A stretch of 55,836 nucleotides of DNA from Gammaproteobacteria bacterium (lineage in GTDB: Bacteria; Pseudomonadota; Gammaproteobacteria; Steroidobacterales; JABDKV01): NCBI GenBank assembly GCA_013003425.1, contig JABDJB010000003.1, forward strand, positions 1-55,836, written 5' to 3'. Each line of letters begins with the position of its first letter. Position 1 is the stretch's first letter. The position numbers and the translations under genes are program-made. Below are positions 1 through 55,836 of the stretch, piece after piece. The notes beneath the pieces were generated by a model. It was not told where the DNA came from. It searched no databases and worked only from the letters and a program-made list of their open reading frames with translations.

Positions 1-1146
1 GCTGCCCCCTATGCAAAGCACCAGCCGGAAGCGCAGGCGCTGGCGCAACAACTGATGATCATCGATACCCATATTGATGTGCCTTACCGGCTGCAGAGCG
101 AATACGAGGATGTAACCCAGGCCACGCAGAAAGGCGACTTTGATTATCCGCGTGCAATGCGTGGCGGGCTCAACGTTCCGTTCATGTCGATCTACATACC
201 GGCACGCTACGAACGCGAGGGGGGCGCCAGGGACCTGGCCGATACACTGATTGACCTGGTTGCAGAGCTCGAGCGACGCGCACCAGACAGGTTTTCCGTA
301 GTGGTCAGCACGGATGAGCTCGAAGGATTAATGCAGCGAGGGCTTATAGGCCTGGCGATGGGCATGGAAAACGGATCGGCGATCGAAGGTGACCTTGAGA
401 ACCTGCGTCATTTTTATAACCGTGGTATCCGCTACATCACATTGACGCATTCAAAGTCCAACCACATCGCCGACTCATCGTATGACGAGCAACGTTTGTG
501 GGACGGGCTCAGTCCGTTTGGTCAGCAACTGGTCAAGGCAATGAATGATACCGGCATGATGATCGATGTATCTCATGTCTCCGACGAAGCGTTTTACGAT
601 GTAGTTGGCCTTACGGCTACACCGGTAATCGCCAGCCACTCGTCGGTGCGTGCATTCACGCCAGGATGGGAACGCAACATGGATGACGACATGATTCGCG
701 CGCTGGCCGACAACGGTGGCGTTATCCAGATTAACTTTGGCTCCACTTTTATCAACAAGCGTTCGCACGCATGGAGCATGGACCGTCAGGCCAAACGTAA
801 AGCTTACCTGGAAAAGCACGGGTACGAGGCCGGCGGGCCAGAGGCCGATGAATTCAACAAACGCTACAGCGAGAAAAAGCCCTATCCCTTCGCGGATCTG
901 GATGATGTGCTCGATAACATCGATCATGTCGTGGAACTCGTGGGTATCGACCACGTTGGCATAGGCTCAGACTACGACGGCGTTGGTGACAGCCTGCCGA
1001 CCGGGCTGAAAGACGTTTCTTCCTATCCCAACCTCATCGCCGGCCTGATCGATCGCGGTTACAGCGAGGAAGAAATCCGGAAAATACTCTCGGGCAACCT
1101 GCTGCGTGTGTGGCAGCAAGTGGAGAACTACGCGGCGACGCACTAG
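1..1146 (+). CDS. Membrane dipeptidase (peptidase M19), 5' end outside window
   Basis: Zinc metallopeptidase of the renal dipeptidase family, which hydrolyses dipeptides, often in the periplasm. The reading frame is open from the first base, so the upstream part (probably a signal peptide) lies outside the window; the first internal ATG is at 55. Visible family motifs are the N-terminal zinc-binding DTHID, the metal-bridging glutamate region GMENGSAI, SHSSVRAFTPGWERNMDDD in the middle, and GIGSDYDGVGD followed by the typical C-terminal GNLLRVWQQV. The gene converges on the carboxylesterase at 1175-1828 with a 28-bp gap. Family assignment is secure; the substrate is not deducible. Confidence 0.9.
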   Translation, partial: AAPYAKHQPEAQALAQQLMIIDTHIDVPYRLQSEYEDVTQATQKGDFDYPRAMRGGLNVPFMSIYIPARYEREGGARDLADTLIDLVAELERRAPDRFSVVVSTDELEGLMQRGLIGLAMGMENGSAIEGDLENLRHFYNRGIRYITLTHSKSNHIADSSYDEQRLWDGLSPFGQQLVKAMNDTGMMIDVSHVSDEAFYDVVGLTATPVIASHSSVRAFTPGWERNMDDDMIRALADNGGVIQINFGSTFINKRSHAWSMDRQAKRKAYLEKHGYEAGGPEADEFNKRYSEKKPYPFADLDDVLDNIDHVVELVGIDHVGIGSDYDGVGDSLPTGLKDVSSYPNLIAGLIDRGYSEEEIRKILSGNLLRVWQQVENYAATH

Positions 1147-1174
1147 TCGTCGGGAAAGAGAGCCCCGGCGGGCG

Positions 1175-1828
1175 TCAGCTGTGACCGCCGGACACCCGCT
1201 GCAGGAAGGCGGCAACATCGTGAATTTCCTGCGGGCAGACCGCATGGGCCATTACGTACTGATGCCATTCAATGTTATGCCCCTGCTCCCTGAGATGGTC
1301 GCGTGAAGCTTCACCACCGCTGATCGGAACTACTGGATCGGCCAGGCCATGACCCATGAGAATCGGGGTTTCCCGGTTTGCCGGTGAAGCCAGATCACGC
1401 ATCGGCAGCCACGTTGACAACCCGATGATGCCGGCGAGCTGCTCCGGGTAGGTTAGCCCGACGTAAAGCGCCATCACTCCGCCCTGAGAAAACCCGGCGA
1501 GCACAATCCTGCTGCAATCGATGCCACGGTCATTCTCGCGCTTTATCAGTGTGGCTATATTTGCTGCGCTTTCATCCATTCCGGCGATATCGGGCGGAGT
1601 GTCACGCGTCAGGTCCAAAATATCGAACCACGCCCGCATGCGGAAACCGTTGTTAAGGGTGACCGGACGAACCGGCGCATGAGGAAACACAAAACGTGTA
1701 TCGGCTATGCCCAGTTCGGGCACAATCGGCACGAAGTCATTGCCGTCTGCTCCCAGCCCATGCAGCCAGATAACTGCATTATCCGGTTGCTCCGAGGTTT
1801 CAATTTCAATTGTCTCGAGGTCCGTCAT
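1175..1828 (-). CDS. Carboxylesterase/phospholipase (alpha/beta hydrolase, EstB type)
   Basis: A cytoplasmic serine esterase of the acyl-protein thioesterase/carboxylesterase II family, about 217 residues, which is the usual length. Seen directly: the oxyanion region WLHGLGADGNDF near the N terminus, nucleophile elbow GFSQGG, catalytic aspartate in GHGLADPVV and catalytic histidine in VMAHAVCPQEI near the C terminus. The frame extends upstream to 1876, but the protein starting at 1828 (MTDLETIEIE) fits the family and avoids a non-conserved extension. The gene stands alone between convergent and divergent neighbours. Physiological substrate unknown. Confidence 0.88.
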   Translation of the reverse strand: MTDLETIEIETSEQPDNAVIWLHGLGADGNDFVPIVPELGIADTRFVFPHAPVRPVTLNNGFRMRAWFDILDLTRDTPPDIAGMDESAANIATLIKRENDRGIDCSRIVLAGFSQGGVMALYVGLTYPEQLAGIIGLSTWLPMRDLASPANRETPILMGHGLADPVVPISGGEASRDHLREQGHNIEWHQYVMAHAVCPQEIHDVAAFLQRVSGGHS

Positions 1829-1975
1829 GGTGGGTCCGGTTCCGGGGCGGCGCGCGATTGTAGCATCTGGTGTCATTTGGACCGGATACTGGCCCCGGCT
1901 TCAGTGGTTACCTACAATTCCGAGGCGCACGTTGTTATCGTGATCCAGCCCCCACCAAAGCGACAAAATACATTC

Positions 1976-2971
1976 ATGAAATACTTCCTGGACCTCGCCG
2001 GCTTCAACGAAAGGCAAATTTCCGGTTTGCTTGCACTGGCAACCCGGCTGGACAAACAGCGCGATTCGACCGCGCTGGCCGGCCGCGTTGTGACACTACT
2101 GCTGATGGATCGATCCTTCCACACGGTGTCGAGCTTCCAGGCCGCAATGAGTCGGCTCGGCGGGCAATGCATAGTGCTGGAGCCGCAGGACGGGCTGGAG
2201 ACCGAAGCCGAGACACCAATGACACTGCGCCGGCATCACGCTCATGAAGTACTGCAGACGCTCGGCAGCTATAGCGACGCTATCGGTATTCGCGCGCATG
2301 GCCCCTGTAACGACCTCAAAGCAGATCTGAACGAAGACCTCTTTCGCCGGTTTGCGGCATCCTGTCCGACACCGCTGATCAACCTGGGGTCGGCCATACA
2401 CCATCCCTGCCAGGGCCTTGCCGACCGCAAGACCATGGACGATCTGGAAATTCCCGGCCGCGGCGGCCGCTTCGTGCTCACCTGGACTTATGACACTGAA
2501 CCGAGACCGCTGGCAGCGGCGGCAACTGCGCTGCATGTTGCGGCGTCTCGCGGTATGCGAATCAGTGTTCATACACCACCGGGTTACCGGCTGCCATCGC
2601 CTCTGGTGCAAAAAACTCGCGCGGTAGCGACAGAAACCGGCGGTTCGGTTATCGAAACTGACGATCGAGAAGCCGCCACGGAAGCTGCTCACGTTGTATA
2701 CGGAGCATCCTGGGCTACCACGGACAGCTATGGCGATGCTGCTGCGGATGCTGAACTACGCACCGGACTCAGCGACTGGCGTGTCGACGAACGCTGGTTC
2801 AACAACGCCCAGGAAACATGCCAATACATGAACACGTTGCCGGTGCGGCGCGAGGTCTCCGTAACTGCCGATGTGCTGGAGGGTCCACGCAGCGCAGTGG
2901 TTCTGCAGGCATCAAACCGTGTGCCCGTACAGATGGCCATCCTCCATCGCATGATTACGGGCCGCAAGTGA
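1976..2971 (+). CDS. N-acetylornithine carbamoyltransferase homologue with altered active site
   Basis: A 331-residue protein of the aspartate/ornithine carbamoyltransferase superfamily, closest by eye to the knotted acetylornithine/succinylornithine branch (argF') of Xanthomonas and Bacteroides: FVLTWTYDTEPRPLA, GIRAH, HPCQ (143-146) and the C-terminal SNRVPVQ region align. Two signature sites are changed. The carbamoyl-phosphate motif S-T/M-R-T-R is SFHTV (47-51), losing both arginines, and the catalytic HCLP loop is NTLP (286-289). The frame is open from 1679, but homology starts at MKYFLDLAGF. No other arginine gene lies in the window; the next gene overlaps by 4 bp. It may use a different substrate or be non-catalytic. 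Family call firm, activity doubtful. Confidence 0.75.
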   Translation: MKYFLDLAGFNERQISGLLALATRLDKQRDSTALAGRVVTLLLMDRSFHTVSSFQAAMSRLGGQCIVLEPQDGLETEAETPMTLRRHHAHEVLQTLGSYSDAIGIRAHGPCNDLKADLNEDLFRRFAASCPTPLINLGSAIHHPCQGLADRKTMDDLEIPGRGGRFVLTWTYDTEPRPLAAAATALHVAASRGMRISVHTPPGYRLPSPLVQKTRAVATETGGSVIETDDREAATEAAHVVYGASWATTDSYGDAAADAELRTGLSDWRVDERWFNNAQETCQYMNTLPVRREVSVTADVLEGPRSAVVLQASNRVPVQMAILHRMITGRK

Positions 2972-3396
2972 GTATCTGGTTTCAGCAGCAGCCGCTCGCC
3001 GGAGACGCTACCGGCAGGCTGGGCCCAATGGCCGAGCATCTCGGCATCCTTATCACTGAGATTGGCGACGACTATATACAGGCGACAATGCCGGTCGATG
3101 ACCGGACCAGGCAGCCGATGGGGCTGCTGCACGGCGGCGCTTCGGTGGTGTTGGCCGAAACTCTTGGCAGTGTTGCAGCCAACCTGGCAGTCGATCCTGC
3201 TCGCTTCGCCTGCGTCGGTCTGGAAATCAACGCCAATCACGTACGCGCGGTGCATCGTGGTCAGGTTACCGGAAACGCCCGGCCGGTCCATATCGGTCGC
3301 AGTACCCAGGTGTGGCAAATCGAAATCCATGACGATGAAAACCGGCTGGTATGCCTGTCGCGCATCACGCTTTCCGTACTGGATCGGAGTTCCTGA
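2968..3396 (+). CDS. Hotdog-fold acyl-CoA thioesterase (PaaI/MenI type)
   Basis: A 142-residue single hotdog domain of the 4HBT family. The family signature GLLHGGASVVLAETLGS is present, including the catalytic glutamate on the central helix. It hydrolyses acyl-CoA thioesters; relatives act on phenylacetyl-CoA or 1,4-dihydroxy-2-naphthoyl-CoA, and sequence alone does not choose between them. I place the start at GTG 2968, which overlaps the upstream carbamoyltransferase stop as GTGA and implies translational coupling. The longer upstream frame (from 2818) lies inside the preceding gene. A MenA-type gene at 49072 makes a menaquinone role possible but unproven. Confidence 0.82.
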   Translation: MSIWFQQQPLAGDATGRLGPMAEHLGILITEIGDDYIQATMPVDDRTRQPMGLLHGGASVVLAETLGSVAANLAVDPARFACVGLEINANHVRAVHRGQVTGNARPVHIGRSTQVWQIEIHDDENRLVCLSRITLSVLDRSS

Positions 3397-3435
3397 GGGC
3401 GTGCTAAGCTGCTGTCCGGAACGGGGGATAATCCA

Positions 3436-3573
3436 ATGCATTGCTTTGTAGTGTTGCTGGTTGCACTGCTGGCTCTACAAGGTTGCGGTCAAACCGGCGA
3501 CCTGTACTGGCCCGAACAAGAGCAGGTCGAGATCGATGATGAAGAAAGCAGCCAGTCCGAACAGCTCGACTGA
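3436..3573 (+). CDS. lptM: LptM-like small lipoprotein (YifL family)
   Basis: A 45-residue lipoprotein. It has a hydrophobic signal segment and lipobox LQGC, followed by the family signature CGQTGDLYWP and an acidic tail. In E. coli, LptM (YifL) assists oxidative maturation of the LPS translocon LptD at the outer membrane. The gene sits immediately upstream of lysA, as is common in gammaproteobacteria, and its last 35 bases overlap the lysA start. The combination of lipobox, motif and position makes the call good despite the size. Confidence 0.8.
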   Translation: MHCFVVLLVALLALQGCGQTGDLYWPEQEQVEIDDEESSQSEQLD

Positions 3574-4822
3574 AGCATTCCGGTTCCGCAATGGCTCCCT
3601 GCATGCCGACGGCATCGACCTGACCGAAATAGCACGTCTTTATGGCACTCCCGGCTACGTCTACTGCCGACGGGCCATAGTAAGCAGGTTCAGGCAATTC
3701 ACTGCCGCGTTCGGCGACAGTCGGCATATGATCTGTTACGCGGTTAAAGCCAATCCGGCTACGGCAATCATCAGTACCCTCGCCAGGGCGGGTGCCGGCT
3801 TTGATATTGTTTCCGGGGGCGAGCTGGCGCGCGTGCTCGAAGGTGGCGGATCTGCCGATCGCGTCGTCTTTTCCGGCGTCGGCAAGATGGATGAAGAAAT
3901 TGAAGCTGCTCTTGATGCCGGCATACGCTCCTTCAATATCGAGTCGCCGGCAGAATTGCAGCGTTTGAATCAGCTTGCCCTGCGTCGGGGAGCAGTAGCC
4001 CCCGTCGCCTTGCGAGTAAACCCGGACGTAACGGCATCGACTCATCCGCATATTTCAACCGGCGGCAGCAACCACAAATTTGGCATTACCCAGCAGCAGG
4101 TGGCCGGCCTCGCCGCGCAGATGCAGGCAATGAGAGGAGTCGCGCTAAAGGGACTCGCGATGCATATCGGTTCACAGATCGAGCAACTGGGCCCGCTTAT
4201 CGCGGCAGCTGGCCGGCTATGCTGGCTGGTCGACGAACTACGCGAAACCGGAATCAGCCTTGACCATGTCGACCTTGGTGGCGGTCTGGGTATCGGACCC
4301 GCGGCGCCGGCCATCGGCGATTATGTATCCGCCCTGACCGAGGTGTTCAGGCAACACCCTGATCTGGAAATAGTGATTGAGCCGGGCCGCTCCATGGTAG
4401 CGCGTGCGGGTGTTCTGCTTACTCGCGTGGTTCGCATCAAGCACAATGAAGTAAAAAGTTTTGCGGTAGTCGATGCGGGCATGAACGACCTGCTCAGACC
4501 TGCCCTGTACCAGGCTCATCACGATATTATCAATGTCGAGACTAACGGCGCACCGCCCAGCGGTACGTACGACATCGTTGGCCCGGTGTGCGAAACCGGC
4601 GACACGCTTGGCAGCTGGCGTCGGCTGGCTATTCGAGAGGGTAGTCTGCTGGCCATCATGGATGCTGGCGCTTACGGCGCCGCGATGAGTTCGCACTACA
4701 ACAGCAGACCACGCTGCACTGAAGTAATGATTGACGACAACATTGCCCGGCTGACGCGACAGCGGGAAACATTGGCCGACCTGGGGCGACAGGAAAAATT
4801 CATGACCACCGCCGATGAGTGA
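3539..4822 (+). CDS. lysA: Diaminopimelate decarboxylase
   Basis: Catalyses the last step of lysine synthesis, meso-diaminopimelate to lysine plus CO2, in the cytoplasm with pyridoxal phosphate. It is a fold-III PLP enzyme of about 427 residues. The Schiff-base lysine is in CYAVKANP; the glycine-rich phosphate loop is in DLGGGLGIG; EPGRSMVA and the active-site cysteine in GPVCETGD follow. Two adjacent ATGs at 3536 and 3539 are possible starts inside the end of lptM; the longer frame from 3461 runs through lptM and is rejected. The 3' end overlaps polA by 8 bp, indicating an lptM-lysA-polA transcript. Confidence 0.95.
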   Translation: MKKAASPNSSTEAFRFRNGSLHADGIDLTEIARLYGTPGYVYCRRAIVSRFRQFTAAFGDSRHMICYAVKANPATAIISTLARAGAGFDIVSGGELARVLEGGGSADRVVFSGVGKMDEEIEAALDAGIRSFNIESPAELQRLNQLALRRGAVAPVALRVNPDVTASTHPHISTGGSNHKFGITQQQVAGLAAQMQAMRGVALKGLAMHIGSQIEQLGPLIAAAGRLCWLVDELRETGISLDHVDLGGGLGIGPAAPAIGDYVSALTEVFRQHPDLEIVIEPGRSMVARAGVLLTRVVRIKHNEVKSFAVVDAGMNDLLRPALYQAHHDIINVETNGAPPSGTYDIVGPVCETGDTLGSWRRLAIREGSLLAIMDAGAYGAAMSSHYNSRPRCTEVMIDDNIARLTRQRETLADLGRQEKFMTTADE

Positions 4823-7538
4823 GCAAGAGCAGGAGCGGCCGTTTGTCCTGGTCGACGGGTCGTCGTACCTGTACCGGGCCTTTCACGCCTTACCCCCACT
4901 AACCAGCAATTCCGGGGAACCAACCGGCGCTATCCTCGGTGTCACCAACATGCTGCTGAAGTTGTTGCGTGAATACGACCCGACTCAGGTTGCCGTTGTA
5001 TTTGACGCGAAGGGCAAAACATTTCGCGACGAGATCTATTCAGAATACAAGGCGCACCGACCGCCAATGCCCGACGAGCTGCGCTCGCAGCTGAAGCCGT
5101 TGATGCAAATCGTCGAATCCATGGGGCTTCCGCTACTGCAAATTGAAGGAGTAGAGGCCGACGACGTCATCGGCACGCTGGCCGTGCAGGCACATGAGGC
5201 CGGCACAAAGACGCTGGTATCGACCATCGACAAGGACATGGCCCAGTTTGTTGCCCGCGGCATCACGCTGATCGATACGATGTTTGACCGCGTAATGGAC
5301 CGCGATCGTGTCAAGGAGAAGTTCGGCGTTGAACCGGCCCAGATCGTCGACTACCTGGCTCTGGTGGGCGACAAGTCAGACAACATACCGGGCGTCCCGG
5401 GCGTTGGCCCAAAAACTGCTGCGGCCCTGCTCGGTCATTTCGCAAATATTGACGAGATCTACTCCAACATCGACGAAGTGGCTGACGTCGAAGTGCGGGG
5501 CGCCGGCAAACTCGGCGCCAGGCTGGAAAAGCACAAAGAGGACGCCCTGCTGTCGCAAAAACTGGCGACGATCGTCACTGATCTGGAATTGGCGGTTAAG
5601 CCGGCCGATCTTGTACGGGCTGAGCCCGACTACGACACGTTACGCGAAATTTATTCCCGGCTCGATCTGAACTCGCTGCTGCGACAACTACCTGACGACG
5701 ACGAGACCGAGCCGGTTGAGGAACGCACTGCCGGCGATTACGAAACGGTGTTCACTGCTACGGCATTGAACAAGATGATCACAGCGTTGAAAAAAGCTGA
5801 CCTTTTCGTTATCGATACCGAAACCACCAGTCTCAATTATATGGATGCCGAGGTTGTTGGCCTTTCCTTCTGCACCGAACCGGGCAAGGCCTGGTATGTC
5901 CCGGTGGCACATGATTATCCCGGCGCTCCCGATCAGCTGGCGCGCGACATGGTGCTGGATAAACTAAAGCCGCTGCTCGAGGACGAAAAGCGCGACAAAC
6001 TCGGCCATCATCTCAAGTACGATGCCCATGTATTGAGGAACTACGACATCGAACTGCGTGGCATGCGCTACGACTCGATGCTCGAGTCCTATGTACTCAA
6101 CAGCACCGCCAGTCGCCACGACATGGACTCTCTGGCAGCGCGTTACCTGGAACGCAAAACCATCAAGTACGAGGAAGTAGCAGGCAAGGGCGCCAAGCAG
6201 CTGAGCTTTAACCAGGTAGCGCTGGAGCAGGCTGCACCCTACGCCGCCGAAGATGCCGACATTACGCTGCAGCTGCATCGCAGGATCTGGCCACGCCTGC
6301 GTGCTGTACCACCGCTGGAAAAACTGTATCGCCAGATCGAGCAGCCGCTGGTCAGCGTGCTGCAGTCGATGGAGTACACCGGCGTACTGATTGACTCGGC
6401 AATGCTTGCCGAAATGAGCGAAGAATTTCGCGAGCGCATGGCAATAATAGAGGAAAAGGCCCACGAGGAGGCCGGCAGCCCGTTCAACCTGGAGTCGCCG
6501 AAGCAGCTGCAGGAAGTGCTGTTCGAGCGTCTCGGCCTGCCCATCCTGCGGCGCACTCCAAAAAAGCAGCCGTCGACGGCCGAAGACGTCCTGCAGGAAC
6601 TGGCAGAGGATTACCCTTTGCCCGGGCTGATCCTGGAGTATCGCAGCCTGAGCAAACTGCGTTCTACATACACCGAAAAGCTGCCGTTGCAGATCAACGG
6701 GCGCACCGGCCGGGTACACACCTCGTACCACCAGGCGGTCGCCGCGACCGGACGCCTGTCTTCTTCCGACCCGAACCTGCAGAACATTCCTATCCGTACG
6801 CCGGAAGGACGTCGCATACGCCAGGCATTCATACCGCCAAAAGGCACCGTATTGCTGGCGGCGGACTATTCGCAGATCGAATTGCGGATTATGGCGCACC
6901 TGTCCGGTGATGAGGGGTTGCTGACCGCATTCGCCGAAGATCGTGATGTGCACCAGGCAACTGCTGCGGAGGTATTTGAAGTTGCACCTTCAAAGGTATC
7001 CGCTGATCAGCGGCGCGCTGCCAAGGCCATCAACTTTGGCCTGATATATGGCATGTCTGCCTTCGGGCTGGCACGACAGCTGGGAATTGCCAGACGCGAA
7101 GCGCAGCAGTATGTCGATCTGTATTTCGACCGTTATCCAGGGGTCCGTCGCTATATGGACCAGACCCGGGAACTGGCTCGGGAACAGGGTTACGTCGAGA
7201 CCGTGTTCGGCCGGCGCCTGTATCTTAACGACATCCAGTCACGTAATGCCGGTCGACGGCAGTATGCGGAGCGCAGCGCAATCAATGCGCCGATGCAGGG
7301 AACGGCGGCAGATATCATCAAGCGCGCAATGATCTCCGTGCACCAGTGGCTGCAATCGCATGGTGCCGGCGCACGACTGATCATGCAGGTGCATGACGAG
7401 CTGGTTCTCGAGGTGCCTGAGAAGAACATCAGCGAAGTAACCGACAACGTCGTGCGACTGATGGCCGACGCAGCCGAGCTGCAGGTGCCGCTGAAGGTCG
7501 ATACCGGTTCCGGAGCGAACTGGGACGAAGCCCACTAG
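4815..7538 (+). CDS. polA: DNA polymerase I
   Basis: A 907-residue, three-domain repair and Okazaki-fragment polymerase. Residues 1 to about 290 form the 5' nuclease (VDGSSYLYRAFHALP, then VEADDVIGT and the helix-hairpin-helix GVPGVGPKTAA). The 3'-5' proofreading domain is intact, with the DxE motif in VIDTETTS near residue 335. The polymerase domain has motif A DYSQIELRIMAHLSGD near 684, motif B RRAAKAINFGLIYG near 735 and motif C MQVHDELVLEVP near 857. Length and motifs match E. coli Pol I, so all three activities are expected. The start overlaps the lysA stop. Confidence 0.98.
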   Translation: MSEQEQERPFVLVDGSSYLYRAFHALPPLTSNSGEPTGAILGVTNMLLKLLREYDPTQVAVVFDAKGKTFRDEIYSEYKAHRPPMPDELRSQLKPLMQIVESMGLPLLQIEGVEADDVIGTLAVQAHEAGTKTLVSTIDKDMAQFVARGITLIDTMFDRVMDRDRVKEKFGVEPAQIVDYLALVGDKSDNIPGVPGVGPKTAAALLGHFANIDEIYSNIDEVADVEVRGAGKLGARLEKHKEDALLSQKLATIVTDLELAVKPADLVRAEPDYDTLREIYSRLDLNSLLRQLPDDDETEPVEERTAGDYETVFTATALNKMITALKKADLFVIDTETTSLNYMDAEVVGLSFCTEPGKAWYVPVAHDYPGAPDQLARDMVLDKLKPLLEDEKRDKLGHHLKYDAHVLRNYDIELRGMRYDSMLESYVLNSTASRHDMDSLAARYLERKTIKYEEVAGKGAKQLSFNQVALEQAAPYAAEDADITLQLHRRIWPRLRAVPPLEKLYRQIEQPLVSVLQSMEYTGVLIDSAMLAEMSEEFRERMAIIEEKAHEEAGSPFNLESPKQLQEVLFERLGLPILRRTPKKQPSTAEDVLQELAEDYPLPGLILEYRSLSKLRSTYTEKLPLQINGRTGRVHTSYHQAVAATGRLSSSDPNLQNIPIRTPEGRRIRQAFIPPKGTVLLAADYSQIELRIMAHLSGDEGLLTAFAEDRDVHQATAAEVFEVAPSKVSADQRRAAKAINFGLIYGMSAFGLARQLGIARREAQQYVDLYFDRYPGVRRYMDQTRELAREQGYVETVFGRRLYLNDIQSRNAGRRQYAERSAINAPMQGTAADIIKRAMISVHQWLQSHGAGARLIMQVHDELVLEVPEKNISEVTDNVVRLMADAAELQVPLKVDTGSGANWDEAH

Positions 7539-7849
7539 CGTTGATGCCACGAATGCAGTTGAAGGAGACATCGCCAAAGGCGATGCAGCTCAACTGCTGC
7601 TTTCCGGGCTACTTCGGGAGATGCTGACAACAACGGCTGCAGCTTGTGTCCCGGCCGCAGCGTGCCGACATCACCTTCGACCTGTGTTTACCCTCGGCAA
7701 GGACTGCCGGGCAACGTACCGACCTCCCGCCGGGCTGTGCTCAAGCTCGGTGGGAAGGGCAGTGCGGCTGTGGGGGATCCTTGATTTTGCCCTTCCTGTA
7801 ATGTTTCGCTCGGTAAACTATCGAGAAAACAACAGGTTATAGTCTCGCT
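7539..7849. other. Structured non-coding spacer downstream of polA
   Basis: No convincing coding frame is present. The stretch is unusually rich in inverted repeats: a two-part hairpin at 7555-7597; a small hairpin with arms CGGCA/TGCCG and loop AGGAC around 7695-7709; ACCGA/TCGGT pairing around 7719-7750; and a 9-bp stem GGAAGGGCA/TGCCCTTCC with arms at 7753-7761 and 7788-7796. None is followed by a clear run of Ts. This could be a second structured RNA or the 3' untranslated region of polA. I recognise no known RNA family (6S, RNase P, SRP and tmRNA landmarks were not found by eye). Confidence 0.4.
7555..7597 (+). other. Two-part hairpin 16 bases after the polA stop
   Basis: Outer arms GCAGTTGA (7555-7562) and TCAACTGC (7590-7597) are perfect complements. 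The inner arms CATCGCC (7569-7575) and GGCGATG (7579-7585) are also perfect, closing a three-base AAA loop. The internal loops are AGGAGA on the left and CAGC on the right. Fifteen base pairs in 43 bases is unlikely by chance. There is no T-tract after it, so it is more likely a 3'-end-stabilising or processing structure of the polA message, or the start of a structured RNA, than a simple Rho-independent terminator. Confidence 0.5.
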
Positions 7850-8013
7850 GCAGTGCGGAACTTTCTTCTGGACCCGGCCTCAAACATAGGGAGCGCCATC
7901 AACGACGCTCGCCCGCTACCCTCCCTGAGCGGGCAAGCTGCCCGGCCACCCCATGTCGGGCAACAAGCTGCCCCGGTGCGTTCCCCTACGTTGGCACCGG
8001 GGCTCTTTTTTTT
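7850..8013 (+). ncRNA. sX13/ErsA-like small RNA with three C-rich hairpin loops
   Basis: A strong intrinsic terminator without any gene in front of it, preceded by a chain of hairpins. Hairpin A: GAGCG 7891-7895 with CGCTC 7906-7910. Hairpin B: GCCCGCT 7911-7917 with AGCGGGC 7928-7934, loop ACCCTCCCTG. Hairpin C: 7940-7946 with 7955-7961, loop CACCCCAT. Hairpin D is the terminator, loop containing TTCCCCTA. C-rich loops exposing CCCC/CCUCCC are the hallmark of Xanthomonas sX13, and the slot between polA and engB is where Spot 42, ErsA and sX13 genes lie. The 5' end is uncertain: a TATAGT -10-like box at 7838-7843 predicts about 7850, while the sX13 length predicts about 7890. Confidence 0.68.
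7970..8013 (+). terminator. Rho-independent terminator of the polA-engB small RNA
   Basis: Perfect 10-bp stem GCCCCGGTGC (7970-7979) with GCACCGGGGC (7994-8003), a 14-base loop, then TC and eight Ts (8006-8013). The T-tract touches the stop codon of the convergent engB gene, so the same hairpin may also limit read-through between the two strands. It is oriented for the plus strand; the minus-strand side has no comparable T run. Confidence 0.88.
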
Positions 8014-8636
8014 CAGCCTCCGGCAAGGCCCAGCATGGTTGCCAGCTCCAGCCGTGCCTCGTCAACGCCCTGGCGGGTCTGGGCGGAAAAAAGCTGCACG
8101 GTTGCCGCATCACCGATGTCCCGGCGCACGCCAAGCAACGAACTGGCGGCCTTGCCGCGCTTGAGCTTGTCAGCCTTGGTGAGCAGCACATGCGCCGGGC
8201 ACTCCCGGCTGATCGCCCAATCGAGCATCTGGGTGTCGTAATCAGTGAGGGGCCGGCGCACATCCATGATGACGAAAAGCCCGGCCAGGCTGCGCCGGGT
8301 GGCGAAATAGGATTCCATAAGCACGCGCCAGTGACGCTGCATCTTCTCCGGCACTTTGGCATAACCGTAGCCTGGCAGGTCAACGAGTCGCCGGTCGGCG
8401 TCGACGTCAAAGAAATTGATCAGCTGGGTGCGACCGGGTGTCTTGCTGATGCGGGCCAGCTGCCGCTGGCCGGCAATCACGTTGATTGCGCTGGATTTGC
8501 CGGCATTGGAGCGCCCGGCAAAGGCCACTTCCAGACCCTCATCCGGCACAAAATCCGCCACTTCCCAGGCGCTGCTGATGAAGCTGGATTGCTGGAACGG
8601 GTTGGGCTGCCGGGATTCGGTCATGCGAGCGGTCAT
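8013..8636 (-). CDS. engB: Ribosome biogenesis GTPase EngB (YihA/YsxC)
   Basis: Essential small GTPase needed for assembly of the large ribosomal subunit. At 207 residues it has the usual length. G1 is [12 protein letters not shown], the switch region [11 protein letters not shown] carries G2, G3 is [11 protein letters not shown] and G4 is TKADK. A second in-frame ATG at 8624 ([10 protein letters not shown]) is a plausible alternative start. The gene converges on the small RNA downstream of polA, the same synteny as in E. coli (polA-spf-yihA) and Pseudomonas. Confidence 0.96.
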
Positions 8637-8730
8637 CGGGCGATAAGCTGCCCGGATGGTGTAGAATTCGGCGGGTTTGAAACGCGGGCCGGCAGTCTAG
8701 CACAGGCCCCGTTAACCTGAAGGAGTTCGC

Positions 8731-9333
8731 ATGATCAGGAAAGCTGGAATTCTCATGGCGGCAATGTGCCTGTCGCTGCCGGTTTGGGCCGACGGTGACC
8801 CCGATGCCGGCAAGGCCAGGTCGGCAACCTGCACTGCCTGCCATGGTGCCGACGGCAACAGCATCAATCCTGAATGGCCCAACCTGGCCCAGCAGCATGC
8901 CAGCTATCTCGTAGTACAGCTGGAGGCGTACAAGACGGGTGACCGGTCCAACGCCCTGATGACCCCGATGGCAATGGGGCTCGATGAGCAGGCCCGGCAG
9001 GACCTGGCCGCCTACTACGCCGCCCGGGAGCTGAAGGGCGGCACAACCGACCCGGCAAAGCTCAACGCGGGCCGGAAAATCTGGCGCGGTGGCAACCCGG
9101 CAACCGGCGTCAGCGCGTGTGCAGCCTGTCATGGTCCCAACGGGCACGGCAATCCGGGCGCAAAGATGCCTCGTCTTGCCGGACAGCACGCCAAATACCT
9201 TGCCGACCAGCTGCGTCTGTACGCATCGGGCGAGCGCAAGACCGACAAGGACCAGATGATGCGTAATATCGCAGCGGCCATGACAGACGCTGAAATCGAA
9301 GCAGTCTCGTCCTATGCGCAGGGTTTGCGTTAG
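8731..9333 (+). CDS. Diheme cytochrome c4
   Basis: A periplasmic electron carrier of 200 residues with a cleavable signal peptide (cleavage predicted after VWA). It has two cytochrome c domains, each with one heme-binding motif, CTACH and CAACH; the axial methionines are likely in the MTPMAMG and MMRNIAAAM segments. Cytochrome c4 usually donates electrons to cbb3-type oxidase or other terminal reductases. A good ribosome-binding site AAGGAG precedes the ATG. The cytochrome c4-dsbA pair near engB and polA is conserved in Pseudomonas and relatives. Confidence 0.92.
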   Translation: MIRKAGILMAAMCLSLPVWADGDPDAGKARSATCTACHGADGNSINPEWPNLAQQHASYLVVQLEAYKTGDRSNALMTPMAMGLDEQARQDLAAYYAARELKGGTTDPAKLNAGRKIWRGGNPATGVSACAACHGPNGHGNPGAKMPRLAGQHAKYLADQLRLYASGERKTDKDQMMRNIAAAMTDAEIEAVSSYAQGLR

Positions 9334-9424
9334 GCCGGACTGTAAAAGACGGTGGCAGCCGATTGAACTGAAGCCGCCCGCGGATTACTAATATCTCTCA
9401 AGACCCAGATTCACCGGAGTGATT

Positions 9425-10234
9425 ATGAAAAGTTTCGTCGGCCTGTTACTGGCTGTTTGCATCACCCTCCCGGCCTGCAGCGCCGAGAACAGTTCAACCA
9501 CCTCTCCGGTGGCTGCATCACCCGAGCCGGCCGCAGCGGTGACCACACCTGAGCCTGCGGGTCAGCCGGTATTGGCTCAAGTTACCGAGCCCGTGGCTCC
9601 GGCAGCGACGCCACAGGCCGAGCCATCAGCGGCGGCCTCCATGCCGGTTACAGCGCCGGCGCCGCGGCCTGACATCGTAGCCGGCCGTCATTACCGCGTG
9701 CTGACCCCGGCGCAACCGACCAGCAGCTCACCCGACAAGGTGGAGGTTGCCGAAGTGTTCATGTACAGCTGCCCGCACTGCATGAGCTTCGAACCATTCA
9801 TACAAAACTACCTCGCTGAAAAGCCGGCATACGTCAGCTTTGTGCGCATACCGGCCAGTTTTAACAAGATGGCCCGCGTACACAGCAAGGCATACTACGC
9901 AGCGGAAACGCTTGGCGTGCTGGAAGACGTGCACGCGGACTTCTTTACCGAGTTCCACAACAAGCGCAATCGCCTGGACAGCGAAGAAGAAATAATCACG
10001 TTTTTCGCCAGGCACGGCGTCGACAAGGACGCAGCGACTAAGGCCTTTGGTTCTTTTGCTGTTGACACAAAACTTCGCCAGGCGGACAACCTCGGGCGGC
10101 GCTATGGAATCGACAGTGTCCCCGCGCTGGTAATTAACGGCAAATACGTAACATCCGGATCGATGACCGGCAGCATTTCAAAGCTGCGTGAAGTTGTTGA
10201 TTACCTGACTGCCAAGGAAGCCGCCGCACTCTGA
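9425..10234 (+). CDS. dsbA: Thiol:disulfide interchange protein DsbA, lipoprotein form
   Basis: Periplasmic disulfide oxidase, 269 residues. The thioredoxin-like domain has the active site CPHC near residue 116 and the cis-proline loop DSVPALVINGKY. It departs from classical DsbA at the N terminus: the signal segment ends in a lipobox-like LPAC and is followed by about 65 residues rich in Pro, Ala, Glu and Thr. The catalytic domain is therefore probably tethered to a membrane by a flexible linker. GTG 9419 is an alternative start, but GGAG at 9416-9419 favours ATG 9425. Its likely clients include the many cysteine-containing cytochromes of this region (inference). Confidence 0.88.
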   Translation: MKSFVGLLLAVCITLPACSAENSSTTSPVAASPEPAAAVTTPEPAGQPVLAQVTEPVAPAATPQAEPSAAASMPVTAPAPRPDIVAGRHYRVLTPAQPTSSSPDKVEVAEVFMYSCPHCMSFEPFIQNYLAEKPAYVSFVRIPASFNKMARVHSKAYYAAETLGVLEDVHADFFTEFHNKRNRLDSEEEIITFFARHGVDKDAATKAFGSFAVDTKLRQADNLGRRYGIDSVPALVINGKYVTSGSMTGSISKLREVVDYLTAKEAAAL

Positions 10235-10262
10235 CCGTTGCGGCCGGCTTTGTTTGCCGGTA

Positions 10263-11561
10263 TCAGATAGAGACGTTCTCTTCGGAAACAATCCGCCAGC
10301 TGTCGCCCTCAAGGCGCCAGTACTGCCGTTTTCGTGAGTTACTGCTGAAGCGATCACTTTCGTATTGCTGGCTGAAGCTGACCACCATCATGTCCTGCTC
10401 GTGCGGATGGCCAAATACGCTGATGTCTTCGAGTGCGACGCGGATATAGCGCTTGTTGCGCGTCACGTTGGCCTTGTAGGCATCCCATGCTTTCTTGTCC
10501 ATACCGCGGCCATGGAATGCCTGCGAATAATGACCCAGGTAGTGTTCGACCCTGCCGCTCTCCCAGTCGTTTCGCCACTGCTCCACCTGCGACATGATGT
10601 CCCGCCGGCGTTGCTCCATGGCATCAGAGGCAATCCAGCTGACCTGCTCGGCGATCAGAACCGGAGTTGAGCCAGCCTCAAGCAACGGCGCTACCTGTTC
10701 CAGCTCTGCATTGGTCAGCGCAACACAACCATCGCTGTCCAGCGGCGGCCGGCTGTATGTCGAGCTGGCAACACCGTGCAACCATATGCCTCCACCGGTG
10801 CGGCCGTGGCGCACGTCCCACTCATTCGGGTAATCGACGGGGAATGCGACTGGCCCGTACTTGTCAGGCAGCGTGTTGCCGGGCAACCGGTCAACCACAA
10901 AATAGACGCCAACCGGCGTCCTGCGATCGCCCTGCCGTTGCTTGTGTGCGCCATTCTTACCGCCCGACACGTAGTAGTCGCCGCGCAGTCGCGGCACGCC
11001 ATCGCTGTTCTCAAAAACAAACAGGCGTGAAGCTGCCAGGTCAACAACCAGCGCGTTTTTCTGTGACTCACTCAACCGCACCAACGGCTGTGGGACGCGA
11101 TCGGGACGTTTTGAAGTCCGGTAATGTTTCCAGCGTTGCCGCGCCTCATCCATCAGCAGGGATACCGAGGCATCCGGCATGTCTTTAGACTGGAACGACA
11201 ACGGCACGCCCGCCCTGCTGGCCAGCAGGTCGCCGTAAACCAGATGCGCCAGGCGAAAGTTCGGTTTTGCGTCGATCAGTGATTGTGCTTCAGCGATCGC
11301 CGCATCAACTTCGCCACGGCGAAACGTATCGATGACATTGATCAGCTGCTGCTCCGGCTCAGGATGCGGCACGCTGACGGAAACCATGGGGCTGACGGAA
11401 CCGGCAGTCGCTACAGCAGCGCTGCTGGCTACTGCCGCAGAACTTGCGACTTTCAGTTCAGTAACGCCGCCCGCCGATGGTGCGTGCGCAGCTGCTGCCA
11501 CCAAAACAGCGGCTGCCGCGACCAACGCCGGCAGGAAAACTCTTTTGTTGCGCAGCGCCAT
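10263..11561 (-). CDS. L,D-transpeptidase (YkuD) with C-terminal NTF2-like domain
   Basis: Secreted or periplasmic protein of 432 residues. After a signal-like hydrophobic N terminus comes a helical, TPR-like segment, then the YkuD catalytic domain starting near ALVVDLAASRLFVFEN and ending with the active-site motif WLHG...SDGCVALTN (histidine and nucleophile cysteine). Such enzymes form 3-3 peptidoglycan cross-links or attach proteins to peptidoglycan. The last 110 residues (from MEQRRRDIMSQVEQW) form an NTF2/SnoaL-like domain, also found at the end of the upstream gene. The start codon directly abuts the stop of that gene (TAGATG), so the two are co-translated. Confidence 0.88.
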   Translation of the reverse strand: MALRNKRVFLPALVAAAAVLVAAAAHAPSAGGVTELKVASSAAVASSAAVATAGSVSPMVSVSVPHPEPEQQLINVIDTFRRGEVDAAIAEAQSLIDAKPNFRLAHLVYGDLLASRAGVPLSFQSKDMPDASVSLLMDEARQRWKHYRTSKRPDRVPQPLVRLSESQKNALVVDLAASRLFVFENSDGVPRLRGDYYVSGGKNGAHKQRQGDRRTPVGVYFVVDRLPGNTLPDKYGPVAFPVDYPNEWDVRHGRTGGGIWLHGVASSTYSRPPLDSDGCVALTNAELEQVAPLLEAGSTPVLIAEQVSWIASDAMEQRRRDIMSQVEQWRNDWESGRVEHYLGHYSQAFHGRGMDKKAWDAYKANVTRNKRYIRVALEDISVFGHPHEQDMMVVSFSQQYESDRFSSNSRKRQYWRLEGDSWRIVSEENVSI

Positions 11562-12638
11562 CTAGAGTGCCTCGGAGACCTCGCGCTCGATCTGCCAGCC
11601 GGCGGTTCCGCGACGCATGGTCAACGTCTTGGTTACGCGATCCTGGTAGGTATTCGAACGATAGCCCTGGACAAACTTTGCACGCGCACGATCGGCCCCG
11701 AGCATTTCCACTTCCAGATTGTCGACGCTGATTTCGATAAAGCTGGGTGCCGACAGCCGGTCACGCCGGTACGCTACCCAGCTGGCGCGCGGGGCACCGT
11801 TGGGGGGACGAAAAGATGGAGCGTAGGCAGCGATGTAGCCATCCACATTCTGATTCGACCAGGCACTGGCCCAGCCCTGAATCGCGTTACGTATATCGTC
11901 GGCCGCCGATGACACTGGCGCCGGAGCAGGTTGTGGTGCCGGCTGTGGCGCAGGTTGCGGTGTAACCATGGCAACAGTGGCTGGTTCGGGCTCCGGTTCG
12001 GGCTGCGCAACGGCCGGTATGGTTACCGGTATAGGCTCACTCTGAATGATATCGGACTCAGGTTGCACGGCTTGCGGTATCGACTGTGGCGGAGGAGCAG
12101 CACTTGCCACCTGCGTCGCAGCCGGTTCGGCAAATGAGCGGGGCGCGGAGAACAAACCGTTAACGGCAGAAAGTTTCAAACGCGCCGAGTTATTGGAACG
12201 ATCTTCTTCCAACGCACGGTCATAAGCGATGCCAGCCATTTTGGCGTAAAGGTCGCCCAGGTTTTCATGCGCTGTCGAATAGCTTGGATGTGTCTGGATC
12301 GCAGCCATCAGCGAATCACGCGCTTTTTCGAATTCACCCTGTTCGGCAAAAAGCACCGCCAGGTTGTTGTATGGCTCCGGCAGTTCCGGGTAATCGTGCG
12401 TCAGACCGGCGAACACTTCTATCGCCTGTTGCGTACGCCCCATGTCGGCAAAAATTATTCCCTGCAGAAACCTGGTCTCGGCGTCGTCCGGCGATTGCGC
12501 CAGCACCCGGTCAACTTCTGCCAGCGCCTCACCGGCGCGGCCCTGCTCGAAAAGTGATTGCGCGCGGGCCAGATCTGCCTGAGCCGCGGGCATGATCAGC
12601 ATCGAAATCAAAAGAATTAAAAGTTTATGGATTTGCAT
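11562..12638 (-). CDS. Exported TPR protein with C-terminal NTF2-like domain
   Basis: A 358-residue protein with a signal peptide (ending AAQA). Several TPR repeats follow (ARAQSLFEQGRAGEALAEVD, DAETRFLQGIIFADMG, ELPEPYNNLAVLFAEQG, YSTAHENLGDLYAKMA). Then comes a low-complexity Pro/Glu/Gln/Ala linker of about 70 residues, and finally an NTF2-like domain (IRNAIQGWASAWSNQNVDGY...WQIEREVSEAL). TPRs suggest protein partner binding. The gene is the first of a two-gene unit with the YkuD transpeptidase, whose last domain is of the same type, so a joint role in cell-wall work is likely but inferred. Confidence 0.82.
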   Translation of the reverse strand: MQIHKLLILLISMLIMPAAQADLARAQSLFEQGRAGEALAEVDRVLAQSPDDAETRFLQGIIFADMGRTQQAIEVFAGLTHDYPELPEPYNNLAVLFAEQGEFEKARDSLMAAIQTHPSYSTAHENLGDLYAKMAGIAYDRALEEDRSNNSARLKLSAVNGLFSAPRSFAEPAATQVASAAPPPQSIPQAVQPESDIIQSEPIPVTIPAVAQPEPEPEPATVAMVTPQPAPQPAPQPAPAPVSSAADDIRNAIQGWASAWSNQNVDGYIAAYAPSFRPPNGAPRASWVAYRRDRLSAPSFIEISVDNLEVEMLGADRARAKFVQGYRSNTYQDRVTKTLTMRRGTAGWQIEREVSEAL

Positions 12639-12744
12639 GACTTGTGCTACTGATATCGTTTCTGGAACAGAGGCTTAAGCTTGTATAGCTTATCAGGAAA
12701 GAGGGCCGGATGGGACTTCCCCGCAACACCGGGAAGCCGCCATA

Positions 12745-13296
12745 ATGCGACCCATGTCGCGCTTCCGCCCTTTGGCAGCCCTGCTGCTGCTGTTGTGGCT
12801 CATTGAGCTGGTTAACTTCATTCTCGGGCACCGCCTCAATACTTTTGGCCTGCTGCCAAGGCACCTGGCTGGCTTGCCCGGCATCCTGCTGGCGCCCCTG
12901 CTGCACGGCAGCTTTACCCATCTGATTTCCAACAGCGGCGGATTGCTGGCGCTCGGTGGCCTGGTTGCTTTGCGTGGTGAGCGTCACTTTGTAACCAGCA
13001 CTGTGGCAATCGCAGTATTGGGCGGCATCTTGCTGTGGGTATTCGGGCGCACCGCCCTGCACGTTGGCGCCAGCGGTCTCGTATTCGGTTACTTCGGGCT
13101 GCTGCTGGGGCGGGCCTGGTTCGAGCGCAGCGCAGGAACCCTGCTGATTGGCGCACTCGTTATCGCTGTGTATGGCGGACTACTGTGGGGACTGTTGCCG
13201 CTGCAGGCTTTTGTTTCCTGGGATGGACACCTTGCCGGGCTGCTTGCCGGTGTTGCGGTCGCCCGATGGCATGTCAGTGCCGGGGGCAGGCAATAG
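12745..13296 (+). CDS. Rhomboid-family intramembrane serine protease
   Basis: A 183-residue inner-membrane protein with about six hydrophobic segments. The rhomboid core is visible: HGSFTHLISN (oxyanion/structural loop after the first helix), the catalytic serine in GASGLVFGYFG and the catalytic histidine in WDGHLAGLLAG. This is the short GlpG-like core with no extra cytosolic domain. ATG 12745 is used; ATG 12754 is equally possible. The gene is divergent from the TPR gene and precedes the acyl-CoA dehydrogenase by 58 bp. Substrates are unknown. Confidence 0.85.
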   Translation: MRPMSRFRPLAALLLLLWLIELVNFILGHRLNTFGLLPRHLAGLPGILLAPLLHGSFTHLISNSGGLLALGGLVALRGERHFVTSTVAIAVLGGILLWVFGRTALHVGASGLVFGYFGLLLGRAWFERSAGTLLIGALVIAVYGGLLWGLLPLQAFVSWDGHLAGLLAGVAVARWHVSAGGRQ

Positions 13297-13354
13297 ACCC
13301 GGCGAGACTCCTTTATTACCATGCCCTCTCTCTACTGAACCTGACGGACTCCCT

Positions 13355-15136
13355 ATGACCGTATACCACGCCCCGACGCGCGACATGCGCTTTTGCATCG
13401 AACAACTGGCCGACCTGGACGGCATCGGCAAGTTACCCGGCATGGAGGCGGCGGAACCAGACGTAATTGAGTCGGTCCTCGAAGAAGCAGGCCGGCTGGC
13501 AACAGAAGTTCTGGCACCGCTCAATGCTGAAGGCGACCGGAACGGTGCACGCATTGAAGGTGACGATGTCCACGAGACACCAGGATTTGCCGCCGCCTAC
13601 CAGCAGTTTGTTGAGAGCGGCTGGAACAGTGCACCGTTCAGCGCCGATCATGGCGGTGGTGGGCTGCCAAACGTGGTGTCCTTTGCCGTCGGTGAGATCT
13701 GGCAGGCGGCCAACATGGCGTTTTCGCTCTGCCCGATGCTGTCACAGGCGGCCGTCGAGGCGCTGCTGGCGCACGGCAGCAAGGAACTGCAGGAAAAATA
13801 TCTGCCGAAAATGATCAGCGGCGAGTGGACCGGCACCATGGACCTGACCGAGCCGCAGGCCGGCTCGGACCTTGCCGCAGTTGCCTGCAAGGCAGTGCCG
13901 CAGGACGACCACTACCTGATCACCGGCCAGAAGATCTTTATCACCTGGGGCGACCACCAGATGACAGACAACATCATTCACATGGTGCTGGCGCGCCTGC
14001 CGGATGCACCGGCCGGGGTAAAGGGTATTTCACTGTTCCTGGTTCCCAAATTCATGGTGAACGACGACGGTAGTCCGGGCGCCCGAAATGACATGCGGCC
14101 GGTGTCAATCGAGCACAAGATCGGGATCCACGGCAGCCCGACCTGCGTGGTGAGCTTTGGTGACAACGGGGGCGCGGTTGGCTACCTGGTTGGCGAAAGG
14201 CACAACGGCCTGGCATGCATGTTCACGATGATGAACCTGGCGCGACTCCATGTCGGTATTGAAGGCGTCGGCATCGCAGATCGTGCCTATCAGCGCGCTG
14301 CGCGCTACGCCAAAGAACGGGTTCAGGGTGGTGCGCCCGGAGAAGAGGGTCGCGTAACCATCATTCACCATCCGGATGTGCGTCGTATGCTCATGACGAT
14401 GAAATCACAGATAGAGGCGATGCGTGCCTTTTGCACCTGCGCCGGCGATGCGATGGACTTTGCCCTGCATAGCACCGATACCGACGAAAAGGCGCAAAAC
14501 CAGTCGCGACTCGACCTGCTCGTTCCGGCGGTCAAGGGCTGGTGCACCGAAACCGCGCAGGAGATTGTGTCACTCGCCGTGCAGGTCCATGGCGGTATGG
14601 GCTTTGTCGAGGAAACTGGCGCGGCGCAGCACTTCCGCGATGCGCGGATTGCCACTATCTACGAAGGAACTACCGGTATTCAGGCCAGCGACCTGGTGGG
14701 CCGCAAGATCCTGCGCGATGAAGGACGCGCCATGACCGCGCTGATTGGCGATATTCGCCAGACCATCCTTGAGCTGGCTGACGACGACGAACTTGATGAA
14801 ATCGAACGCAATCTGCGTATCGCAGTTGACACACTGGAAGCCGCCACCGCGTTTCTTATCGAACGTCAGCGTGATGACGTACACACAGCAGGATCAGTAT
14901 CGTTCAACATGCTGATGCTTGCCGGCGTTACCGCGGCAGGCTGGCAAATGGCGCGGGCAGCGCTGGTTTCGCGACGACACCTGGCAGCCCGGGCACAGGA
15001 CGCTGGTTTTTACGAAGCAAAGATCATCACGACAAAGTTTTTTGCCCAGCAGATCCTGCCCCGCTCCCGTGCTTACGGTGAAGCCATCCTGGCCGGCAGC
15101 GACAACATCATGGTGCTTGCTGAGGACAGATTCTAG
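13355..15136 (+). CDS. Acyl-CoA dehydrogenase, long DmdC-like subfamily
   Basis: A 593-residue FAD enzyme catalysing alpha,beta-dehydrogenation of an acyl-CoA. It starts MTVYHAPTRDMRFCIEQL, typical of the subfamily with an extra N-terminal region and a C-terminal extension that includes methylmercaptopropionyl-CoA dehydrogenase (DmdC). Seen: the FAD/substrate segment MDLTEPQAGSDLAAV, ITGQKIFITWGDH, QVHGGMGFVEE and the catalytic-base region IYEGTTGIQASDLVGRKI. The frame extends upstream to 13148 through rhomboid coding sequence and is rejected. True substrate (fatty acyl or sulfur-containing) cannot be told from sequence. Confidence 0.92.
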   Translation: MTVYHAPTRDMRFCIEQLADLDGIGKLPGMEAAEPDVIESVLEEAGRLATEVLAPLNAEGDRNGARIEGDDVHETPGFAAAYQQFVESGWNSAPFSADHGGGGLPNVVSFAVGEIWQAANMAFSLCPMLSQAAVEALLAHGSKELQEKYLPKMISGEWTGTMDLTEPQAGSDLAAVACKAVPQDDHYLITGQKIFITWGDHQMTDNIIHMVLARLPDAPAGVKGISLFLVPKFMVNDDGSPGARNDMRPVSIEHKIGIHGSPTCVVSFGDNGGAVGYLVGERHNGLACMFTMMNLARLHVGIEGVGIADRAYQRAARYAKERVQGGAPGEEGRVTIIHHPDVRRMLMTMKSQIEAMRAFCTCAGDAMDFALHSTDTDEKAQNQSRLDLLVPAVKGWCTETAQEIVSLAVQVHGGMGFVEETGAAQHFRDARIATIYEGTTGIQASDLVGRKILRDEGRAMTALIGDIRQTILELADDDELDEIERNLRIAVDTLEAATAFLIERQRDDVHTAGSVSFNMLMLAGVTAAGWQMARAALVSRRHLAARAQDAGFYEAKIITTKFFAQQILPRSRAYGEAILAGSDNIMVLAEDRF

Positions 15137-15174
15137 AAAAACGAAAACCCCGTCCCTGCGCTGCAGGAACGGGG
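15136..15174 (-). terminator. Intrinsic terminator for the PEP-CTERM-like gene
   Basis: Arms CCCCGTCCCTGC (15148-15159) and GCAGGAACGGGG (15163-15174) pair with one mismatch around a three-base loop. Read on the minus strand the hairpin is followed by TTTTCGTTTTT, a good terminator tail. It lies just beyond the acyl-CoA dehydrogenase stop, so it probably also marks the end of that plus-strand transcript, though the plus side lacks a T run. Confidence 0.8.
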
Positions 15175-15232
15175 TCGCCTCTCCCCCAACTGGCTTGTTC
15201 TTTTTGTGACTCGCCAGTGTTCGCGACAGAAC

Positions 15233-15913
15233 TCAGCTATGCCTGCGAAAGACCCCGAGGCCGGCTAGTGCTGTGAGCAGCAGCGGCAGGGCAGCAGGAA
15301 CCGGTACGACACGTGGCTGGAAAGCGATATTGTCGATCGCACCCGAACCACCCATGTTTATTACGATGGTTTTGACCTGTGACACCCCAAAGAAAACCTG
15401 GGACCACATGTTGTCGCCGCCGGTATCAGGCACAAAGAAAGAAACCGGAATCAGGACATCTTCGTCGTCGTACAACTGGATCGCACTACCGGCATGGGAT
15501 TCAACGCCTTCGACATCAAAGAAATCGATGCTCTCCAGCAGCACGCCTTCGTCGAAGCTGATAATCAGCTGCCCCGCAGGCCGTGACCCTTCATCATCCG
15601 GTGTTGCGCAGGTAAATTGATCGCAATTGTCATTTTCCTGAATGATAAGAAGATTACCGGGCGACGCGCTGCCAAGCACCGGATTTGAGAACGGCGCGCC
15701 GAGATCGCTGTCCCCGCCAGTCGGATTGCGTGAATCAAAAACCACAGCCAGGTCAGGCCCGCCACCCAGGTTAACCGCGGCAATGCTGACGCCCAGCGCA
15801 GCATATTCTGTATCCATGATCGTACCGGCATCGAAGTTTTCGAAATCCAGCACTGTGGCATTTGTCGAACCAAAAACCAGCAGCAAGGCTACCGTCGATA
15901 AAAGCTGTTTCAT
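15233..15913 (-). CDS. Exported protein with PEP-CTERM-like sorting tail
   Basis: A 226-residue secreted protein. The signal peptide MKQLLSTVALLLVFGSTNA is followed by a beta-rich acidic body (VLDFENFDAGTIMDTEYAALG), then the tripartite C-terminal tail VPVPAALPLLLTALAGLG plus FRRHS: a Val-Pro motif, one transmembrane helix and a basic end. This is the layout of PEP-CTERM proteins processed by exosortase in EPS-producing Gram-negatives. I chose ATG 15913 because of the signal peptide and an AGGA box 7 bases upstream; the frame is open to 16018. Function of the body is unknown. No exosortase is in this window. Confidence 0.8.
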   Translation of the reverse strand: MKQLLSTVALLLVFGSTNATVLDFENFDAGTIMDTEYAALGVSIAAVNLGGGPDLAVVFDSRNPTGGDSDLGAPFSNPVLGSASPGNLLIIQENDNCDQFTCATPDDEGSRPAGQLIISFDEGVLLESIDFFDVEGVESHAGSAIQLYDDEDVLIPVSFFVPDTGGDNMWSQVFFGVSQVKTIVINMGGSGAIDNIAFQPRVVPVPAALPLLLTALAGLGVFRRHS

Positions 15914-16104
15914 TTCATGTCCTGTTTTATGTAATCCGCCCGAAATTTTCCTCACGGGCACAATGCAGATATGGAGCAAGATTCGCGCCAACTCGCCTTT
16001 TTGCGTTTGGTCAATCACTTGAGACTGGCGCTGAAACGCAAGCGTAAACTCTACCGACGCCTTGCGGGGCTATACTGCACATAAGCAGTAAAGGAAACTG
16101 AGTT

Positions 16105-16803
16105 ATGCCAAATAACATTGTTATCACCGGAGCAAACCGCGGTATTGGGCTGCGCCTGGCACAGACTTACGTCGACGATGGACAACGCGTCTACGCGGCG
16201 TGCCGCAGTCCTGAAACTGCCACGGAACTGGCATCACTGGCCGAGGCATCCGGTGGCAGTCTGAGTCTGCACCCGCTCGATGTAAGCAGCGAGACCCAAA
16301 TCAGCGCGTTTGCCGCAGTTTTAAAAGGTACGCCGGTGGATGTGCTGATCAACAACGCCGGGGTTTATGCGCACAAGGGACTGGAGTTCGGTCAACTCGA
16401 TGCCGCAGACTGGTTGCGATGCATGCACGTCAATACCGTTGCGCCCGTTATGGTGACTCAGGCGTTGATCGACAACATTGCGGCCGGCAAGCGCAAACTC
16501 GTTGCAACAATTACCAGCAAGATGGGCAGTATCGCCGACAATACATCTGGCGGCTCGTATGCCTATCGTTCGTCAAAGACCGCATTGAATTCAGCGATGA
16601 GGTCGCTGGCCATCGATCTGCACGACCGCGGTATCAGCGTCTTCGTACTGCACCCCGGGTGGGTTCGCACTGATATGGGCGGGCCGCGGGGGCTGATTAC
16701 GGTCGACGAATCAGTGAGCCAGCTGCGCCGCATTATCGATCAGGCCGGGATGGCTCAAAGCGGCAAGTTTTTTGATCGGGATGGCTCTGAGATTCCGTGG
16801 TGA
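16105..16803 (+). CDS. Short-chain dehydrogenase/reductase (C-factor-like)
   Basis: A 232-residue classical SDR. The NAD(P)-binding motif TGANRGIG lies at the N terminus; NNAG is in the middle and the catalytic YxxxK is YRSSK, with the serine in TITSKMGSI. The C-terminal HPGWVRTDMGG resembles the CsgA/C-factor and sniffer-like branch. It reduces or oxidises a small carbonyl/alcohol substrate that cannot be named. GGAAACTGAG upstream of the ATG offers a ribosome-binding site. The gene is convergent with the pirin gene. Confidence 0.9.
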   Translation: MPNNIVITGANRGIGLRLAQTYVDDGQRVYAACRSPETATELASLAEASGGSLSLHPLDVSSETQISAFAAVLKGTPVDVLINNAGVYAHKGLEFGQLDAADWLRCMHVNTVAPVMVTQALIDNIAAGKRKLVATITSKMGSIADNTSGGSYAYRSSKTALNSAMRSLAIDLHDRGISVFVLHPGWVRTDMGGPRGLITVDESVSQLRRIIDQAGMAQSGKFFDRDGSEIPW

Positions 16804-16823
16804 ACCGACATGCGAGCAGGCAG

Positions 16824-17531
16824 CTAGGGCATATCGAAAAGAAGGAACTCGGCCTCCTCGCGGGCCTCGATGCGCAGCGATTTGTCCTCGTCGCCAAAAA
16901 CAGCGGCGGCGTCGCCGGGACCCAGCACGATACCGTTGACTACCAGTACGCCGCGTGCACTTTGCACCCAGACACGGCGCTGGGGCTTGCGTAAATGTAC
17001 GACCGGATCGCTCCTGCGCAGCACCGCTGCATAAACCTGGGCGTCAGCCGAAACCCTCAGGGAACCGTCGCGGCCATCAGGTGATGCCAGCAGACACAGC
17101 TTGTCCAGCTTGGCATCGTCGGAAAAATAACTTTGCCCGTATGCGACTTTGCTCTTGCTCCGCCCGTCGGGACGCAACCAGGCCTGCACGACATGCAGCT
17201 GCTCCGAGCGTGACGCATTAGCTTCGCTGTGTGTGATACCGGAGCCGGCTGAAACCAGCTGCACTTCGCCGCCAAGCAACAGCTGGCGATTGCCCGAGCT
17301 GTCGTGATACTCAAGAATGCCATCCACGATGTAGGTCAGTATTTCGACCTCGCGGTGTGAATGCGTATCGAAAACTATTCCCGGATCGATTGCCTGCTCG
17401 TCTATACCCTGCAGGCATGAAAAACCATCCTGCTCAGTCGACTGCCTCTCCGGGATGCAGAAACTGCTGGACATACCATGCGCGATCCGCATCGATCGGT
17501 CGCGTTCGCTGCGTATGTGAACGTTAATCAT
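16824..17531 (-). CDS. Pirin-family bicupin (YhaK/YhhW-like)
   Basis: A 235-residue double-cupin protein. The pirin motif is in FDTHSHREVEILTYIVDG, where two histidines and the glutamate coordinate the metal, followed by GEVQLVSAGSGITHSEAN. Bacterial pirins include quercetin dioxygenases and redox-responsive proteins; a specific role cannot be assigned. The frame begins at 17543, but the internal ATG at 17531 (MINVHIRSERDR) matches the usual N terminus. Confidence 0.88.
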   Translation of the reverse strand: MINVHIRSERDRSMRIAHGMSSSFCIPERQSTEQDGFSCLQGIDEQAIDPGIVFDTHSHREVEILTYIVDGILEYHDSSGNRQLLLGGEVQLVSAGSGITHSEANASRSEQLHVVQAWLRPDGRSKSKVAYGQSYFSDDAKLDKLCLLASPDGRDGSLRVSADAQVYAAVLRRSDPVVHLRKPQRRVWVQSARGVLVVNGIVLGPGDAAAVFGDEDKSLRIEAREEAEFLLFDMP

Positions 17532-17601
17532 CTGTGCCTGCAATTCTATACCGCCACGGTAGCGGCTGCGTGAATGTTATCCTGCGGACAGGACTGACAG
17601 A

Positions 17602-18945
17602 ATGACCGACTCTTCATCAAATAAAGACGCTTATCGCCGCGGCCGCGCGCTGCAGCATGCTGGCAGGCTCACCGAAGCCGCCGCGTGCTATCGCGAAGCA
17701 CTGTCGCAAAGGCCTGATGACCATCGTGCCTTGTACCAGCTCGGCATGCTCGCACACCGGGCGGGCAATATCAGGGCGGCAGAATCACTACTGCGCTCGG
17801 CAATCAGTTTTGCCGGCAACGAGCCCGATTATCCGGTGGCCCTCGGACAGTTACTGGAGCAAACCGGACGACCAAAAGAGGCCATCGAGGTATTCCGCGC
17901 TGCCGTGAGCGCCGATCCCACGCACTTCGCCGCATTGCTGCACCTGGCGACACTGCAGCAGAAAATTGGCGACACGGTAGCTGCCCTGGGCAACTACGAG
18001 TTGGCAATCGAGCTGGATGGCGATCACCTTGCATTGCTGGTCAGCATTGCACGACTGTTGAATGACATGGGGGATAGCGAGCGGGCCGCCCGACTCAGTA
18101 CGCATGCGATCACATTGAAACCGGACCTTGCGCCGGCGCATACCAACCTCGGTGTCGCGCTGGCAGCTGCAAGTAAACATGGGGCGGCCGTCGAAGCATT
18201 CAAACGCAGCCTTACGCTACAGCCACACCAGCCAGACGTCTATGCCCGACTCGGGTCGTCACTGGCAGCCGCTGGCAACCATGACCGCGCCCGGCATGCC
18301 TTCGAAAATTGCCTGCGGCGGGAACCGGGACACATTGAAGCCCTCTCCGCCATGGCCGGACTGCTTGCACAGATTGACGAACAGCCGCCAGCGTCTGCCA
18401 TTATCGACTTCAGCATGGTCAGCACGGCGACGCTGACAGCTCCGCCAGGCACGTCGCAGGACAATTTTCTTCATGAGTTAAGCCGCTCGGCAGCAGACTC
18501 TGACGACGTGAGCCTGCTGCCGGCCCGTGATGCGGCTGTCGCTCACCTGGTGACCGTGCTGCGTCAGCACATCAGCCAATACATTGCCGCACGGCCACAA
18601 AGCTGGCAGCCGTTGCCATCCCTGGGCGACCTGTGGCCGGCGCCGCTGGCCTGGCGTCTCGCCCTGCATACCGCGGATGTCTCCGGGCAACCGCCGCGGC
18701 ATGCTGCAAGCTGGCTTAGCGGGCTGGTGTACCCGGGACCAGAAAATGGTTCTGTCGAGCATGGATTAAGCGTGGCCTTCGGCCAGCCTGGGGAGAACAC
18801 TGGTTCGACCGACTGGCACCGAATGCAGCCCGGCGAGATTCTTCTGTTTCCTTCTTTCTTTCGCTATCAGATCGAAGCGACAGGGGCGTGCGTCACCATG
18901 ATAAAAATTGATGTCATTGCGCGCGCGGATCCACCCGCGGGTTAG
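17602..18945 (+). CDS. TPR protein with degenerate 2OG-Fe(II) oxygenase-like C terminus
   Basis: A 447-residue cytoplasmic protein without signal peptide. Roughly the first 270 residues are tandem TPR units (AYRRGRALQHAGRLTEAAA, HRALYQLGMLAHRAGN, FAALLHLATLQQKIGD, APAHTNLGVALAAASKH, PDVYARLGSSLAAAGNH). The C terminus resembles the oxygenase domain often fused to TPRs: HAASWLSGLVYPGP and GEILLFPSFFRYQIE. In active relatives the second block ends in a metal-binding histidine (FPS..xH); here it is RY, so iron binding is doubtful. It may be a scaffold or a TPR-guided hydroxylase relic. Confidence 0.72.
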   Translation: MTDSSSNKDAYRRGRALQHAGRLTEAAACYREALSQRPDDHRALYQLGMLAHRAGNIRAAESLLRSAISFAGNEPDYPVALGQLLEQTGRPKEAIEVFRAAVSADPTHFAALLHLATLQQKIGDTVAALGNYELAIELDGDHLALLVSIARLLNDMGDSERAARLSTHAITLKPDLAPAHTNLGVALAAASKHGAAVEAFKRSLTLQPHQPDVYARLGSSLAAAGNHDRARHAFENCLRREPGHIEALSAMAGLLAQIDEQPPASAIIDFSMVSTATLTAPPGTSQDNFLHELSRSAADSDDVSLLPARDAAVAHLVTVLRQHISQYIAARPQSWQPLPSLGDLWPAPLAWRLALHTADVSGQPPRHAASWLSGLVYPGPENGSVEHGLSVAFGQPGENTGSTDWHRMQPGEILLFPSFFRYQIEATGACVTMIKIDVIARADPPAG

Positions 18946-18976
18946 CGGCAGAGGCGGTCAGTTGGTGGTTGCCCGA

Positions 18977-19420
18977 TCAGCCGACTACAGACTCCGGTTT
19001 GTGCAGCCACACCGCCGCATCGTCGAGGGTGTCAAACACCGACCACGAATAGCCGCGGTTACGTGCGCACTCGACCAGGAAATGGCACCCGCCCTGATTA
19101 CCGGTTACAAAAGCAACCTGCTTCGAACGCAGGTCATCGAGCGTTTCCAGTTCGATTGCCAGTATGAAGGCATCAATTTCGCTCAGCATGCGCTCCGTTC
19201 TCGCCAGGTCCACCACGACAGGGCTGGCAGAGCGACTGATCTCCTGCAGGAGTTCATGCCAATAGCGCAGCTCACCGGGGTCATCACCGGTGTCTGGTGC
19301 TATCAGGGTAAATGCTGTTGTGCTTTCCAGATCCTTGGTCCTCGCCAGGGCGGTCGAGGCAATCGCAGAAAAAGGGCCGGCATCCTTGCCGGAACCCCGT
19401 TGACCGCGGTTGAAATCCAT
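18977..19420 (-). CDS. STAS/SpoIIAA-like protein, probable target of the FixJ-type system
   Basis: A 147-residue soluble protein. The body alternates beta and alpha segments (SPVVVDLARTERMLSEIDAF, SKQVAFVTGNQGGCHFLVEC, WSVFDTLDDAAVWL) and ends with the FxxxxxAxxWL pattern often seen in SpoIIAA/STAS-like proteins. I recognise no catalytic motif, so this is a fold-level suggestion only. The gene is the last of the two-component cluster and is separated from it by an 81-bp gap holding a perfect palindrome about 55 bp upstream of its start. Confidence 0.6.
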   Translation of the reverse strand: MDFNRGQRGSGKDAGPFSAIASTALARTKDLESTTAFTLIAPDTGDDPGELRYWHELLQEISRSASPVVVDLARTERMLSEIDAFILAIELETLDDLRSKQVAFVTGNQGGCHFLVECARNRGYSWSVFDTLDDAAVWLHKPESVVG

Positions 19421-19475
19421 CTCAGCCTACTTCAGTAAAGCAGCTGGCCTGACATTTTTGTATTAGCAAGATCAC

Positions 19476-19493
19476 CTAGGCAATGTTGCCTAG
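19476..19493. promoter_or_regulatory. Palindromic operator candidate before the STAS-like gene
   Basis: CTAGGCAA-TG-TTGCCTAG: two perfect 8-bp arms around a 2-bp centre. It lies between the FixJ-type regulator gene (stop at 19502) and the STAS-like gene (start at 19420). No T-tract follows on either strand, so it does not look like a terminator. Two-fold symmetric sites of this size suit dimeric LuxR-type HTH regulators such as the one encoded next door (inference). Confidence 0.6.
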
Positions 19494-19501
19494 TACGCCT
19501 G

Positions 19502-20188
19502 CTAGTCATCGTGGGTAATTTTGCTGCGTGCCGCGAGGCTGGCCAGCTCTGCTACCGATCGGGCACCGGTCTTTTCCATTATGCGTGCCCGGTGATGATC
19601 GACGGTACGGTTGCTGATTCCAAGGTCTTTCGCCACCTCCTTGCTGGTGGCGGCTCCGGCAATCATGGCCTTCATGACATCCAGTTCACGTGGCGTCAGG
19701 CGCTGGAATCGGCTGCGGTCTTCCTCTTGCCGTTGACGCGCCTCGCGCGCCCCGGCGTCTGCCGCGAAAGCCTCGTTTATCCTCTGCAGCAGCGCCTCGA
19801 GACGAAACGGCTTTTCCATGAAATCCAGCGCTCCGGCCTTTATCGCCCTGACGGAATTCGGGATATCGCCCTGGCCGGTTATAAAAATGATCGGCAGCGT
19901 GATTCCTCTTTGCGACAGCTCCTGCTGCAACTGCAAGCCATCCATTTCCGGCATGCTCAGATCGAGTAACAGGCAGCCCGGCCGGTCGGGGTCAACTTCA
20001 GCCAGGAATTGGGCGGCCGACTCAAACGTGGCTACCGACAGCTTACGCCTTGTCAATGCGCTGCTCATCGACTGGCGTATTGCCGGGTCATCGTCGACTA
20101 TGAAAACCGTCTGTTGCCGTGCGTCCAGGTTACTGCTCCCTGACCTGCGCCGGCAGGCGAACGCAAAAACAACCCTTGCCACCGGCAC
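19502..20188 (-). CDS. FixJ/NarL-type response regulator
   Basis: Receiver plus LuxR-type HTH. The receiver runs from TVFIVDDDPAIRQSM with the phospho-acceptor in LLLDLSMPEMDG, the conserved Thr/Ser in FITGQGDI and the lysine in MEKPF; the HTH is LTPRELDVMKAMIAG...VAKDLGISNRTVDHHRARIMEK. This is the FixJ/TodT class that works with PAS kinases such as the adjacent one. The first ATG (20188) overlaps the kinase gene by 59 bases and gives an Arg-rich leader lacking in relatives. A CTG at 20128, preceded by GGGAG at a good distance, would start just before the receiver and may be the true start. Confidence 0.88.
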   Translation of the reverse strand: MPVARVVFAFACRRRSGSSNLDARQQTVFIVDDDPAIRQSMSSALTRRKLSVATFESAAQFLAEVDPDRPGCLLLDLSMPEMDGLQLQQELSQRGITLPIIFITGQGDIPNSVRAIKAGALDFMEKPFRLEALLQRINEAFAADAGAREARQRQEEDRSRFQRLTPRELDVMKAMIAGAATSKEVAKDLGISNRTVDHHRARIMEKTGARSVAELASLAARSKITHDD

Positions 20189-21158
20189 AACATTGACCGC
20201 TCACTTCCAGCCGGCCGCCGTGGGCCGCAATTACCCTCCTGCAGATCGCAAACTCCAGTCCTGCCCAGCTCGCATGCCGGTCTTTCAGCGGGCTGAATCG
20301 CTGCGCGTCAGTATCCAGCTGCAGGCCGGCACCGGTGATACTGATACACACTTCACCAGCGCTTTGTTCGGTCGCAATTTCTATTGAACCATGTTCGCTC
20401 TGTGCCAAACTGGCTGCGTTGCCCATCAGGCTGATCAAAGCCTGCACGATCAGGCCTGCATTGACCTCGACCGGTGGTAACCCGGCGGCAAGCCGGGAAC
20501 TGATGTCTTTCGGCCCGCTGTGCGCGACAAACCCCCGGACAGCATCCTGCACCAGCATGTTTGGCCAGGCAGCTACTGTCGCCCCTATGTCGAATACAAA
20601 CAATTGCCGCAGCCGGGTGACAACGTTGCTGGCGCGAAATGCCTGAGCAGTGGCGCGCTGCAGCTCCGCAAGCAACTCTGGGTCGGCGTTTCCCGCATCC
20701 TCCGCTGCCGCCGCAGCGGCTTCGCAGTGCAGCGTTACCGCTGCGAGGGGCTGGTTGAGCTCATGCGCCAGTGAATTATTGATTTCACCAAGCGCCAGGT
20801 TCTTCCATGCACGCGTCAGGTCGCGTTCTGCCGGCACTGACGGGCTATCGCGCAAAACCAGCAACTGCCAGCTCTCGTGGCCCAGCTGAATTTGTCGGGC
20901 AACAACATCGATGGCAAGAAGCTTGCCCCCGTTGCGCACCAGGGCAACACCATCGTCAGCGGAAATCCCCAAACGGCTCGTGTCAGCACCAACCAGCTCT
21001 TCTCCGGCAAACATTGTGCGAGCGCGACGGTTTGAATGCATCACCACACCTGCCGGATTAACAATCAGCGTGGCATCGGGCGCTGACTCGAAAAATTCAG
21101 CCGGCAGCGGGTCAGTCAACCTGCTTGCAGTACCTGCGGTCTCGAGATTTTTTGTCAA
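20130..21158 (-). CDS. PAS-domain sensor histidine kinase with eroded ATP site
   Basis: A 342-residue soluble kinase. The N-terminal PAS domain is EFFESAPDATLIVNPAGVVMHSNRRA. The H-box LAHELNQPLAAVTLHCEAA is intact and typical of FixL-class kinases. In the ATPase domain the N-box keeps NAASLA, but the G1 motif DxGxG is replaced by ITGAG and the G2 motif GLGL by GLEF. Family knowledge says these residues contact ATP, so autophosphorylation may be weak or supplied in trans. The gene overlaps the lone receiver gene upstream (ATGA) and the FixJ-type regulator downstream, so the set is translationally coupled. Confidence 0.85.
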   Translation of the reverse strand: MTKNLETAGTASRLTDPLPAEFFESAPDATLIVNPAGVVMHSNRRARTMFAGEELVGADTSRLGISADDGVALVRNGGKLLAIDVVARQIQLGHESWQLLVLRDSPSVPAERDLTRAWKNLALGEINNSLAHELNQPLAAVTLHCEAAAAAAEDAGNADPELLAELQRATAQAFRASNVVTRLRQLFVFDIGATVAAWPNMLVQDAVRGFVAHSGPKDISSRLAAGLPPVEVNAGLIVQALISLMGNAASLAQSEHGSIEIATEQSAGEVCISITGAGLQLDTDAQRFSPLKDRHASWAGLEFAICRRVIAAHGGRLEVSGQCCAGGKGCFCVRLPAQVREQ

Positions 21159-21535
21159 TTCTGATCGCCGTCGTTATTAACTGCTGTTCCCACCATCTGC
21201 GCGAGAGTTTTTATCTTGAAAGGCTTGTAGATGAAGTTCCGGCCTGCCTCCAGCTCCATCGTTGCCGTCATGGACGGTTGCATATAACCGGACATAAAAA
21301 TGGTTTTCGGCATCGGCTCGATTGCCGCCATCATGTCTATGCCGTTACCGTCGTTCAGACTGACATCAGTGATGACAAGGTCGAATACATCAGACGCCAG
21401 CAGCTTTTTAGCCTGCGTTACACAATTTGCCTCGACTACCTCATAACCTTGTCGCTGCAGCTGGCGTGATACCAGCGACCTTACTTCTTTGTAGTCATCA
21501 ACTATCAGTAACCGGTAGCCATTACTTGTCGACAC
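21155..21535 (-). CDS. Stand-alone receiver-domain response regulator
   Basis: A 126-residue single receiver domain (CheY-like) with no output domain. It has the acidic pair in LLIVDDYKEV, phospho-acceptor aspartate in LVITDVSLNDGNG, FMSGY and the lysine in IYKPF. It lies 11 bp after the propeller hybrid kinase and overlaps the PAS kinase start by 4 bp. A phosphorelay or phosphate-sink role between the two kinases is the obvious hypothesis. Confidence 0.88.
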   Translation of the reverse strand: MSTSNGYRLLIVDDYKEVRSLVSRQLQRQGYEVVEANCVTQAKKLLASDVFDLVITDVSLNDGNGIDMMAAIEPMPKTIFMSGYMQPSMTATMELEAGRNFIYKPFKIKTLAQMVGTAVNNDGDQN

Positions 21536-21546
21536 GTTTAGTTCCG

Positions 21547-24500
21547 TTATGCCAGGCGCATGTAGCGCTGTTCACTTCTCTGGTCCAGTACATCCCTCAC
21601 TACGCGCAACAACACTGATGGCTTGAAGGGCTTTTGCAGAAAGACTGTATCCTGCGAGCTTACTTCAAGCTGGTTGCCAGGATAACCGGAGATAAACAGT
21701 ACTGCTGCCTGCGGATGAATCTTTCTGAGCTGATCGGCCAGCTCTTGCCCGCTGAGCTGTGGCAGCATCATATCGGTGATCAGCAGATCGACTGGCCGGT
21801 TGTGGCGCAACTGCCTCATCAGCGCAGTTGGCTGTGCTGCGGCAGTCACGTGGTAGCCGCGCCCGCGTAGCGAATTGACCAGCATTGATCGAATCCCATC
21901 GTCGTCCTCGCAAACAAGGATACTCTCACCGCCGTCCAGGTCCCCCGTGCATGGCTCCGGGGGCCGGCCCTGGCGGCTTGCGCTCCCCGCGGTAACCGGC
22001 AGCAACACGCGGAACCGCGCTCCCTGCAGTGGCGTACTGTCCACGCGCACGTGACCGCCAGACTGCGTCACAATCCCGTGCACCGATGCGAGACCCAGGC
22101 CGGTACCGTGGCCATGCTGCTTGGTGGTGAAAAACGGGTCGAATACCCGTGCCAGCACGTCCGGATCAATTCCATAGCCGCTGTCGCTAACATCGATTTC
22201 CACGTAATGCCCTGCACTAACGCTGGATGTGGGCCAGGCGAGCTCTGCGCTGACGCTCCTGGTACGAGTAGCGATAGTTATCGTACCGCCCTCGGGCATC
22301 GCATCACGAGCATTAAGAACCAGGTTCATGACGACCTGCTCCAGCTGACTCGGGTCGACCATAATTACCGGTAAGTCTCGCTGCGGCAGCCAGTGCAAGT
22401 GTACGTTCTCCGGCAACAGCTGCTCCAGCATCGGCTGCAGCTGCCCGATAACATCATTGGCATCAACCTGACGCGGCAACAACACCTGCTGACGGCTGAA
22501 CGCCAGCAGCTGACGCGTTAGAGCTGCCGCGCGTTCACTACAGTCGACGATACCGTCGAGGTGCACATCGACTTCGGCGGCATCTGACGGAAGACCGTCC
22601 CTGGCCTGCTCGGCATGGCCAAGCACGGCCGTCAGCACATTGTTGAAATCGTGTGCGATACCGCCAGCCAGACGGCCAATCGATTCCATACGCGAAGACT
22701 CCATCAGGCTGCTCTCCATCAGCGCCCGTTCGCGTTCCGCCTTTTTGCGATTGTCGATTTCCCTCTGCAACTCTTGCGAGTGACGCTCGATGTTGATGAC
22801 ACGGCGGCGGTGCAGACCGAAAAACAACATAACAACAGCCGCGACGGCGCCCACCCTGAACCAGAGCGTCTGGTAATAACGAGCGGCCACGGCGATCGGC
22901 AGCGGAGCGCTGGCGCCTGCCCAGACACCATCTCCGCTGACTGCCGCAACTTCGAATTGATAATTGCCGGGTGGGACCTTGGTAAAAAATGCTGTGCGCT
23001 GGCTGCCTGCATCAATCCACTCATCCTGGTAGCCCGTCAGCCGGTACCTGAAGCGGACCAGCTCGGGTTGCCGCAGCCAGATACCGGTGTAGTCGACGGT
23101 GATCCGCTGAACCCCGGCCGGAACGCGAATCATCGACTGCGGCGCCAGCGCCCGGCCATCGAGCAACACGCGCTCGATGTGAACCACCGGCGGTGTCGCA
23201 TCAGGCAGGTACTGCCGGGGATCCGCGACAACAAGCCCGCGCACCGTCGGAAACCACATGCGGCCTTGCCCGTCGACGGCAGCTGCCGGCCCGTTTGTCT
23301 CCGGGCTGCCAAGCAGGCGCGCGCGAATCTCTGGTTCATCCGGCCCGACCTCCGCCAAGGGGATAATTATTACCCCACTATTCGAATTGACCCATAGACG
23401 GCGGCTGGCGTCCTCGACTATTCCCCCCAGCGACAATTCCGCCAGCCCGTGAGTCTTGCCGATTTGCTGCAATTGCCCGTTGCGAAGACGGACAAGCCCG
23501 TTGCCGTAGGTCGACAGCCACATCGTGCCGCTGGAATCTTCATGCAACGAACGCAACTCGGCACGCAGCGCCGGGTTGCCCTGGCCGACCAGTTCCCAGA
23601 CTACCGCGGCGCCCTGCCCTGACAGGCGACCGAGCGCACCATCGGTAAAAAACCAGATACTGCCATCACTCGCTTCCAGTTGAGGCAACACCTTGCCGGA
23701 AATTCCGGGCGCCGACCGGGTAAGAAAATTTTCATCCACAAACTGGTGGATATTGCCGATTCCACCAAACCAGATCGTCCCGTCTGCAGCTTCCACCAGG
23801 CCGCCGGCGACATCGACGCTGTAGCTGTCGGTAGCAAAGCCCGAAGTTAAGGAACCACGCACACGGAATAGTTCGCCGTCACGATGCAGCCACAGGTAGC
23901 CTGCACGAGTAACGCCCAGCAAGCTGGCACCGGTTGGCACAGCCCACCCGCTGACTTCACTCGGGTCAGAAAAAACTCCATCAGCGCCATGCAGCAACCA
24001 CCCTTCCTGCCCCTGCACCCAGACACCGCCACGCGGGTCGCTGGCAAGGTGCAGCACGCTGCCATGCTGCAGGCCGCGTGGGTCTTCATACTGCGCGAAT
24101 GCCACGCGGTTGATACGTACCAGGCCGAATGAATTAGTGCCCGCCCAGACATTACCGGCGCGATCGCGATAAAGAGCTGTAACACCGCTTTGCAGCGACT
24201 CGTCATCGTGCGGCAGCTCAACTTTGCTGGCACTGACGCGACCCGATTCGACGGTCAAGCGCAGCAAACCGGACGCGATACCGGCCAGCACAGTGCCGTC
24301 TTCATCCAGGGCCGCCGAGTACACCGCCTCATCGAGCGCGTGCGCCGCGATCAGCTTGTCGCCCTCAAGATAAGATATGCCGTGGCGCGAAATTAACCAC
24401 AGCCGGCCAGCCAGGTCACTCACCAGTCCGCGCGCATGCCGCGCAGCGTCGCTGTCATTGACCAGCACGAAACGGTCACCGTCTTTTTTAAGCAGGCCGC

Positions 24501-25113
24501 GCGCAGTGGCAGCCCATAGTGTGCCGTCTGCTGTCACCAGCAGGTCGCCCACCTCGGTCCCGGGCAACCAGGCCGGCTCGGTGACCGGTTCAAACACTTC
24601 GCGGTTGCCCTCGGCGACCAGCCGGGACAGGCCGTGCCCGGCGGCCCAGATATGACCCTCGGCATCCTCGGCGAAATCCTGGATATCCAGCTGCGGCGTG
24701 CCGGACTTGTCAAAAGCTTTAAAGCCAGTCGCATTCCTGCGCACCACACCGCCCTCTACGGTGCCGATCCACAGGTTTCGGTTCGAGTCTTCCAGCAATG
24801 AAACGAGCTTGTTGGTGCCAAGCTCGGGCACATCCTCCAGCACGTAATTTTCAAAGCGCACACCGTCGAAGCGCGCCAGCCCGCCATATGTAGTCAGCCA
24901 CAAATAGCCGTCACTGGCCTCGATTACATCGGTAACGGTTTGCTGCACCAGGCCGTCACGTACGACCCAACGCTGGTGATTGATATGGTCTGATGCCGCC
25001 GGAACGAGGGCAGCTGGAGCGGCCGGAGCGGGCGCAGCCCATAGAACCACAGAGATGGCCAGCCAGCGAAGGTTTTCCATGCGCGCTCGCGTCCTACTTG
25101 CTGGCAATAGCAT
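21547..25113 (-). CDS. Hybrid sensor histidine kinase with two-component propeller and receiver
   Basis: A 1188-residue membrane sensor. After a signal segment (LAISVVLWAAPAPAAPA; a second ATG at 25080 is possible) come about 14 periplasmic propeller repeats of the reg_prop type (DGYLWLTTYGGLARFDG, RNLWIGTVEGGVVRRN and others), a Y_Y_Y domain (YRLTGYQDEWIDAGSQR), one transmembrane helix, the H-box GGIAHDFNNVLTAVLGHAEQ, an intact ATPase domain (SDSGYGIDPDVL, HGHGTGLGLASV) and a C-terminal receiver (CEDDDGIRSM, ITDMMLPQLSG, LQKPF). This family typically senses polysaccharide breakdown products. It heads a four-gene signalling operon. Confidence 0.93.
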   Translation of the reverse strand: MLLPASRTRARMENLRWLAISVVLWAAPAPAAPAALVPAASDHINHQRWVVRDGLVQQTVTDVIEASDGYLWLTTYGGLARFDGVRFENYVLEDVPELGTNKLVSLLEDSNRNLWIGTVEGGVVRRNATGFKAFDKSGTPQLDIQDFAEDAEGHIWAAGHGLSRLVAEGNREVFEPVTEPAWLPGTEVGDLLVTADGTLWAATARGLLKKDGDRFVLVNDSDAARHARGLVSDLAGRLWLISRHGISYLEGDKLIAAHALDEAVYSAALDEDGTVLAGIASGLLRLTVESGRVSASKVELPHDDESLQSGVTALYRDRAGNVWAGTNSFGLVRINRVAFAQYEDPRGLQHGSVLHLASDPRGGVWVQGQEGWLLHGADGVFSDPSEVSGWAVPTGASLLGVTRAGYLWLHRDGELFRVRGSLTSGFATDSYSVDVAGGLVEAADGTIWFGGIGNIHQFVDENFLTRSAPGISGKVLPQLEASDGSIWFFTDGALGRLSGQGAAVVWELVGQGNPALRAELRSLHEDSSGTMWLSTYGNGLVRLRNGQLQQIGKTHGLAELSLGGIVEDASRRLWVNSNSGVIIIPLAEVGPDEPEIRARLLGSPETNGPAAAVDGQGRMWFPTVRGLVVADPRQYLPDATPPVVHIERVLLDGRALAPQSMIRVPAGVQRITVDYTGIWLRQPELVRFRYRLTGYQDEWIDAGSQRTAFFTKVPPGNYQFEVAAVSGDGVWAGASAPLPIAVAARYYQTLWFRVGAVAAVVMLFFGLHRRRVINIERHSQELQREIDNRKKAERERALMESSLMESSRMESIGRLAGGIAHDFNNVLTAVLGHAEQARDGLPSDAAEVDVHLDGIVDCSERAAALTRQLLAFSRQQVLLPRQVDANDVIGQLQPMLEQLLPENVHLHWLPQRDLPVIMVDPSQLEQVVMNLVLNARDAMPEGGTITIATRTRSVSAELAWPTSSVSAGHYVEIDVSDSGYGIDPDVLARVFDPFFTTKQHGHGTGLGLASVHGIVTQSGGHVRVDSTPLQGARFRVLLPVTAGSASRQGRPPEPCTGDLDGGESILVCEDDDGIRSMLVNSLRGRGYHVTAAAQPTALMRQLRHNRPVDLLITDMMLPQLSGQELADQLRKIHPQAAVLFISGYPGNQLEVSSQDTVFLQKPFKPSVLLRVVRDVLDQRSEQRYMRLA

Positions 25114-25211
25114 GCCACAGCCCTCTCTGAGCGTCGATCAGGACCATTCGTTTGCAGCAGACTGTGATGGCGCTCCCGTCCGGCGCTGCGCGACGCCGCT
25201 AGAATCGCCAC

Positions 25212-26897
25212 ATGAGCCCCGATCGACCAGCTTTTGGCATGCTCGAGACCTTGCCGGATACGTTTATTGAAGTAGACGCAAAAGGCCTGGTGCAGGCGCA
25301 CATCGGTGGCGGCAGGGGCGATACGGTGTTGCGCCCGGATACGCTGGATGGAAAACAGCTGCGGGACTGCTGGCCCGAAGCCGTAGCCACTGACTTCGTC
25401 AGGCAGGTTCGCAAGACACTCGCCAATCGGCAGCCACACACATTTAACCTGACACTTGACGATCCTGCAATTCGCTATGAAGCCAGGCTGTTCGTGCGCG
25501 GCCGCAACCGCGTGCTGGCTGTCCTGCGCAGACTCGAAAGTAGTGATACTCCGACATTTGTCGATACTTTGACCGGGCTGGCAACCTGCGACCGCTTCCT
25601 GATCGAGCTGGAACGGGTGCTGGAACAGGAACGACTCCGCGAGCGTCACCTGGCTCTGGTCTATGTCGATATCGACCGTTTCTCCCGCATCAACGAGTCG
25701 CTAGGCCGCAAGGCCGGGGACGACGTGCTGCGCGAGATAGCCGCTCGCATGCAAAAGTGCTTTCGCGATTCCGGTCAGCTGATTCAGTTGAGCCCATCAG
25801 ACCAGTCCAACAGGCTGGCGCGCGTGGCGCGGGATGAATTTGTGCTGCTCCTTGCCGGCATTACCTCGCGTGATGAAGCGCGGCAGGTTGCCAGGCGGGT
25901 GCGCGAGTCGTTTGCCGCGCCGATAAACAGCAAGCATTTCAGTCTTGGCGTCGAGCCCCGCATCGGCATCGCACTGTTTCCACACGACGGCGACGATGCG
26001 GAGGCTCTCTTTAACAACGCTCGCGCTGCCGTGCGGCAGGCGCAGGACTATGCTGCAAAAACAGGGATCTTCTACTCCGACGCCCTGCTGGCCCTGGCGC
26101 AGGGGCAGGCCGACTCAGCGCAGGAACTGCGCTGGGCGATGGAACGAGGCCAGTTTGAACTGCACTACCTGCCACGCGTCAGACTCGCCGATCGCGCCGT
26201 GACCGGACTGGAGGCACTACTCCGGTGGCGCCACCCGGTACGCGGCCTGCTTGCTGCCGATCAGGTTGTACCCCTGGCCGAGACCGTCGGGCTGATGAAC
26301 AAGATCTCATACTGGATCTTGCAACAGTGCTGCCAATTCGCCGGCCAGCTCGACACAACGATTGCTACCCGACCGGTGGTATCTACCAACCTGACCGAGG
26401 CGGAACTCGCGCTACCGGATTTGCCCGCCCGGATCGGGGCAACGCTCGACGCCGCAGGGCTGACGGGTGATCGGCTGCAGCTGGAATTCACCGAGGCGGC
26501 CCTGATGCGCCACCAACAGGCCCCGGCAACGCTGCGGCAGCTGAAAGCGATGGGTCTGCACCTTGTCCTGGATAACCTGGGCACGGGGCATGTCTCGCTA
26601 TCTGAACTGTCCACTCTGCCAATCGATGGCGTCAAGATTGATCAGAAAATCACGCAGAAAATTGACACTGATATCACATCGCGCCGACTGTGCGCCGGAA
26701 TCATTGCGCTTGGCCGTGAACTCGGGCTGGCAGTGGTCGCGGAGGGCATCGAAACCGATGCGCAATACGCTTTTCTGCGTGAACACGACTGCGACGCCGG
26801 GCAGGGATTCCTGTTCAGTCAGCCGTTGCCGCCAGATGCCGTAGGCAACTTCCTTGCGACTTGTGCTGTTGACTCGACCGAACCTGCTGTCGGTTAG
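25212..26897 (+). CDS. GGDEF-EAL protein with degenerate catalytic motifs
   Basis: A 561-residue cytoplasmic c-di-GMP-family protein with a short PAS-like N-terminal region. In the GGDEF domain (TLTGLATCDRFLIEL, YVDIDRFSRINESLG) the signature is ARDEF near residue 206, so diguanylate cyclase activity is unlikely. The EAL domain keeps LEALLRWRHP, NLTEAEL, EFTEAAL and AEGIETDAQ, but the metal-binding DDFGTG loop reads DNLGTG, replacing the second Asp. It is therefore probably a weak phosphodiesterase or a c-di-GMP/GTP-binding effector. It is divergent from the hybrid kinase (98-bp gap), so shared regulation is possible. Confidence 0.88.
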   Translation: MSPDRPAFGMLETLPDTFIEVDAKGLVQAHIGGGRGDTVLRPDTLDGKQLRDCWPEAVATDFVRQVRKTLANRQPHTFNLTLDDPAIRYEARLFVRGRNRVLAVLRRLESSDTPTFVDTLTGLATCDRFLIELERVLEQERLRERHLALVYVDIDRFSRINESLGRKAGDDVLREIAARMQKCFRDSGQLIQLSPSDQSNRLARVARDEFVLLLAGITSRDEARQVARRVRESFAAPINSKHFSLGVEPRIGIALFPHDGDDAEALFNNARAAVRQAQDYAAKTGIFYSDALLALAQGQADSAQELRWAMERGQFELHYLPRVRLADRAVTGLEALLRWRHPVRGLLAADQVVPLAETVGLMNKISYWILQQCCQFAGQLDTTIATRPVVSTNLTEAELALPDLPARIGATLDAAGLTGDRLQLEFTEAALMRHQQAPATLRQLKAMGLHLVLDNLGTGHVSLSELSTLPIDGVKIDQKITQKIDTDITSRRLCAGIIALGRELGLAVVAEGIETDAQYAFLREHDCDAGQGFLFSQPLPPDAVGNFLATCAVDSTEPAVG

Positions 26898-26945
26898 CCG
26901 GATTCTGTAAGATCGACGAGCCCACGCTCGTTTAACACGCGGTTA

Positions 26946-26961
26946 TGTGACGCAGCTCACA
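26946..26961. promoter_or_regulatory. Consensus CRP/Vfr/Clp-type binding site
   Basis: TGTGA-CGCAGC-TCACA: both half-sites match the E. coli CRP consensus perfectly with the correct 6-bp spacer. The site is centred about 98 bp before the subtilase start, which leaves room for a class I or II promoter. It lies in the 154-bp gap between the GGDEF-EAL gene and the subtilase; because that gene ends upstream, the subtilase is the likely target. Confidence 0.72.
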
Positions 26962-27051
26962 CTAATGCCGCCCGCTGTGTTCTAGCCGTTAACGGCGATA
27001 AGTGGCTGTTTTTGATTAAATTGCGTCCACAGATCGAAATCAGGACACAGG

Positions 27052-28824
27052 ATGTACCGCAAACGCTTTATCAGCTCGCTTCCACTGGCCGCCCTGCTGG
27101 CGCTCGGCCTGGCGTCATCGACGCCGGATCACGCAGACCGCAGCAGCGCCATCACCAGCTATATCGTGCAGGGAACGGACTATCACGAACTACTCGCTGC
27201 TGTGGAAGCCGCCGGTGGTGAAGTTACCCATGAGCTGCCGGTCATTGACGCGCTCGGCGTCAGGCTGACTGCCGAAGAAGTCAATGTGCTGAAAGAGTAT
27301 TACCCGGCACTGCGGCTGCATGCCAATGCGGTTGCCGAAGCAGCGGCGCGCAAGCAGAAAGAGCGCGCCCCCGTGGAGGCTACATCAGACCCGGAACCCG
27401 AACCGACTACCGATGAAGTCCCCGGCGACGCCTTCTCGCACTATCCCGCGCTGATCGGCGCCGACCGGCTGCATGCCCAGGGCATCACCGGCAACGGGGT
27501 CGGCGTGGCAGTCATCGATTCAGGCATCTACACCGGCCCGGGGCTGTCCGGCAACACCAATGGCAAATTCCGGATCAAGGCGGCTTACGATGCCCGTACC
27601 GACCGCCTCACGACCGGCTCCTACAACAAGCGCAGGGGCTACTCCGGTATGGAGGAGTTTGATAACGACGACAGCGGGCATGGCTCGCACGTCGCCAGCG
27701 CCGGCTTCAACAGCAAGCTGTCCAATGCCGGCAAGTACAACGGCATTGCACCGGACGTCGACCTGGTTTCGGTGAAAGTGTTCGACGCCGAAGGTCGGGG
27801 TACCTACGCCGATGTGATACGCGGCGTGCAGTGGGCGATCGACAATGCCGCCACCTGGAATATTCGGGTCATCAATATGTCGCTGAGCGCTGCGCCACAG
27901 TCGCATTATTGGGAAGACCCGCTCAACCAGGCAGTGATGGCCGCATGGGATGCCGGCATCGTCGTAGTAGCGTCGGCCGGAAACACCGGCCCTGAAGCGC
28001 AAACCATCGGTGTACCCGGCAATGTGCCCTACGTTATTACCGTCGGCGCAATGACCGACAACGACACGCCGGCTGACCCGACCGATGATCGTCTCGCACG
28101 ATTCTCTTCAGCGGGCCCGACATTCGAAGGCTTCGTCAAGCCGGAAGTGGTGGCGCCCGGAGGCCACATCATGGCGGCGATGGAGGGTGACTCGCAGATC
28201 GCGCTGACCCACCCCGAGTTTTACAACGGTGCATCGTTCTTCTCGATGTCCGGTACTTCGCAGGCAGCAGCCATTGTCAGCGGCATCGCGGCACTGGTTC
28301 TGCAGGCCGAACCGGGACTGACCCCGGACCAGGTCAAGTGCAAGATCATGAGCAGCGCACGGCCCGCGCTCGATGACGACGGCACGCTGGCTTACAGTAT
28401 TTTCCAGCAGGGTGCCGGTCTGGCAAATGCACACGACGCCGTGTACGCCAGCAACTATGACTGCGCCAACAATGGCCTGGATGTTAAAGCCGATCTCGAC
28501 GGCAGCATGCACTTTGGTGGCCCGGCCAACCAGAATGAAGAAGATGACTTTTACCTGATGGACATGGATGGCTACCTGTGGCGCAACGGCGGCGTCTCCG
28601 GCCAGGGCTACCTGTGGTCGAACGGCTACCTTTGGCGCAACGGCTACCTCTGGTCGGCGGGCTACCTGTGGACCAACAGCGTCAACGCCGATGGCTACCT
28701 GTGGCGCAACAGCTTTGCCGAGTCGAGTGGCTACCTGTGGCGCAACGGCTACCTGTGGTCAAACGGCTACCTGTGGCGCAACAGCGAGATCGCGTCGATC
28801 AACAGCTGGGTCGAACAGGAATAG
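27052..28824 (+). CDS. Secreted subtilisin-like protease (S8) with C-terminal GYLW repeats
   Basis: A 590-residue exported serine protease. The signal peptide is followed by an I9-type propeptide (SYIVQGTDYHELLAAVEAAG) and a Pro/Glu linker. The S8 catalytic triad is intact: Asp in VAVIDSGIYTG (about 156), His in DSGHGSHVASAG (about 210) and Ser in SMSGTSQAAAIVSG (about 401), with oxyanion asparagine in VASAGNTGP. The last 85 residues hold nine copies of GYLW, usually followed by RN, SN or similar. The tail is rich in Gly, Tyr, Trp and Asn, probably a beta-repeat for surface retention or substrate binding (inference). Likely controlled by the CRP-type site upstream. Confidence 0.93.
   Translation: MYRKRFISSLPLAALLALGLASSTPDHADRSSAITSYIVQGTDYHELLAAVEAAGGEVTHELPVIDALGVRLTAEEVNVLKEYYPALRLHANAVAEAAARKQKERAPVEATSDPEPEPTTDEVPGDAFSHYPALIGADRLHAQGITGNGVGVAVIDSGIYTGPGLSGNTNGKFRIKAAYDARTDRLTTGSYNKRRGYSGMEEFDNDDSGHGSHVASAGFNSKLSNAGKYNGIAPDVDLVSVKVFDAEGRGTYADVIRGVQWAIDNAATWNIRVINMSLSAAPQSHYWEDPLNQAVMAAWDAGIVVVASAGNTGPEAQTIGVPGNVPYVITVGAMTDNDTPADPTDDRLARFSSAGPTFEGFVKPEVVAPGGHIMAAMEGDSQIALTHPEFYNGASFFSMSGTSQAAAIVSGIAALVLQAEPGLTPDQVKCKIMSSARPALDDDGTLAYSIFQQGAGLANAHDAVYASNYDCANNGLDVKADLDGSMHFGGPANQNEEDDFYLMDMDGYLWRNGGVSGQGYLWSNGYLWRNGYLWSAGYLWTNSVNADGYLWRNSFAESSGYLWRNGYLWSNGYLWRNSEIASINSWVEQE
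28570..28782 (+). repeat. In-frame GGCTACCTGTGG repeat encoding GYLW units
   Basis: Nine near-identical 12-base units (ggctacctgtgg, with occasional ggctacctttgg or ggctacctctgg) spaced 18 bases apart in the two tight blocks, interrupted by longer spacers after units 1, 5 and 6. The nucleotide identity is higher than needed for the protein, suggesting recent amplification by slippage or recombination, so copy number may vary among strains. Confidence 0.85.
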
Positions 28825-28851
28825 GGCAAAACCCGTACAGACGTTAAATTC

Positions 28852-28884
28852 GCGGGGGCCATACGGCCCCCGCTTCACGTTTTC
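28852..28884 (+). terminator. Terminator after the subtilase gene
   Basis: Perfect 9-bp stem GCGGGGGCC (28852-28860) with GGCCCCCGC (28865-28873) and a four-base ATAC loop, followed by a weak T-rich tail (ttcacgtttt). It separates the protease gene from the propeller diguanylate cyclase, which starts at 28940. Confidence 0.75.
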
Positions 28885-28939
28885 GAGAGCTGAATCACGC
28901 CAGCAAGCCGGCGCAGATCCTAGAATTCATTACTGTTAA

Positions 28940-31900
28940 ATGCTGAAACCCGGGCATCTGCGCATGTGTGCCAATCGAAATATCTGTCGTCTGTCTCTGG
29001 CGGCAGCCGCAGGGCTGCTGTTTGCGTCGTGGCTGGATGCTGCCCCGGCCGCGGCCGCGACCGATACAACCATGCGCTTTCAGCGTTACTCGATCGACGA
29101 CGGCCTGTCGCAAAGCAATGTTCAGGCGATCGTCCAGGATCACAGCGGCCTGCTGTGGTTTGCGACCGAGAACGGCCTCAACCGTTTCAATGGCTATGAC
29201 TTCAGTGTTTACCGGCGGGATCGCTCTTCTGACACGGCGCTGGAGAACGACTTTATCGCCGATCTCGCTGTCGACGAAAGCGGAAACGTCTGGGTGGCAA
29301 CTGATGGCGGTGGCATTGCACGGTGGAATGCCGTCACCGATGGCTTCGAAGTTTTGCAGCACGTACCGTTTGACCCGACGACGATTGCCGACGACAACAT
29401 ACGCGCCGTACTGGCCGCCCCGGGCGGCGTGGTCTGGGTCGGCACACGTGGCAGCGGCCTGAACCGCATTGACACCGCTACCGGCGCCGTTACTCACTAC
29501 AGTCACGACCCCGGTAATCCCGGTTCGCTGAGCAGCGACGAGATCTATGCGCTGGCTTTGGATGCATCCGGCGCACTGTGGATCGCAACTCAAAATGGCC
29601 TGAACCGGCTCGAGCAACAAGCTGGCGCGGTTACACGCTACCTGCATGATCCCGGCGACCCCGCCAGCCTGGCCGACAGCATCGTCGAATCGCTGTACGT
29701 TGATGCCGCCGGCACGGTGTGGGCCGGTACTTTCAAGGGCGGCCTGAGCCGGCTGGATGCCGAAACCGGAACTTTTGTTCACCACCGTCACAACGCGACC
29801 GACCCGGCAAGCCTTAGTAACGACAGGGTGCAGGTGCTCTACGAAGATACAGGCAGGCGCTTCTGGGTTGGTACCGCCGCCGGCCTCAACCTGATGAACA
29901 GGGAGGCTGGCACCTTCACGCGCTACGGCCATGACCCCGCCGATGACACAAGTCTTAGCGGTGACAACATCATGTCGCTGTTCCAGGATGCCAGCGGCGT
30001 GCTGTGGGTTGGCACAAAACTCAATGGCATCAATGCATGGAATCCGCGCTCCTGGTCTTTCGGCCACCACGCAGCCGACGCCGGACTGAGCAGCCCCCTT
30101 ATATCTGCATTCGCCGAAAACGGCAGGGGCGAGCTGTGGATCGGTACCTTCGGCGGTGGGCTGAATGTGCTCGACCGGTCAACCGGCGCGATGCGCCACA
30201 TTCGTGCCGCGGACTCTGATCTCGGCGACGATCGCATCATGGCGCTGCTGATCGACTCGGATGGCACCGTGTGGGCCGGCACCATGGGTGGCGGGCTGAA
30301 TCGCATAGATACCGCGACCGGCGAGATTCGCACGCTGCTGCATGAACCGGGCAACGGGAACAGCCTGCCCGCTGACGGCATCATGTCGCTGTTTGAGGAC
30401 AGCGCCGGTTACATCTGGGCCGGCACTTTTGGCGGCGGCGCCAGCCGCTTCGACAAGGCGGCGAAAGCCTTTACCAATTTCGCGCCAGAGCCGGGGAACG
30501 ACAGCAGCCTGTCGGCAGCTCGGGCAACAGCCATTACTGAAGACCAGTTCGGCATAGTCTGGGTCGGTACCGACGGCGGCGGGCTCAACGCACTCGACGG
30601 TACATCCGGACGTTGGCAGCATTTCCGGCATGACCCCGACAATCCGGCCAGCCTGAGTGCCAATACGGTCTACTCACTGCATGTCGACAAACAAAACCGT
30701 GTTTGGGTTGGCACCCGCGCCGGACTTGACCGGCTGCAGCGTGACCCCGAGACCGGCGCACCAACCGGTTTCAGCAGCATCACCCAGAATGACGGGTTGG
30801 CCAACGACACAATCTACGGCGTACGGTCTGACCGGGGTGGCAACATCTGGATCAGCACGAACTACGGGCTGGCGCGACTGGATCCTCGCAGTGGTGATAT
30901 CCGAAATTTCCACCGCATCCACGGCCTGCAGGGTGAGGAATTCAACTTCGGTGCCCACCATGCGAACGAACACGGTGAGTTGTTCTTCGGCGGCACCAAT
31001 GGTTTTAACGTCTTCAACCCGGCCGAACTCGAACTTGGATCAAAAGCGCCCGGGGTGATACTGACGTCTTTTTCCAAGCTGAACCAGCCCTTCGATGCTG
31101 CCATGCCGATCGAGAAACTGCCCCGTGTAAGTCTCGACTATGACGAAAATATGGTGACTTTCGAATTTGCCGCCACGGACTTTGTCTCGCCGGCGCAAAA
31201 TCATTATCGCCATATGCTGGAGGGTTTCGATCGGGACTGGGTTAATGCCGGCACGGAACGACGCATCACTTACACCAACCTCGACCCCGGCAACTACGTG
31301 CTGCGGGTAAAAGCGGCCAACAGCGACGGTGTCTGGTCGGAACCAGGTATCGAGATACCGGTGTCGGTGGCGCCTGCGCCTTGGCAGACATGGTGGGCCT
31401 ATCTGCTCTACGCGCTCGTAGTTGCCGGTGCCATCGTCATGTTGGTCCGTGTACAACAGCGCAAACTGGCGCGCGAAGCAGAATACAGCCGGCGCCTCGA
31501 ATCTGAAGTCAATGACCGCACGCAGGAACTGGCAGAGCGTAATGAGCAGCTACAGGTGGCCAACAGTCGTCTGCATGAAGCAAGCCACACGGACGCGCTG
31601 ACCGGACTGCGCAACCGGCGCTACCTGTTCGACGAGATTACCCGGGATATCGATCTGGTTCATCGCCACTTCGACAAGGAGGCGAAGGGGCGGCGCAGCA
31701 CGTTCAATGACGATATTGTGTTTATTGTTGTCGACCTGGACAACTTCAAGCCAGTGAACGATATTCTCGGCCACCAGGCAGGCGACAGGCTGTTGCTCAC
31801 AGTATGCGAAGCACTCGTTAACGCATGTCGCTCATCGGACATTGTTATCCGCTGGGGTGGTGATGAATTCCTGGTTGTTGCCCGCGAAACCAGCCGGGTC

Positions 31901-32251
31901 GAAGCCACGCAGCTGGTCGAGCGGATTCGCGCGAACGTGGAAAACTGCGCTGTAGAACTCGACAATGGCCAGGTCGCCAGAACCACCTGTTCACTGGGTT
32001 TTGCAGCCTATCCGTTCCTGACAGATCAACCCGACCTGCTCGACTGGCAACAGATCCTGTGGGTTGCCGACGTCGCCATGTACCGCGCCAAGGCTGGGCG
32101 TAACGCCTGGTGCGGCATTTACGGCTCGGAGTGGACGGGCACCGCCAAGGAACTACTCGAGCAGCTCAAACTCGACGCGGAGGGCCTGGCTGAAAACCGC
32201 CAGGTCCGGATCGTCGATGCCACGACCCAGGGCGCAGAGCGCATAGCCTGA
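28940..32251 (+). CDS. Diguanylate cyclase with periplasmic two-component propeller
   Basis: A 1103-residue membrane sensor. A signal segment precedes about 14 propeller repeats (SGLLWFATENGLNRFNG, DGTVWAGTMGGGLNRID and others) and a Y_Y_Y domain (HMLEGFDRDWVNAGTERR). Next come one transmembrane helix (TWWAYLLYALVVAGAIVML), a coiled coil and a GGDEF domain. The catalytic motif RWGGDEF is intact, and RSSD five residues upstream is a canonical inhibitory I-site, so it should make c-di-GMP with product feedback. Its sensor half matches that of the hybrid kinase at 21547, implying similar ligands but a different output. ATG 28964 is a possible later start. Confidence 0.93.
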   Translation: MLKPGHLRMCANRNICRLSLAAAAGLLFASWLDAAPAAAATDTTMRFQRYSIDDGLSQSNVQAIVQDHSGLLWFATENGLNRFNGYDFSVYRRDRSSDTALENDFIADLAVDESGNVWVATDGGGIARWNAVTDGFEVLQHVPFDPTTIADDNIRAVLAAPGGVVWVGTRGSGLNRIDTATGAVTHYSHDPGNPGSLSSDEIYALALDASGALWIATQNGLNRLEQQAGAVTRYLHDPGDPASLADSIVESLYVDAAGTVWAGTFKGGLSRLDAETGTFVHHRHNATDPASLSNDRVQVLYEDTGRRFWVGTAAGLNLMNREAGTFTRYGHDPADDTSLSGDNIMSLFQDASGVLWVGTKLNGINAWNPRSWSFGHHAADAGLSSPLISAFAENGRGELWIGTFGGGLNVLDRSTGAMRHIRAADSDLGDDRIMALLIDSDGTVWAGTMGGGLNRIDTATGEIRTLLHEPGNGNSLPADGIMSLFEDSAGYIWAGTFGGGASRFDKAAKAFTNFAPEPGNDSSLSAARATAITEDQFGIVWVGTDGGGLNALDGTSGRWQHFRHDPDNPASLSANTVYSLHVDKQNRVWVGTRAGLDRLQRDPETGAPTGFSSITQNDGLANDTIYGVRSDRGGNIWISTNYGLARLDPRSGDIRNFHRIHGLQGEEFNFGAHHANEHGELFFGGTNGFNVFNPAELELGSKAPGVILTSFSKLNQPFDAAMPIEKLPRVSLDYDENMVTFEFAATDFVSPAQNHYRHMLEGFDRDWVNAGTERRITYTNLDPGNYVLRVKAANSDGVWSEPGIEIPVSVAPAPWQTWWAYLLYALVVAGAIVMLVRVQQRKLAREAEYSRRLESEVNDRTQELAERNEQLQVANSRLHEASHTDALTGLRNRRYLFDEITRDIDLVHRHFDKEAKGRRSTFNDDIVFIVVDLDNFKPVNDILGHQAGDRLLLTVCEALVNACRSSDIVIRWGGDEFLVVARETSRVEATQLVERIRANVENCAVELDNGQVARTTCSLGFAAYPFLTDQPDLLDWQQILWVADVAMYRAKAGRNAWCGIYGSEWTGTAKELLEQLKLDAEGLAENRQVRIVDATTQGAERIA

Positions 32252-32374
32252 CCGGCTATCAGCTGACAGTGCCGCCGCCCGCGCCGTGCCGGCAGGTGGT
32301 CTCCGTACATTTACCTATCGGCCCTCTTCCCTACTGACGCTATTCTCTAGTTTAATACGTTGCGGACGGCCAGA

Positions 32375-33757
32375 ATGGCAACGCCGCCGGGGCACAGGGG
32401 GACAGTTCTGAAGCAGCGCAGAGATATCCGGATCCGCCGCGGTCTGGACGTTCCAATTGCCGGCACCCCAAAACAAGAGATTCTGGATGCGCCGGCAACC
32501 ACAACCGTGGCTCTGCTCGGTCGTGATTACCCCGGACTGCGCCCTGAGTTGCTGGTCAGACCCGGCGACAGCGTCACGGCCGGGCAGCCGGTTGCGCGTG
32601 ACCGGCGTCACCCCGATTTTGTCCTGACGTCACCCGGGAGCGGCAGCATCGAGGCCATCCAGCGCGGTGCACGCCGGCGCCTGACCTCGATCGTCATACG
32701 ATTGGCCAGTGGTGACCCGGTTACTTTTCCAGCGATTGATCCAGCGGCAGGTGACCGTGCATTGCTGCAGCAACGTCTGCTGGAATCAGGATTGTGGTCA
32801 GCTTTCCGCACCAGGCCGTTTTCTCGCATTCCGCAGCCTGGTGCTGAACCGGCAGCAATTTTTGTAACAGCTATCGACACAAACCCGCTGGCCGCAGACC
32901 CTGCCATCGTTCTTGACGGGCAGCACGATGCGCTGCGCGATGGATTGACGACGCTGGCACAACTTACCGACGGCAGCGTTTATTTCTGCCGCGGGCCCGA
33001 ATTGAAACTGGAGCTGCCCGCGCTGCCGCAGCTCGTCGATGCCGTGTTTCGTGGTCCGCATCCAGCCGGCCTGCCCGGCACCCACATTCACTTTCTCGAA
33101 CCTGCGGGGCCAGCCAGATCCGTGTGGCATGTCGGTTACCAGGATGTCGTGGCGATGGGCAAACTGGTACGTCACGGCGAGTTGTCGCTCGAACGGGTTA
33201 TCGCAATCGGTGGTCCGTCCGTCGCGCAGCCGCGCCTGCTGCGCACCCGCATCGGCGCAAGTACGGACGACCTCGTCGCCGGCGAACTCGAGCCTGGCCC
33301 GTGTCGTGTTGTCTCCGGGCCATTGCTGTCGGGACACCGGGCCGCAGCTGACGAGCGTTTCCTGGGTCGTTATCACCAGCAACTGATCGTGCTGCCGGAT
33401 GGCGGCGAGCGTGAGTTCCTTGGCTGGATGGCACCGGGGCTGAAAAAATACTCCTCTATCGGCGCATTTGCCTCCAGCCTGTTACCGCGACGCAACTTCC
33501 GCCTGACTACGTCACTCAACGGCAGCGCCCGCGCTATCGTGCCGATCGGCAACTTCGAAAAAGTCATGCCGCTGGACGTGCTGCCGGTGCCGTTGCTCAA
33601 GGCCCTGCTGGTACGCGACGCTGACAGTGCCCGCGAGCTCGGCGCGCTGGAACTCGACGAAGAAGACCTCGCGCTGTGCTCTTTTGTCTGCTGCAGCAAA
33701 CACAACTACGGCCCGGCGCTGCGCCACGTGCTGGACAAACTGGAGCATGACGGCTGA
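32375..33757 (+). CDS. nqrA: Na+-translocating NADH:quinone reductase subunit A
   Basis: First gene of a complete Na+-NQR operon. This peripheral cytoplasmic subunit is implicated in quinone binding. It has about 460 residues, near the family length. The usual N terminus ([18 protein letters not shown]) is preceded here by some 18 extra residues if ATG 32375 is used; TTG 32360 is the only longer option. Other family blocks are [28 protein letters not shown] and the C-terminal [20 protein letters not shown]. The stop overlaps the nqrB start by one base. Confidence 0.94.
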
Positions 33758-34968
33758 TGCGTTTTCTGCGCCGACAAATTGACCGCATCGAACCCTGGTT
33801 TCAGCCCGGCGGGCGGCTGTCGTCGTACAGCGCGCTGTATGAAATGGTAGACACGCTGTTCTACACCCCGGCAGACACCACCAGGCTCGCTCCACACGCC
33901 CGTGACGCAGTCGATCTCAAGCGGGTAATGATTATCGTGTTTATCGCGGTAATGCCCTGCGCCGTCTTCGGTATGTGGAACACCGGTTTTCACGCCAATG
34001 CCGCTATTGCGGAGCTGGGCCTGTCCGGCGCTGCCGGCTGGCGCGGCTGGCTGCTGGACCTGTTGGGTGTCGGCTATGACCCGGGCAATGCTTTCGCCTG
34101 TTTCATGCACGGGCTGCTGTATTTCCTGCCGATATACATCGTCACTATGGCAGTCGGCGGTTTCTGGGAGGTGCTTTTCGCACTGGTACGTGGCCACGAG
34201 GTCAATGAAGGCTTTTTCGTCACATCGATCCTGTATGTGCTGATACTGCCGGCGACTACACCACTGTGGCAGGTAGCTCTCGGCATCACTTTCGGTGTGG
34301 TCATTGCCAAAGAGCTGTTCGGCGGTACCGGCAAGAACTTCATGAACCCGGCGCTGGCAGGGCGCGCCTTTCTGTACTTTGCCTATCCGATACAGATGTC
34401 CGGCGATGCCGTGTGGGTGCCGGTCGACGGCTATACCGGCGCCACGGCACTGGCAGTTGCTGCCGAGAATGGCGTCGACGCCGTAATCAGCAGCGGCATC
34501 AGCTGGATGGATGCTTTCATCGGGCCGATCCAGGGCTCACTCGGTGAAACTTCGGCGCTGGCCTGCGTAATCGGCGGGCTGATTGTCGTGTACACCGGTG
34601 TGGCCTCATGGCGGATTATTGCCGCAGTCATGCTGGGCATGATCACCACCACGCTCCTTTTCAATGTCATCGGCTCTGACACCAACCCGATGTATGCACT
34701 GCCATGGCACTGGCATTTCGTGCTGGGCGGCTTTGCCTTCGGCATGATGTTCATGGCCACCGACCCGGTCTCGGCCTGCCAGACCAATATGGGGCGCTGG
34801 ATATTCGGTTTCCTGATCGGCTTTATGACGATAGTCATCCGGGTTGCCAACGTGGCATTTCCCGAGGGCATCATGCTGGCAATTCTCTTTGCCAATATTT
34901 TTGCACCGTTGATCGACTACTTCGTTGTCCGGGCCAACGTGCGCCGGCGGGAGCGCCGCAATGCCTGA
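33757..34968 (+). CDS. nqrB: Na+-NQR subunit B
   Basis: Integral membrane subunit of 403 residues with about ten transmembrane helices. It carries a covalently bound FMN and is thought to form much of the Na+ pathway. The FMN attachment threonine is in [10 protein letters not shown], matching the family [ST]GAT motif. N-terminal [20 protein letters not shown] and [21 protein letters not shown] (read in part) are typical. Overlaps nqrA by one base and nqrC by eight, so expression is tightly coupled. Confidence 0.96.
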
Positions 34969-35737
34969 TTCCGGCAACAGCATTCGCCAGACGCTGCTGG
35001 TTGCGCTGAGCGTCAGCCTGGTCTGCTCGATTATCGTCGCAACGGCGGCGGTGCTGCTGGAACCTCGCCGTATCCAGAACGAACAGCGCGCAATTCGCTA
35101 CGACATCCTCGATGTTGCCGGCAAGCTCGATTCTGCTGCGGACATCGATGAAGCATTCGCCGCAATCGAAACCCGGCTGGTACAGCTCGAGACCGGCGAC
35201 TACGCTGACGGGGATCCACAACAATTCGATGCGCGCGATGCGGCGCGCGATCCTGAACTGGGTATCGCGGTGCCGCCGGACCTCGATGTTGCCCAGATCG
35301 ACCGCCGTGCACGGTTTGGCAAGGTCTACCTGGTGCGCGATGGCGCCACGCTGGAGCGCATTGTGCTGCCGATTCATGGCTACGGCCTGTGGTCGACGAT
35401 GTACGGCTTTGTTGCCGTTACGCCAGACGCGCAACGCATCCTTGCAATCAAGTTCTATGAGCACGCGGAAACGCCCGGACTGGGTGACCAGATCGACAAC
35501 CCGAAGTGGCTCGCCTCGTGGACCGATACGCTGATCTATGACGACAGCGGTGCAATTGCCGTTGAAGTGATCAAGGGCGCCGTGCGGCCGAACGATTCGC
35601 GTGCGGATTACCGGATTGACGGGCTGAGTGGCGCCACGCTGACCGGAAACGGCGTGAGCAACACCGTACGTTACTGGCTCGGCCAGCACGGCTACGGACC
35701 CTACCTGCAGCGGCTGAAAAGCGGGAATGAAACATGA
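34961..35737 (+). CDS. nqrC: Na+-NQR subunit C
   Basis: A 258-residue subunit with one N-terminal transmembrane helix ([20 protein letters not shown]) and a periplasmic FMN-binding domain. The covalent FMN site is the threonine of [12 protein letters not shown]. Family blocks [14 protein letters not shown] and [16 protein letters not shown] are present. The start ATG 34961 overlaps the end of nqrB; the frame extends slightly further upstream inside nqrB and is rejected. FMN attachment requires an ApbE flavin transferase, which is not in this window. Confidence 0.95.
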
Positions 35738-36384
35738 GCAATCGTTCTGCCAAAACGATCATCGAGCCGATCGTCGATAACAACCCGATTACTTTGCAGA
35801 TACTCGGCGTTTGCTCGGCGCTGGCAGTCACGACCTCCCTGCTGCCGGCGCTGATCATGTGTGTTGCCGTGATCGCCGTAGCAGCCATTGCCAACACGGC
35901 GATCAGCGCGATACGCACGCATGTGCCAACAAATATCCGCATCATCGTGCAAATGACGATCATTGCGTCGCTGGTAATCGTGGTCGACCAGATACTAAAA
36001 GCTTATGCCTACGAAACCAGCAAGCAGCTGTCGGTCTTTGTTGGTCTGATCATCACCAACTGCATTATCCTCGGCCGCGCCGAGAGTTTTGCCATGCACA
36101 ACCCGGTAGTGCCGAGCCTGCTCGACGGCATCGGCAACGGCATTGGCTACAGCCTGGTGCTGATAATCGTCGCCAGCACGCGTGAGCTGTTCGGCGCCGG
36201 CACGCTGCTCGGCTTTACCGTTCTGCCCGCTGTCAGCGACGGCGGCTGGTATGTCCCGAACGGCATGATGCTGTTACCACCGAGTGCGTTCTTCGTCATT
36301 GGCCTGTTGATCTGGGCGGTGCGCAGCTGGAAGCGCAAACAGGTGGAACAGCCGCAGTTCCGCATCCACGAGGAGCGTGTCTAG
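35734..36384 (+). CDS. nqrD: Na+-NQR subunit D
   Basis: A 216-residue membrane subunit with six transmembrane helices. Together with NqrE it forms the inverted-repeat core that holds a membrane-embedded iron centre. Recognisable blocks are [18 protein letters not shown], containing a conserved cysteine, and [15 protein letters not shown], with the second conserved cysteine. Overlaps nqrC by four bases (ATGA) and shares one base with nqrE. Confidence 0.95.
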
Positions 36385-36992
36385 TGGGCGCTTACCTGGA
36401 ACTGTTTGTCCAGGCGGCGTTCGTCGAGAACCTGGCGCTTTCGTTTTTCCTCGGCATGTGCACCTTCCTGGCGGTATCAAAACGCGTCGACACCGCAATC
36501 GGCCTGGGTATCGCAGTTATTGTGGTGCAGATCATCACCGTGCCGGTTAACCATCTGCTGTATGTGCATGTGCTGCGTGATGGAGCGCTGCACTGGGCGG
36601 GGCTGGGCGAACTGGACCTGAGCTTTCTTGGCCTGGTCACCTATATCGGCGTCATCGCCGCCATGGTGCAGATCCTCGAAATGATACTGGACCGGTATTT
36701 TCCCGCACTGTTCCAGGCGCTCGGTATATTCCTGCCGCTCATTACAGTCAATTGCGCCATTCTTGGCGGCACGCTGTTTATGGTTGAACGCAACTACACG
36801 CTCGGCGAGAGCGTCGTTTACGGCATTGGCAGCGGCGCCGGCTGGGCGCTTGCGGTGATTGCGCTGGCCGGCATCCGCGAAAAAATGCGTTACAGCGATG
36901 TACCGGCAGGCCTGCAGGGTCTCGGTATCACTTTCATAATCGTCGGGTTGATGTCGCTTGGATTTATGAGCTTTTCGGGAGTGCAGTTCTGA
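36384..36992 (+). CDS. nqrE: Na+-NQR subunit E
   Basis: A 202-residue, six-helix membrane subunit, partner of NqrD. Conserved cysteines occur in [14 protein letters not shown] and [11 protein letters not shown], as expected for ligands of the intramembrane iron centre. It starts with GTG at 36384, whose first base is the last base of the nqrD stop (TAGTG), an arrangement that favours coupled translation. The stop is one base before the nqrF ATG. Confidence 0.95.
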
Positions 36993-36993
36993 T

Positions 36994-38226
36994 ATGAGCG
37001 GCATGGCCCAAATCCTGATCAGCGTGCTGTTTTTCGCCGGCATCGTGCTGTCGCTATCGATACTCATACTGCTTGCACGCGCCCGGCTGGTGCCCGGCGG
37101 CAACGCCGAAATACTGGTTAACGATGAGCGCAAGCTGGATGTCGCGGTCGGCGACAAGCTGCTCAACACGCTGTCGAAGGCGGAGCTGTACCTGCCATCG
37201 GGCTGCGGCGGCAAGGGTACCTGCGGACAATGTCGCATCCAGGTATCCAGCGGCGGCGGCGGCGTGCTGCCCACCGAAACCGCGTTGCTCAGTCACCGTG
37301 AAATCGCCGCGGACACGCGCCTGGCCTGCCAGGTCACGGTGCGTGAGGACATGCACGTGCGGGTTCCTGACGATGTCTTCGGCGTAAAAAAGTGGGCCTG
37401 CAAAGTACGATCGAACAACAATGTTGCGACCTATATCAAGGAGCTCGTGCTGGAATTGCCGCCGGGTGAGCCGATGGATTTCCACGCAGGCGGCTACATC
37501 CAGATTCACTGCCCGGCATTCGACTTACGCTTTACGGATTTCGACATTGATGAGCAGTTCCGGGCGGAGTGGGAGCGCTACCAGCTGTGGCGTCATTTTT
37601 CGGCGGCGACCGAACCGACGACACGTGCCTACTCGATGGCCAACTACCCGGGCGAGACCGGCGTCGTCATGCTCAACGTTCGCATCGCCACACCGCCGCC
37701 CGGTCTGGCGGACGATGTCCCTGCCGGCATCGTGTCGTCTTATATTTTTGGCCTGAAACCAGGAGACGACGTTGAGGTATCCGGGCCGTACGGCGAATTT
37801 TTCATCCGCGATACCGAACGCGAGATGGTTTACATCGGCGGCGGTGCCGGTATGGCGCCCATGCGGTCGCACATTCTTGACCTGCTGGAACGACAGCACT
37901 CAAAGCGCAAGATCAGCTACTGGTATGGCGCCCGCAGCAGTCAGGAGCTGTTTTACGTCGAGGATTTCGACCGTCTGGCCGCCGCCCACGAGAATTTCCA
38001 GTGGCACATTGCGCTGTCTGACCCGCGGCCGGATGACCAGTGGAGTGGCCATACCGGATTTATCCACGACGTGGTTCGGCGGGCCTACCTTGAAGATCAC
38101 GAAGCACCCGAAGAGTGCGAGTACTACATGTGTGGTCCGCCACTCATGATCGCCGCGGTAATGAAAATGCTCGACGATCTCGGCGTGGAACGCGACAGCA
38201 TCCTGTTTGACGATTTTGGTGGTTGA
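36994..38226 (+). CDS. nqrF: Na+-NQR subunit F (NADH dehydrogenase subunit)
   Basis: The electron entry subunit, 410 residues. An N-terminal membrane helix (ILISVLFFAGIVLSLSILIL) is followed by a plant-type ferredoxin domain with [2Fe-2S] ligands in SGCGGKGTCGQC and LACQV. Next are an FAD domain (TRAYSMANYPGE) and an NADH-binding domain (YIGGGAGMAPMRSHI, EYYMCGPPLMIAAV). All expected cofactor motifs are visible. Electrons from NADH enter here and pass through the other subunits to ubiquinone while Na+ is exported. Confidence 0.97.
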   Translation: MSGMAQILISVLFFAGIVLSLSILILLARARLVPGGNAEILVNDERKLDVAVGDKLLNTLSKAELYLPSGCGGKGTCGQCRIQVSSGGGGVLPTETALLSHREIAADTRLACQVTVREDMHVRVPDDVFGVKKWACKVRSNNNVATYIKELVLELPPGEPMDFHAGGYIQIHCPAFDLRFTDFDIDEQFRAEWERYQLWRHFSAATEPTTRAYSMANYPGETGVVMLNVRIATPPPGLADDVPAGIVSSYIFGLKPGDDVEVSGPYGEFFIRDTEREMVYIGGGAGMAPMRSHILDLLERQHSKRKISYWYGARSSQELFYVEDFDRLAAAHENFQWHIALSDPRPDDQWSGHTGFIHDVVRRAYLEDHEAPEECEYYMCGPPLMIAAVMKMLDDLGVERDSILFDDFGG

Positions 38227-38227
38227 T

Positions 38228-38425
38228 ATGTGGATTTTCCTGTTCAGCTTCCTGCTTTTTGCCGCCGCCATGGCCGGCCTTGCGGTGGGCATGCTGGCCG
38301 GGCGTGGCCCGCTCCGCGGCTCCTGCGGCGGCCTGAACCTGGCCGACGGCACCCGCATCGATTGCGGATATTGCAAACGCACCGGCCGGCCCCGGCCCGG
38401 TTGCCCGCGCGGAGACAGTCAATGA
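38228..38425 (+). CDS. nqrM: NqrM, Na+-NQR maturation factor (DUF539)
   Basis: A 65-residue protein with one transmembrane helix (MWIFLFSFLLFAAAMAGLAV) and a cysteine cluster SCGG...DCGYCKR...GC. NqrM is required in Vibrio for assembly of Na+-NQR, probably delivering iron to the NqrD/E centre. The ATG at 38228 follows the nqrF stop by one base; the longer frame from 38207 overlaps nqrF and is rejected. Its stop overlaps the CBS gene as ATGA. Confidence 0.93.
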   Translation: MWIFLFSFLLFAAAMAGLAVGMLAGRGPLRGSCGGLNLADGTRIDCGYCKRTGRPRPGCPRGDSQ

Positions 38426-38823
38426 ATGCAACACGACTTACTGCTCAGGATTTCATGATCACGTCGATCGTGACCTTTTCACCCGACACCGAAATGATGG
38501 ATGCACTGCACGAACTGGTGAGCAAGGAAATCTCCGGCGCGCCGGTGCTTGATGAACGCGGTAACCTTGTCGGCCTGCTGACCGAGCGCGACTGCCTGGG
38601 CACGGTGCTGACTGCCGGCTACCACGGCGAGGCGGCCGGACGGGTAGCCGAATACATGAGCCGCGACGTTGTTTCGGTCGATGCCGACGCCAGCCTGATG
38701 GATATCGCCGAACGCTTTTCGCAGACGCCATACCGGCGCTTCCCGGTAATGAAAAACAGCCGGCTGGTCGGACTGATCAGCCGTCGCGACGTACTGCGCG
38801 CGGTGATGTCGCTGGCAGGCTAG
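38422..38823 (+). CDS. Two-CBS-domain protein coupled to the nqr operon
   Basis: A 133-residue cytoplasmic protein made of two CBS domains (DFMITSIVTFSPDTEMMDAL with PVLDERGNLVGLLTERDCL; YMSRDVVSVDADASLMDIA with FPVMKNSRLVGLISRRDVL). Bateman modules usually bind adenosine nucleotides and sense energy charge. It overlaps nqrM by four bases, so it is translated with the Na+-NQR genes; a regulatory role for the complex is plausible but inferred. It ends 5 bp from the convergent mtrB gene. Confidence 0.9.
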   Translation: MNATRLTAQDFMITSIVTFSPDTEMMDALHELVSKEISGAPVLDERGNLVGLLTERDCLGTVLTAGYHGEAAGRVAEYMSRDVVSVDADASLMDIAERFSQTPYRRFPVMKNSRLVGLISRRDVLRAVMSLAG

Positions 38824-38828
38824 AGCAG

Positions 38829-40922
38829 CTACTCGTTTGCTGCGCGAGGCGCGAGCGAGTAACGGAACGACAGGCTGAATATCCCACCGCTGTATTGCGG
38901 GCTCTCCGCGCCCAGCGCCAGCAGGGACTGCAGGGTGTCCGGGGCCAGCCCGTCCAGCATCCAGTCATCAGTTGTCAGCCGCTCGTGGTAATACGCGATA
39001 CGCATGCTGTAACGATCATTCGGACGTATATCGGCAAACAGCCGTGCGCTACGCAGGCTGACATCAAGATCCGGGAAATTATCGAGTGGTGCAGCGGTGC
39101 GGCTCAGCGCAATGCGGCCAGTGGCATTGCTGTAAAGGTATTCGAGGCCGAAATCTATTTTTTCACGCAGCTGCGGCCAACGCAGCGCGATGCTGACGGT
39201 GTCGATTTCGTCTTCAACTGTTGCGACCCAGTCGCGGCTGGCGAAGCCTGCGCTGCCGGCCTGCTGTGACTCGATCAGCTCACGGCCATAGTAAAGACTC
39301 AGCGAAGCGGCTTCGCCCAGCTGCCATGCGCCATCGATATTGACCCGTTGTGAATCCGACGTCAGCAGCCCGATCACGGATCTGTTGTAGTCCTCTTCAG
39401 CGCTTTCGAAGCTGAAGCCAACATCGACGCGCTCGGAGGGTGCCGCGCTGATGCTGGCCTGGACGAACTGGCGGTCGCGGTCAGCAAGATTGTACTTGCG
39501 CAACAACGGATTCTGCGCGGTGACCGGGTCGCCGGGCAGCAGATAGTCGGAACCCTTGCGCTCGTCCTGGCCAAATTTCACCGACATGGCAGAAATCTTT
39601 TCGGTCTGGCGCAGCGTCGCGCCGAACCAGCCGCCATGCTCCTCGGTCGACTGTACTTCCTGGAAATCCCGCTCGATCTCCCGATAGCGATAGCCGCTGC
39701 TCAGCGTCAACTCGCGATTGAGCTTGTAGTTGCCGCGCAGCCGTGCACGCGAGCGCTTGAAGCTGTAGGGCACGTTGCGGCGAATGCCTGCGGCAAAAAG
39801 ATCTGACTCCACGACTGCGTAGTCGTTGCGCGGCGTACTGTTATCACGATCATCGACATTGATATCGGCACGCAAACGCAGGCGCCGGTTGGGGCGCGTG
39901 TTAAGGCGCAGGTTAAAACGGCGCGTATCGACTTCGCCGCCCAGCGAGCTGGCTGGCAACAGTGCGCCGGCGAGCGTGGCGTTGATGGTATACGGCAGGA
40001 ATGTCTCATTCTGCTCGAGTCGGCCTACTGCGAGCAGCCCGGAAAGCCGGGTGGTCGGTGTCAGTCTTACCGCACCGGACAGGCTCAGCTGGTGGGCCTC
40101 GCTGTCCGGCGGCATGGCCGCACGGCCCTGGCTTGCTCCGGCAGCCAACGCATTGAACGGGTTATCCCAGGTCAAGGCCAGCGGCTGGCTGTCGAACATC
40201 GAAGCGTAATACGCGATCCGCGCATTAGCGCGATCGCCCGTGTAGATCACTGCAACGTCGATTTCATCGGTCGCATAATCGATGGGTTCCGGCAGCAACG
40301 TGCTCTGCGAAATAAAACTGCCGCCGTGGATGCCACGTCCGTCACGTTTTGCGCGCCGGTAATTAATTTCGTACCGCAGCCAATCGGATGGATCCAGCAC
40401 CAGCAGATCAAACCGGACACTTTCCCGCTCGTGACCGATGCGCACCGGGTTGCTGCTGTCAGCCAGTCCGGTCATCGCCGCAGTCGAACCACCGCTCACC
40501 CAACCCGCGGGCAGCGACAGCGTGTCGATACCTGCGAAAGGCGTGACCGACTGGCCGTACAGCTGGTGCGGCAACTGATCAAGCATCAGTGAAAACCTCA
40601 CATCCGGGCTATTCCACTGGAAAGCCAGCTCCCGCGCCTCCAGCCCCAGATCGCGGCCGACCAGTTCCCAGTAGCTGCCGCCCCTGCTCCAGTAGCGCAG
40701 ATCGAGATCGCCGAGGAATATTGCACCGTCGCCATCGAATCCGCGGTAGTTGCCGAAGCGATAGGCATCTTCCGAAACGTAACCGGCACCGACATCAAAA
40801 TCGAAATACAGCCCGCCGGGAATCGGGCAGAACCGGCACTCCCACTTCGAGGTATCCGGCGCGTCCTGGCTGTTGGCCGGCAGTGCCAGCAGGACAGCAA
40901 AAACCGCCAGCCAGCGCGTCAT
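38829..40922 (-). CDS. mtrB: MtrB/PioB-family outer-membrane porin for a decaheme cytochrome
   Basis: A 697-residue protein with a signal peptide (MTRWLAVFAVLLALPANS) and a long series of amphipathic beta strands ending in FSLRYSLAPRAANE, as expected of a 26-28-strand barrel. The N-terminal CRFC (CXXC), a feature of MtrB from electron-transferring Shewanella, follows the signal peptide. In this family the barrel sheathes an MtrA-type decaheme cytochrome so that electrons cross the outer membrane. The start at 40922 overlaps the mtrA stop by four bases; the longer frame to 41219 would run through mtrA and lacks a signal peptide. Confidence 0.9.
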   Translation of the reverse strand: MTRWLAVFAVLLALPANSQDAPDTSKWECRFCPIPGGLYFDFDVGAGYVSEDAYRFGNYRGFDGDGAIFLGDLDLRYWSRGGSYWELVGRDLGLEARELAFQWNSPDVRFSLMLDQLPHQLYGQSVTPFAGIDTLSLPAGWVSGGSTAAMTGLADSSNPVRIGHERESVRFDLLVLDPSDWLRYEINYRRAKRDGRGIHGGSFISQSTLLPEPIDYATDEIDVAVIYTGDRANARIAYYASMFDSQPLALTWDNPFNALAAGASQGRAAMPPDSEAHQLSLSGAVRLTPTTRLSGLLAVGRLEQNETFLPYTINATLAGALLPASSLGGEVDTRRFNLRLNTRPNRRLRLRADINVDDRDNSTPRNDYAVVESDLFAAGIRRNVPYSFKRSRARLRGNYKLNRELTLSSGYRYREIERDFQEVQSTEEHGGWFGATLRQTEKISAMSVKFGQDERKGSDYLLPGDPVTAQNPLLRKYNLADRDRQFVQASISAAPSERVDVGFSFESAEEDYNRSVIGLLTSDSQRVNIDGAWQLGEAASLSLYYGRELIESQQAGSAGFASRDWVATVEDEIDTVSIALRWPQLREKIDFGLEYLYSNATGRIALSRTAAPLDNFPDLDVSLRSARLFADIRPNDRYSMRIAYYHERLTTDDWMLDGLAPDTLQSLLALGAESPQYSGGIFSLSFRYSLAPRAANE

Positions 40923-41857
40923 CGGGTTAACCCCGCACCGGACGGATGATTGGAGCCATGCACCTGCGAGTGACAGTTGGCACAGCCGTGCCCGCCGACA
41001 AAAGTACTGCCACCCTGTGCCGGAATGCCGGAGGAACTGCGTGCAACGCTGGGGTGGCCAGCTTGCGAATGGCATTGCTGGCACAACAGCGGCGCACGAC
41101 GCGTCAGCATCGCCGGGTGATTGGATCCATGGCTGGCATGGCACAGCGAGCAGTCTTCGGCCACCGGGGCATGCTCCCACAGGAACGGGCCACGCTTTTC
41201 GGCATGGCACTGGTAACACGTGTCATTGACACTACCGCGACGTAACTCGGCATCGGCCAGTGTGCCGTGCGGGTTGTGGCAGGCAGTACAGGTCATCTTG
41301 CCAAAACGCAGCGGATGCGCGGAAAATTTGAAGCTGTCGGCCTTTTGCGAACGGTGGCATTCGTAACACACCTGCGGCTGGCTGCGTGTTTCCAGCACCG
41401 GGTCGCGACTGACGTGCACCTGGTGACAATCTGCACAGGAGACCTCGGCACTGTCATGCATTCCGCCGTGCCAGCTGGTGCCCACGGCAGCCTTGTGACA
41501 GCCCTCACAGACTTCATTTTGTTCGTTCACAGGGGTGGGCGAGCCTTGCCCGAAGCGTCGCAACCCCGGGCGCTCCTGGCCGCGCCTTACGCGCCCGGCA
41601 TGCTCGCCGCCTGGACCATGGCAGGCCTCACACTGCAGCTGGCCAAACGGCGCACGCTCGTCGAAAGCGTTGCCGTGCGGTGTTTTGAATATGCCAAGCA
41701 CCTGATATTCCGAGCCTTCGCCATGGCAGCGCAGACAGGTGTCAGCACCAGTGCGGGTATATTCCGGCTCTTTGTCATCGTCCTGGGCCGCGACCGGCGT
41801 CGTCACCAGCAAGGCCAGCAACAGTGCAGCCGCCCGCCGCCAGCGGTGTCTCATCAA
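40919..41857 (-). CDS. mtrA: MtrA/DmsE-family periplasmic decaheme cytochrome c
   Basis: A 312-residue secreted cytochrome with exactly ten CXXCH motifs: CLRCH, CEACH, CEGCH, CADCH, CYECH, CTACH, CYQCH, CSLCH, CQQCH and CANCH. Length, heme number and spacing match MtrA/DmsE/PioA. It should sit inside the MtrB barrel and carry electrons from periplasmic donors to the outer-surface cytochrome. The signal peptide is MMRHRWRRAAALLLALLVTT and continues to VAAQ. The gene is coupled to mtrB and follows the OmcA/MtrC-like gene after 60 bp. Confidence 0.95.
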   Translation of the reverse strand: MMRHRWRRAAALLLALLVTTPVAAQDDDKEPEYTRTGADTCLRCHGEGSEYQVLGIFKTPHGNAFDERAPFGQLQCEACHGPGGEHAGRVRRGQERPGLRRFGQGSPTPVNEQNEVCEGCHKAAVGTSWHGGMHDSAEVSCADCHQVHVSRDPVLETRSQPQVCYECHRSQKADSFKFSAHPLRFGKMTCTACHNPHGTLADAELRRGSVNDTCYQCHAEKRGPFLWEHAPVAEDCSLCHASHGSNHPAMLTRRAPLLCQQCHSQAGHPSVARSSSGIPAQGGSTFVGGHGCANCHSQVHGSNHPSGAGLTR

Positions 41858-41917
41858 GGCATCAGCCGGAACGGCCAGCTAACCCGTGCCCGGGTATGGG
41901 CACGGGCGCAGGCGAAA

Positions 41918-44170
41918 TCAGAATCCATGCGCTTCGCGTACGTCAGAGCTGCCACCCTCGCCGTGACACAGCACGCAGGTCTCGAGCACGGTGCCCTGCG
42001 AAGCAGAAATCAGGGTCCCGTCGTCAGTCTGCATCGCATCGAAGGCGCCGCCGTTCTGCGTGATATGTGCCGTTGCAAGCGCACTCTCGTGACAGGAAGA
42101 ACATACCGCCGCGTTCGGCGTAATGTTGATGTCGTCGCTCGGATCGCCCAGGTCAGCGCCCGAATCGATCGTGGTCGCCAGCACGTTCGAGCCCACCGGG
42201 TAGTACGTGCCTTCGAGGTGACACATCGTGCAGTTGCCAAGCGCGCCGGGGAAGATGACCTCACTGTAGTCATGTATCGACCCGCCAAACCCATAGACGA
42301 TGTACGGATCCACCAGACCCGCGCCGGCGTGAATACGATGAATCATGCGCTTGAAGTCGACGCTTCTTTCGTCGAGACCGTCTGGCGCCGTACCGGCATC
42401 GACACCGGCTTCCATACGCGCACGGATATCAGTGGATTCAGCATTGTGACAGCCGACACAAAGCTGGTCGTTGTCGGTCCGGTTGTTGCCGTGCAGACTC
42501 AGCTGCTGGTGGCAGTCCAGGCAGTTCTCCAGGTCGACCACCTGCCGTCGCGGCGTGGGCGAGCTGTCAGTGATGGCGAAGAAATCAACCGCGCCGCCGA
42601 CGGAAATCCTGTCCTGCGAACCATTGCCGTCGACATCTTCCGCGGGGTGGCCCTCTATCGCCACCAGGCCGGATCCGGTCACATCGAGCGGTATCGCCAC
42701 GCCGGAGGTGATACTGAAGGTTCCGTCTTCGTTGTCCGTGGCGCCGCCAAACAACGGATTGAGGCTGACCAGCTGTGCCGGTGAACCGGGTCGGAAGCCG
42801 GGCACTTCGCTGCCGCTGCCGGTGTTCTGGTAATCGGTCGTCGACCACCCGATGTCAACAGCTATGCGGCTGGCACCACTGCCCTGCGTAAATGGCGCAT
42901 CATTCTGGATGTCGTACGGTACATCGTTGTTGGTCGGATCAGTTACCGAGAAGGTCACGGTGGGAAACTCGCCTGGTGCGGTGTCGGTAATACCGAGAAT
43001 ATTGAACTGGTATTTTTCCGCCGCCAGCTGGTCGAGGATCGCATGCGATTCATCCACCGGGCCGACAAAACCACCATCGCTGTGACACAGCGTGCAGTCG
43101 GCATTGGTGGCGACCAGGTTGGCCTCGCTATGGCCTTCGCCGGTTTCGAAATTCACGTTGTCGTGACACGAACCGCAGGACTCGACTGTAGGTACGGTCA
43201 GCCAGTTCCCGGCGTCGGGCGCCTCGGGGTCACCACCATCGTGGCAGGTTTCGCAGTTGCGGATGTCCTGCGGGAACACGACGTCGGAATAATCATGCTC
43301 GCCTTCCCTGAAACCATAGATAACGTATGGCGTACCGGCAACGACGCTTGGCAGGTCTACACCCATGTGGATCTTGTGGATCATCACCGTCATGTCGACG
43401 GTGTTGCCGCTGTCCTGGTCGACTGAGCCGGGATTGTGGCAGACGACGCAATAACCCGTGTCAAAACGCCGCCCGCCGTGTTCGGCAAGGCGATTGTGAC
43501 ACTTGTTGCAGGTTGCCGTTGATACGATCTCGCGGCTGAATATCTCGCTGGTGGCGCCGTCAGAGGGTCGCCAGGTATAAACGGCGTTGTCAGTTGCCGT
43601 AGCCACATTGCGTAACTGGAAGGCGACCCTGTGAGTGAGGGTTGGGTCGAAAGGGACCGCTGCCGCATCGAGATCGGTGGCAAAAGTATAGGAATAACTG
43701 CCGTCGCCGTTGTCGACGAGAACACCATCGTCGCCGTCCTCGGTCGTGGCCTGCGTTGCCTCGCTCAGCACGTCGGGTTCTTCGCCATCGGCGGATTCGA
43801 CGCGCGTAACGTAACTTTGCCACTCGCTCGAATTGCCGTCGATGCCCGGCACGAGACGCGCAATAGTAAAGTCAATATTACTTTCCGTCAGTCCGGTAAC
43901 CGGAATACCGTTCTCATCGATCAGCGTGAAATTGACGACCGGCGGGCTGCCAATCGTCACGCTTGTAACCTGCCCGGTTAACGAGGATGCATTGCCCGCG
44001 TCTGTGGTTGCGCCCGGCGAGCCCGGTGCAGCCGGGCCAGCGGGACCGGTTGCGCCTGGCGGTCCCGCAGGTCCGGCTGGACCCTGCAAGCCATCATCAC
44101 CTTCGCAACCGGCAATCGCCAGCAGAAAAACAAAAACCAAACCAAAACGCGATGCCGCCGATCGTGTCAT
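41918..44170 (-). CDS. OmcA/MtrC-family decaheme outer-surface lipoprotein
   Basis: A 750-residue lipoprotein cytochrome. The lipobox LAIAGC is followed at once by a collagen-like Gly-X-Y stretch of about eight triplets (GLQ GPA GPA GPP and so on). A beta-rich domain follows (VTSVTIGSPPVVNFTLIDE). Ten heme motifs come in two pentaheme groups: CNKCH, CVVCH, CETCH, CGSCH, CTLCH, then CLDCH, CVGCH, CTMCH, CSSCH and CVLCH. Recurrent MIHKIHMG / MIHRIHAG segments precede hemes, as in OmcA/MtrC. It is the predicted terminal reductase for minerals, electrodes or partner cells. GGGGGG lies five bases before the ATG. Confidence 0.95.
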   Translation of the reverse strand: MTRSAASRFGLVFVFLLAIAGCEGDDGLQGPAGPAGPPGATGPAGPAAPGSPGATTDAGNASSLTGQVTSVTIGSPPVVNFTLIDENGIPVTGLTESNIDFTIARLVPGIDGNSSEWQSYVTRVESADGEEPDVLSEATQATTEDGDDGVLVDNGDGSYSYTFATDLDAAAVPFDPTLTHRVAFQLRNVATATDNAVYTWRPSDGATSEIFSREIVSTATCNKCHNRLAEHGGRRFDTGYCVVCHNPGSVDQDSGNTVDMTVMIHKIHMGVDLPSVVAGTPYVIYGFREGEHDYSDVVFPQDIRNCETCHDGGDPEAPDAGNWLTVPTVESCGSCHDNVNFETGEGHSEANLVATNADCTLCHSDGGFVGPVDESHAILDQLAAEKYQFNILGITDTAPGEFPTVTFSVTDPTNNDVPYDIQNDAPFTQGSGASRIAVDIGWSTTDYQNTGSGSEVPGFRPGSPAQLVSLNPLFGGATDNEDGTFSITSGVAIPLDVTGSGLVAIEGHPAEDVDGNGSQDRISVGGAVDFFAITDSSPTPRRQVVDLENCLDCHQQLSLHGNNRTDNDQLCVGCHNAESTDIRARMEAGVDAGTAPDGLDERSVDFKRMIHRIHAGAGLVDPYIVYGFGGSIHDYSEVIFPGALGNCTMCHLEGTYYPVGSNVLATTIDSGADLGDPSDDINITPNAAVCSSCHESALATAHITQNGGAFDAMQTDDGTLISASQGTVLETCVLCHGEGGSSDVREAHGF

Positions 44171-44251
44171 TGCAACCCCCCATGCGCCCGGTTTGCTCCG
44201 GGGCTTTGAACCTGATTCTAGCCTCTGTCACCGGGCCATAAAACCCCGCGC

Positions 44252-44278
44252 GACTGCTACGTATTTATACCTACAGTC
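44252..44278. promoter_or_regulatory. Nested dyad overlapping the likely OmcA/MtrC-like promoter
   Basis: Outer arms GACTG (44252-44256) and CAGTC (44274-44278) enclose inner arms GTAT (44261-44264) and ATAC (44267-44270), with a one-base offset between the centres. The minus-strand TATAAA (a -10-like hexamer) lies in the middle. It is about 85-108 bp before the decaheme gene start, in the only sizeable gap (188 bp) inside the cytochrome cluster. It may be an operator over an internal promoter. Confidence 0.42.
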
Positions 44279-44358
44279 ACGCAAACAGTAATCACAATCA
44301 GAATTGCGATCAGTTACTATCTGGATCGCGCCCACCGCGGGCCAGAAAACCGCGGAAA

Positions 44359-45783
44359 TCAGGGTAAAAGCTGCTCCAGGATCGCCGGATTGCTCTCACG
44401 ATCGGCAAGAATCGTGTGGCAGGTTTCGCAGTCTTTGGAAATGCGCTCGCGCTGCTCGGTGCGATGACGCCTGTCGTGACAGCGGAAACAACCCGCGGAA
44501 TTGGTCTGATGGCCGATATGGTCCGGGTAGGTATCCCAGTAGACCTTCATCGACGGGAAGACATTGTTGGCATAGATCTCGCCAAGCTGCTGCGCTGCCC
44601 CGTCGATAGCATCCGGCGAGGCCGTGTGAACATCAGGGTATTCGTTGCGGTAGAACTCATCAAGCGCCGCAGCAATCTGCGTGCGTGCATCATCGTGAGA
44701 TTCATAGTTGGCCTGCAGCGCAGCCATGCCTTCGCGACGGATGAATGGCAATTCACGGGCGATACGGCCCTCGCGCATCGCCAGGTCGAGCTCCTTATCA
44801 GGCTGGCGGTAAATGTGAGTCGGGCGATTATGGCAGTCGACACAGTCCATTTCGCGCCATACGGCATCGTCAGGTGCATCGCCGTTGCGATACACCCGGG
44901 TGCTGCCATCGGGCAGGCCCAACTCCACATCGTAGATCGTCTCGCGGGTCGCATCGGACAGGTACCGAATCCTGTTGTTGGGGTCCACATGCCAGTGGAT
45001 GCCGCGCGAGTTTCGCCCCTGGATACCGCCAACTTTCAGCAGCAGCACCGATTTTGTTTCGGTATTGACTTCGTCTTCCTCGAAGTGCGTTGTCACCCGC
45101 AGCTTGTCGCCAACAAACTTCTCCGGCCAGTGACATTGCTCGCAGGTCTCACGCGCCGGACGCAAATCATGAATCGGCGTCGGAATCGGACGGGGATAGA
45201 GATCCAGCGCCACTGCAACCAGCTGCCAGGCACCGGTAATCTTTGATTTCACGAACCAGTCGGCACCCGGACCAATGTGGCAGTCCACGCAATCGACCCG
45301 CGCGTGCGGTGACCGCTGGAATGCGGTGAACTCGGGCTGCATCACGCTGTGACAGGCCATGCCGCAGAACTCGGTCGAGTCCATGACATGCACACCTTTA
45401 TAGGTGGCGCCGGCGAGGATGACGATGTTAACCAGCGTCAGCCCCACTACCATTAAGACAATATTGCGAGTACGCGGCTGGTTAAAGTCAATTACCGGCA
45501 GTCTGGCTGCCTGCTCAACACCCGCCGCCCGCGCCCTGCGGGCCCGACGCCGCGCCAGAAACACGCCGACCGGTATCAACAACAGACCCAGCACGAATAT
45601 TCCGGGCAGTATCAGGAACGTGAGGATGCCCAGGTACGGACCGCCGCTGAAACCCATCAGGTCCAGCAGCAGGAAAGTAAGGATCAGTACCGCGCCGGCG
45701 GTAGCAATCGTCGAACCGACCAGGCTCAGCCAGTTGCCGGTTACGGCCGCGAGAAAGTCACTGATCAGGCGTGGCGATTTCAC
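44359..45783 (-). CDS. NapC/NirT-family membrane cytochrome with six heme motifs
   Basis: A 474-residue inner-membrane quinol dehydrogenase candidate. Three N-terminal hydrophobic segments, the last being NIVLMVVGLTLVNIVILAGA, precede the periplasmic heme domain. The first heme site, EFCGMACHSVMQPE, is CX3CH; the others are CVDCH, CEQCH, CVDCH, CFRCH and CETCH. The CX3CH site with a following Met and Glu is known in NapC/NirT relatives. CymA, the Shewanella quinol oxidase feeding Mtr, belongs to this superfamily but is shorter with four hemes. The gene starts 4 bp after the CbcL-like gene ends. Confidence 0.9.
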   Translation of the reverse strand: MKSPRLISDFLAAVTGNWLSLVGSTIATAGAVLILTFLLLDLMGFSGGPYLGILTFLILPGIFVLGLLLIPVGVFLARRRARRARAAGVEQAARLPVIDFNQPRTRNIVLMVVGLTLVNIVILAGATYKGVHVMDSTEFCGMACHSVMQPEFTAFQRSPHARVDCVDCHIGPGADWFVKSKITGAWQLVAVALDLYPRPIPTPIHDLRPARETCEQCHWPEKFVGDKLRVTTHFEEDEVNTETKSVLLLKVGGIQGRNSRGIHWHVDPNNRIRYLSDATRETIYDVELGLPDGSTRVYRNGDAPDDAVWREMDCVDCHNRPTHIYRQPDKELDLAMREGRIARELPFIRREGMAALQANYESHDDARTQIAAALDEFYRNEYPDVHTASPDAIDGAAQQLGEIYANNVFPSMKVYWDTYPDHIGHQTNSAGCFRCHDRRHRTEQRERISKDCETCHTILADRESNPAILEQLLP

Positions 45784-45787
45784 TGCT

Positions 45788-47836
45788 TCATCCCAGCCAG
45801 GGAGCCAATACGCTCCAGAATATGGCTACCGCCAGCGCCAGTCCAATGAACAGCGCGGTAAAGCCAAACCACTGTGCGTTGCGCAGCTCTGCCGGCGTCG
45901 GCGGCTCAGCCATTGCGGATTCCAGCTCGCCACTGTCGACCAGCCGCTGGTATTCCTTTGGCCGCTCTTCCTTGAGTCGCGCCAGCGGCATGCGCCCGGT
46001 AAATATCACCGGGTCCATCGGGAAGCTCTCCGGCCGCATATGCGTGTGGAAAAAATGGAATACAAAAATAAATCCGGTTGCGAGCAGTGCCTCGTCGCTG
46101 TGCACTATCTGCGCCGCATTCAGTGTCCAGCCGGGCAGGAAACTCGTGAAGAACTGTGGAAACCAAAGGACAAGACCAGAGCCCCCGATAATGGGTATAC
46201 CCCAAAACACCGCCATGTAATCGAATTTTTCCCAGTAACCCCAGCGATCTCCTGCCGGCTTTGGCCCGAGATACAGGAAGTAGCGCAGGTTTTTCAGCAT
46301 ATCTGTGATGTCTGACGGCTGCGGCACCAGTGAATTGAAGCCCCACAACAAGCCGCTCTCGCGTCGCCTGACAATTCGGCCAAACATATCAAACAGGTGA
46401 AACAGCGCATATCCAAACGTACCAATAGCGGCCAGCCGGTGCAGCGTGCGGGCACCGCCCACACCACCAAAAAAGCCGATCATGGTCTGCGCCCATTCGC
46501 TATGGTGGAATTTCAGCGGCAGCCCTGTCGCTGCCAGCAGCAGAAACGTGACGACTACGACCAGGTGTACGCGGATAGTTGTCGACGAGAAACGACGCAC
46601 ATAGGGTCCATCCATCACCGGTCGCGTCGGACGCTCGCCACCGATCAACGCGACCAGCGAACGTTGCAGCCACAGCAGATCGTGCAACGCGAAGAAACCA
46701 AACACCACCAGTAATAACCCTGTCATGAACAGCCAGACGTAAAACACCTCCGGGCTGCGCTTACGATCGGTCGGATCACTGTGCGGGTCATAACTTAAAA
46801 ATGCCGCCGGCGCATCGCCATGACAGTCACCGCAGGTGGCAGCAAGGTTATCGGGATGCACGCTGGAGCGTGGGTCGTCTGCCGGCAGGTTGCGATGTGG
46901 TGTATGACAGTCCGAGCAGACTGCGGTCGTGACAAAGCCCAGGTTGCTGGCCTTGCCGTGAAAACCGTCGCGATAAGACTCGTAGACGCCACTGTGACAG
47001 CTACCGCAATTTTCCGGGAACGCCAGTCTCGAACCATTCCTTGCCGGGGCATCAACACCGTGCGAGTTGTGGCAGGTGGTGCAGACCGGGGCTTCCGTGT
47101 CGCCTGTTGCCCACGCCGCGCCGTGCGCGCTGCCCTGCTTCCAGACTTCGACGACGCGTGTATGGCAGCTGCCGCACATCTCTGGCGCGTTCGCATGCGA
47201 AGTTGGCGCTTCGGCTGCACCTGCCGCCACCATGGCGTGGGCATCGCCATGACAATCGGTACATGCAGGCGCGTTATCAAGTGCAGATACCAGCAGCGCG
47301 CGGCCGTGCACGCTGGTGAGATAGCCGTCCAGCAGTTCCGGCGGCTCGTCATGACAGCTGCCACAGGACTTGATCTGGTTGACTGCCGCTACCGGTGAAT
47401 CGGCGCTGCCGTTACCCGGGATTGCATGCGGATCGCCGTGACAGCCGCTGCAGCCGGCATCACCATGAACACTGCGCCCGACAGTGCGGTCTATACGACG
47501 ATGACAATCGGCGCAGATTTCCGCATCGGTCTGCTGCACCTCGTGCGCCGCCCCGTGGCAATCCGCGCAGGCAAACTCGCGGTGCGCACTGGCCGCGACG
47601 TGCGAGCCGGATTCATGACATTGCGTACAGACATCGTCGCCGGCAAGGCTCGCAAGATTTGAACGGCGATGCGGAGCGCGTTCCAGGTTGCTATGGCAGT
47701 CGCGGCATTCGAGCCCGGGATGTGCAGGCGAGGCGTGCTGCGTGTCCTCGTGACAGGCCGAACACGGCTCCAGCTCTGCGGCCGCCACAGGCGCCGCGAT
47801 CAGCAGCAACAGCATCAAGGTCCAGAACGCGCGCAT
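45788..47836 (-). CDS. Multiheme cytochrome c fused to b-type cytochrome (CbcL-like)
   Basis: A 682-residue fusion. The signal peptide from MRAFWTLM leads a periplasmic half with thirteen CXXCH motifs, from CSACH to CGDCH, in the first 340 residues or so. The second half is a membrane domain of about six helices resembling FdnI/HydC-type cytochrome b, with candidate heme ligands in IRVHLVVVV, LHRLAAIG, YALFHLFDMFG and VFHFFHTHMRPE. The layout matches CbcL of Geobacter, an inner-membrane quinol oxidase for low-potential acceptors, although the heme number differs. The frame to 47884 lacks a proper signal peptide, so 47836 is chosen. Confidence 0.9.
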   Translation of the reverse strand: MRAFWTLMLLLLIAAPVAAAELEPCSACHEDTQHASPAHPGLECRDCHSNLERAPHRRSNLASLAGDDVCTQCHESGSHVAASAHREFACADCHGAAHEVQQTDAEICADCHRRIDRTVGRSVHGDAGCSGCHGDPHAIPGNGSADSPVAAVNQIKSCGSCHDEPPELLDGYLTSVHGRALLVSALDNAPACTDCHGDAHAMVAAGAAEAPTSHANAPEMCGSCHTRVVEVWKQGSAHGAAWATGDTEAPVCTTCHNSHGVDAPARNGSRLAFPENCGSCHSGVYESYRDGFHGKASNLGFVTTAVCSDCHTPHRNLPADDPRSSVHPDNLAATCGDCHGDAPAAFLSYDPHSDPTDRKRSPEVFYVWLFMTGLLLVVFGFFALHDLLWLQRSLVALIGGERPTRPVMDGPYVRRFSSTTIRVHLVVVVTFLLLAATGLPLKFHHSEWAQTMIGFFGGVGGARTLHRLAAIGTFGYALFHLFDMFGRIVRRRESGLLWGFNSLVPQPSDITDMLKNLRYFLYLGPKPAGDRWGYWEKFDYMAVFWGIPIIGGSGLVLWFPQFFTSFLPGWTLNAAQIVHSDEALLATGFIFVFHFFHTHMRPESFPMDPVIFTGRMPLARLKEERPKEYQRLVDSGELESAMAEPPTPAELRNAQWFGFTALFIGLALAVAIFWSVLAPWLG

Positions 47837-47924
47837 CTGTAATTCGGCGACCACCGGCGTCACGCCAGCAGCCAATTCCCCCATAACCGCTCAGTAACCG
47901 CCGCGACCAGCACGGCAGCCCACG

Positions 47925-48536
47925 TTATTGTTGACTGGCGTAAAAGTGCACCAGCGCTTCGGTGTCTTCTTTACTCAATTTGTCCATCGCTGATTTCATC
48001 GATCTGGGTTGCTCGCGATCGCCGGCAGCATATTCCGTAAACGTCCGCCGCAGGTAGCCCATCTGCTGGCCGCCAAGTATGCTGGCATCGTCTTCGGCTA
48101 CCGTGCCGCCTTCCGTGTGGCATTTCTCGCAGCTGTTGTCATGGATTTCCTTCCCGGCGGCAACCAGCGCCGCATTGGTTTGCTGCTTCGCGGCCACAAA
48201 CGGCTTGCCGGCATAGTACTGGGCAATGGCCTCCATATCGGCTTCGTTCATTGCTGCGGCAATCTTGCACATGTCGGTAGCCGGCCTGCTGGTGTCACCA
48301 TGCAGATATTTTGATTGCTGGCACGGGCGCGCGCCGTCAGCATAGACAAACAGCGCATCGGAATGAACAAACTCGGAAATCCCTGCGATGGTCGGCATAT
48401 CCGTGCTCGTGCTGACCCCGTCCGGCCCGTGGCAACCATCGCACCCGGCAACCATTGCCTGCACGTCGGCTTGGGCCGGGCCCGCAGCCAGGCCACAAAG
48501 CATCAACAGGCTGAGCGTCAATCTCACTGGGGTCAT
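47925..48536 (-). CDS. Diheme cytochrome c (c4/c553-like), first gene of the electron-transfer cluster
   Basis: A 203-residue periplasmic cytochrome with signal peptide (ending AQA) and two heme motifs, CDGCH and CEKCH, in two class I-like domains. A further cysteine pair (ARPCQQSK, ATDMCKIA) may form a disulfide. It differs clearly from the cytochrome c4 at 8731. AGGAG lies seven bases before the ATG. Its position at the head of the cluster suggests a periplasmic shuttle between the inner-membrane modules and MtrA, or out to a terminal oxidase (inference). Confidence 0.88.
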   Translation of the reverse strand: MTPVRLTLSLLMLCGLAAGPAQADVQAMVAGCDGCHGPDGVSTSTDMPTIAGISEFVHSDALFVYADGARPCQQSKYLHGDTSRPATDMCKIAAAMNEADMEAIAQYYAGKPFVAAKQQTNAALVAAGKEIHDNSCEKCHTEGGTVAEDDASILGGQQMGYLRRTFTEYAAGDREQPRSMKSAMDKLSKEDTEALVHFYASQQ

Positions 48537-48675
48537 TCGTAATCTCCTGCCCGAACTTTAAAAACAGACCTTGGCGGAGCATCCGCCTGGTTGCTGTATC
48601 CCATTTTACCCGGCCGGCGCTGGTGGTGATATGCGGATTTATACAGCATGGCGCCTTCTGCCATAATTGGCCACC

Positions 48676-49053
48676 ATGACCATCACCCCAAAGCATAACT
48701 GGCTGCACAGCCTGTTCGCCAGCATCGACCGCATGGACGCCGATGCCTTTGCCGGATTCCTCACCGAAGATGGCAGATTTACCTTCGGCAACCAGCCACC
48801 CGCCATCGGCCGCGCTGCGGTGCGCGATGCCGTCAAAGGTTTTTTTGCCTCGATCGCCGGGGTGCGACACCGCATCGACCGGGTGTGGGAGGACGAGGAC
48901 TCGATCGTTTGCCACGGCGAGGTGACTTACGAAAAAATGGATGGCAGCAGCATTACGCTGCCGTTTGCCGACGTTTTCTATTTGCAGGGCGAGCTGATCA
49001 GCGATTACCGGATTTACATGGACGTAACGCCACTTTACGCCGAGTCAGGTTGA
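48676..49053 (+). CDS. NTF2/SnoaL-like small protein
   Basis: A 125-residue single-domain protein of the SnoaL-like NTF2 fold: WLHSLFASIDRMDADAFAGF, IGRAAVRDAVKGFFASIAGV, then strands SIVCHGEVTYEKM and ADVFYLQGELISDYRIYMD. Such proteins are isomerases, dehydratases or simple binders; none of these can be chosen. ATG 48676 (MTITPKHNW) is preferred over TTG 48667. It is divergent from the cytochrome cluster across a 139-bp gap and lies 18 bp before the prenyltransferase gene, so it is likely co-transcribed with it. Confidence 0.78.
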   Translation: MTITPKHNWLHSLFASIDRMDADAFAGFLTEDGRFTFGNQPPAIGRAAVRDAVKGFFASIAGVRHRIDRVWEDEDSIVCHGEVTYEKMDGSSITLPFADVFYLQGELISDYRIYMDVTPLYAESG

Positions 49054-49071
49054 GCCGGAGAGAGTAATAAC

Positions 49072-50022
49072 ATGAATGAACCAACAGTCGCTGCTCTCAG
49101 TGGCTCATCCCCCGGCGCCGTTGTGCGTCGCTACTTCCTCGCTACGCGGCCAAAGTTTTTCACCGCCTCGATCCTGCCGGTCCTCGCCGGCACCGCCTGG
49201 GGAGCCACCAGCGCCGGGCAGCTTGACCTGGCCGCCGCAATTGTCGCCATGCTTGCGACAGTAGCGGTACAGGCCGCCAGCAACGTTTTTAATGATGTCG
49301 GTGACGACCTCAACGGCACTGATCGCAATAATGCCGGACGCATTCATCCGTTTACCGGCGGTTCGCGATTTATCCAGAATGGCATTCTCACGCTGGAGCA
49401 AATGCAGCGCTGGGCCAAAATACTGTTTCTGTCTGCCATCGCCCTCGGCTTGATACTCATTTATATGAAGGGCATGGGCGTGCTGTACCTCGGGCTCGCC
49501 GGCATGGCGCTGGGGATGCTCTATTCGTTACCGGCAGTGCAATTGAGCGCCCGCGGTATCGGCGAAATGGCGGTAGCGGCGGGGTGCGGAATTCTGCCGG
49601 TTTGCGGTGCCGCCTGGATCCAGTCGGGAGCAATCGGGGTCCCGGTGCTGCTGCTGTCCGTTCCGATCAGTTGCTGGGTGGCCGCGATCCTGTTGATCAA
49701 CGAGGTGCCCGACCGGGACGCCGACGAACAGGCCGGAAAACGCACGTGGCCGGTGCGTTTCGGCCTCGGTACGACGCGCTGGATTTATGTGTTGCTACAC
49801 CTCGTTGCCGTCGCGGCCGTCGCCGTCCTGGTTGCCTTCGGGGCCTTCCCGTGGTGGACGCTGGTCCTGCCGCTGTTATTGTTTGCCGGCGGCTGGAAAG
49901 CGGGCAGCACGATCGTGAGTGACGACGGCGCGGTGCTTGAAACCGGCATCAAGACCACTTTGGCGATACACGCGGTCGGTTCGCTGTGGCTGACGGTGGT
50001 TATTCTCGCCGCCAGGCTGTAG
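49072..50022 (+). CDS. menA: UbiA-family prenyltransferase, MenA-like
   Basis: A 316-residue integral membrane enzyme with eight to nine helices. The two aspartate-rich motifs are NDVGDDLNGTD (first, MenA style) and NEVPDRDADEQAG (second). N-terminal RPKFFTASILPVLAGTAWG resembles 1,4-dihydroxy-2-naphthoate polyprenyltransferase, which makes demethylmenaquinone. No other men genes are in the window, so another aromatic acceptor remains possible. If menaquinone is made, it would suit the adjacent low-potential quinol oxidases. GGAGAGAG upstream supports the start. Confidence 0.72.
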   Translation: MNEPTVAALSGSSPGAVVRRYFLATRPKFFTASILPVLAGTAWGATSAGQLDLAAAIVAMLATVAVQAASNVFNDVGDDLNGTDRNNAGRIHPFTGGSRFIQNGILTLEQMQRWAKILFLSAIALGLILIYMKGMGVLYLGLAGMALGMLYSLPAVQLSARGIGEMAVAAGCGILPVCGAAWIQSGAIGVPVLLLSVPISCWVAAILLINEVPDRDADEQAGKRTWPVRFGLGTTRWIYVLLHLVAVAAVAVLVAFGAFPWWTLVLPLLLFAGGWKAGSTIVSDDGAVLETGIKTTLAIHAVGSLWLTVVILAARL

Positions 50023-50047
50023 CCAGTACCTGCGACTGCCGCAGGCG

Positions 50048-50350
50048 TTACCTGATTTCGGGCGCAGGCTTTACCAGCGTTGCGTTGACTTCATACCTGG
50101 AACCGTCTTCGGCGATAAGTTCCACCTGCCAGAGCTCTTCATCAGGGATAGAAGTGCGCTCGTGACCCGGCAGTTCGCGTTCGTCGTCGACCTGCAGACC
50201 CCAGATGCGCACGTGGCGAATACCACCGACCCTCATCGAGCCGCCTTCGAAGCGCTCCGCCAGCATGGCGGACGGCGCATCGCCGGCCCAGACCACGTAG
50301 CCGCGTCGCTTGATCGCCTCCAGTTCATCCGGCAGCTTGATATCAGTCAT
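50048..50350 (-). CDS. Conserved-looking hypothetical protein after sdhB
   Basis: A 100-residue soluble, acidic, beta-rich protein I do not recognise. It opens MTDIKLPDELEAIKRRGYVV, has GGIRHVRIWGLQVDD in the middle and ends ELIAEDGSRYEVNATLVKP. No cysteines, membrane segments or nucleotide-binding motif are seen. It lies 65 bp downstream of sdhB on the same strand and may be the last gene of that operon; it converges on the prenyltransferase gene. Confidence 0.65.
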   Translation of the reverse strand: MTDIKLPDELEAIKRRGYVVWAGDAPSAMLAERFEGGSMRVGGIRHVRIWGLQVDDERELPGHERTSIPDEELWQVELIAEDGSRYEVNATLVKPAPEIR

Positions 50351-50415
50351 GACGAGTCTCTCCTCGCGGCATCAATACAAAAAGTATCGCAAAAATATCA
50401 GCCGGGCGTTCCCGG

Positions 50416-51219
50416 TTACTTGTCCGCTACGGTAAATGCCGGCGCCGTGAGTTCCTCGCGTATCACCGGCTCCTGTGTTGCCACTGGCTGCGCCAGCTGG
50501 TTGCGCCGCACACCGAGCATGTCTGCTACCAGGTCGCGCTTCATCAGCTGGATTGCGCGCGCCGGATCGACCCCTTTCGGGCAGGAACGGCTGCATTCGG
50601 CCGCATAATGACAATGGGTAACGCCGTGATGTTGCGCCATTGTTTCCTTGCGCTGTGCAAATCCAGCATCGCGCGAATCGCTGTTATAACGATGGGCCGC
50701 TGTCAGCGGCATCGGCCCGAGAAAACCTGCGTCGCTGGCCAGCGTCGGGCAGGCTGCCATGCACACGCCACATTTAATACATGAGGTGAACTGCAGGTAG
50801 TCATCGAGCTCCGCGGGTGATTGCTTGAGCTCGCTCCGGGGGCGCGCGGCATCGTGGTCGCGCCGCAGATACGGGCCGATGGCGGTGTGCCGGTCAAACA
50901 TTGACGTGAGATCAGACACCAGGTCCTTGGCAACAGGAAAATTCCACAGCGCCTCCAGCCTGACCAGATCGTCCTTTACAGCGTGTATTTGCGTATTACA
51001 GGCCAGTCCCGGCTGTCCGTTCATCACCATGCCGCAGGACCCGCAGACACCCATGCGGCACGAATGGCGCCACGACAGGCTTGCATCCTGCTTCTCACGT
51101 ATCTGCTGCAAACCTTCGAGTATGGTCATGCCGGGATGGGTCTCAATAGTGAAATCTTGCCACCAGGTTTCTTGCTGACCGGGCCGGTAGCGGCGAATCC
51201 TGAAAATCGTCTGCGTCAT
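50416..51219 (-). CDS. sdhB: Succinate dehydrogenase/fumarate reductase iron-sulfur subunit
   Basis: A 267-residue subunit carrying all three clusters: [2Fe-2S] in SCRMGVCGSCGMVMNG plus LAC, [4Fe-4S] in CIKCGVCMAACP, and [3Fe-4S] in CHYAAEC plus SCPKGVDP. It links the flavoprotein to the membrane quinone site. The start codon overlaps the stop of the second membrane anchor. A long alanine/threonine-rich C-terminal tail extends past the last cluster. Direction (succinate oxidation or fumarate reduction) cannot be read from this sequence. Confidence 0.95.
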   Translation of the reverse strand: MTQTIFRIRRYRPGQQETWWQDFTIETHPGMTILEGLQQIREKQDASLSWRHSCRMGVCGSCGMVMNGQPGLACNTQIHAVKDDLVRLEALWNFPVAKDLVSDLTSMFDRHTAIGPYLRRDHDAARPRSELKQSPAELDDYLQFTSCIKCGVCMAACPTLASDAGFLGPMPLTAAHRYNSDSRDAGFAQRKETMAQHHGVTHCHYAAECSRSCPKGVDPARAIQLMKRDLVADMLGVRRNQLAQPVATQEPVIREELTAPAFTVADK

Positions 51220-51596
51220 CAGCCGGCCCCCTGCGGAAACATGACGGTGACGTAGGAACCGACGGCAAACAGCACGACACCGGCAACTACGCAGGTGGCC
51301 GTTATTGCACGCTCTGAGCGTTCACCGGAAAAAAACTCGAGCAGCATCGTGCGCAGGCCATAGAAGCCGTGATACAGCGCCGTTGCCAGCAAGACGATAT
51401 AAGTAAAGGTGTACGCGTTACTGTGGCCGCGCGCGACCATGTTTTTCCACGCCAGCGGCTCTGGCGTAATGCCGAAGACCGCGGCAAGTATTGCATCGAG
51501 ATGCATCACGCCCATGTGCGCGCCCAGCAGCAAGAGAATGACCACGGCGCAAACAATGTTGAGCAACCAGTATCCGGTTTCCTGCATCGGTTTCAT
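51219..51596 (-). CDS. sdhD: Succinate dehydrogenase membrane anchor subunit D
   Basis: A 125-residue protein with three transmembrane helices (LLNIVCAVVILLLLGAHMGV, YTFTYIVLLATALYHGFYGL, AITATCVVAGVVLFAVGSYV). Candidate heme b ligands are the histidines of GAHMGVMH and LYHGFYGLR. Overlaps sdhC by four bases (ATGA) and sdhB by one base, so it is part of the tightly packed A-C-D-B unit. Confidence 0.85.
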   Translation of the reverse strand: MKPMQETGYWLLNIVCAVVILLLLGAHMGVMHLDAILAAVFGITPEPLAWKNMVARGHSNAYTFTYIVLLATALYHGFYGLRTMLLEFFSGERSERAITATCVVAGVVLFAVGSYVTVMFPQGAG

Positions 51597-52027
51597 CCGT
51601 GTGGAAAACGCAAAACTTCGAAGCCACCCAGCACGATGAGCACAGCGGTGATGACCATCAGTACGATCATCAGTGGGCGCTGCTTGTGTATGGAGCCACG
51701 ATAGGGAAACACCGGGTGATCAGGCCGGCCCACTGCGAGCCCAAGCTCGATTAGTATCAGGCGCACGCCGTTAAATGCATGAAACACGAACGCGCAGTAC
51801 ACCAGGTATTCGAGAAACACGAACACGGGCCCCTGTGTCGCGGCCAGCAGGCGCTCCCACGCCTCTTGCCCAAGCAGTCGGGCGCCGGTAAAAAAGACAT
51901 GCATGGCCAGGAACAACAGCAGGGCCAGGCCGCTGATGCGATGCAGGATATACAGGTAGCCTTCGAAACCTCGCCGGCCGCCAGCCAGCCAGCGCACGAT
52001 GCCGATATTTTCGCTGCTACGCTCCAT
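51593..52027 (-). CDS. sdhC: Succinate dehydrogenase cytochrome b subunit C
   Basis: A 144-residue protein with three transmembrane helices. The family signature LHRISGLALLLFLAMHVFF supplies the serine/arginine region near the quinone site and a heme-ligand histidine; the second conserved block is VFHAFNGVRLILIELG. It begins 9 bp after sdhA. Presence of two separate anchors fits a conventional heme-containing complex II. Confidence 0.9.
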   Translation of the reverse strand: MERSSENIGIVRWLAGGRRGFEGYLYILHRISGLALLLFLAMHVFFTGARLLGQEAWERLLAATQGPVFVFLEYLVYCAFVFHAFNGVRLILIELGLAVGRPDHPVFPYRGSIHKQRPLMIVLMVITAVLIVLGGFEVLRFPHG

Positions 52028-52036
52028 CGCCCGATG

Positions 52037-53755
52037 CTAGTACTTTCTCTCTACCGGTTGCCAGCGCGTGATAGCTACAGGCTTGTAACCAATTGACGGT
52101 CCGTCCGGGCCGCGCCTGGCCAGTGTATGACGGAGCCAGGTCTCATCGTTTCGCTCGCTGAAATCGCGCCGGGCGTGTGCGCCGCGCGATTCCTCGCGTG
52201 CCAGAGCCGAGCTCATCGCCACCTCGGCCAGGTCAAGCAGGTTTTCCAGCTCCAGGGCATTAACGAGATTGCTGTTGTAGATGCGGCCCTTGTCTTCGAT
52301 GTGGATGTCGGCAAAGCGCGCACGCAGTTCGCTCAATTTCTCTAGCCCGGCACCAATCCCGTCACCGGTACGGAACACGCCCATATACTCGTCCATCAGG
52401 TGGCGCAGCTCGTGGTTGAGTTGATAGGGGTTCTCAAATCCGTCGCGTTGCAGCAAGTCGCCAAAAACACGCTGCTCTTCCGCCGCAACTCTGCTATCCG
52501 TTAGTGCCGCCAGAGCTGCGCCGGTCTGTAGAGATTGCGCAATGTTTTCGCCACAGATGCCGCCCCATACCAGGCACTCAGCGGTGGAATTGGTGCCGAG
52601 CCGGTTGGCCCCGTGCAGCGACACGCATGCTGCTTCGCCGGCAGCCCATACCCCGTCGATTCCGGTAGCGCCCTCGATGTCGGTAGCAATGCCGCCCATG
52701 GAATAGTGTGCGACGGGGCGTACCGGTATCGGCGCATCGATCGGATCAATGTCGACAAATTTCATGCAGAGCTCGCGAATCAGAGGCAACCGCGCGTGGA
52801 TTTTCTCGGCGCCGAGATGACGCAGGTCGAGATGCAGGTAATCGAGGCCATCGGGCTGACTAAAACCGCGACCCGCATCGATTTCGGTCATCATTGCGCG
52901 CGATATGATGTCGCGCGGCGCCAGCTCCATCTTGCCTTTGGCGTAGTCGGCCATGAAGCGCCTGCCGTCGCGGTCCAGCAGGTGCCCACCTTCACCGCGG
53001 CAGCCCTCGGTGATTAAAATTCCTGATGGCACCAGGCCGGTGGGATGAAACTGGATGAACTCCATATCTTCCAGCGCCAGGCCAGCGCGATAGGCCATGG
53101 CCAGCCCGTCGCCGGTGACCGTCTGCGAGTAGGTGGTAAATCCGTACAGCGTGCCGGCACCGCCACTGGCAATCAGCAGCGTCCTGGCGCGCAGTGCCAG
53201 GAATCTTCCGGTCAGCATGTCGATGGCCGTCAGCGCACAAAACCGGCCTTCCTCGACGATGATCGAGGTGACAAACACTTCATCGTAGCGGGTGTAGTTG
53301 CCGAACTGCTGCAGCCCGTCGTACAGCGTCTGCATCTCGTGGAAACCGGTTTTGTCGGCCGCCATGGTTGCGCGCGGAAAGCTGTGGCCGCCGAAATCGC
53401 GCTGCAGGATGCGGCCATCATCACGCCGCGACCAGGGCAGGCCCAGACGGTCCAGCTCGTAGATCTCCTCTGGCGCCTGATGGACAAAGCGATAAACCAC
53501 GTCCTGATCGGCAAGGAAGTCGGACCCCTTGACCGTATCCCAGGCGTGCAGATCGAAGTTGTCGCCTTCATCATGTGCCAGCACCGCCCCGGTACCGCCC
53601 TCGGCGCAAACCGAGTGCGAGCGCATCAGCTGTACTTTTGACACCAGGCCGATGTCCGCCTGGTCGCCGAGACTACGCGCAATACCCAGCGCGGCACGCA
53701 GGCCGGCCAGCCCGGTGCCGAGTATCAGGACATCGTGCGTGACCTGCTCAGTCAC
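52037..53755 (-). CDS. sdhA: Succinate dehydrogenase/fumarate reductase flavoprotein subunit
   Basis: A 572-residue FAD protein. The dinucleotide-binding motif is ILGTGLAGLRAALG; the covalent FAD histidine is probably in MRSHSVCAEGGTGA; the substrate site has FIQFHPTGL and the arginine-containing ITEGCRGEGGHL; and EAACVSLHGANRLGTNS lies near the C-terminal FAD contacts. It catalyses the succinate/fumarate interconversion in the cytoplasm. It is first in the order A-C-D-B, unlike the C-D-A-B order of most gammaproteobacteria, which hints at a different evolutionary source. Confidence 0.95.
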   Translation of the reverse strand: MTEQVTHDVLILGTGLAGLRAALGIARSLGDQADIGLVSKVQLMRSHSVCAEGGTGAVLAHDEGDNFDLHAWDTVKGSDFLADQDVVYRFVHQAPEEIYELDRLGLPWSRRDDGRILQRDFGGHSFPRATMAADKTGFHEMQTLYDGLQQFGNYTRYDEVFVTSIIVEEGRFCALTAIDMLTGRFLALRARTLLIASGGAGTLYGFTTYSQTVTGDGLAMAYRAGLALEDMEFIQFHPTGLVPSGILITEGCRGEGGHLLDRDGRRFMADYAKGKMELAPRDIISRAMMTEIDAGRGFSQPDGLDYLHLDLRHLGAEKIHARLPLIRELCMKFVDIDPIDAPIPVRPVAHYSMGGIATDIEGATGIDGVWAAGEAACVSLHGANRLGTNSTAECLVWGGICGENIAQSLQTGAALAALTDSRVAAEEQRVFGDLLQRDGFENPYQLNHELRHLMDEYMGVFRTGDGIGAGLEKLSELRARFADIHIEDKGRIYNSNLVNALELENLLDLAEVAMSSALAREESRGAHARRDFSERNDETWLRHTLARRGPDGPSIGYKPVAITRWQPVERKY

Positions 53756-53784
53756 TGCTGTTATTGCGACCGTGCTCTACCGGG

Positions 53785-54018
53785 TCAACTTATCCGGCGT
53801 TCGAGAATGAGACTCAATACCAGCAACGTGACCGGCCAGTGACCGACATAGATACCCCAGCGCTGCTTGTGCGCTTCTTCCAGCGCGGCAAGCATGGCCG
53901 GATCGGTAATGCCCTGGAGGGCCTGTGTACCCACCTCGGGCGCGACCCACCAGGCAATCCATGACAGTGGAATCGAAATAACGCCAAACCAGAACAGAAC
54001 ATTTACCAGCTGTTTCAT
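53785..54018 (-). CDS. Small two-helix membrane protein upstream of sdhA
   Basis: A 77-residue protein with two hydrophobic segments (MKQLVNVLFWFGVISIPLSWIAWW, read in part, and WPVTLLVLSLILERRIS) joined by a polar loop containing HKQRWGIYVGH. I recognise no family. ATG 54018 has GGGGA seven bases upstream; starts at 54033 and 54054 are possible. It lies 29 bp before sdhA on the same strand and is probably co-transcribed, so it may be an accessory or assembly factor of the complex. Confidence 0.6.
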   Translation of the reverse strand: MKQLVNVLFWFGVISIPLSWIAWWVAPEVGTQALQGITDPAMLAALEEAHKQRWGIYVGHWPVTLLVLSLILERRIS

Positions 54019-54151
54019 CGGATAATCCCCCATACTGGCCCCGGTCGAGGCCATACGACTTGATTTTCCGCCGATACACCGGCGCTTACAACATACGGAA
54101 TGCCACGATTGACGCGAAAACTGACAATCGGTAATTATTACCCGGCGACAG

Positions 54152-54628
54152 CTAGTAGCGGCCGTGCTGCTTGTAGACGTAATTTGTCAGCTCCATATGC
54201 TGCAGGTTCATACGGTGCAGGATCGCATGGGCTGATCGCATGATCGCGCACATCACCTCGAATACCAGCCGTGGCTCGCGGGTGATCAGGGTCTCAAACC
54301 GGTCGCGCCGAAGGCCAAACACCTTGCACTGATACAACGCCCGCAAGCTCAGCGTGTGTGGTTGTCGATCGACGAAACTCAGTTCGCCGCTGATATCTCC
54401 CGGGCGAAGGATGTGCAGCGTGACTGCCTCACCCATTCCGGCCTGCTTGACCACCTCCAGCCGGCCATCGAGCAGAACATACAACGAATCGTCGCTGGCA
54501 CCCTCCTCGATCAGGAACTCACCCTCGGCCAGCTCGCTTGTCGAACCGAGCTCAGCCAGTATCCGGGCCTGCTCATCGGTCAGTTCTGCTGCGAGCGCAG
54601 TCTGCTTGAGTTTGTGGTACAGCTCCAT
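54152..54628 (-). CDS. Stand-alone cyclic-nucleotide-binding-domain protein
   Basis: A 158-residue protein consisting of a CRP-type cNMP-binding beta-roll (LAEGEFLIEEGASDDSLYVLL, LRPGDISGELSFVDRQPHTL) and a C-terminal helical stretch. There is no HTH, so it is not a classical transcription factor. In the phosphate-binding cassette the glutamate of GELS is kept, but the arginine that holds the cyclic phosphate in CRP appears as histidine (PHTLSLRA), so ligand binding may differ. GGAGG precedes the ATG. It follows the GH17-like gene by 22 bp on the same strand and is probably in its operon. Confidence 0.85.
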   Translation of the reverse strand: MELYHKLKQTALAAELTDEQARILAELGSTSELAEGEFLIEEGASDDSLYVLLDGRLEVVKQAGMGEAVTLHILRPGDISGELSFVDRQPHTLSLRALYQCKVFGLRRDRFETLITREPRLVFEVMCAIMRSAHAILHRMNLQHMELTNYVYKQHGRY

Positions 54629-54650
54629 GAAACCTCCGGCTGTTACGGGA

Positions 54651-55661
54651 TTATTTCAGCGTACCACCGCGGCGCATGGCCTGCTTTGGTGTTCGGTCGA
54701 CAAAGAACAGGCCCCAGTGTTTTTCAGCGCCAAGCGGGTTAGCGGGATTACCTTTCCAGGGCTCATCAAACGCCTCGAAGAAAAACACTGTGGTATTGCT
54801 GGCCCGCGCCCAGTCACTGAGCTCATTGTAGTAGCGCGCCTGGTTCGCCTCGCTGGCGCGTGCACCAAACTCGCGAGCCGTCGTAGCCCAGCCCGCTTCC
54901 AGCACGGCAATCGGCCGGCCCGGTAGTGCTGCACGTACACCCGCCAGGTTTTCCAGGGTGTATGCCAGGCCCTCGTCGATCGTCTTTTCTTCCCACACCG
55001 GGTAGGTGTGCACGCCGACAAAGTCGACCTCGCGCGCCAGCAGCGCGCCGTCTTCGCGCCACCACACGTAGTTCTCGGCCACTGTCACTGGCTGTCCAAT
55101 CGCCCCCTTGGCCTGACGCACGTAGGCAATGACTTTGTCCAGTGGAACCATGTGGTCGTTCCAGCTGACCAGCATCTCGTTGCCGACGTTTACCGCAACA
55201 ACGATGTCATCGAACTCTTTTGCCAACCCGATACCGCGCTGCAGCTCAGCCAGGTTGTTCTTTGCGTTTTTTGCCAGCACTTCATCGGGAATCGGCTGGT
55301 CCAGCCAGGGGCAGCCTTCGTGGTTGCTGAACTCAGCCGACAGCCAGATACCCTGCAGCACTTTCAGTGGCAGGGCGTGGTCGCGAATGAGCTGCAGGGT
55401 GGTGCGGCTGTTGTTGCCCGCATCGTAAAGACGAATCAGCCGAAAACCATGAGCAACCAGAATCTGCAGGTCTTCCAGGATTTGCGCATCGCTCGGGTTG
55501 ACCGCGCCGCTGCCGCGGTCGGGGTGCTGGCCGGCACGAAAACCCGAGTAAGCCACCGCCATGACTTCGCCTGCCAGCAGGGAATTGCGCGGCTCTTTTG
55601 GTTGCAATGCACAAGACGCGGCCAGCAGGAGCAGGCCCAGAGATATCAGAATGCGTGACAT
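54651..55661 (-). CDS. GH17-like glycoside hydrolase lipoprotein
   Basis: A 336-residue lipoprotein; the signal segment MSRILISLGLLLLAASC ends in a lipobox. The body is a TIM barrel resembling glycoside hydrolase family 17 (beta-1,3-glucanases and related transglycosylases). The acid/base glutamate is in VAVNVGNEML and the nucleophile in PIAVLEAGWA, with VGVHTYPVWEE and FFFEAFDEPWKG typical of the barrel. It could act on laminarin-type glucans or on periplasmic glucans at the outer membrane. The gene is followed closely by the cNMP-domain gene. Confidence 0.85.
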   Translation of the reverse strand: MSRILISLGLLLLAASCALQPKEPRNSLLAGEVMAVAYSGFRAGQHPDRGSGAVNPSDAQILEDLQILVAHGFRLIRLYDAGNNSRTTLQLIRDHALPLKVLQGIWLSAEFSNHEGCPWLDQPIPDEVLAKNAKNNLAELQRGIGLAKEFDDIVVAVNVGNEMLVSWNDHMVPLDKVIAYVRQAKGAIGQPVTVAENYVWWREDGALLAREVDFVGVHTYPVWEEKTIDEGLAYTLENLAGVRAALPGRPIAVLEAGWATTAREFGARASEANQARYYNELSDWARASNTTVFFFEAFDEPWKGNPANPLGAEKHWGLFFVDRTPKQAMRRGGTLK

Positions 55662-55807
55662 GGTTTTTCTCAGCCGGACAGTGCCGTCATTGGACTTATA
55701 TGGCCGAGTCTAGCCGGCAGGTGACTGTAAATATACGTAATGCAGCTACCACAGGATTGCCTGATTCTGAAGTTGCGGTACGCAGCATTGGTACCAGGGG
55801 AGGAAAA

Positions 55808-55836
55808 ATGGGCAGAGCGGCAATCCTGGCTTCACT
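55808..55836 (+). CDS. Start of a gene cut by the right edge
   Basis: ATG at 55808 is preceded by AGGGGAGGAAAA, a near-ideal ribosome-binding site, and opens MGRAAILAS with no stop before the window ends. Nine codons are too few for a functional call; the basic then hydrophobic start would fit a signal peptide. The 146-bp gap to the divergent GH17-like gene would hold promoters for both. Confidence 0.4.

Follow-up and report, generated by a model that had tools for sequence, protein, structure and literature searches.

A tryptophan-hexapeptide tail on predicted exported subtilases and its gene linkage to Reg_prop/Y_Y_Y sensors

Introduction

Choline-binding repeats are short Gly/Trp repeats, like those of the tail described here. 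In the LapG/LapD system, periplasmic proteolysis is controlled by c-di-GMP and the protease, LapG, is a cysteine protease. Sensors with Reg_prop and Y_Y_Y domains (PF07494, PF07495) include the c-di-GMP proteins GdpX2 and GdpX3 of Xanthomonas oryzae, and the sections consulted of the paper on these proteins describe such domains, when coupled to c-di-GMP enzymes, as being of unknown function (PMC6637768). HtsH1-3 of Lysobacter are also Reg_prop/Y_Y_Y sensors, according to the consulted part of the corresponding paper (PMC8463545).

Here we analyze a subtilase gene encoded between c-di-GMP genes in a gammaproteobacterium (assembly GCA_013003425.1, contig JABDJB010000003.1). The whole stretch of DNA analyzed, 55,836 nucleotides, is referred to as the window. 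An initial annotation had pointed out the repeats at the end of the protein. What is new here is that the repeat tail is an undescribed, clade-defining feature, and that it is accompanied by a conserved Reg_prop/c-di-GMP gene neighborhood.

Results

Features of the subtilase locus. Coordinates are positions in the window.
Feature	Coordinates	Strand	Basis or remark
Reg_prop/Y_Y_Y hybrid histidine kinase, divergent from the cluster	21547..25113	-	Pfam Reg_prop, Y_Y_Y, HisKA, HATPase_c, Response_reg
GGDEF-EAL protein, next gene upstream of the subtilase	25212..26897	+	Pfam; GGDEF-EAL neighbors in relatives too
Tail-subtilase ORF	27052..28824	+	590 aa, Peptidase_S8, predicted exported
Propeptide-like domain, subtilisin-type intramolecular chaperone	27151..27342 (aa ~34-97)	+	AlphaFold, Foldseek
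Clade-specific linker CANxGLDVxADLxGxxHFGGxANxxxxxxFYLMDMD, 5' of the tail	28462..28569	+	Alignments
Nine hexapeptide units GYLW[RST][NA], spacers after units 1, 5 and 6	28570..28782	+	
Conserved C-terminal segment SEIASINSWVEQE, consensus S-[IV]-N-x-W-V-x-Q-E	28783..28821	+	Alignment
Perfect GC-rich hairpin in the protease-sensor intergenic region	28852..28873	+	RNA fold z-score -3.97
Reg_prop/Y_Y_Y periplasmic beta-propeller sensor, GGDEF output, next gene downstream	28940..32251	+	Pfam; found beside relatives' subtilases

As judged from its sequence, the protein is a Peptidase_S8 subtilase with a full catalytic triad, and protease activity is predicted. The Pfam match (PF00082) covered residues 147-447 with an E-value of 4.7e-57 and 193.9 bits, against a cut-off of 21.8, and residues D156, H210 and S403, together with the oxyanion residue N311, were all located within the expected motifs. 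Direct reading of the N-terminus, MYRKRFISSLPLAALLALGLA, revealed a resemblance to a Sec signal peptide without lipobox. In the full-length AlphaFold model (38 sequences), both the propeptide and the S8 domain were well predicted. The propeptide-like region (residues 35-91) displayed an E-H-E-E-H-E order of elements with pLDDT values of 89-97, and its top Foldseek matches were pro-forms, such as ProN-Tk-SP. Membership of a defence system was also considered and rejected, as the only PADLOC models that the subtilase matched, by way of its S8 domain, were those for generic subtilases and IetS.

The initial annotation had counted nine GYLW units, most of them followed by a polar pair, and both the count and the position were borne out. 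The GYLW motifs start at residues 507, 519, 525, 531, 537, 548, 560, 566 and 572 (nucleotides 28570..28776), and the following pairs are RN (five times), SN (twice), TN and SA (once each). The array is broken up by the spacers GGVSGQ (6 residues), SVNAD (5) and SFAESS (6). It had been described as the end of the protease; it does lie near the C-terminus, but segment SEIASINSWVEQE comes after it. GYLW appeared no more than once in any of 20,000 shuffles of the protein sequence, and Tandem Repeats Finder detected the array at periods of 18 and 36. A profile search with the preceding linker matched tail-subtilases only. In the alignment, C-terminal segments of the SEIASINSWVEQE type were kept across Gammaproteobacteria, Acidobacteriota and Chloroflexi, and a WVxQE-type end was present in about 50 of the 97 distinct tail-subtilases. 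The tail itself ends in WVEQE and does not carry the hydrophobic helix that, together with a basic end, is typical of sorting tags; NCBIfam models of C-terminal sorting tags (PEP-CTERM, GlyGly-CTERM etc.) gave no match beyond the S8 region.

The tail matched no domain described in Pfam, NCBIfam or the PDB, where a profile search returned nothing significant, and we found no relevant paper on GYLW repeats, subtilase repeats or subtilases associated with Reg_prop. The original remark that no assigned function was known for the tail thus held. The WXXGXW repeat (PF12779), which also consists of short Gly/Trp repeats, reached 15.8 bits against the tail, below its cut-off of 18, and the Pfam scans gave no match to choline-binding repeats. 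In the full-length model, residues 505-590 displayed no structure (pLDDT 23-30). When the tail of a relative with regular repeats (L072) was modeled alone (28 sequences), one three-residue strand was obtained per hexapeptide, with low confidence (pLDDT 52, pTM 0.31). A strand-turn repeat would agree with this model, but the model does not prove one. Foldseek searches with it returned only E-values above 1, with proteins from the designed Cake and Bagel series among the top rows, and these matches were discarded because of the low model confidence.

The codons of the units are nearly identical in the window, as first noted: GGC and TAC are used in 9/9 units and CTG in 7/9, and codon identity between units was 0.89, compared to 0.48 expected from the codon usage of the gene. 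The recent amplification deduced from this uniformity did not stand up to comparison with relatives. The closest orthologues (G004 and G002, 72-79% identical) both have nine units, with spacers in matching places, and another orthologue (G003) has ten, encoded with mixed codons for the matching residues (GGT/GGC, TAT/TAC, TTG/CTC/CTG/CTT). Recent amplification was rejected as the origin of the array on the basis of this common unit number and spacing and of the synonymous sites, which are near random in most related arrays. One 18-bp sequence is common to four window units, also at places where the residues of G004 differ, and this fits local copying within an old array. Thus, the uniform codons indicate at most a recent local homogenization in the window.

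Related arrays were found beyond this genome. A DNA pattern search of genome contigs with the tail only returned at least 116 stretches. Among the matches listed, in-frame arrays (Gammaproteobacteria, Acidobacteriota and Anaerolineae) were almost all on S8 proteins, the non-S8 exceptions being contig-edge fragments and short or antisense frames. In total, 92 arrays of the form G-x-h-W-[S/T/N/A]-[D/N/Q/E] were gathered from Gammaproteobacteria, Acidobacteriota and Chloroflexi, and essentially all are carried by S8 subtilases. When genomes were drawn evenly across the class, the pattern was present in 2/114, both belonging to the order of the window, and the reversed pattern in 0/114. At the order level, tail-subtilases were present in 12 of the 59 genomes sampled. 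In the phylogenetic tree, for which tailed sequences had partly been found through the tail itself, a branch with an SH-aLRT of 99 separated the tail-bearing S8 proteins (96) from those without a tail (24). The tail-bearing clade comprises two subclades, largely split by the C-terminal end, either of the WVxQE type or of an acidic, D-rich type. No strong S8 relative lacking the tail was present among the sequences recovered by whole-protein similarity. On the basis of these comparisons, the tail is an old, selected and clade-defining part of exported subtilases that spans several phyla.

Some arrays are long. Two S8 proteins of Anaerolineae (L051 and L055) carry about 25 GGFWSD/GRFWSD units and 18 GGFWGD units, respectively, and one of Acidobacteria bacterium Mor1 (L087) carries about 30 GALWSD units. 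One MAG contains two GYLWNN tails at contig ends (L078 56-1879 and L111). As repeat arrays break assemblies, the numbers of tail-subtilases counted in MAGs are minimum values.

Selection on the units was assayed on the 92 arrays, each with at least six units. The Trp at position 4 was part of the search definition; outside it, the consensus is mostly G, Y/F, L/V/I, S/T/A/N and D/N. At positions 2, 3, 5 and 6, amino-acid identity was 0.75-0.86 within a protein and 0.26-0.47 between proteins. Codon identity, given the same residue, was 0.56 compared to 0.46 expected, and the median pS and pN of the arrays were 0.60 and 0.11. The eleven identical GYLWTD units of L114 (pS 0.65, pN 0) and the ten GFLWSD units of L090 (pS 0.76, pN 0) illustrate this behavior. 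The six-residue register persists in degenerate units. High residue identity within proteins combined with near-random synonymous sites indicates that selection, and not recent DNA copying, keeps the units alike. This is an unusual evolutionary case, with units remaining alike at the protein level despite drift of their DNA, and it points to homotypic packing or to a repeat-specific partner: like-on-like stacking, or a partner reading the unit repeatedly, would each explain the uniformity.

In the window, the subtilase gene lies within a cluster of signaling genes. A LuxR-type response regulator, a histidine kinase and a stand-alone receiver (19502-21535) adjoin the Reg_prop hybrid kinase, making signaling genes denser there, and the genes of a Na+-translocating NADH:quinone reductase (nqr, 32360-38226) directly follow the cluster on the 3' side. 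The hairpin that separates the subtilase and sensor genes is a possible terminator or attenuator; its T tract is weak, and a terminator scan did not detect it.

The association with sensors was then quantified in other genomes. In eight genomes that had been selected solely for S8 homology, 8 of the 23 Y_Y_Y sensors were located within 6 kb of a tail-subtilase, compared to 0.33 expected (Poisson P 2.7e-9), and in five of these genomes 8/9 were; a same-strand signaling neighbor was observed for 44/95 tail-bearing S8 genes and 3/25 tailless ones (Fisher P 0.001), the tailless controls also being a different S8 clade, and these neighbor counts were based on stop-to-stop ORFs and single-seed HMMs in related, non-independent genomes. 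Alteromonas aestuariivivens carries a subtilase, a Reg_prop-GGDEF gene and a GGDEF-EAL gene together, Alteromonas sp. a30 carries a similar set twice, and an Acidobacteriota genome has three tail-subtilases with a Reg_prop kinase. In Thalassomonas sp. RHCl1 (contig 19; L204, L205), five tandem tail-subtilases with different repeats (GSIWNE, GYLWAD, GYVWAD, GS[IV]W[NY]E and GYLW[AV]D) directly precede a response-regulator/GGDEF/sigma-54 gene, a Reg_prop-GGDEF gene, a Reg_prop-kinase gene and a GGDEF-EAL gene. The outputs of the neighboring sensors vary (GGDEF, HisKA+REC, HisKA_2, PAS-sigma54) while Reg_prop and Y_Y_Y are constant, which suggests a tie on the sensing side. About half of all tail-subtilase loci have no signaling neighbor. 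Genes observed next to tail-subtilases that lack sensors included transport, metabolic and other genes, with no common theme. Among the sensor-free cases are the expansions in two genomes of one genus (G012 and G025; L026-L034, L164-L175), with about ten tail-subtilases per genome, two repeat types (GYTWSQ and GYLWSD/AYLWSD) and no Reg_prop sensor nearby.

The four-residue motif G-x-h-W forms the core of the tail unit and also that of the propeller blades in the two Reg_prop sensors of the window, each of which contains 11 copies, compared to a mean of 0.7 after shuffling. Homology of the tail to the propeller was rejected (hhalign probability 0.2 out of 100, E-value 0.27), as was homology of the linker, whose profile matched no sensor. 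The likeness is thus a resemblance of short elements, and its value is limited to guiding tests of binding.

Discussion

We favor, with a probability of roughly 0.4, a reading in which the tail acts as an extracytoplasmic multivalent docking or assembly module that would place the protease next to a partner, likely the adjacent sensor. This reading builds on the S8 fold and its catalytic residues, the export signal, the clade-wide tail, the pattern of selection and the gene linkage with sensors; the strand-turn units, the physical contact and the direction of signaling are what we infer from them. Each unit would probably form a short strand, G-x-h-W-x, in extended conformation, with a [D/N]-G turn after it, and the Reg_prop/Y_Y_Y sensor encoded just downstream would be the most likely partner in the window. 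The presence, binding or cutting of the protease might then act on the sensor and be passed inward as a change in c-di-GMP. Against such docking speak the many loci that have no signaling neighbor, including the G012 and G025 expansions, the low confidence of the tail models and the missing homology between tail and propeller; moreover, the linked genes may simply be co-regulated.

The main rival, which we consider a serious but less than even prospect, is that the repeated Trp strands form a stacked beta-solenoid or cross-beta module through which the protease would be retained at the cell surface, on glycans or in oligomers, the link with sensors being secondary. The initial annotation had suggested a related possibility, a beta-helix ladder that could serve surface attachment, carbohydrate stacking or self-assembly. 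Amino acids homogenized within and not between proteins, over DNA that is not homogenized, would fit like-on-like stacking, as would the register maintained in degenerate units, the one strand per unit of the weak tail model and the tail-subtilases without sensors nearby. However, the tail models are of low confidence, the tail matches no known carbohydrate-binding or solenoid family, and the sensor linkage is left unexplained.

Plain regulatory linkage appears rather unlikely. Here the Reg_prop sensor would detect a substrate or product and control how a scavenging protease is expressed or how active it is, the tail having an unrelated job. Hybrid two-component sensors control polysaccharide loci in a comparable fashion, the ligands of periplasmic Reg_prop/Y_Y_Y sensors are either glycans or unknown, the outputs vary freely, and the hairpin may separate the two transcripts. 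Yet a GGDEF output does not act directly on transcription, and it is the tail clade, rather than the other S8 proteins of the same genomes, that shows the association, with the reservation that these controls are also another S8 clade. We find less credible still a new kind of extracytoplasmic signaling pair, in which the Trp-hexapeptide tail would be a ligand or strand partner of the adjacent propeller, its G-x-h-W units imitating blade strands, with the state of the protease setting c-di-GMP or other outputs and the different tails of expanded paralogues serving as separate channels.

Copies alike within a protein and unlike between paralogues, such as the five of Thalassomonas, could also be read as those of a multi-copy peptide precursor, whose units would be cut out by the subtilase itself or by another protease and read as a signal by the adjacent sensor; this is very improbable, as degenerate units and conserved spacers stay in register, the conserved WVxQE end follows the array and no processing site was seen. 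A neutral low-complexity tail produced by slippage would account for the uniform window codons, but it is contradicted by the substitution pattern, in which pS greatly exceeds pN for most arrays, and by retention of the tail across the whole clade and several phyla, and can be dismissed.

This protease clade provides a concrete candidate partner for Reg_prop/Y_Y_Y sensors coupled to c-di-GMP enzymes. The consulted sections of the papers on GdpX2/GdpX3 (PMC6637768) and HtsH1-3 (PMC8463545) describe a periplasmic part of the kind predicted for the gene downstream of the subtilase; these sections mention no linked tail-subtilase, and the protease itself is no such sensor. With pro-subtilisins (PF00082, e.g. 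ProN-Tk-SP, 3afg), the window protease shares the propeptide, the catalytic fold and residues and the export signal, and it differs from them by its C-terminal linker, hexapeptide array and WVxQE end, which have no PDB or Pfam match. Finally, an exported protease encoded beside c-di-GMP proteins may be seen as analogous to LapG/LapD, with the difference that the protease of the window is a subtilase with a Trp tail in place of the LapG cysteine protease.
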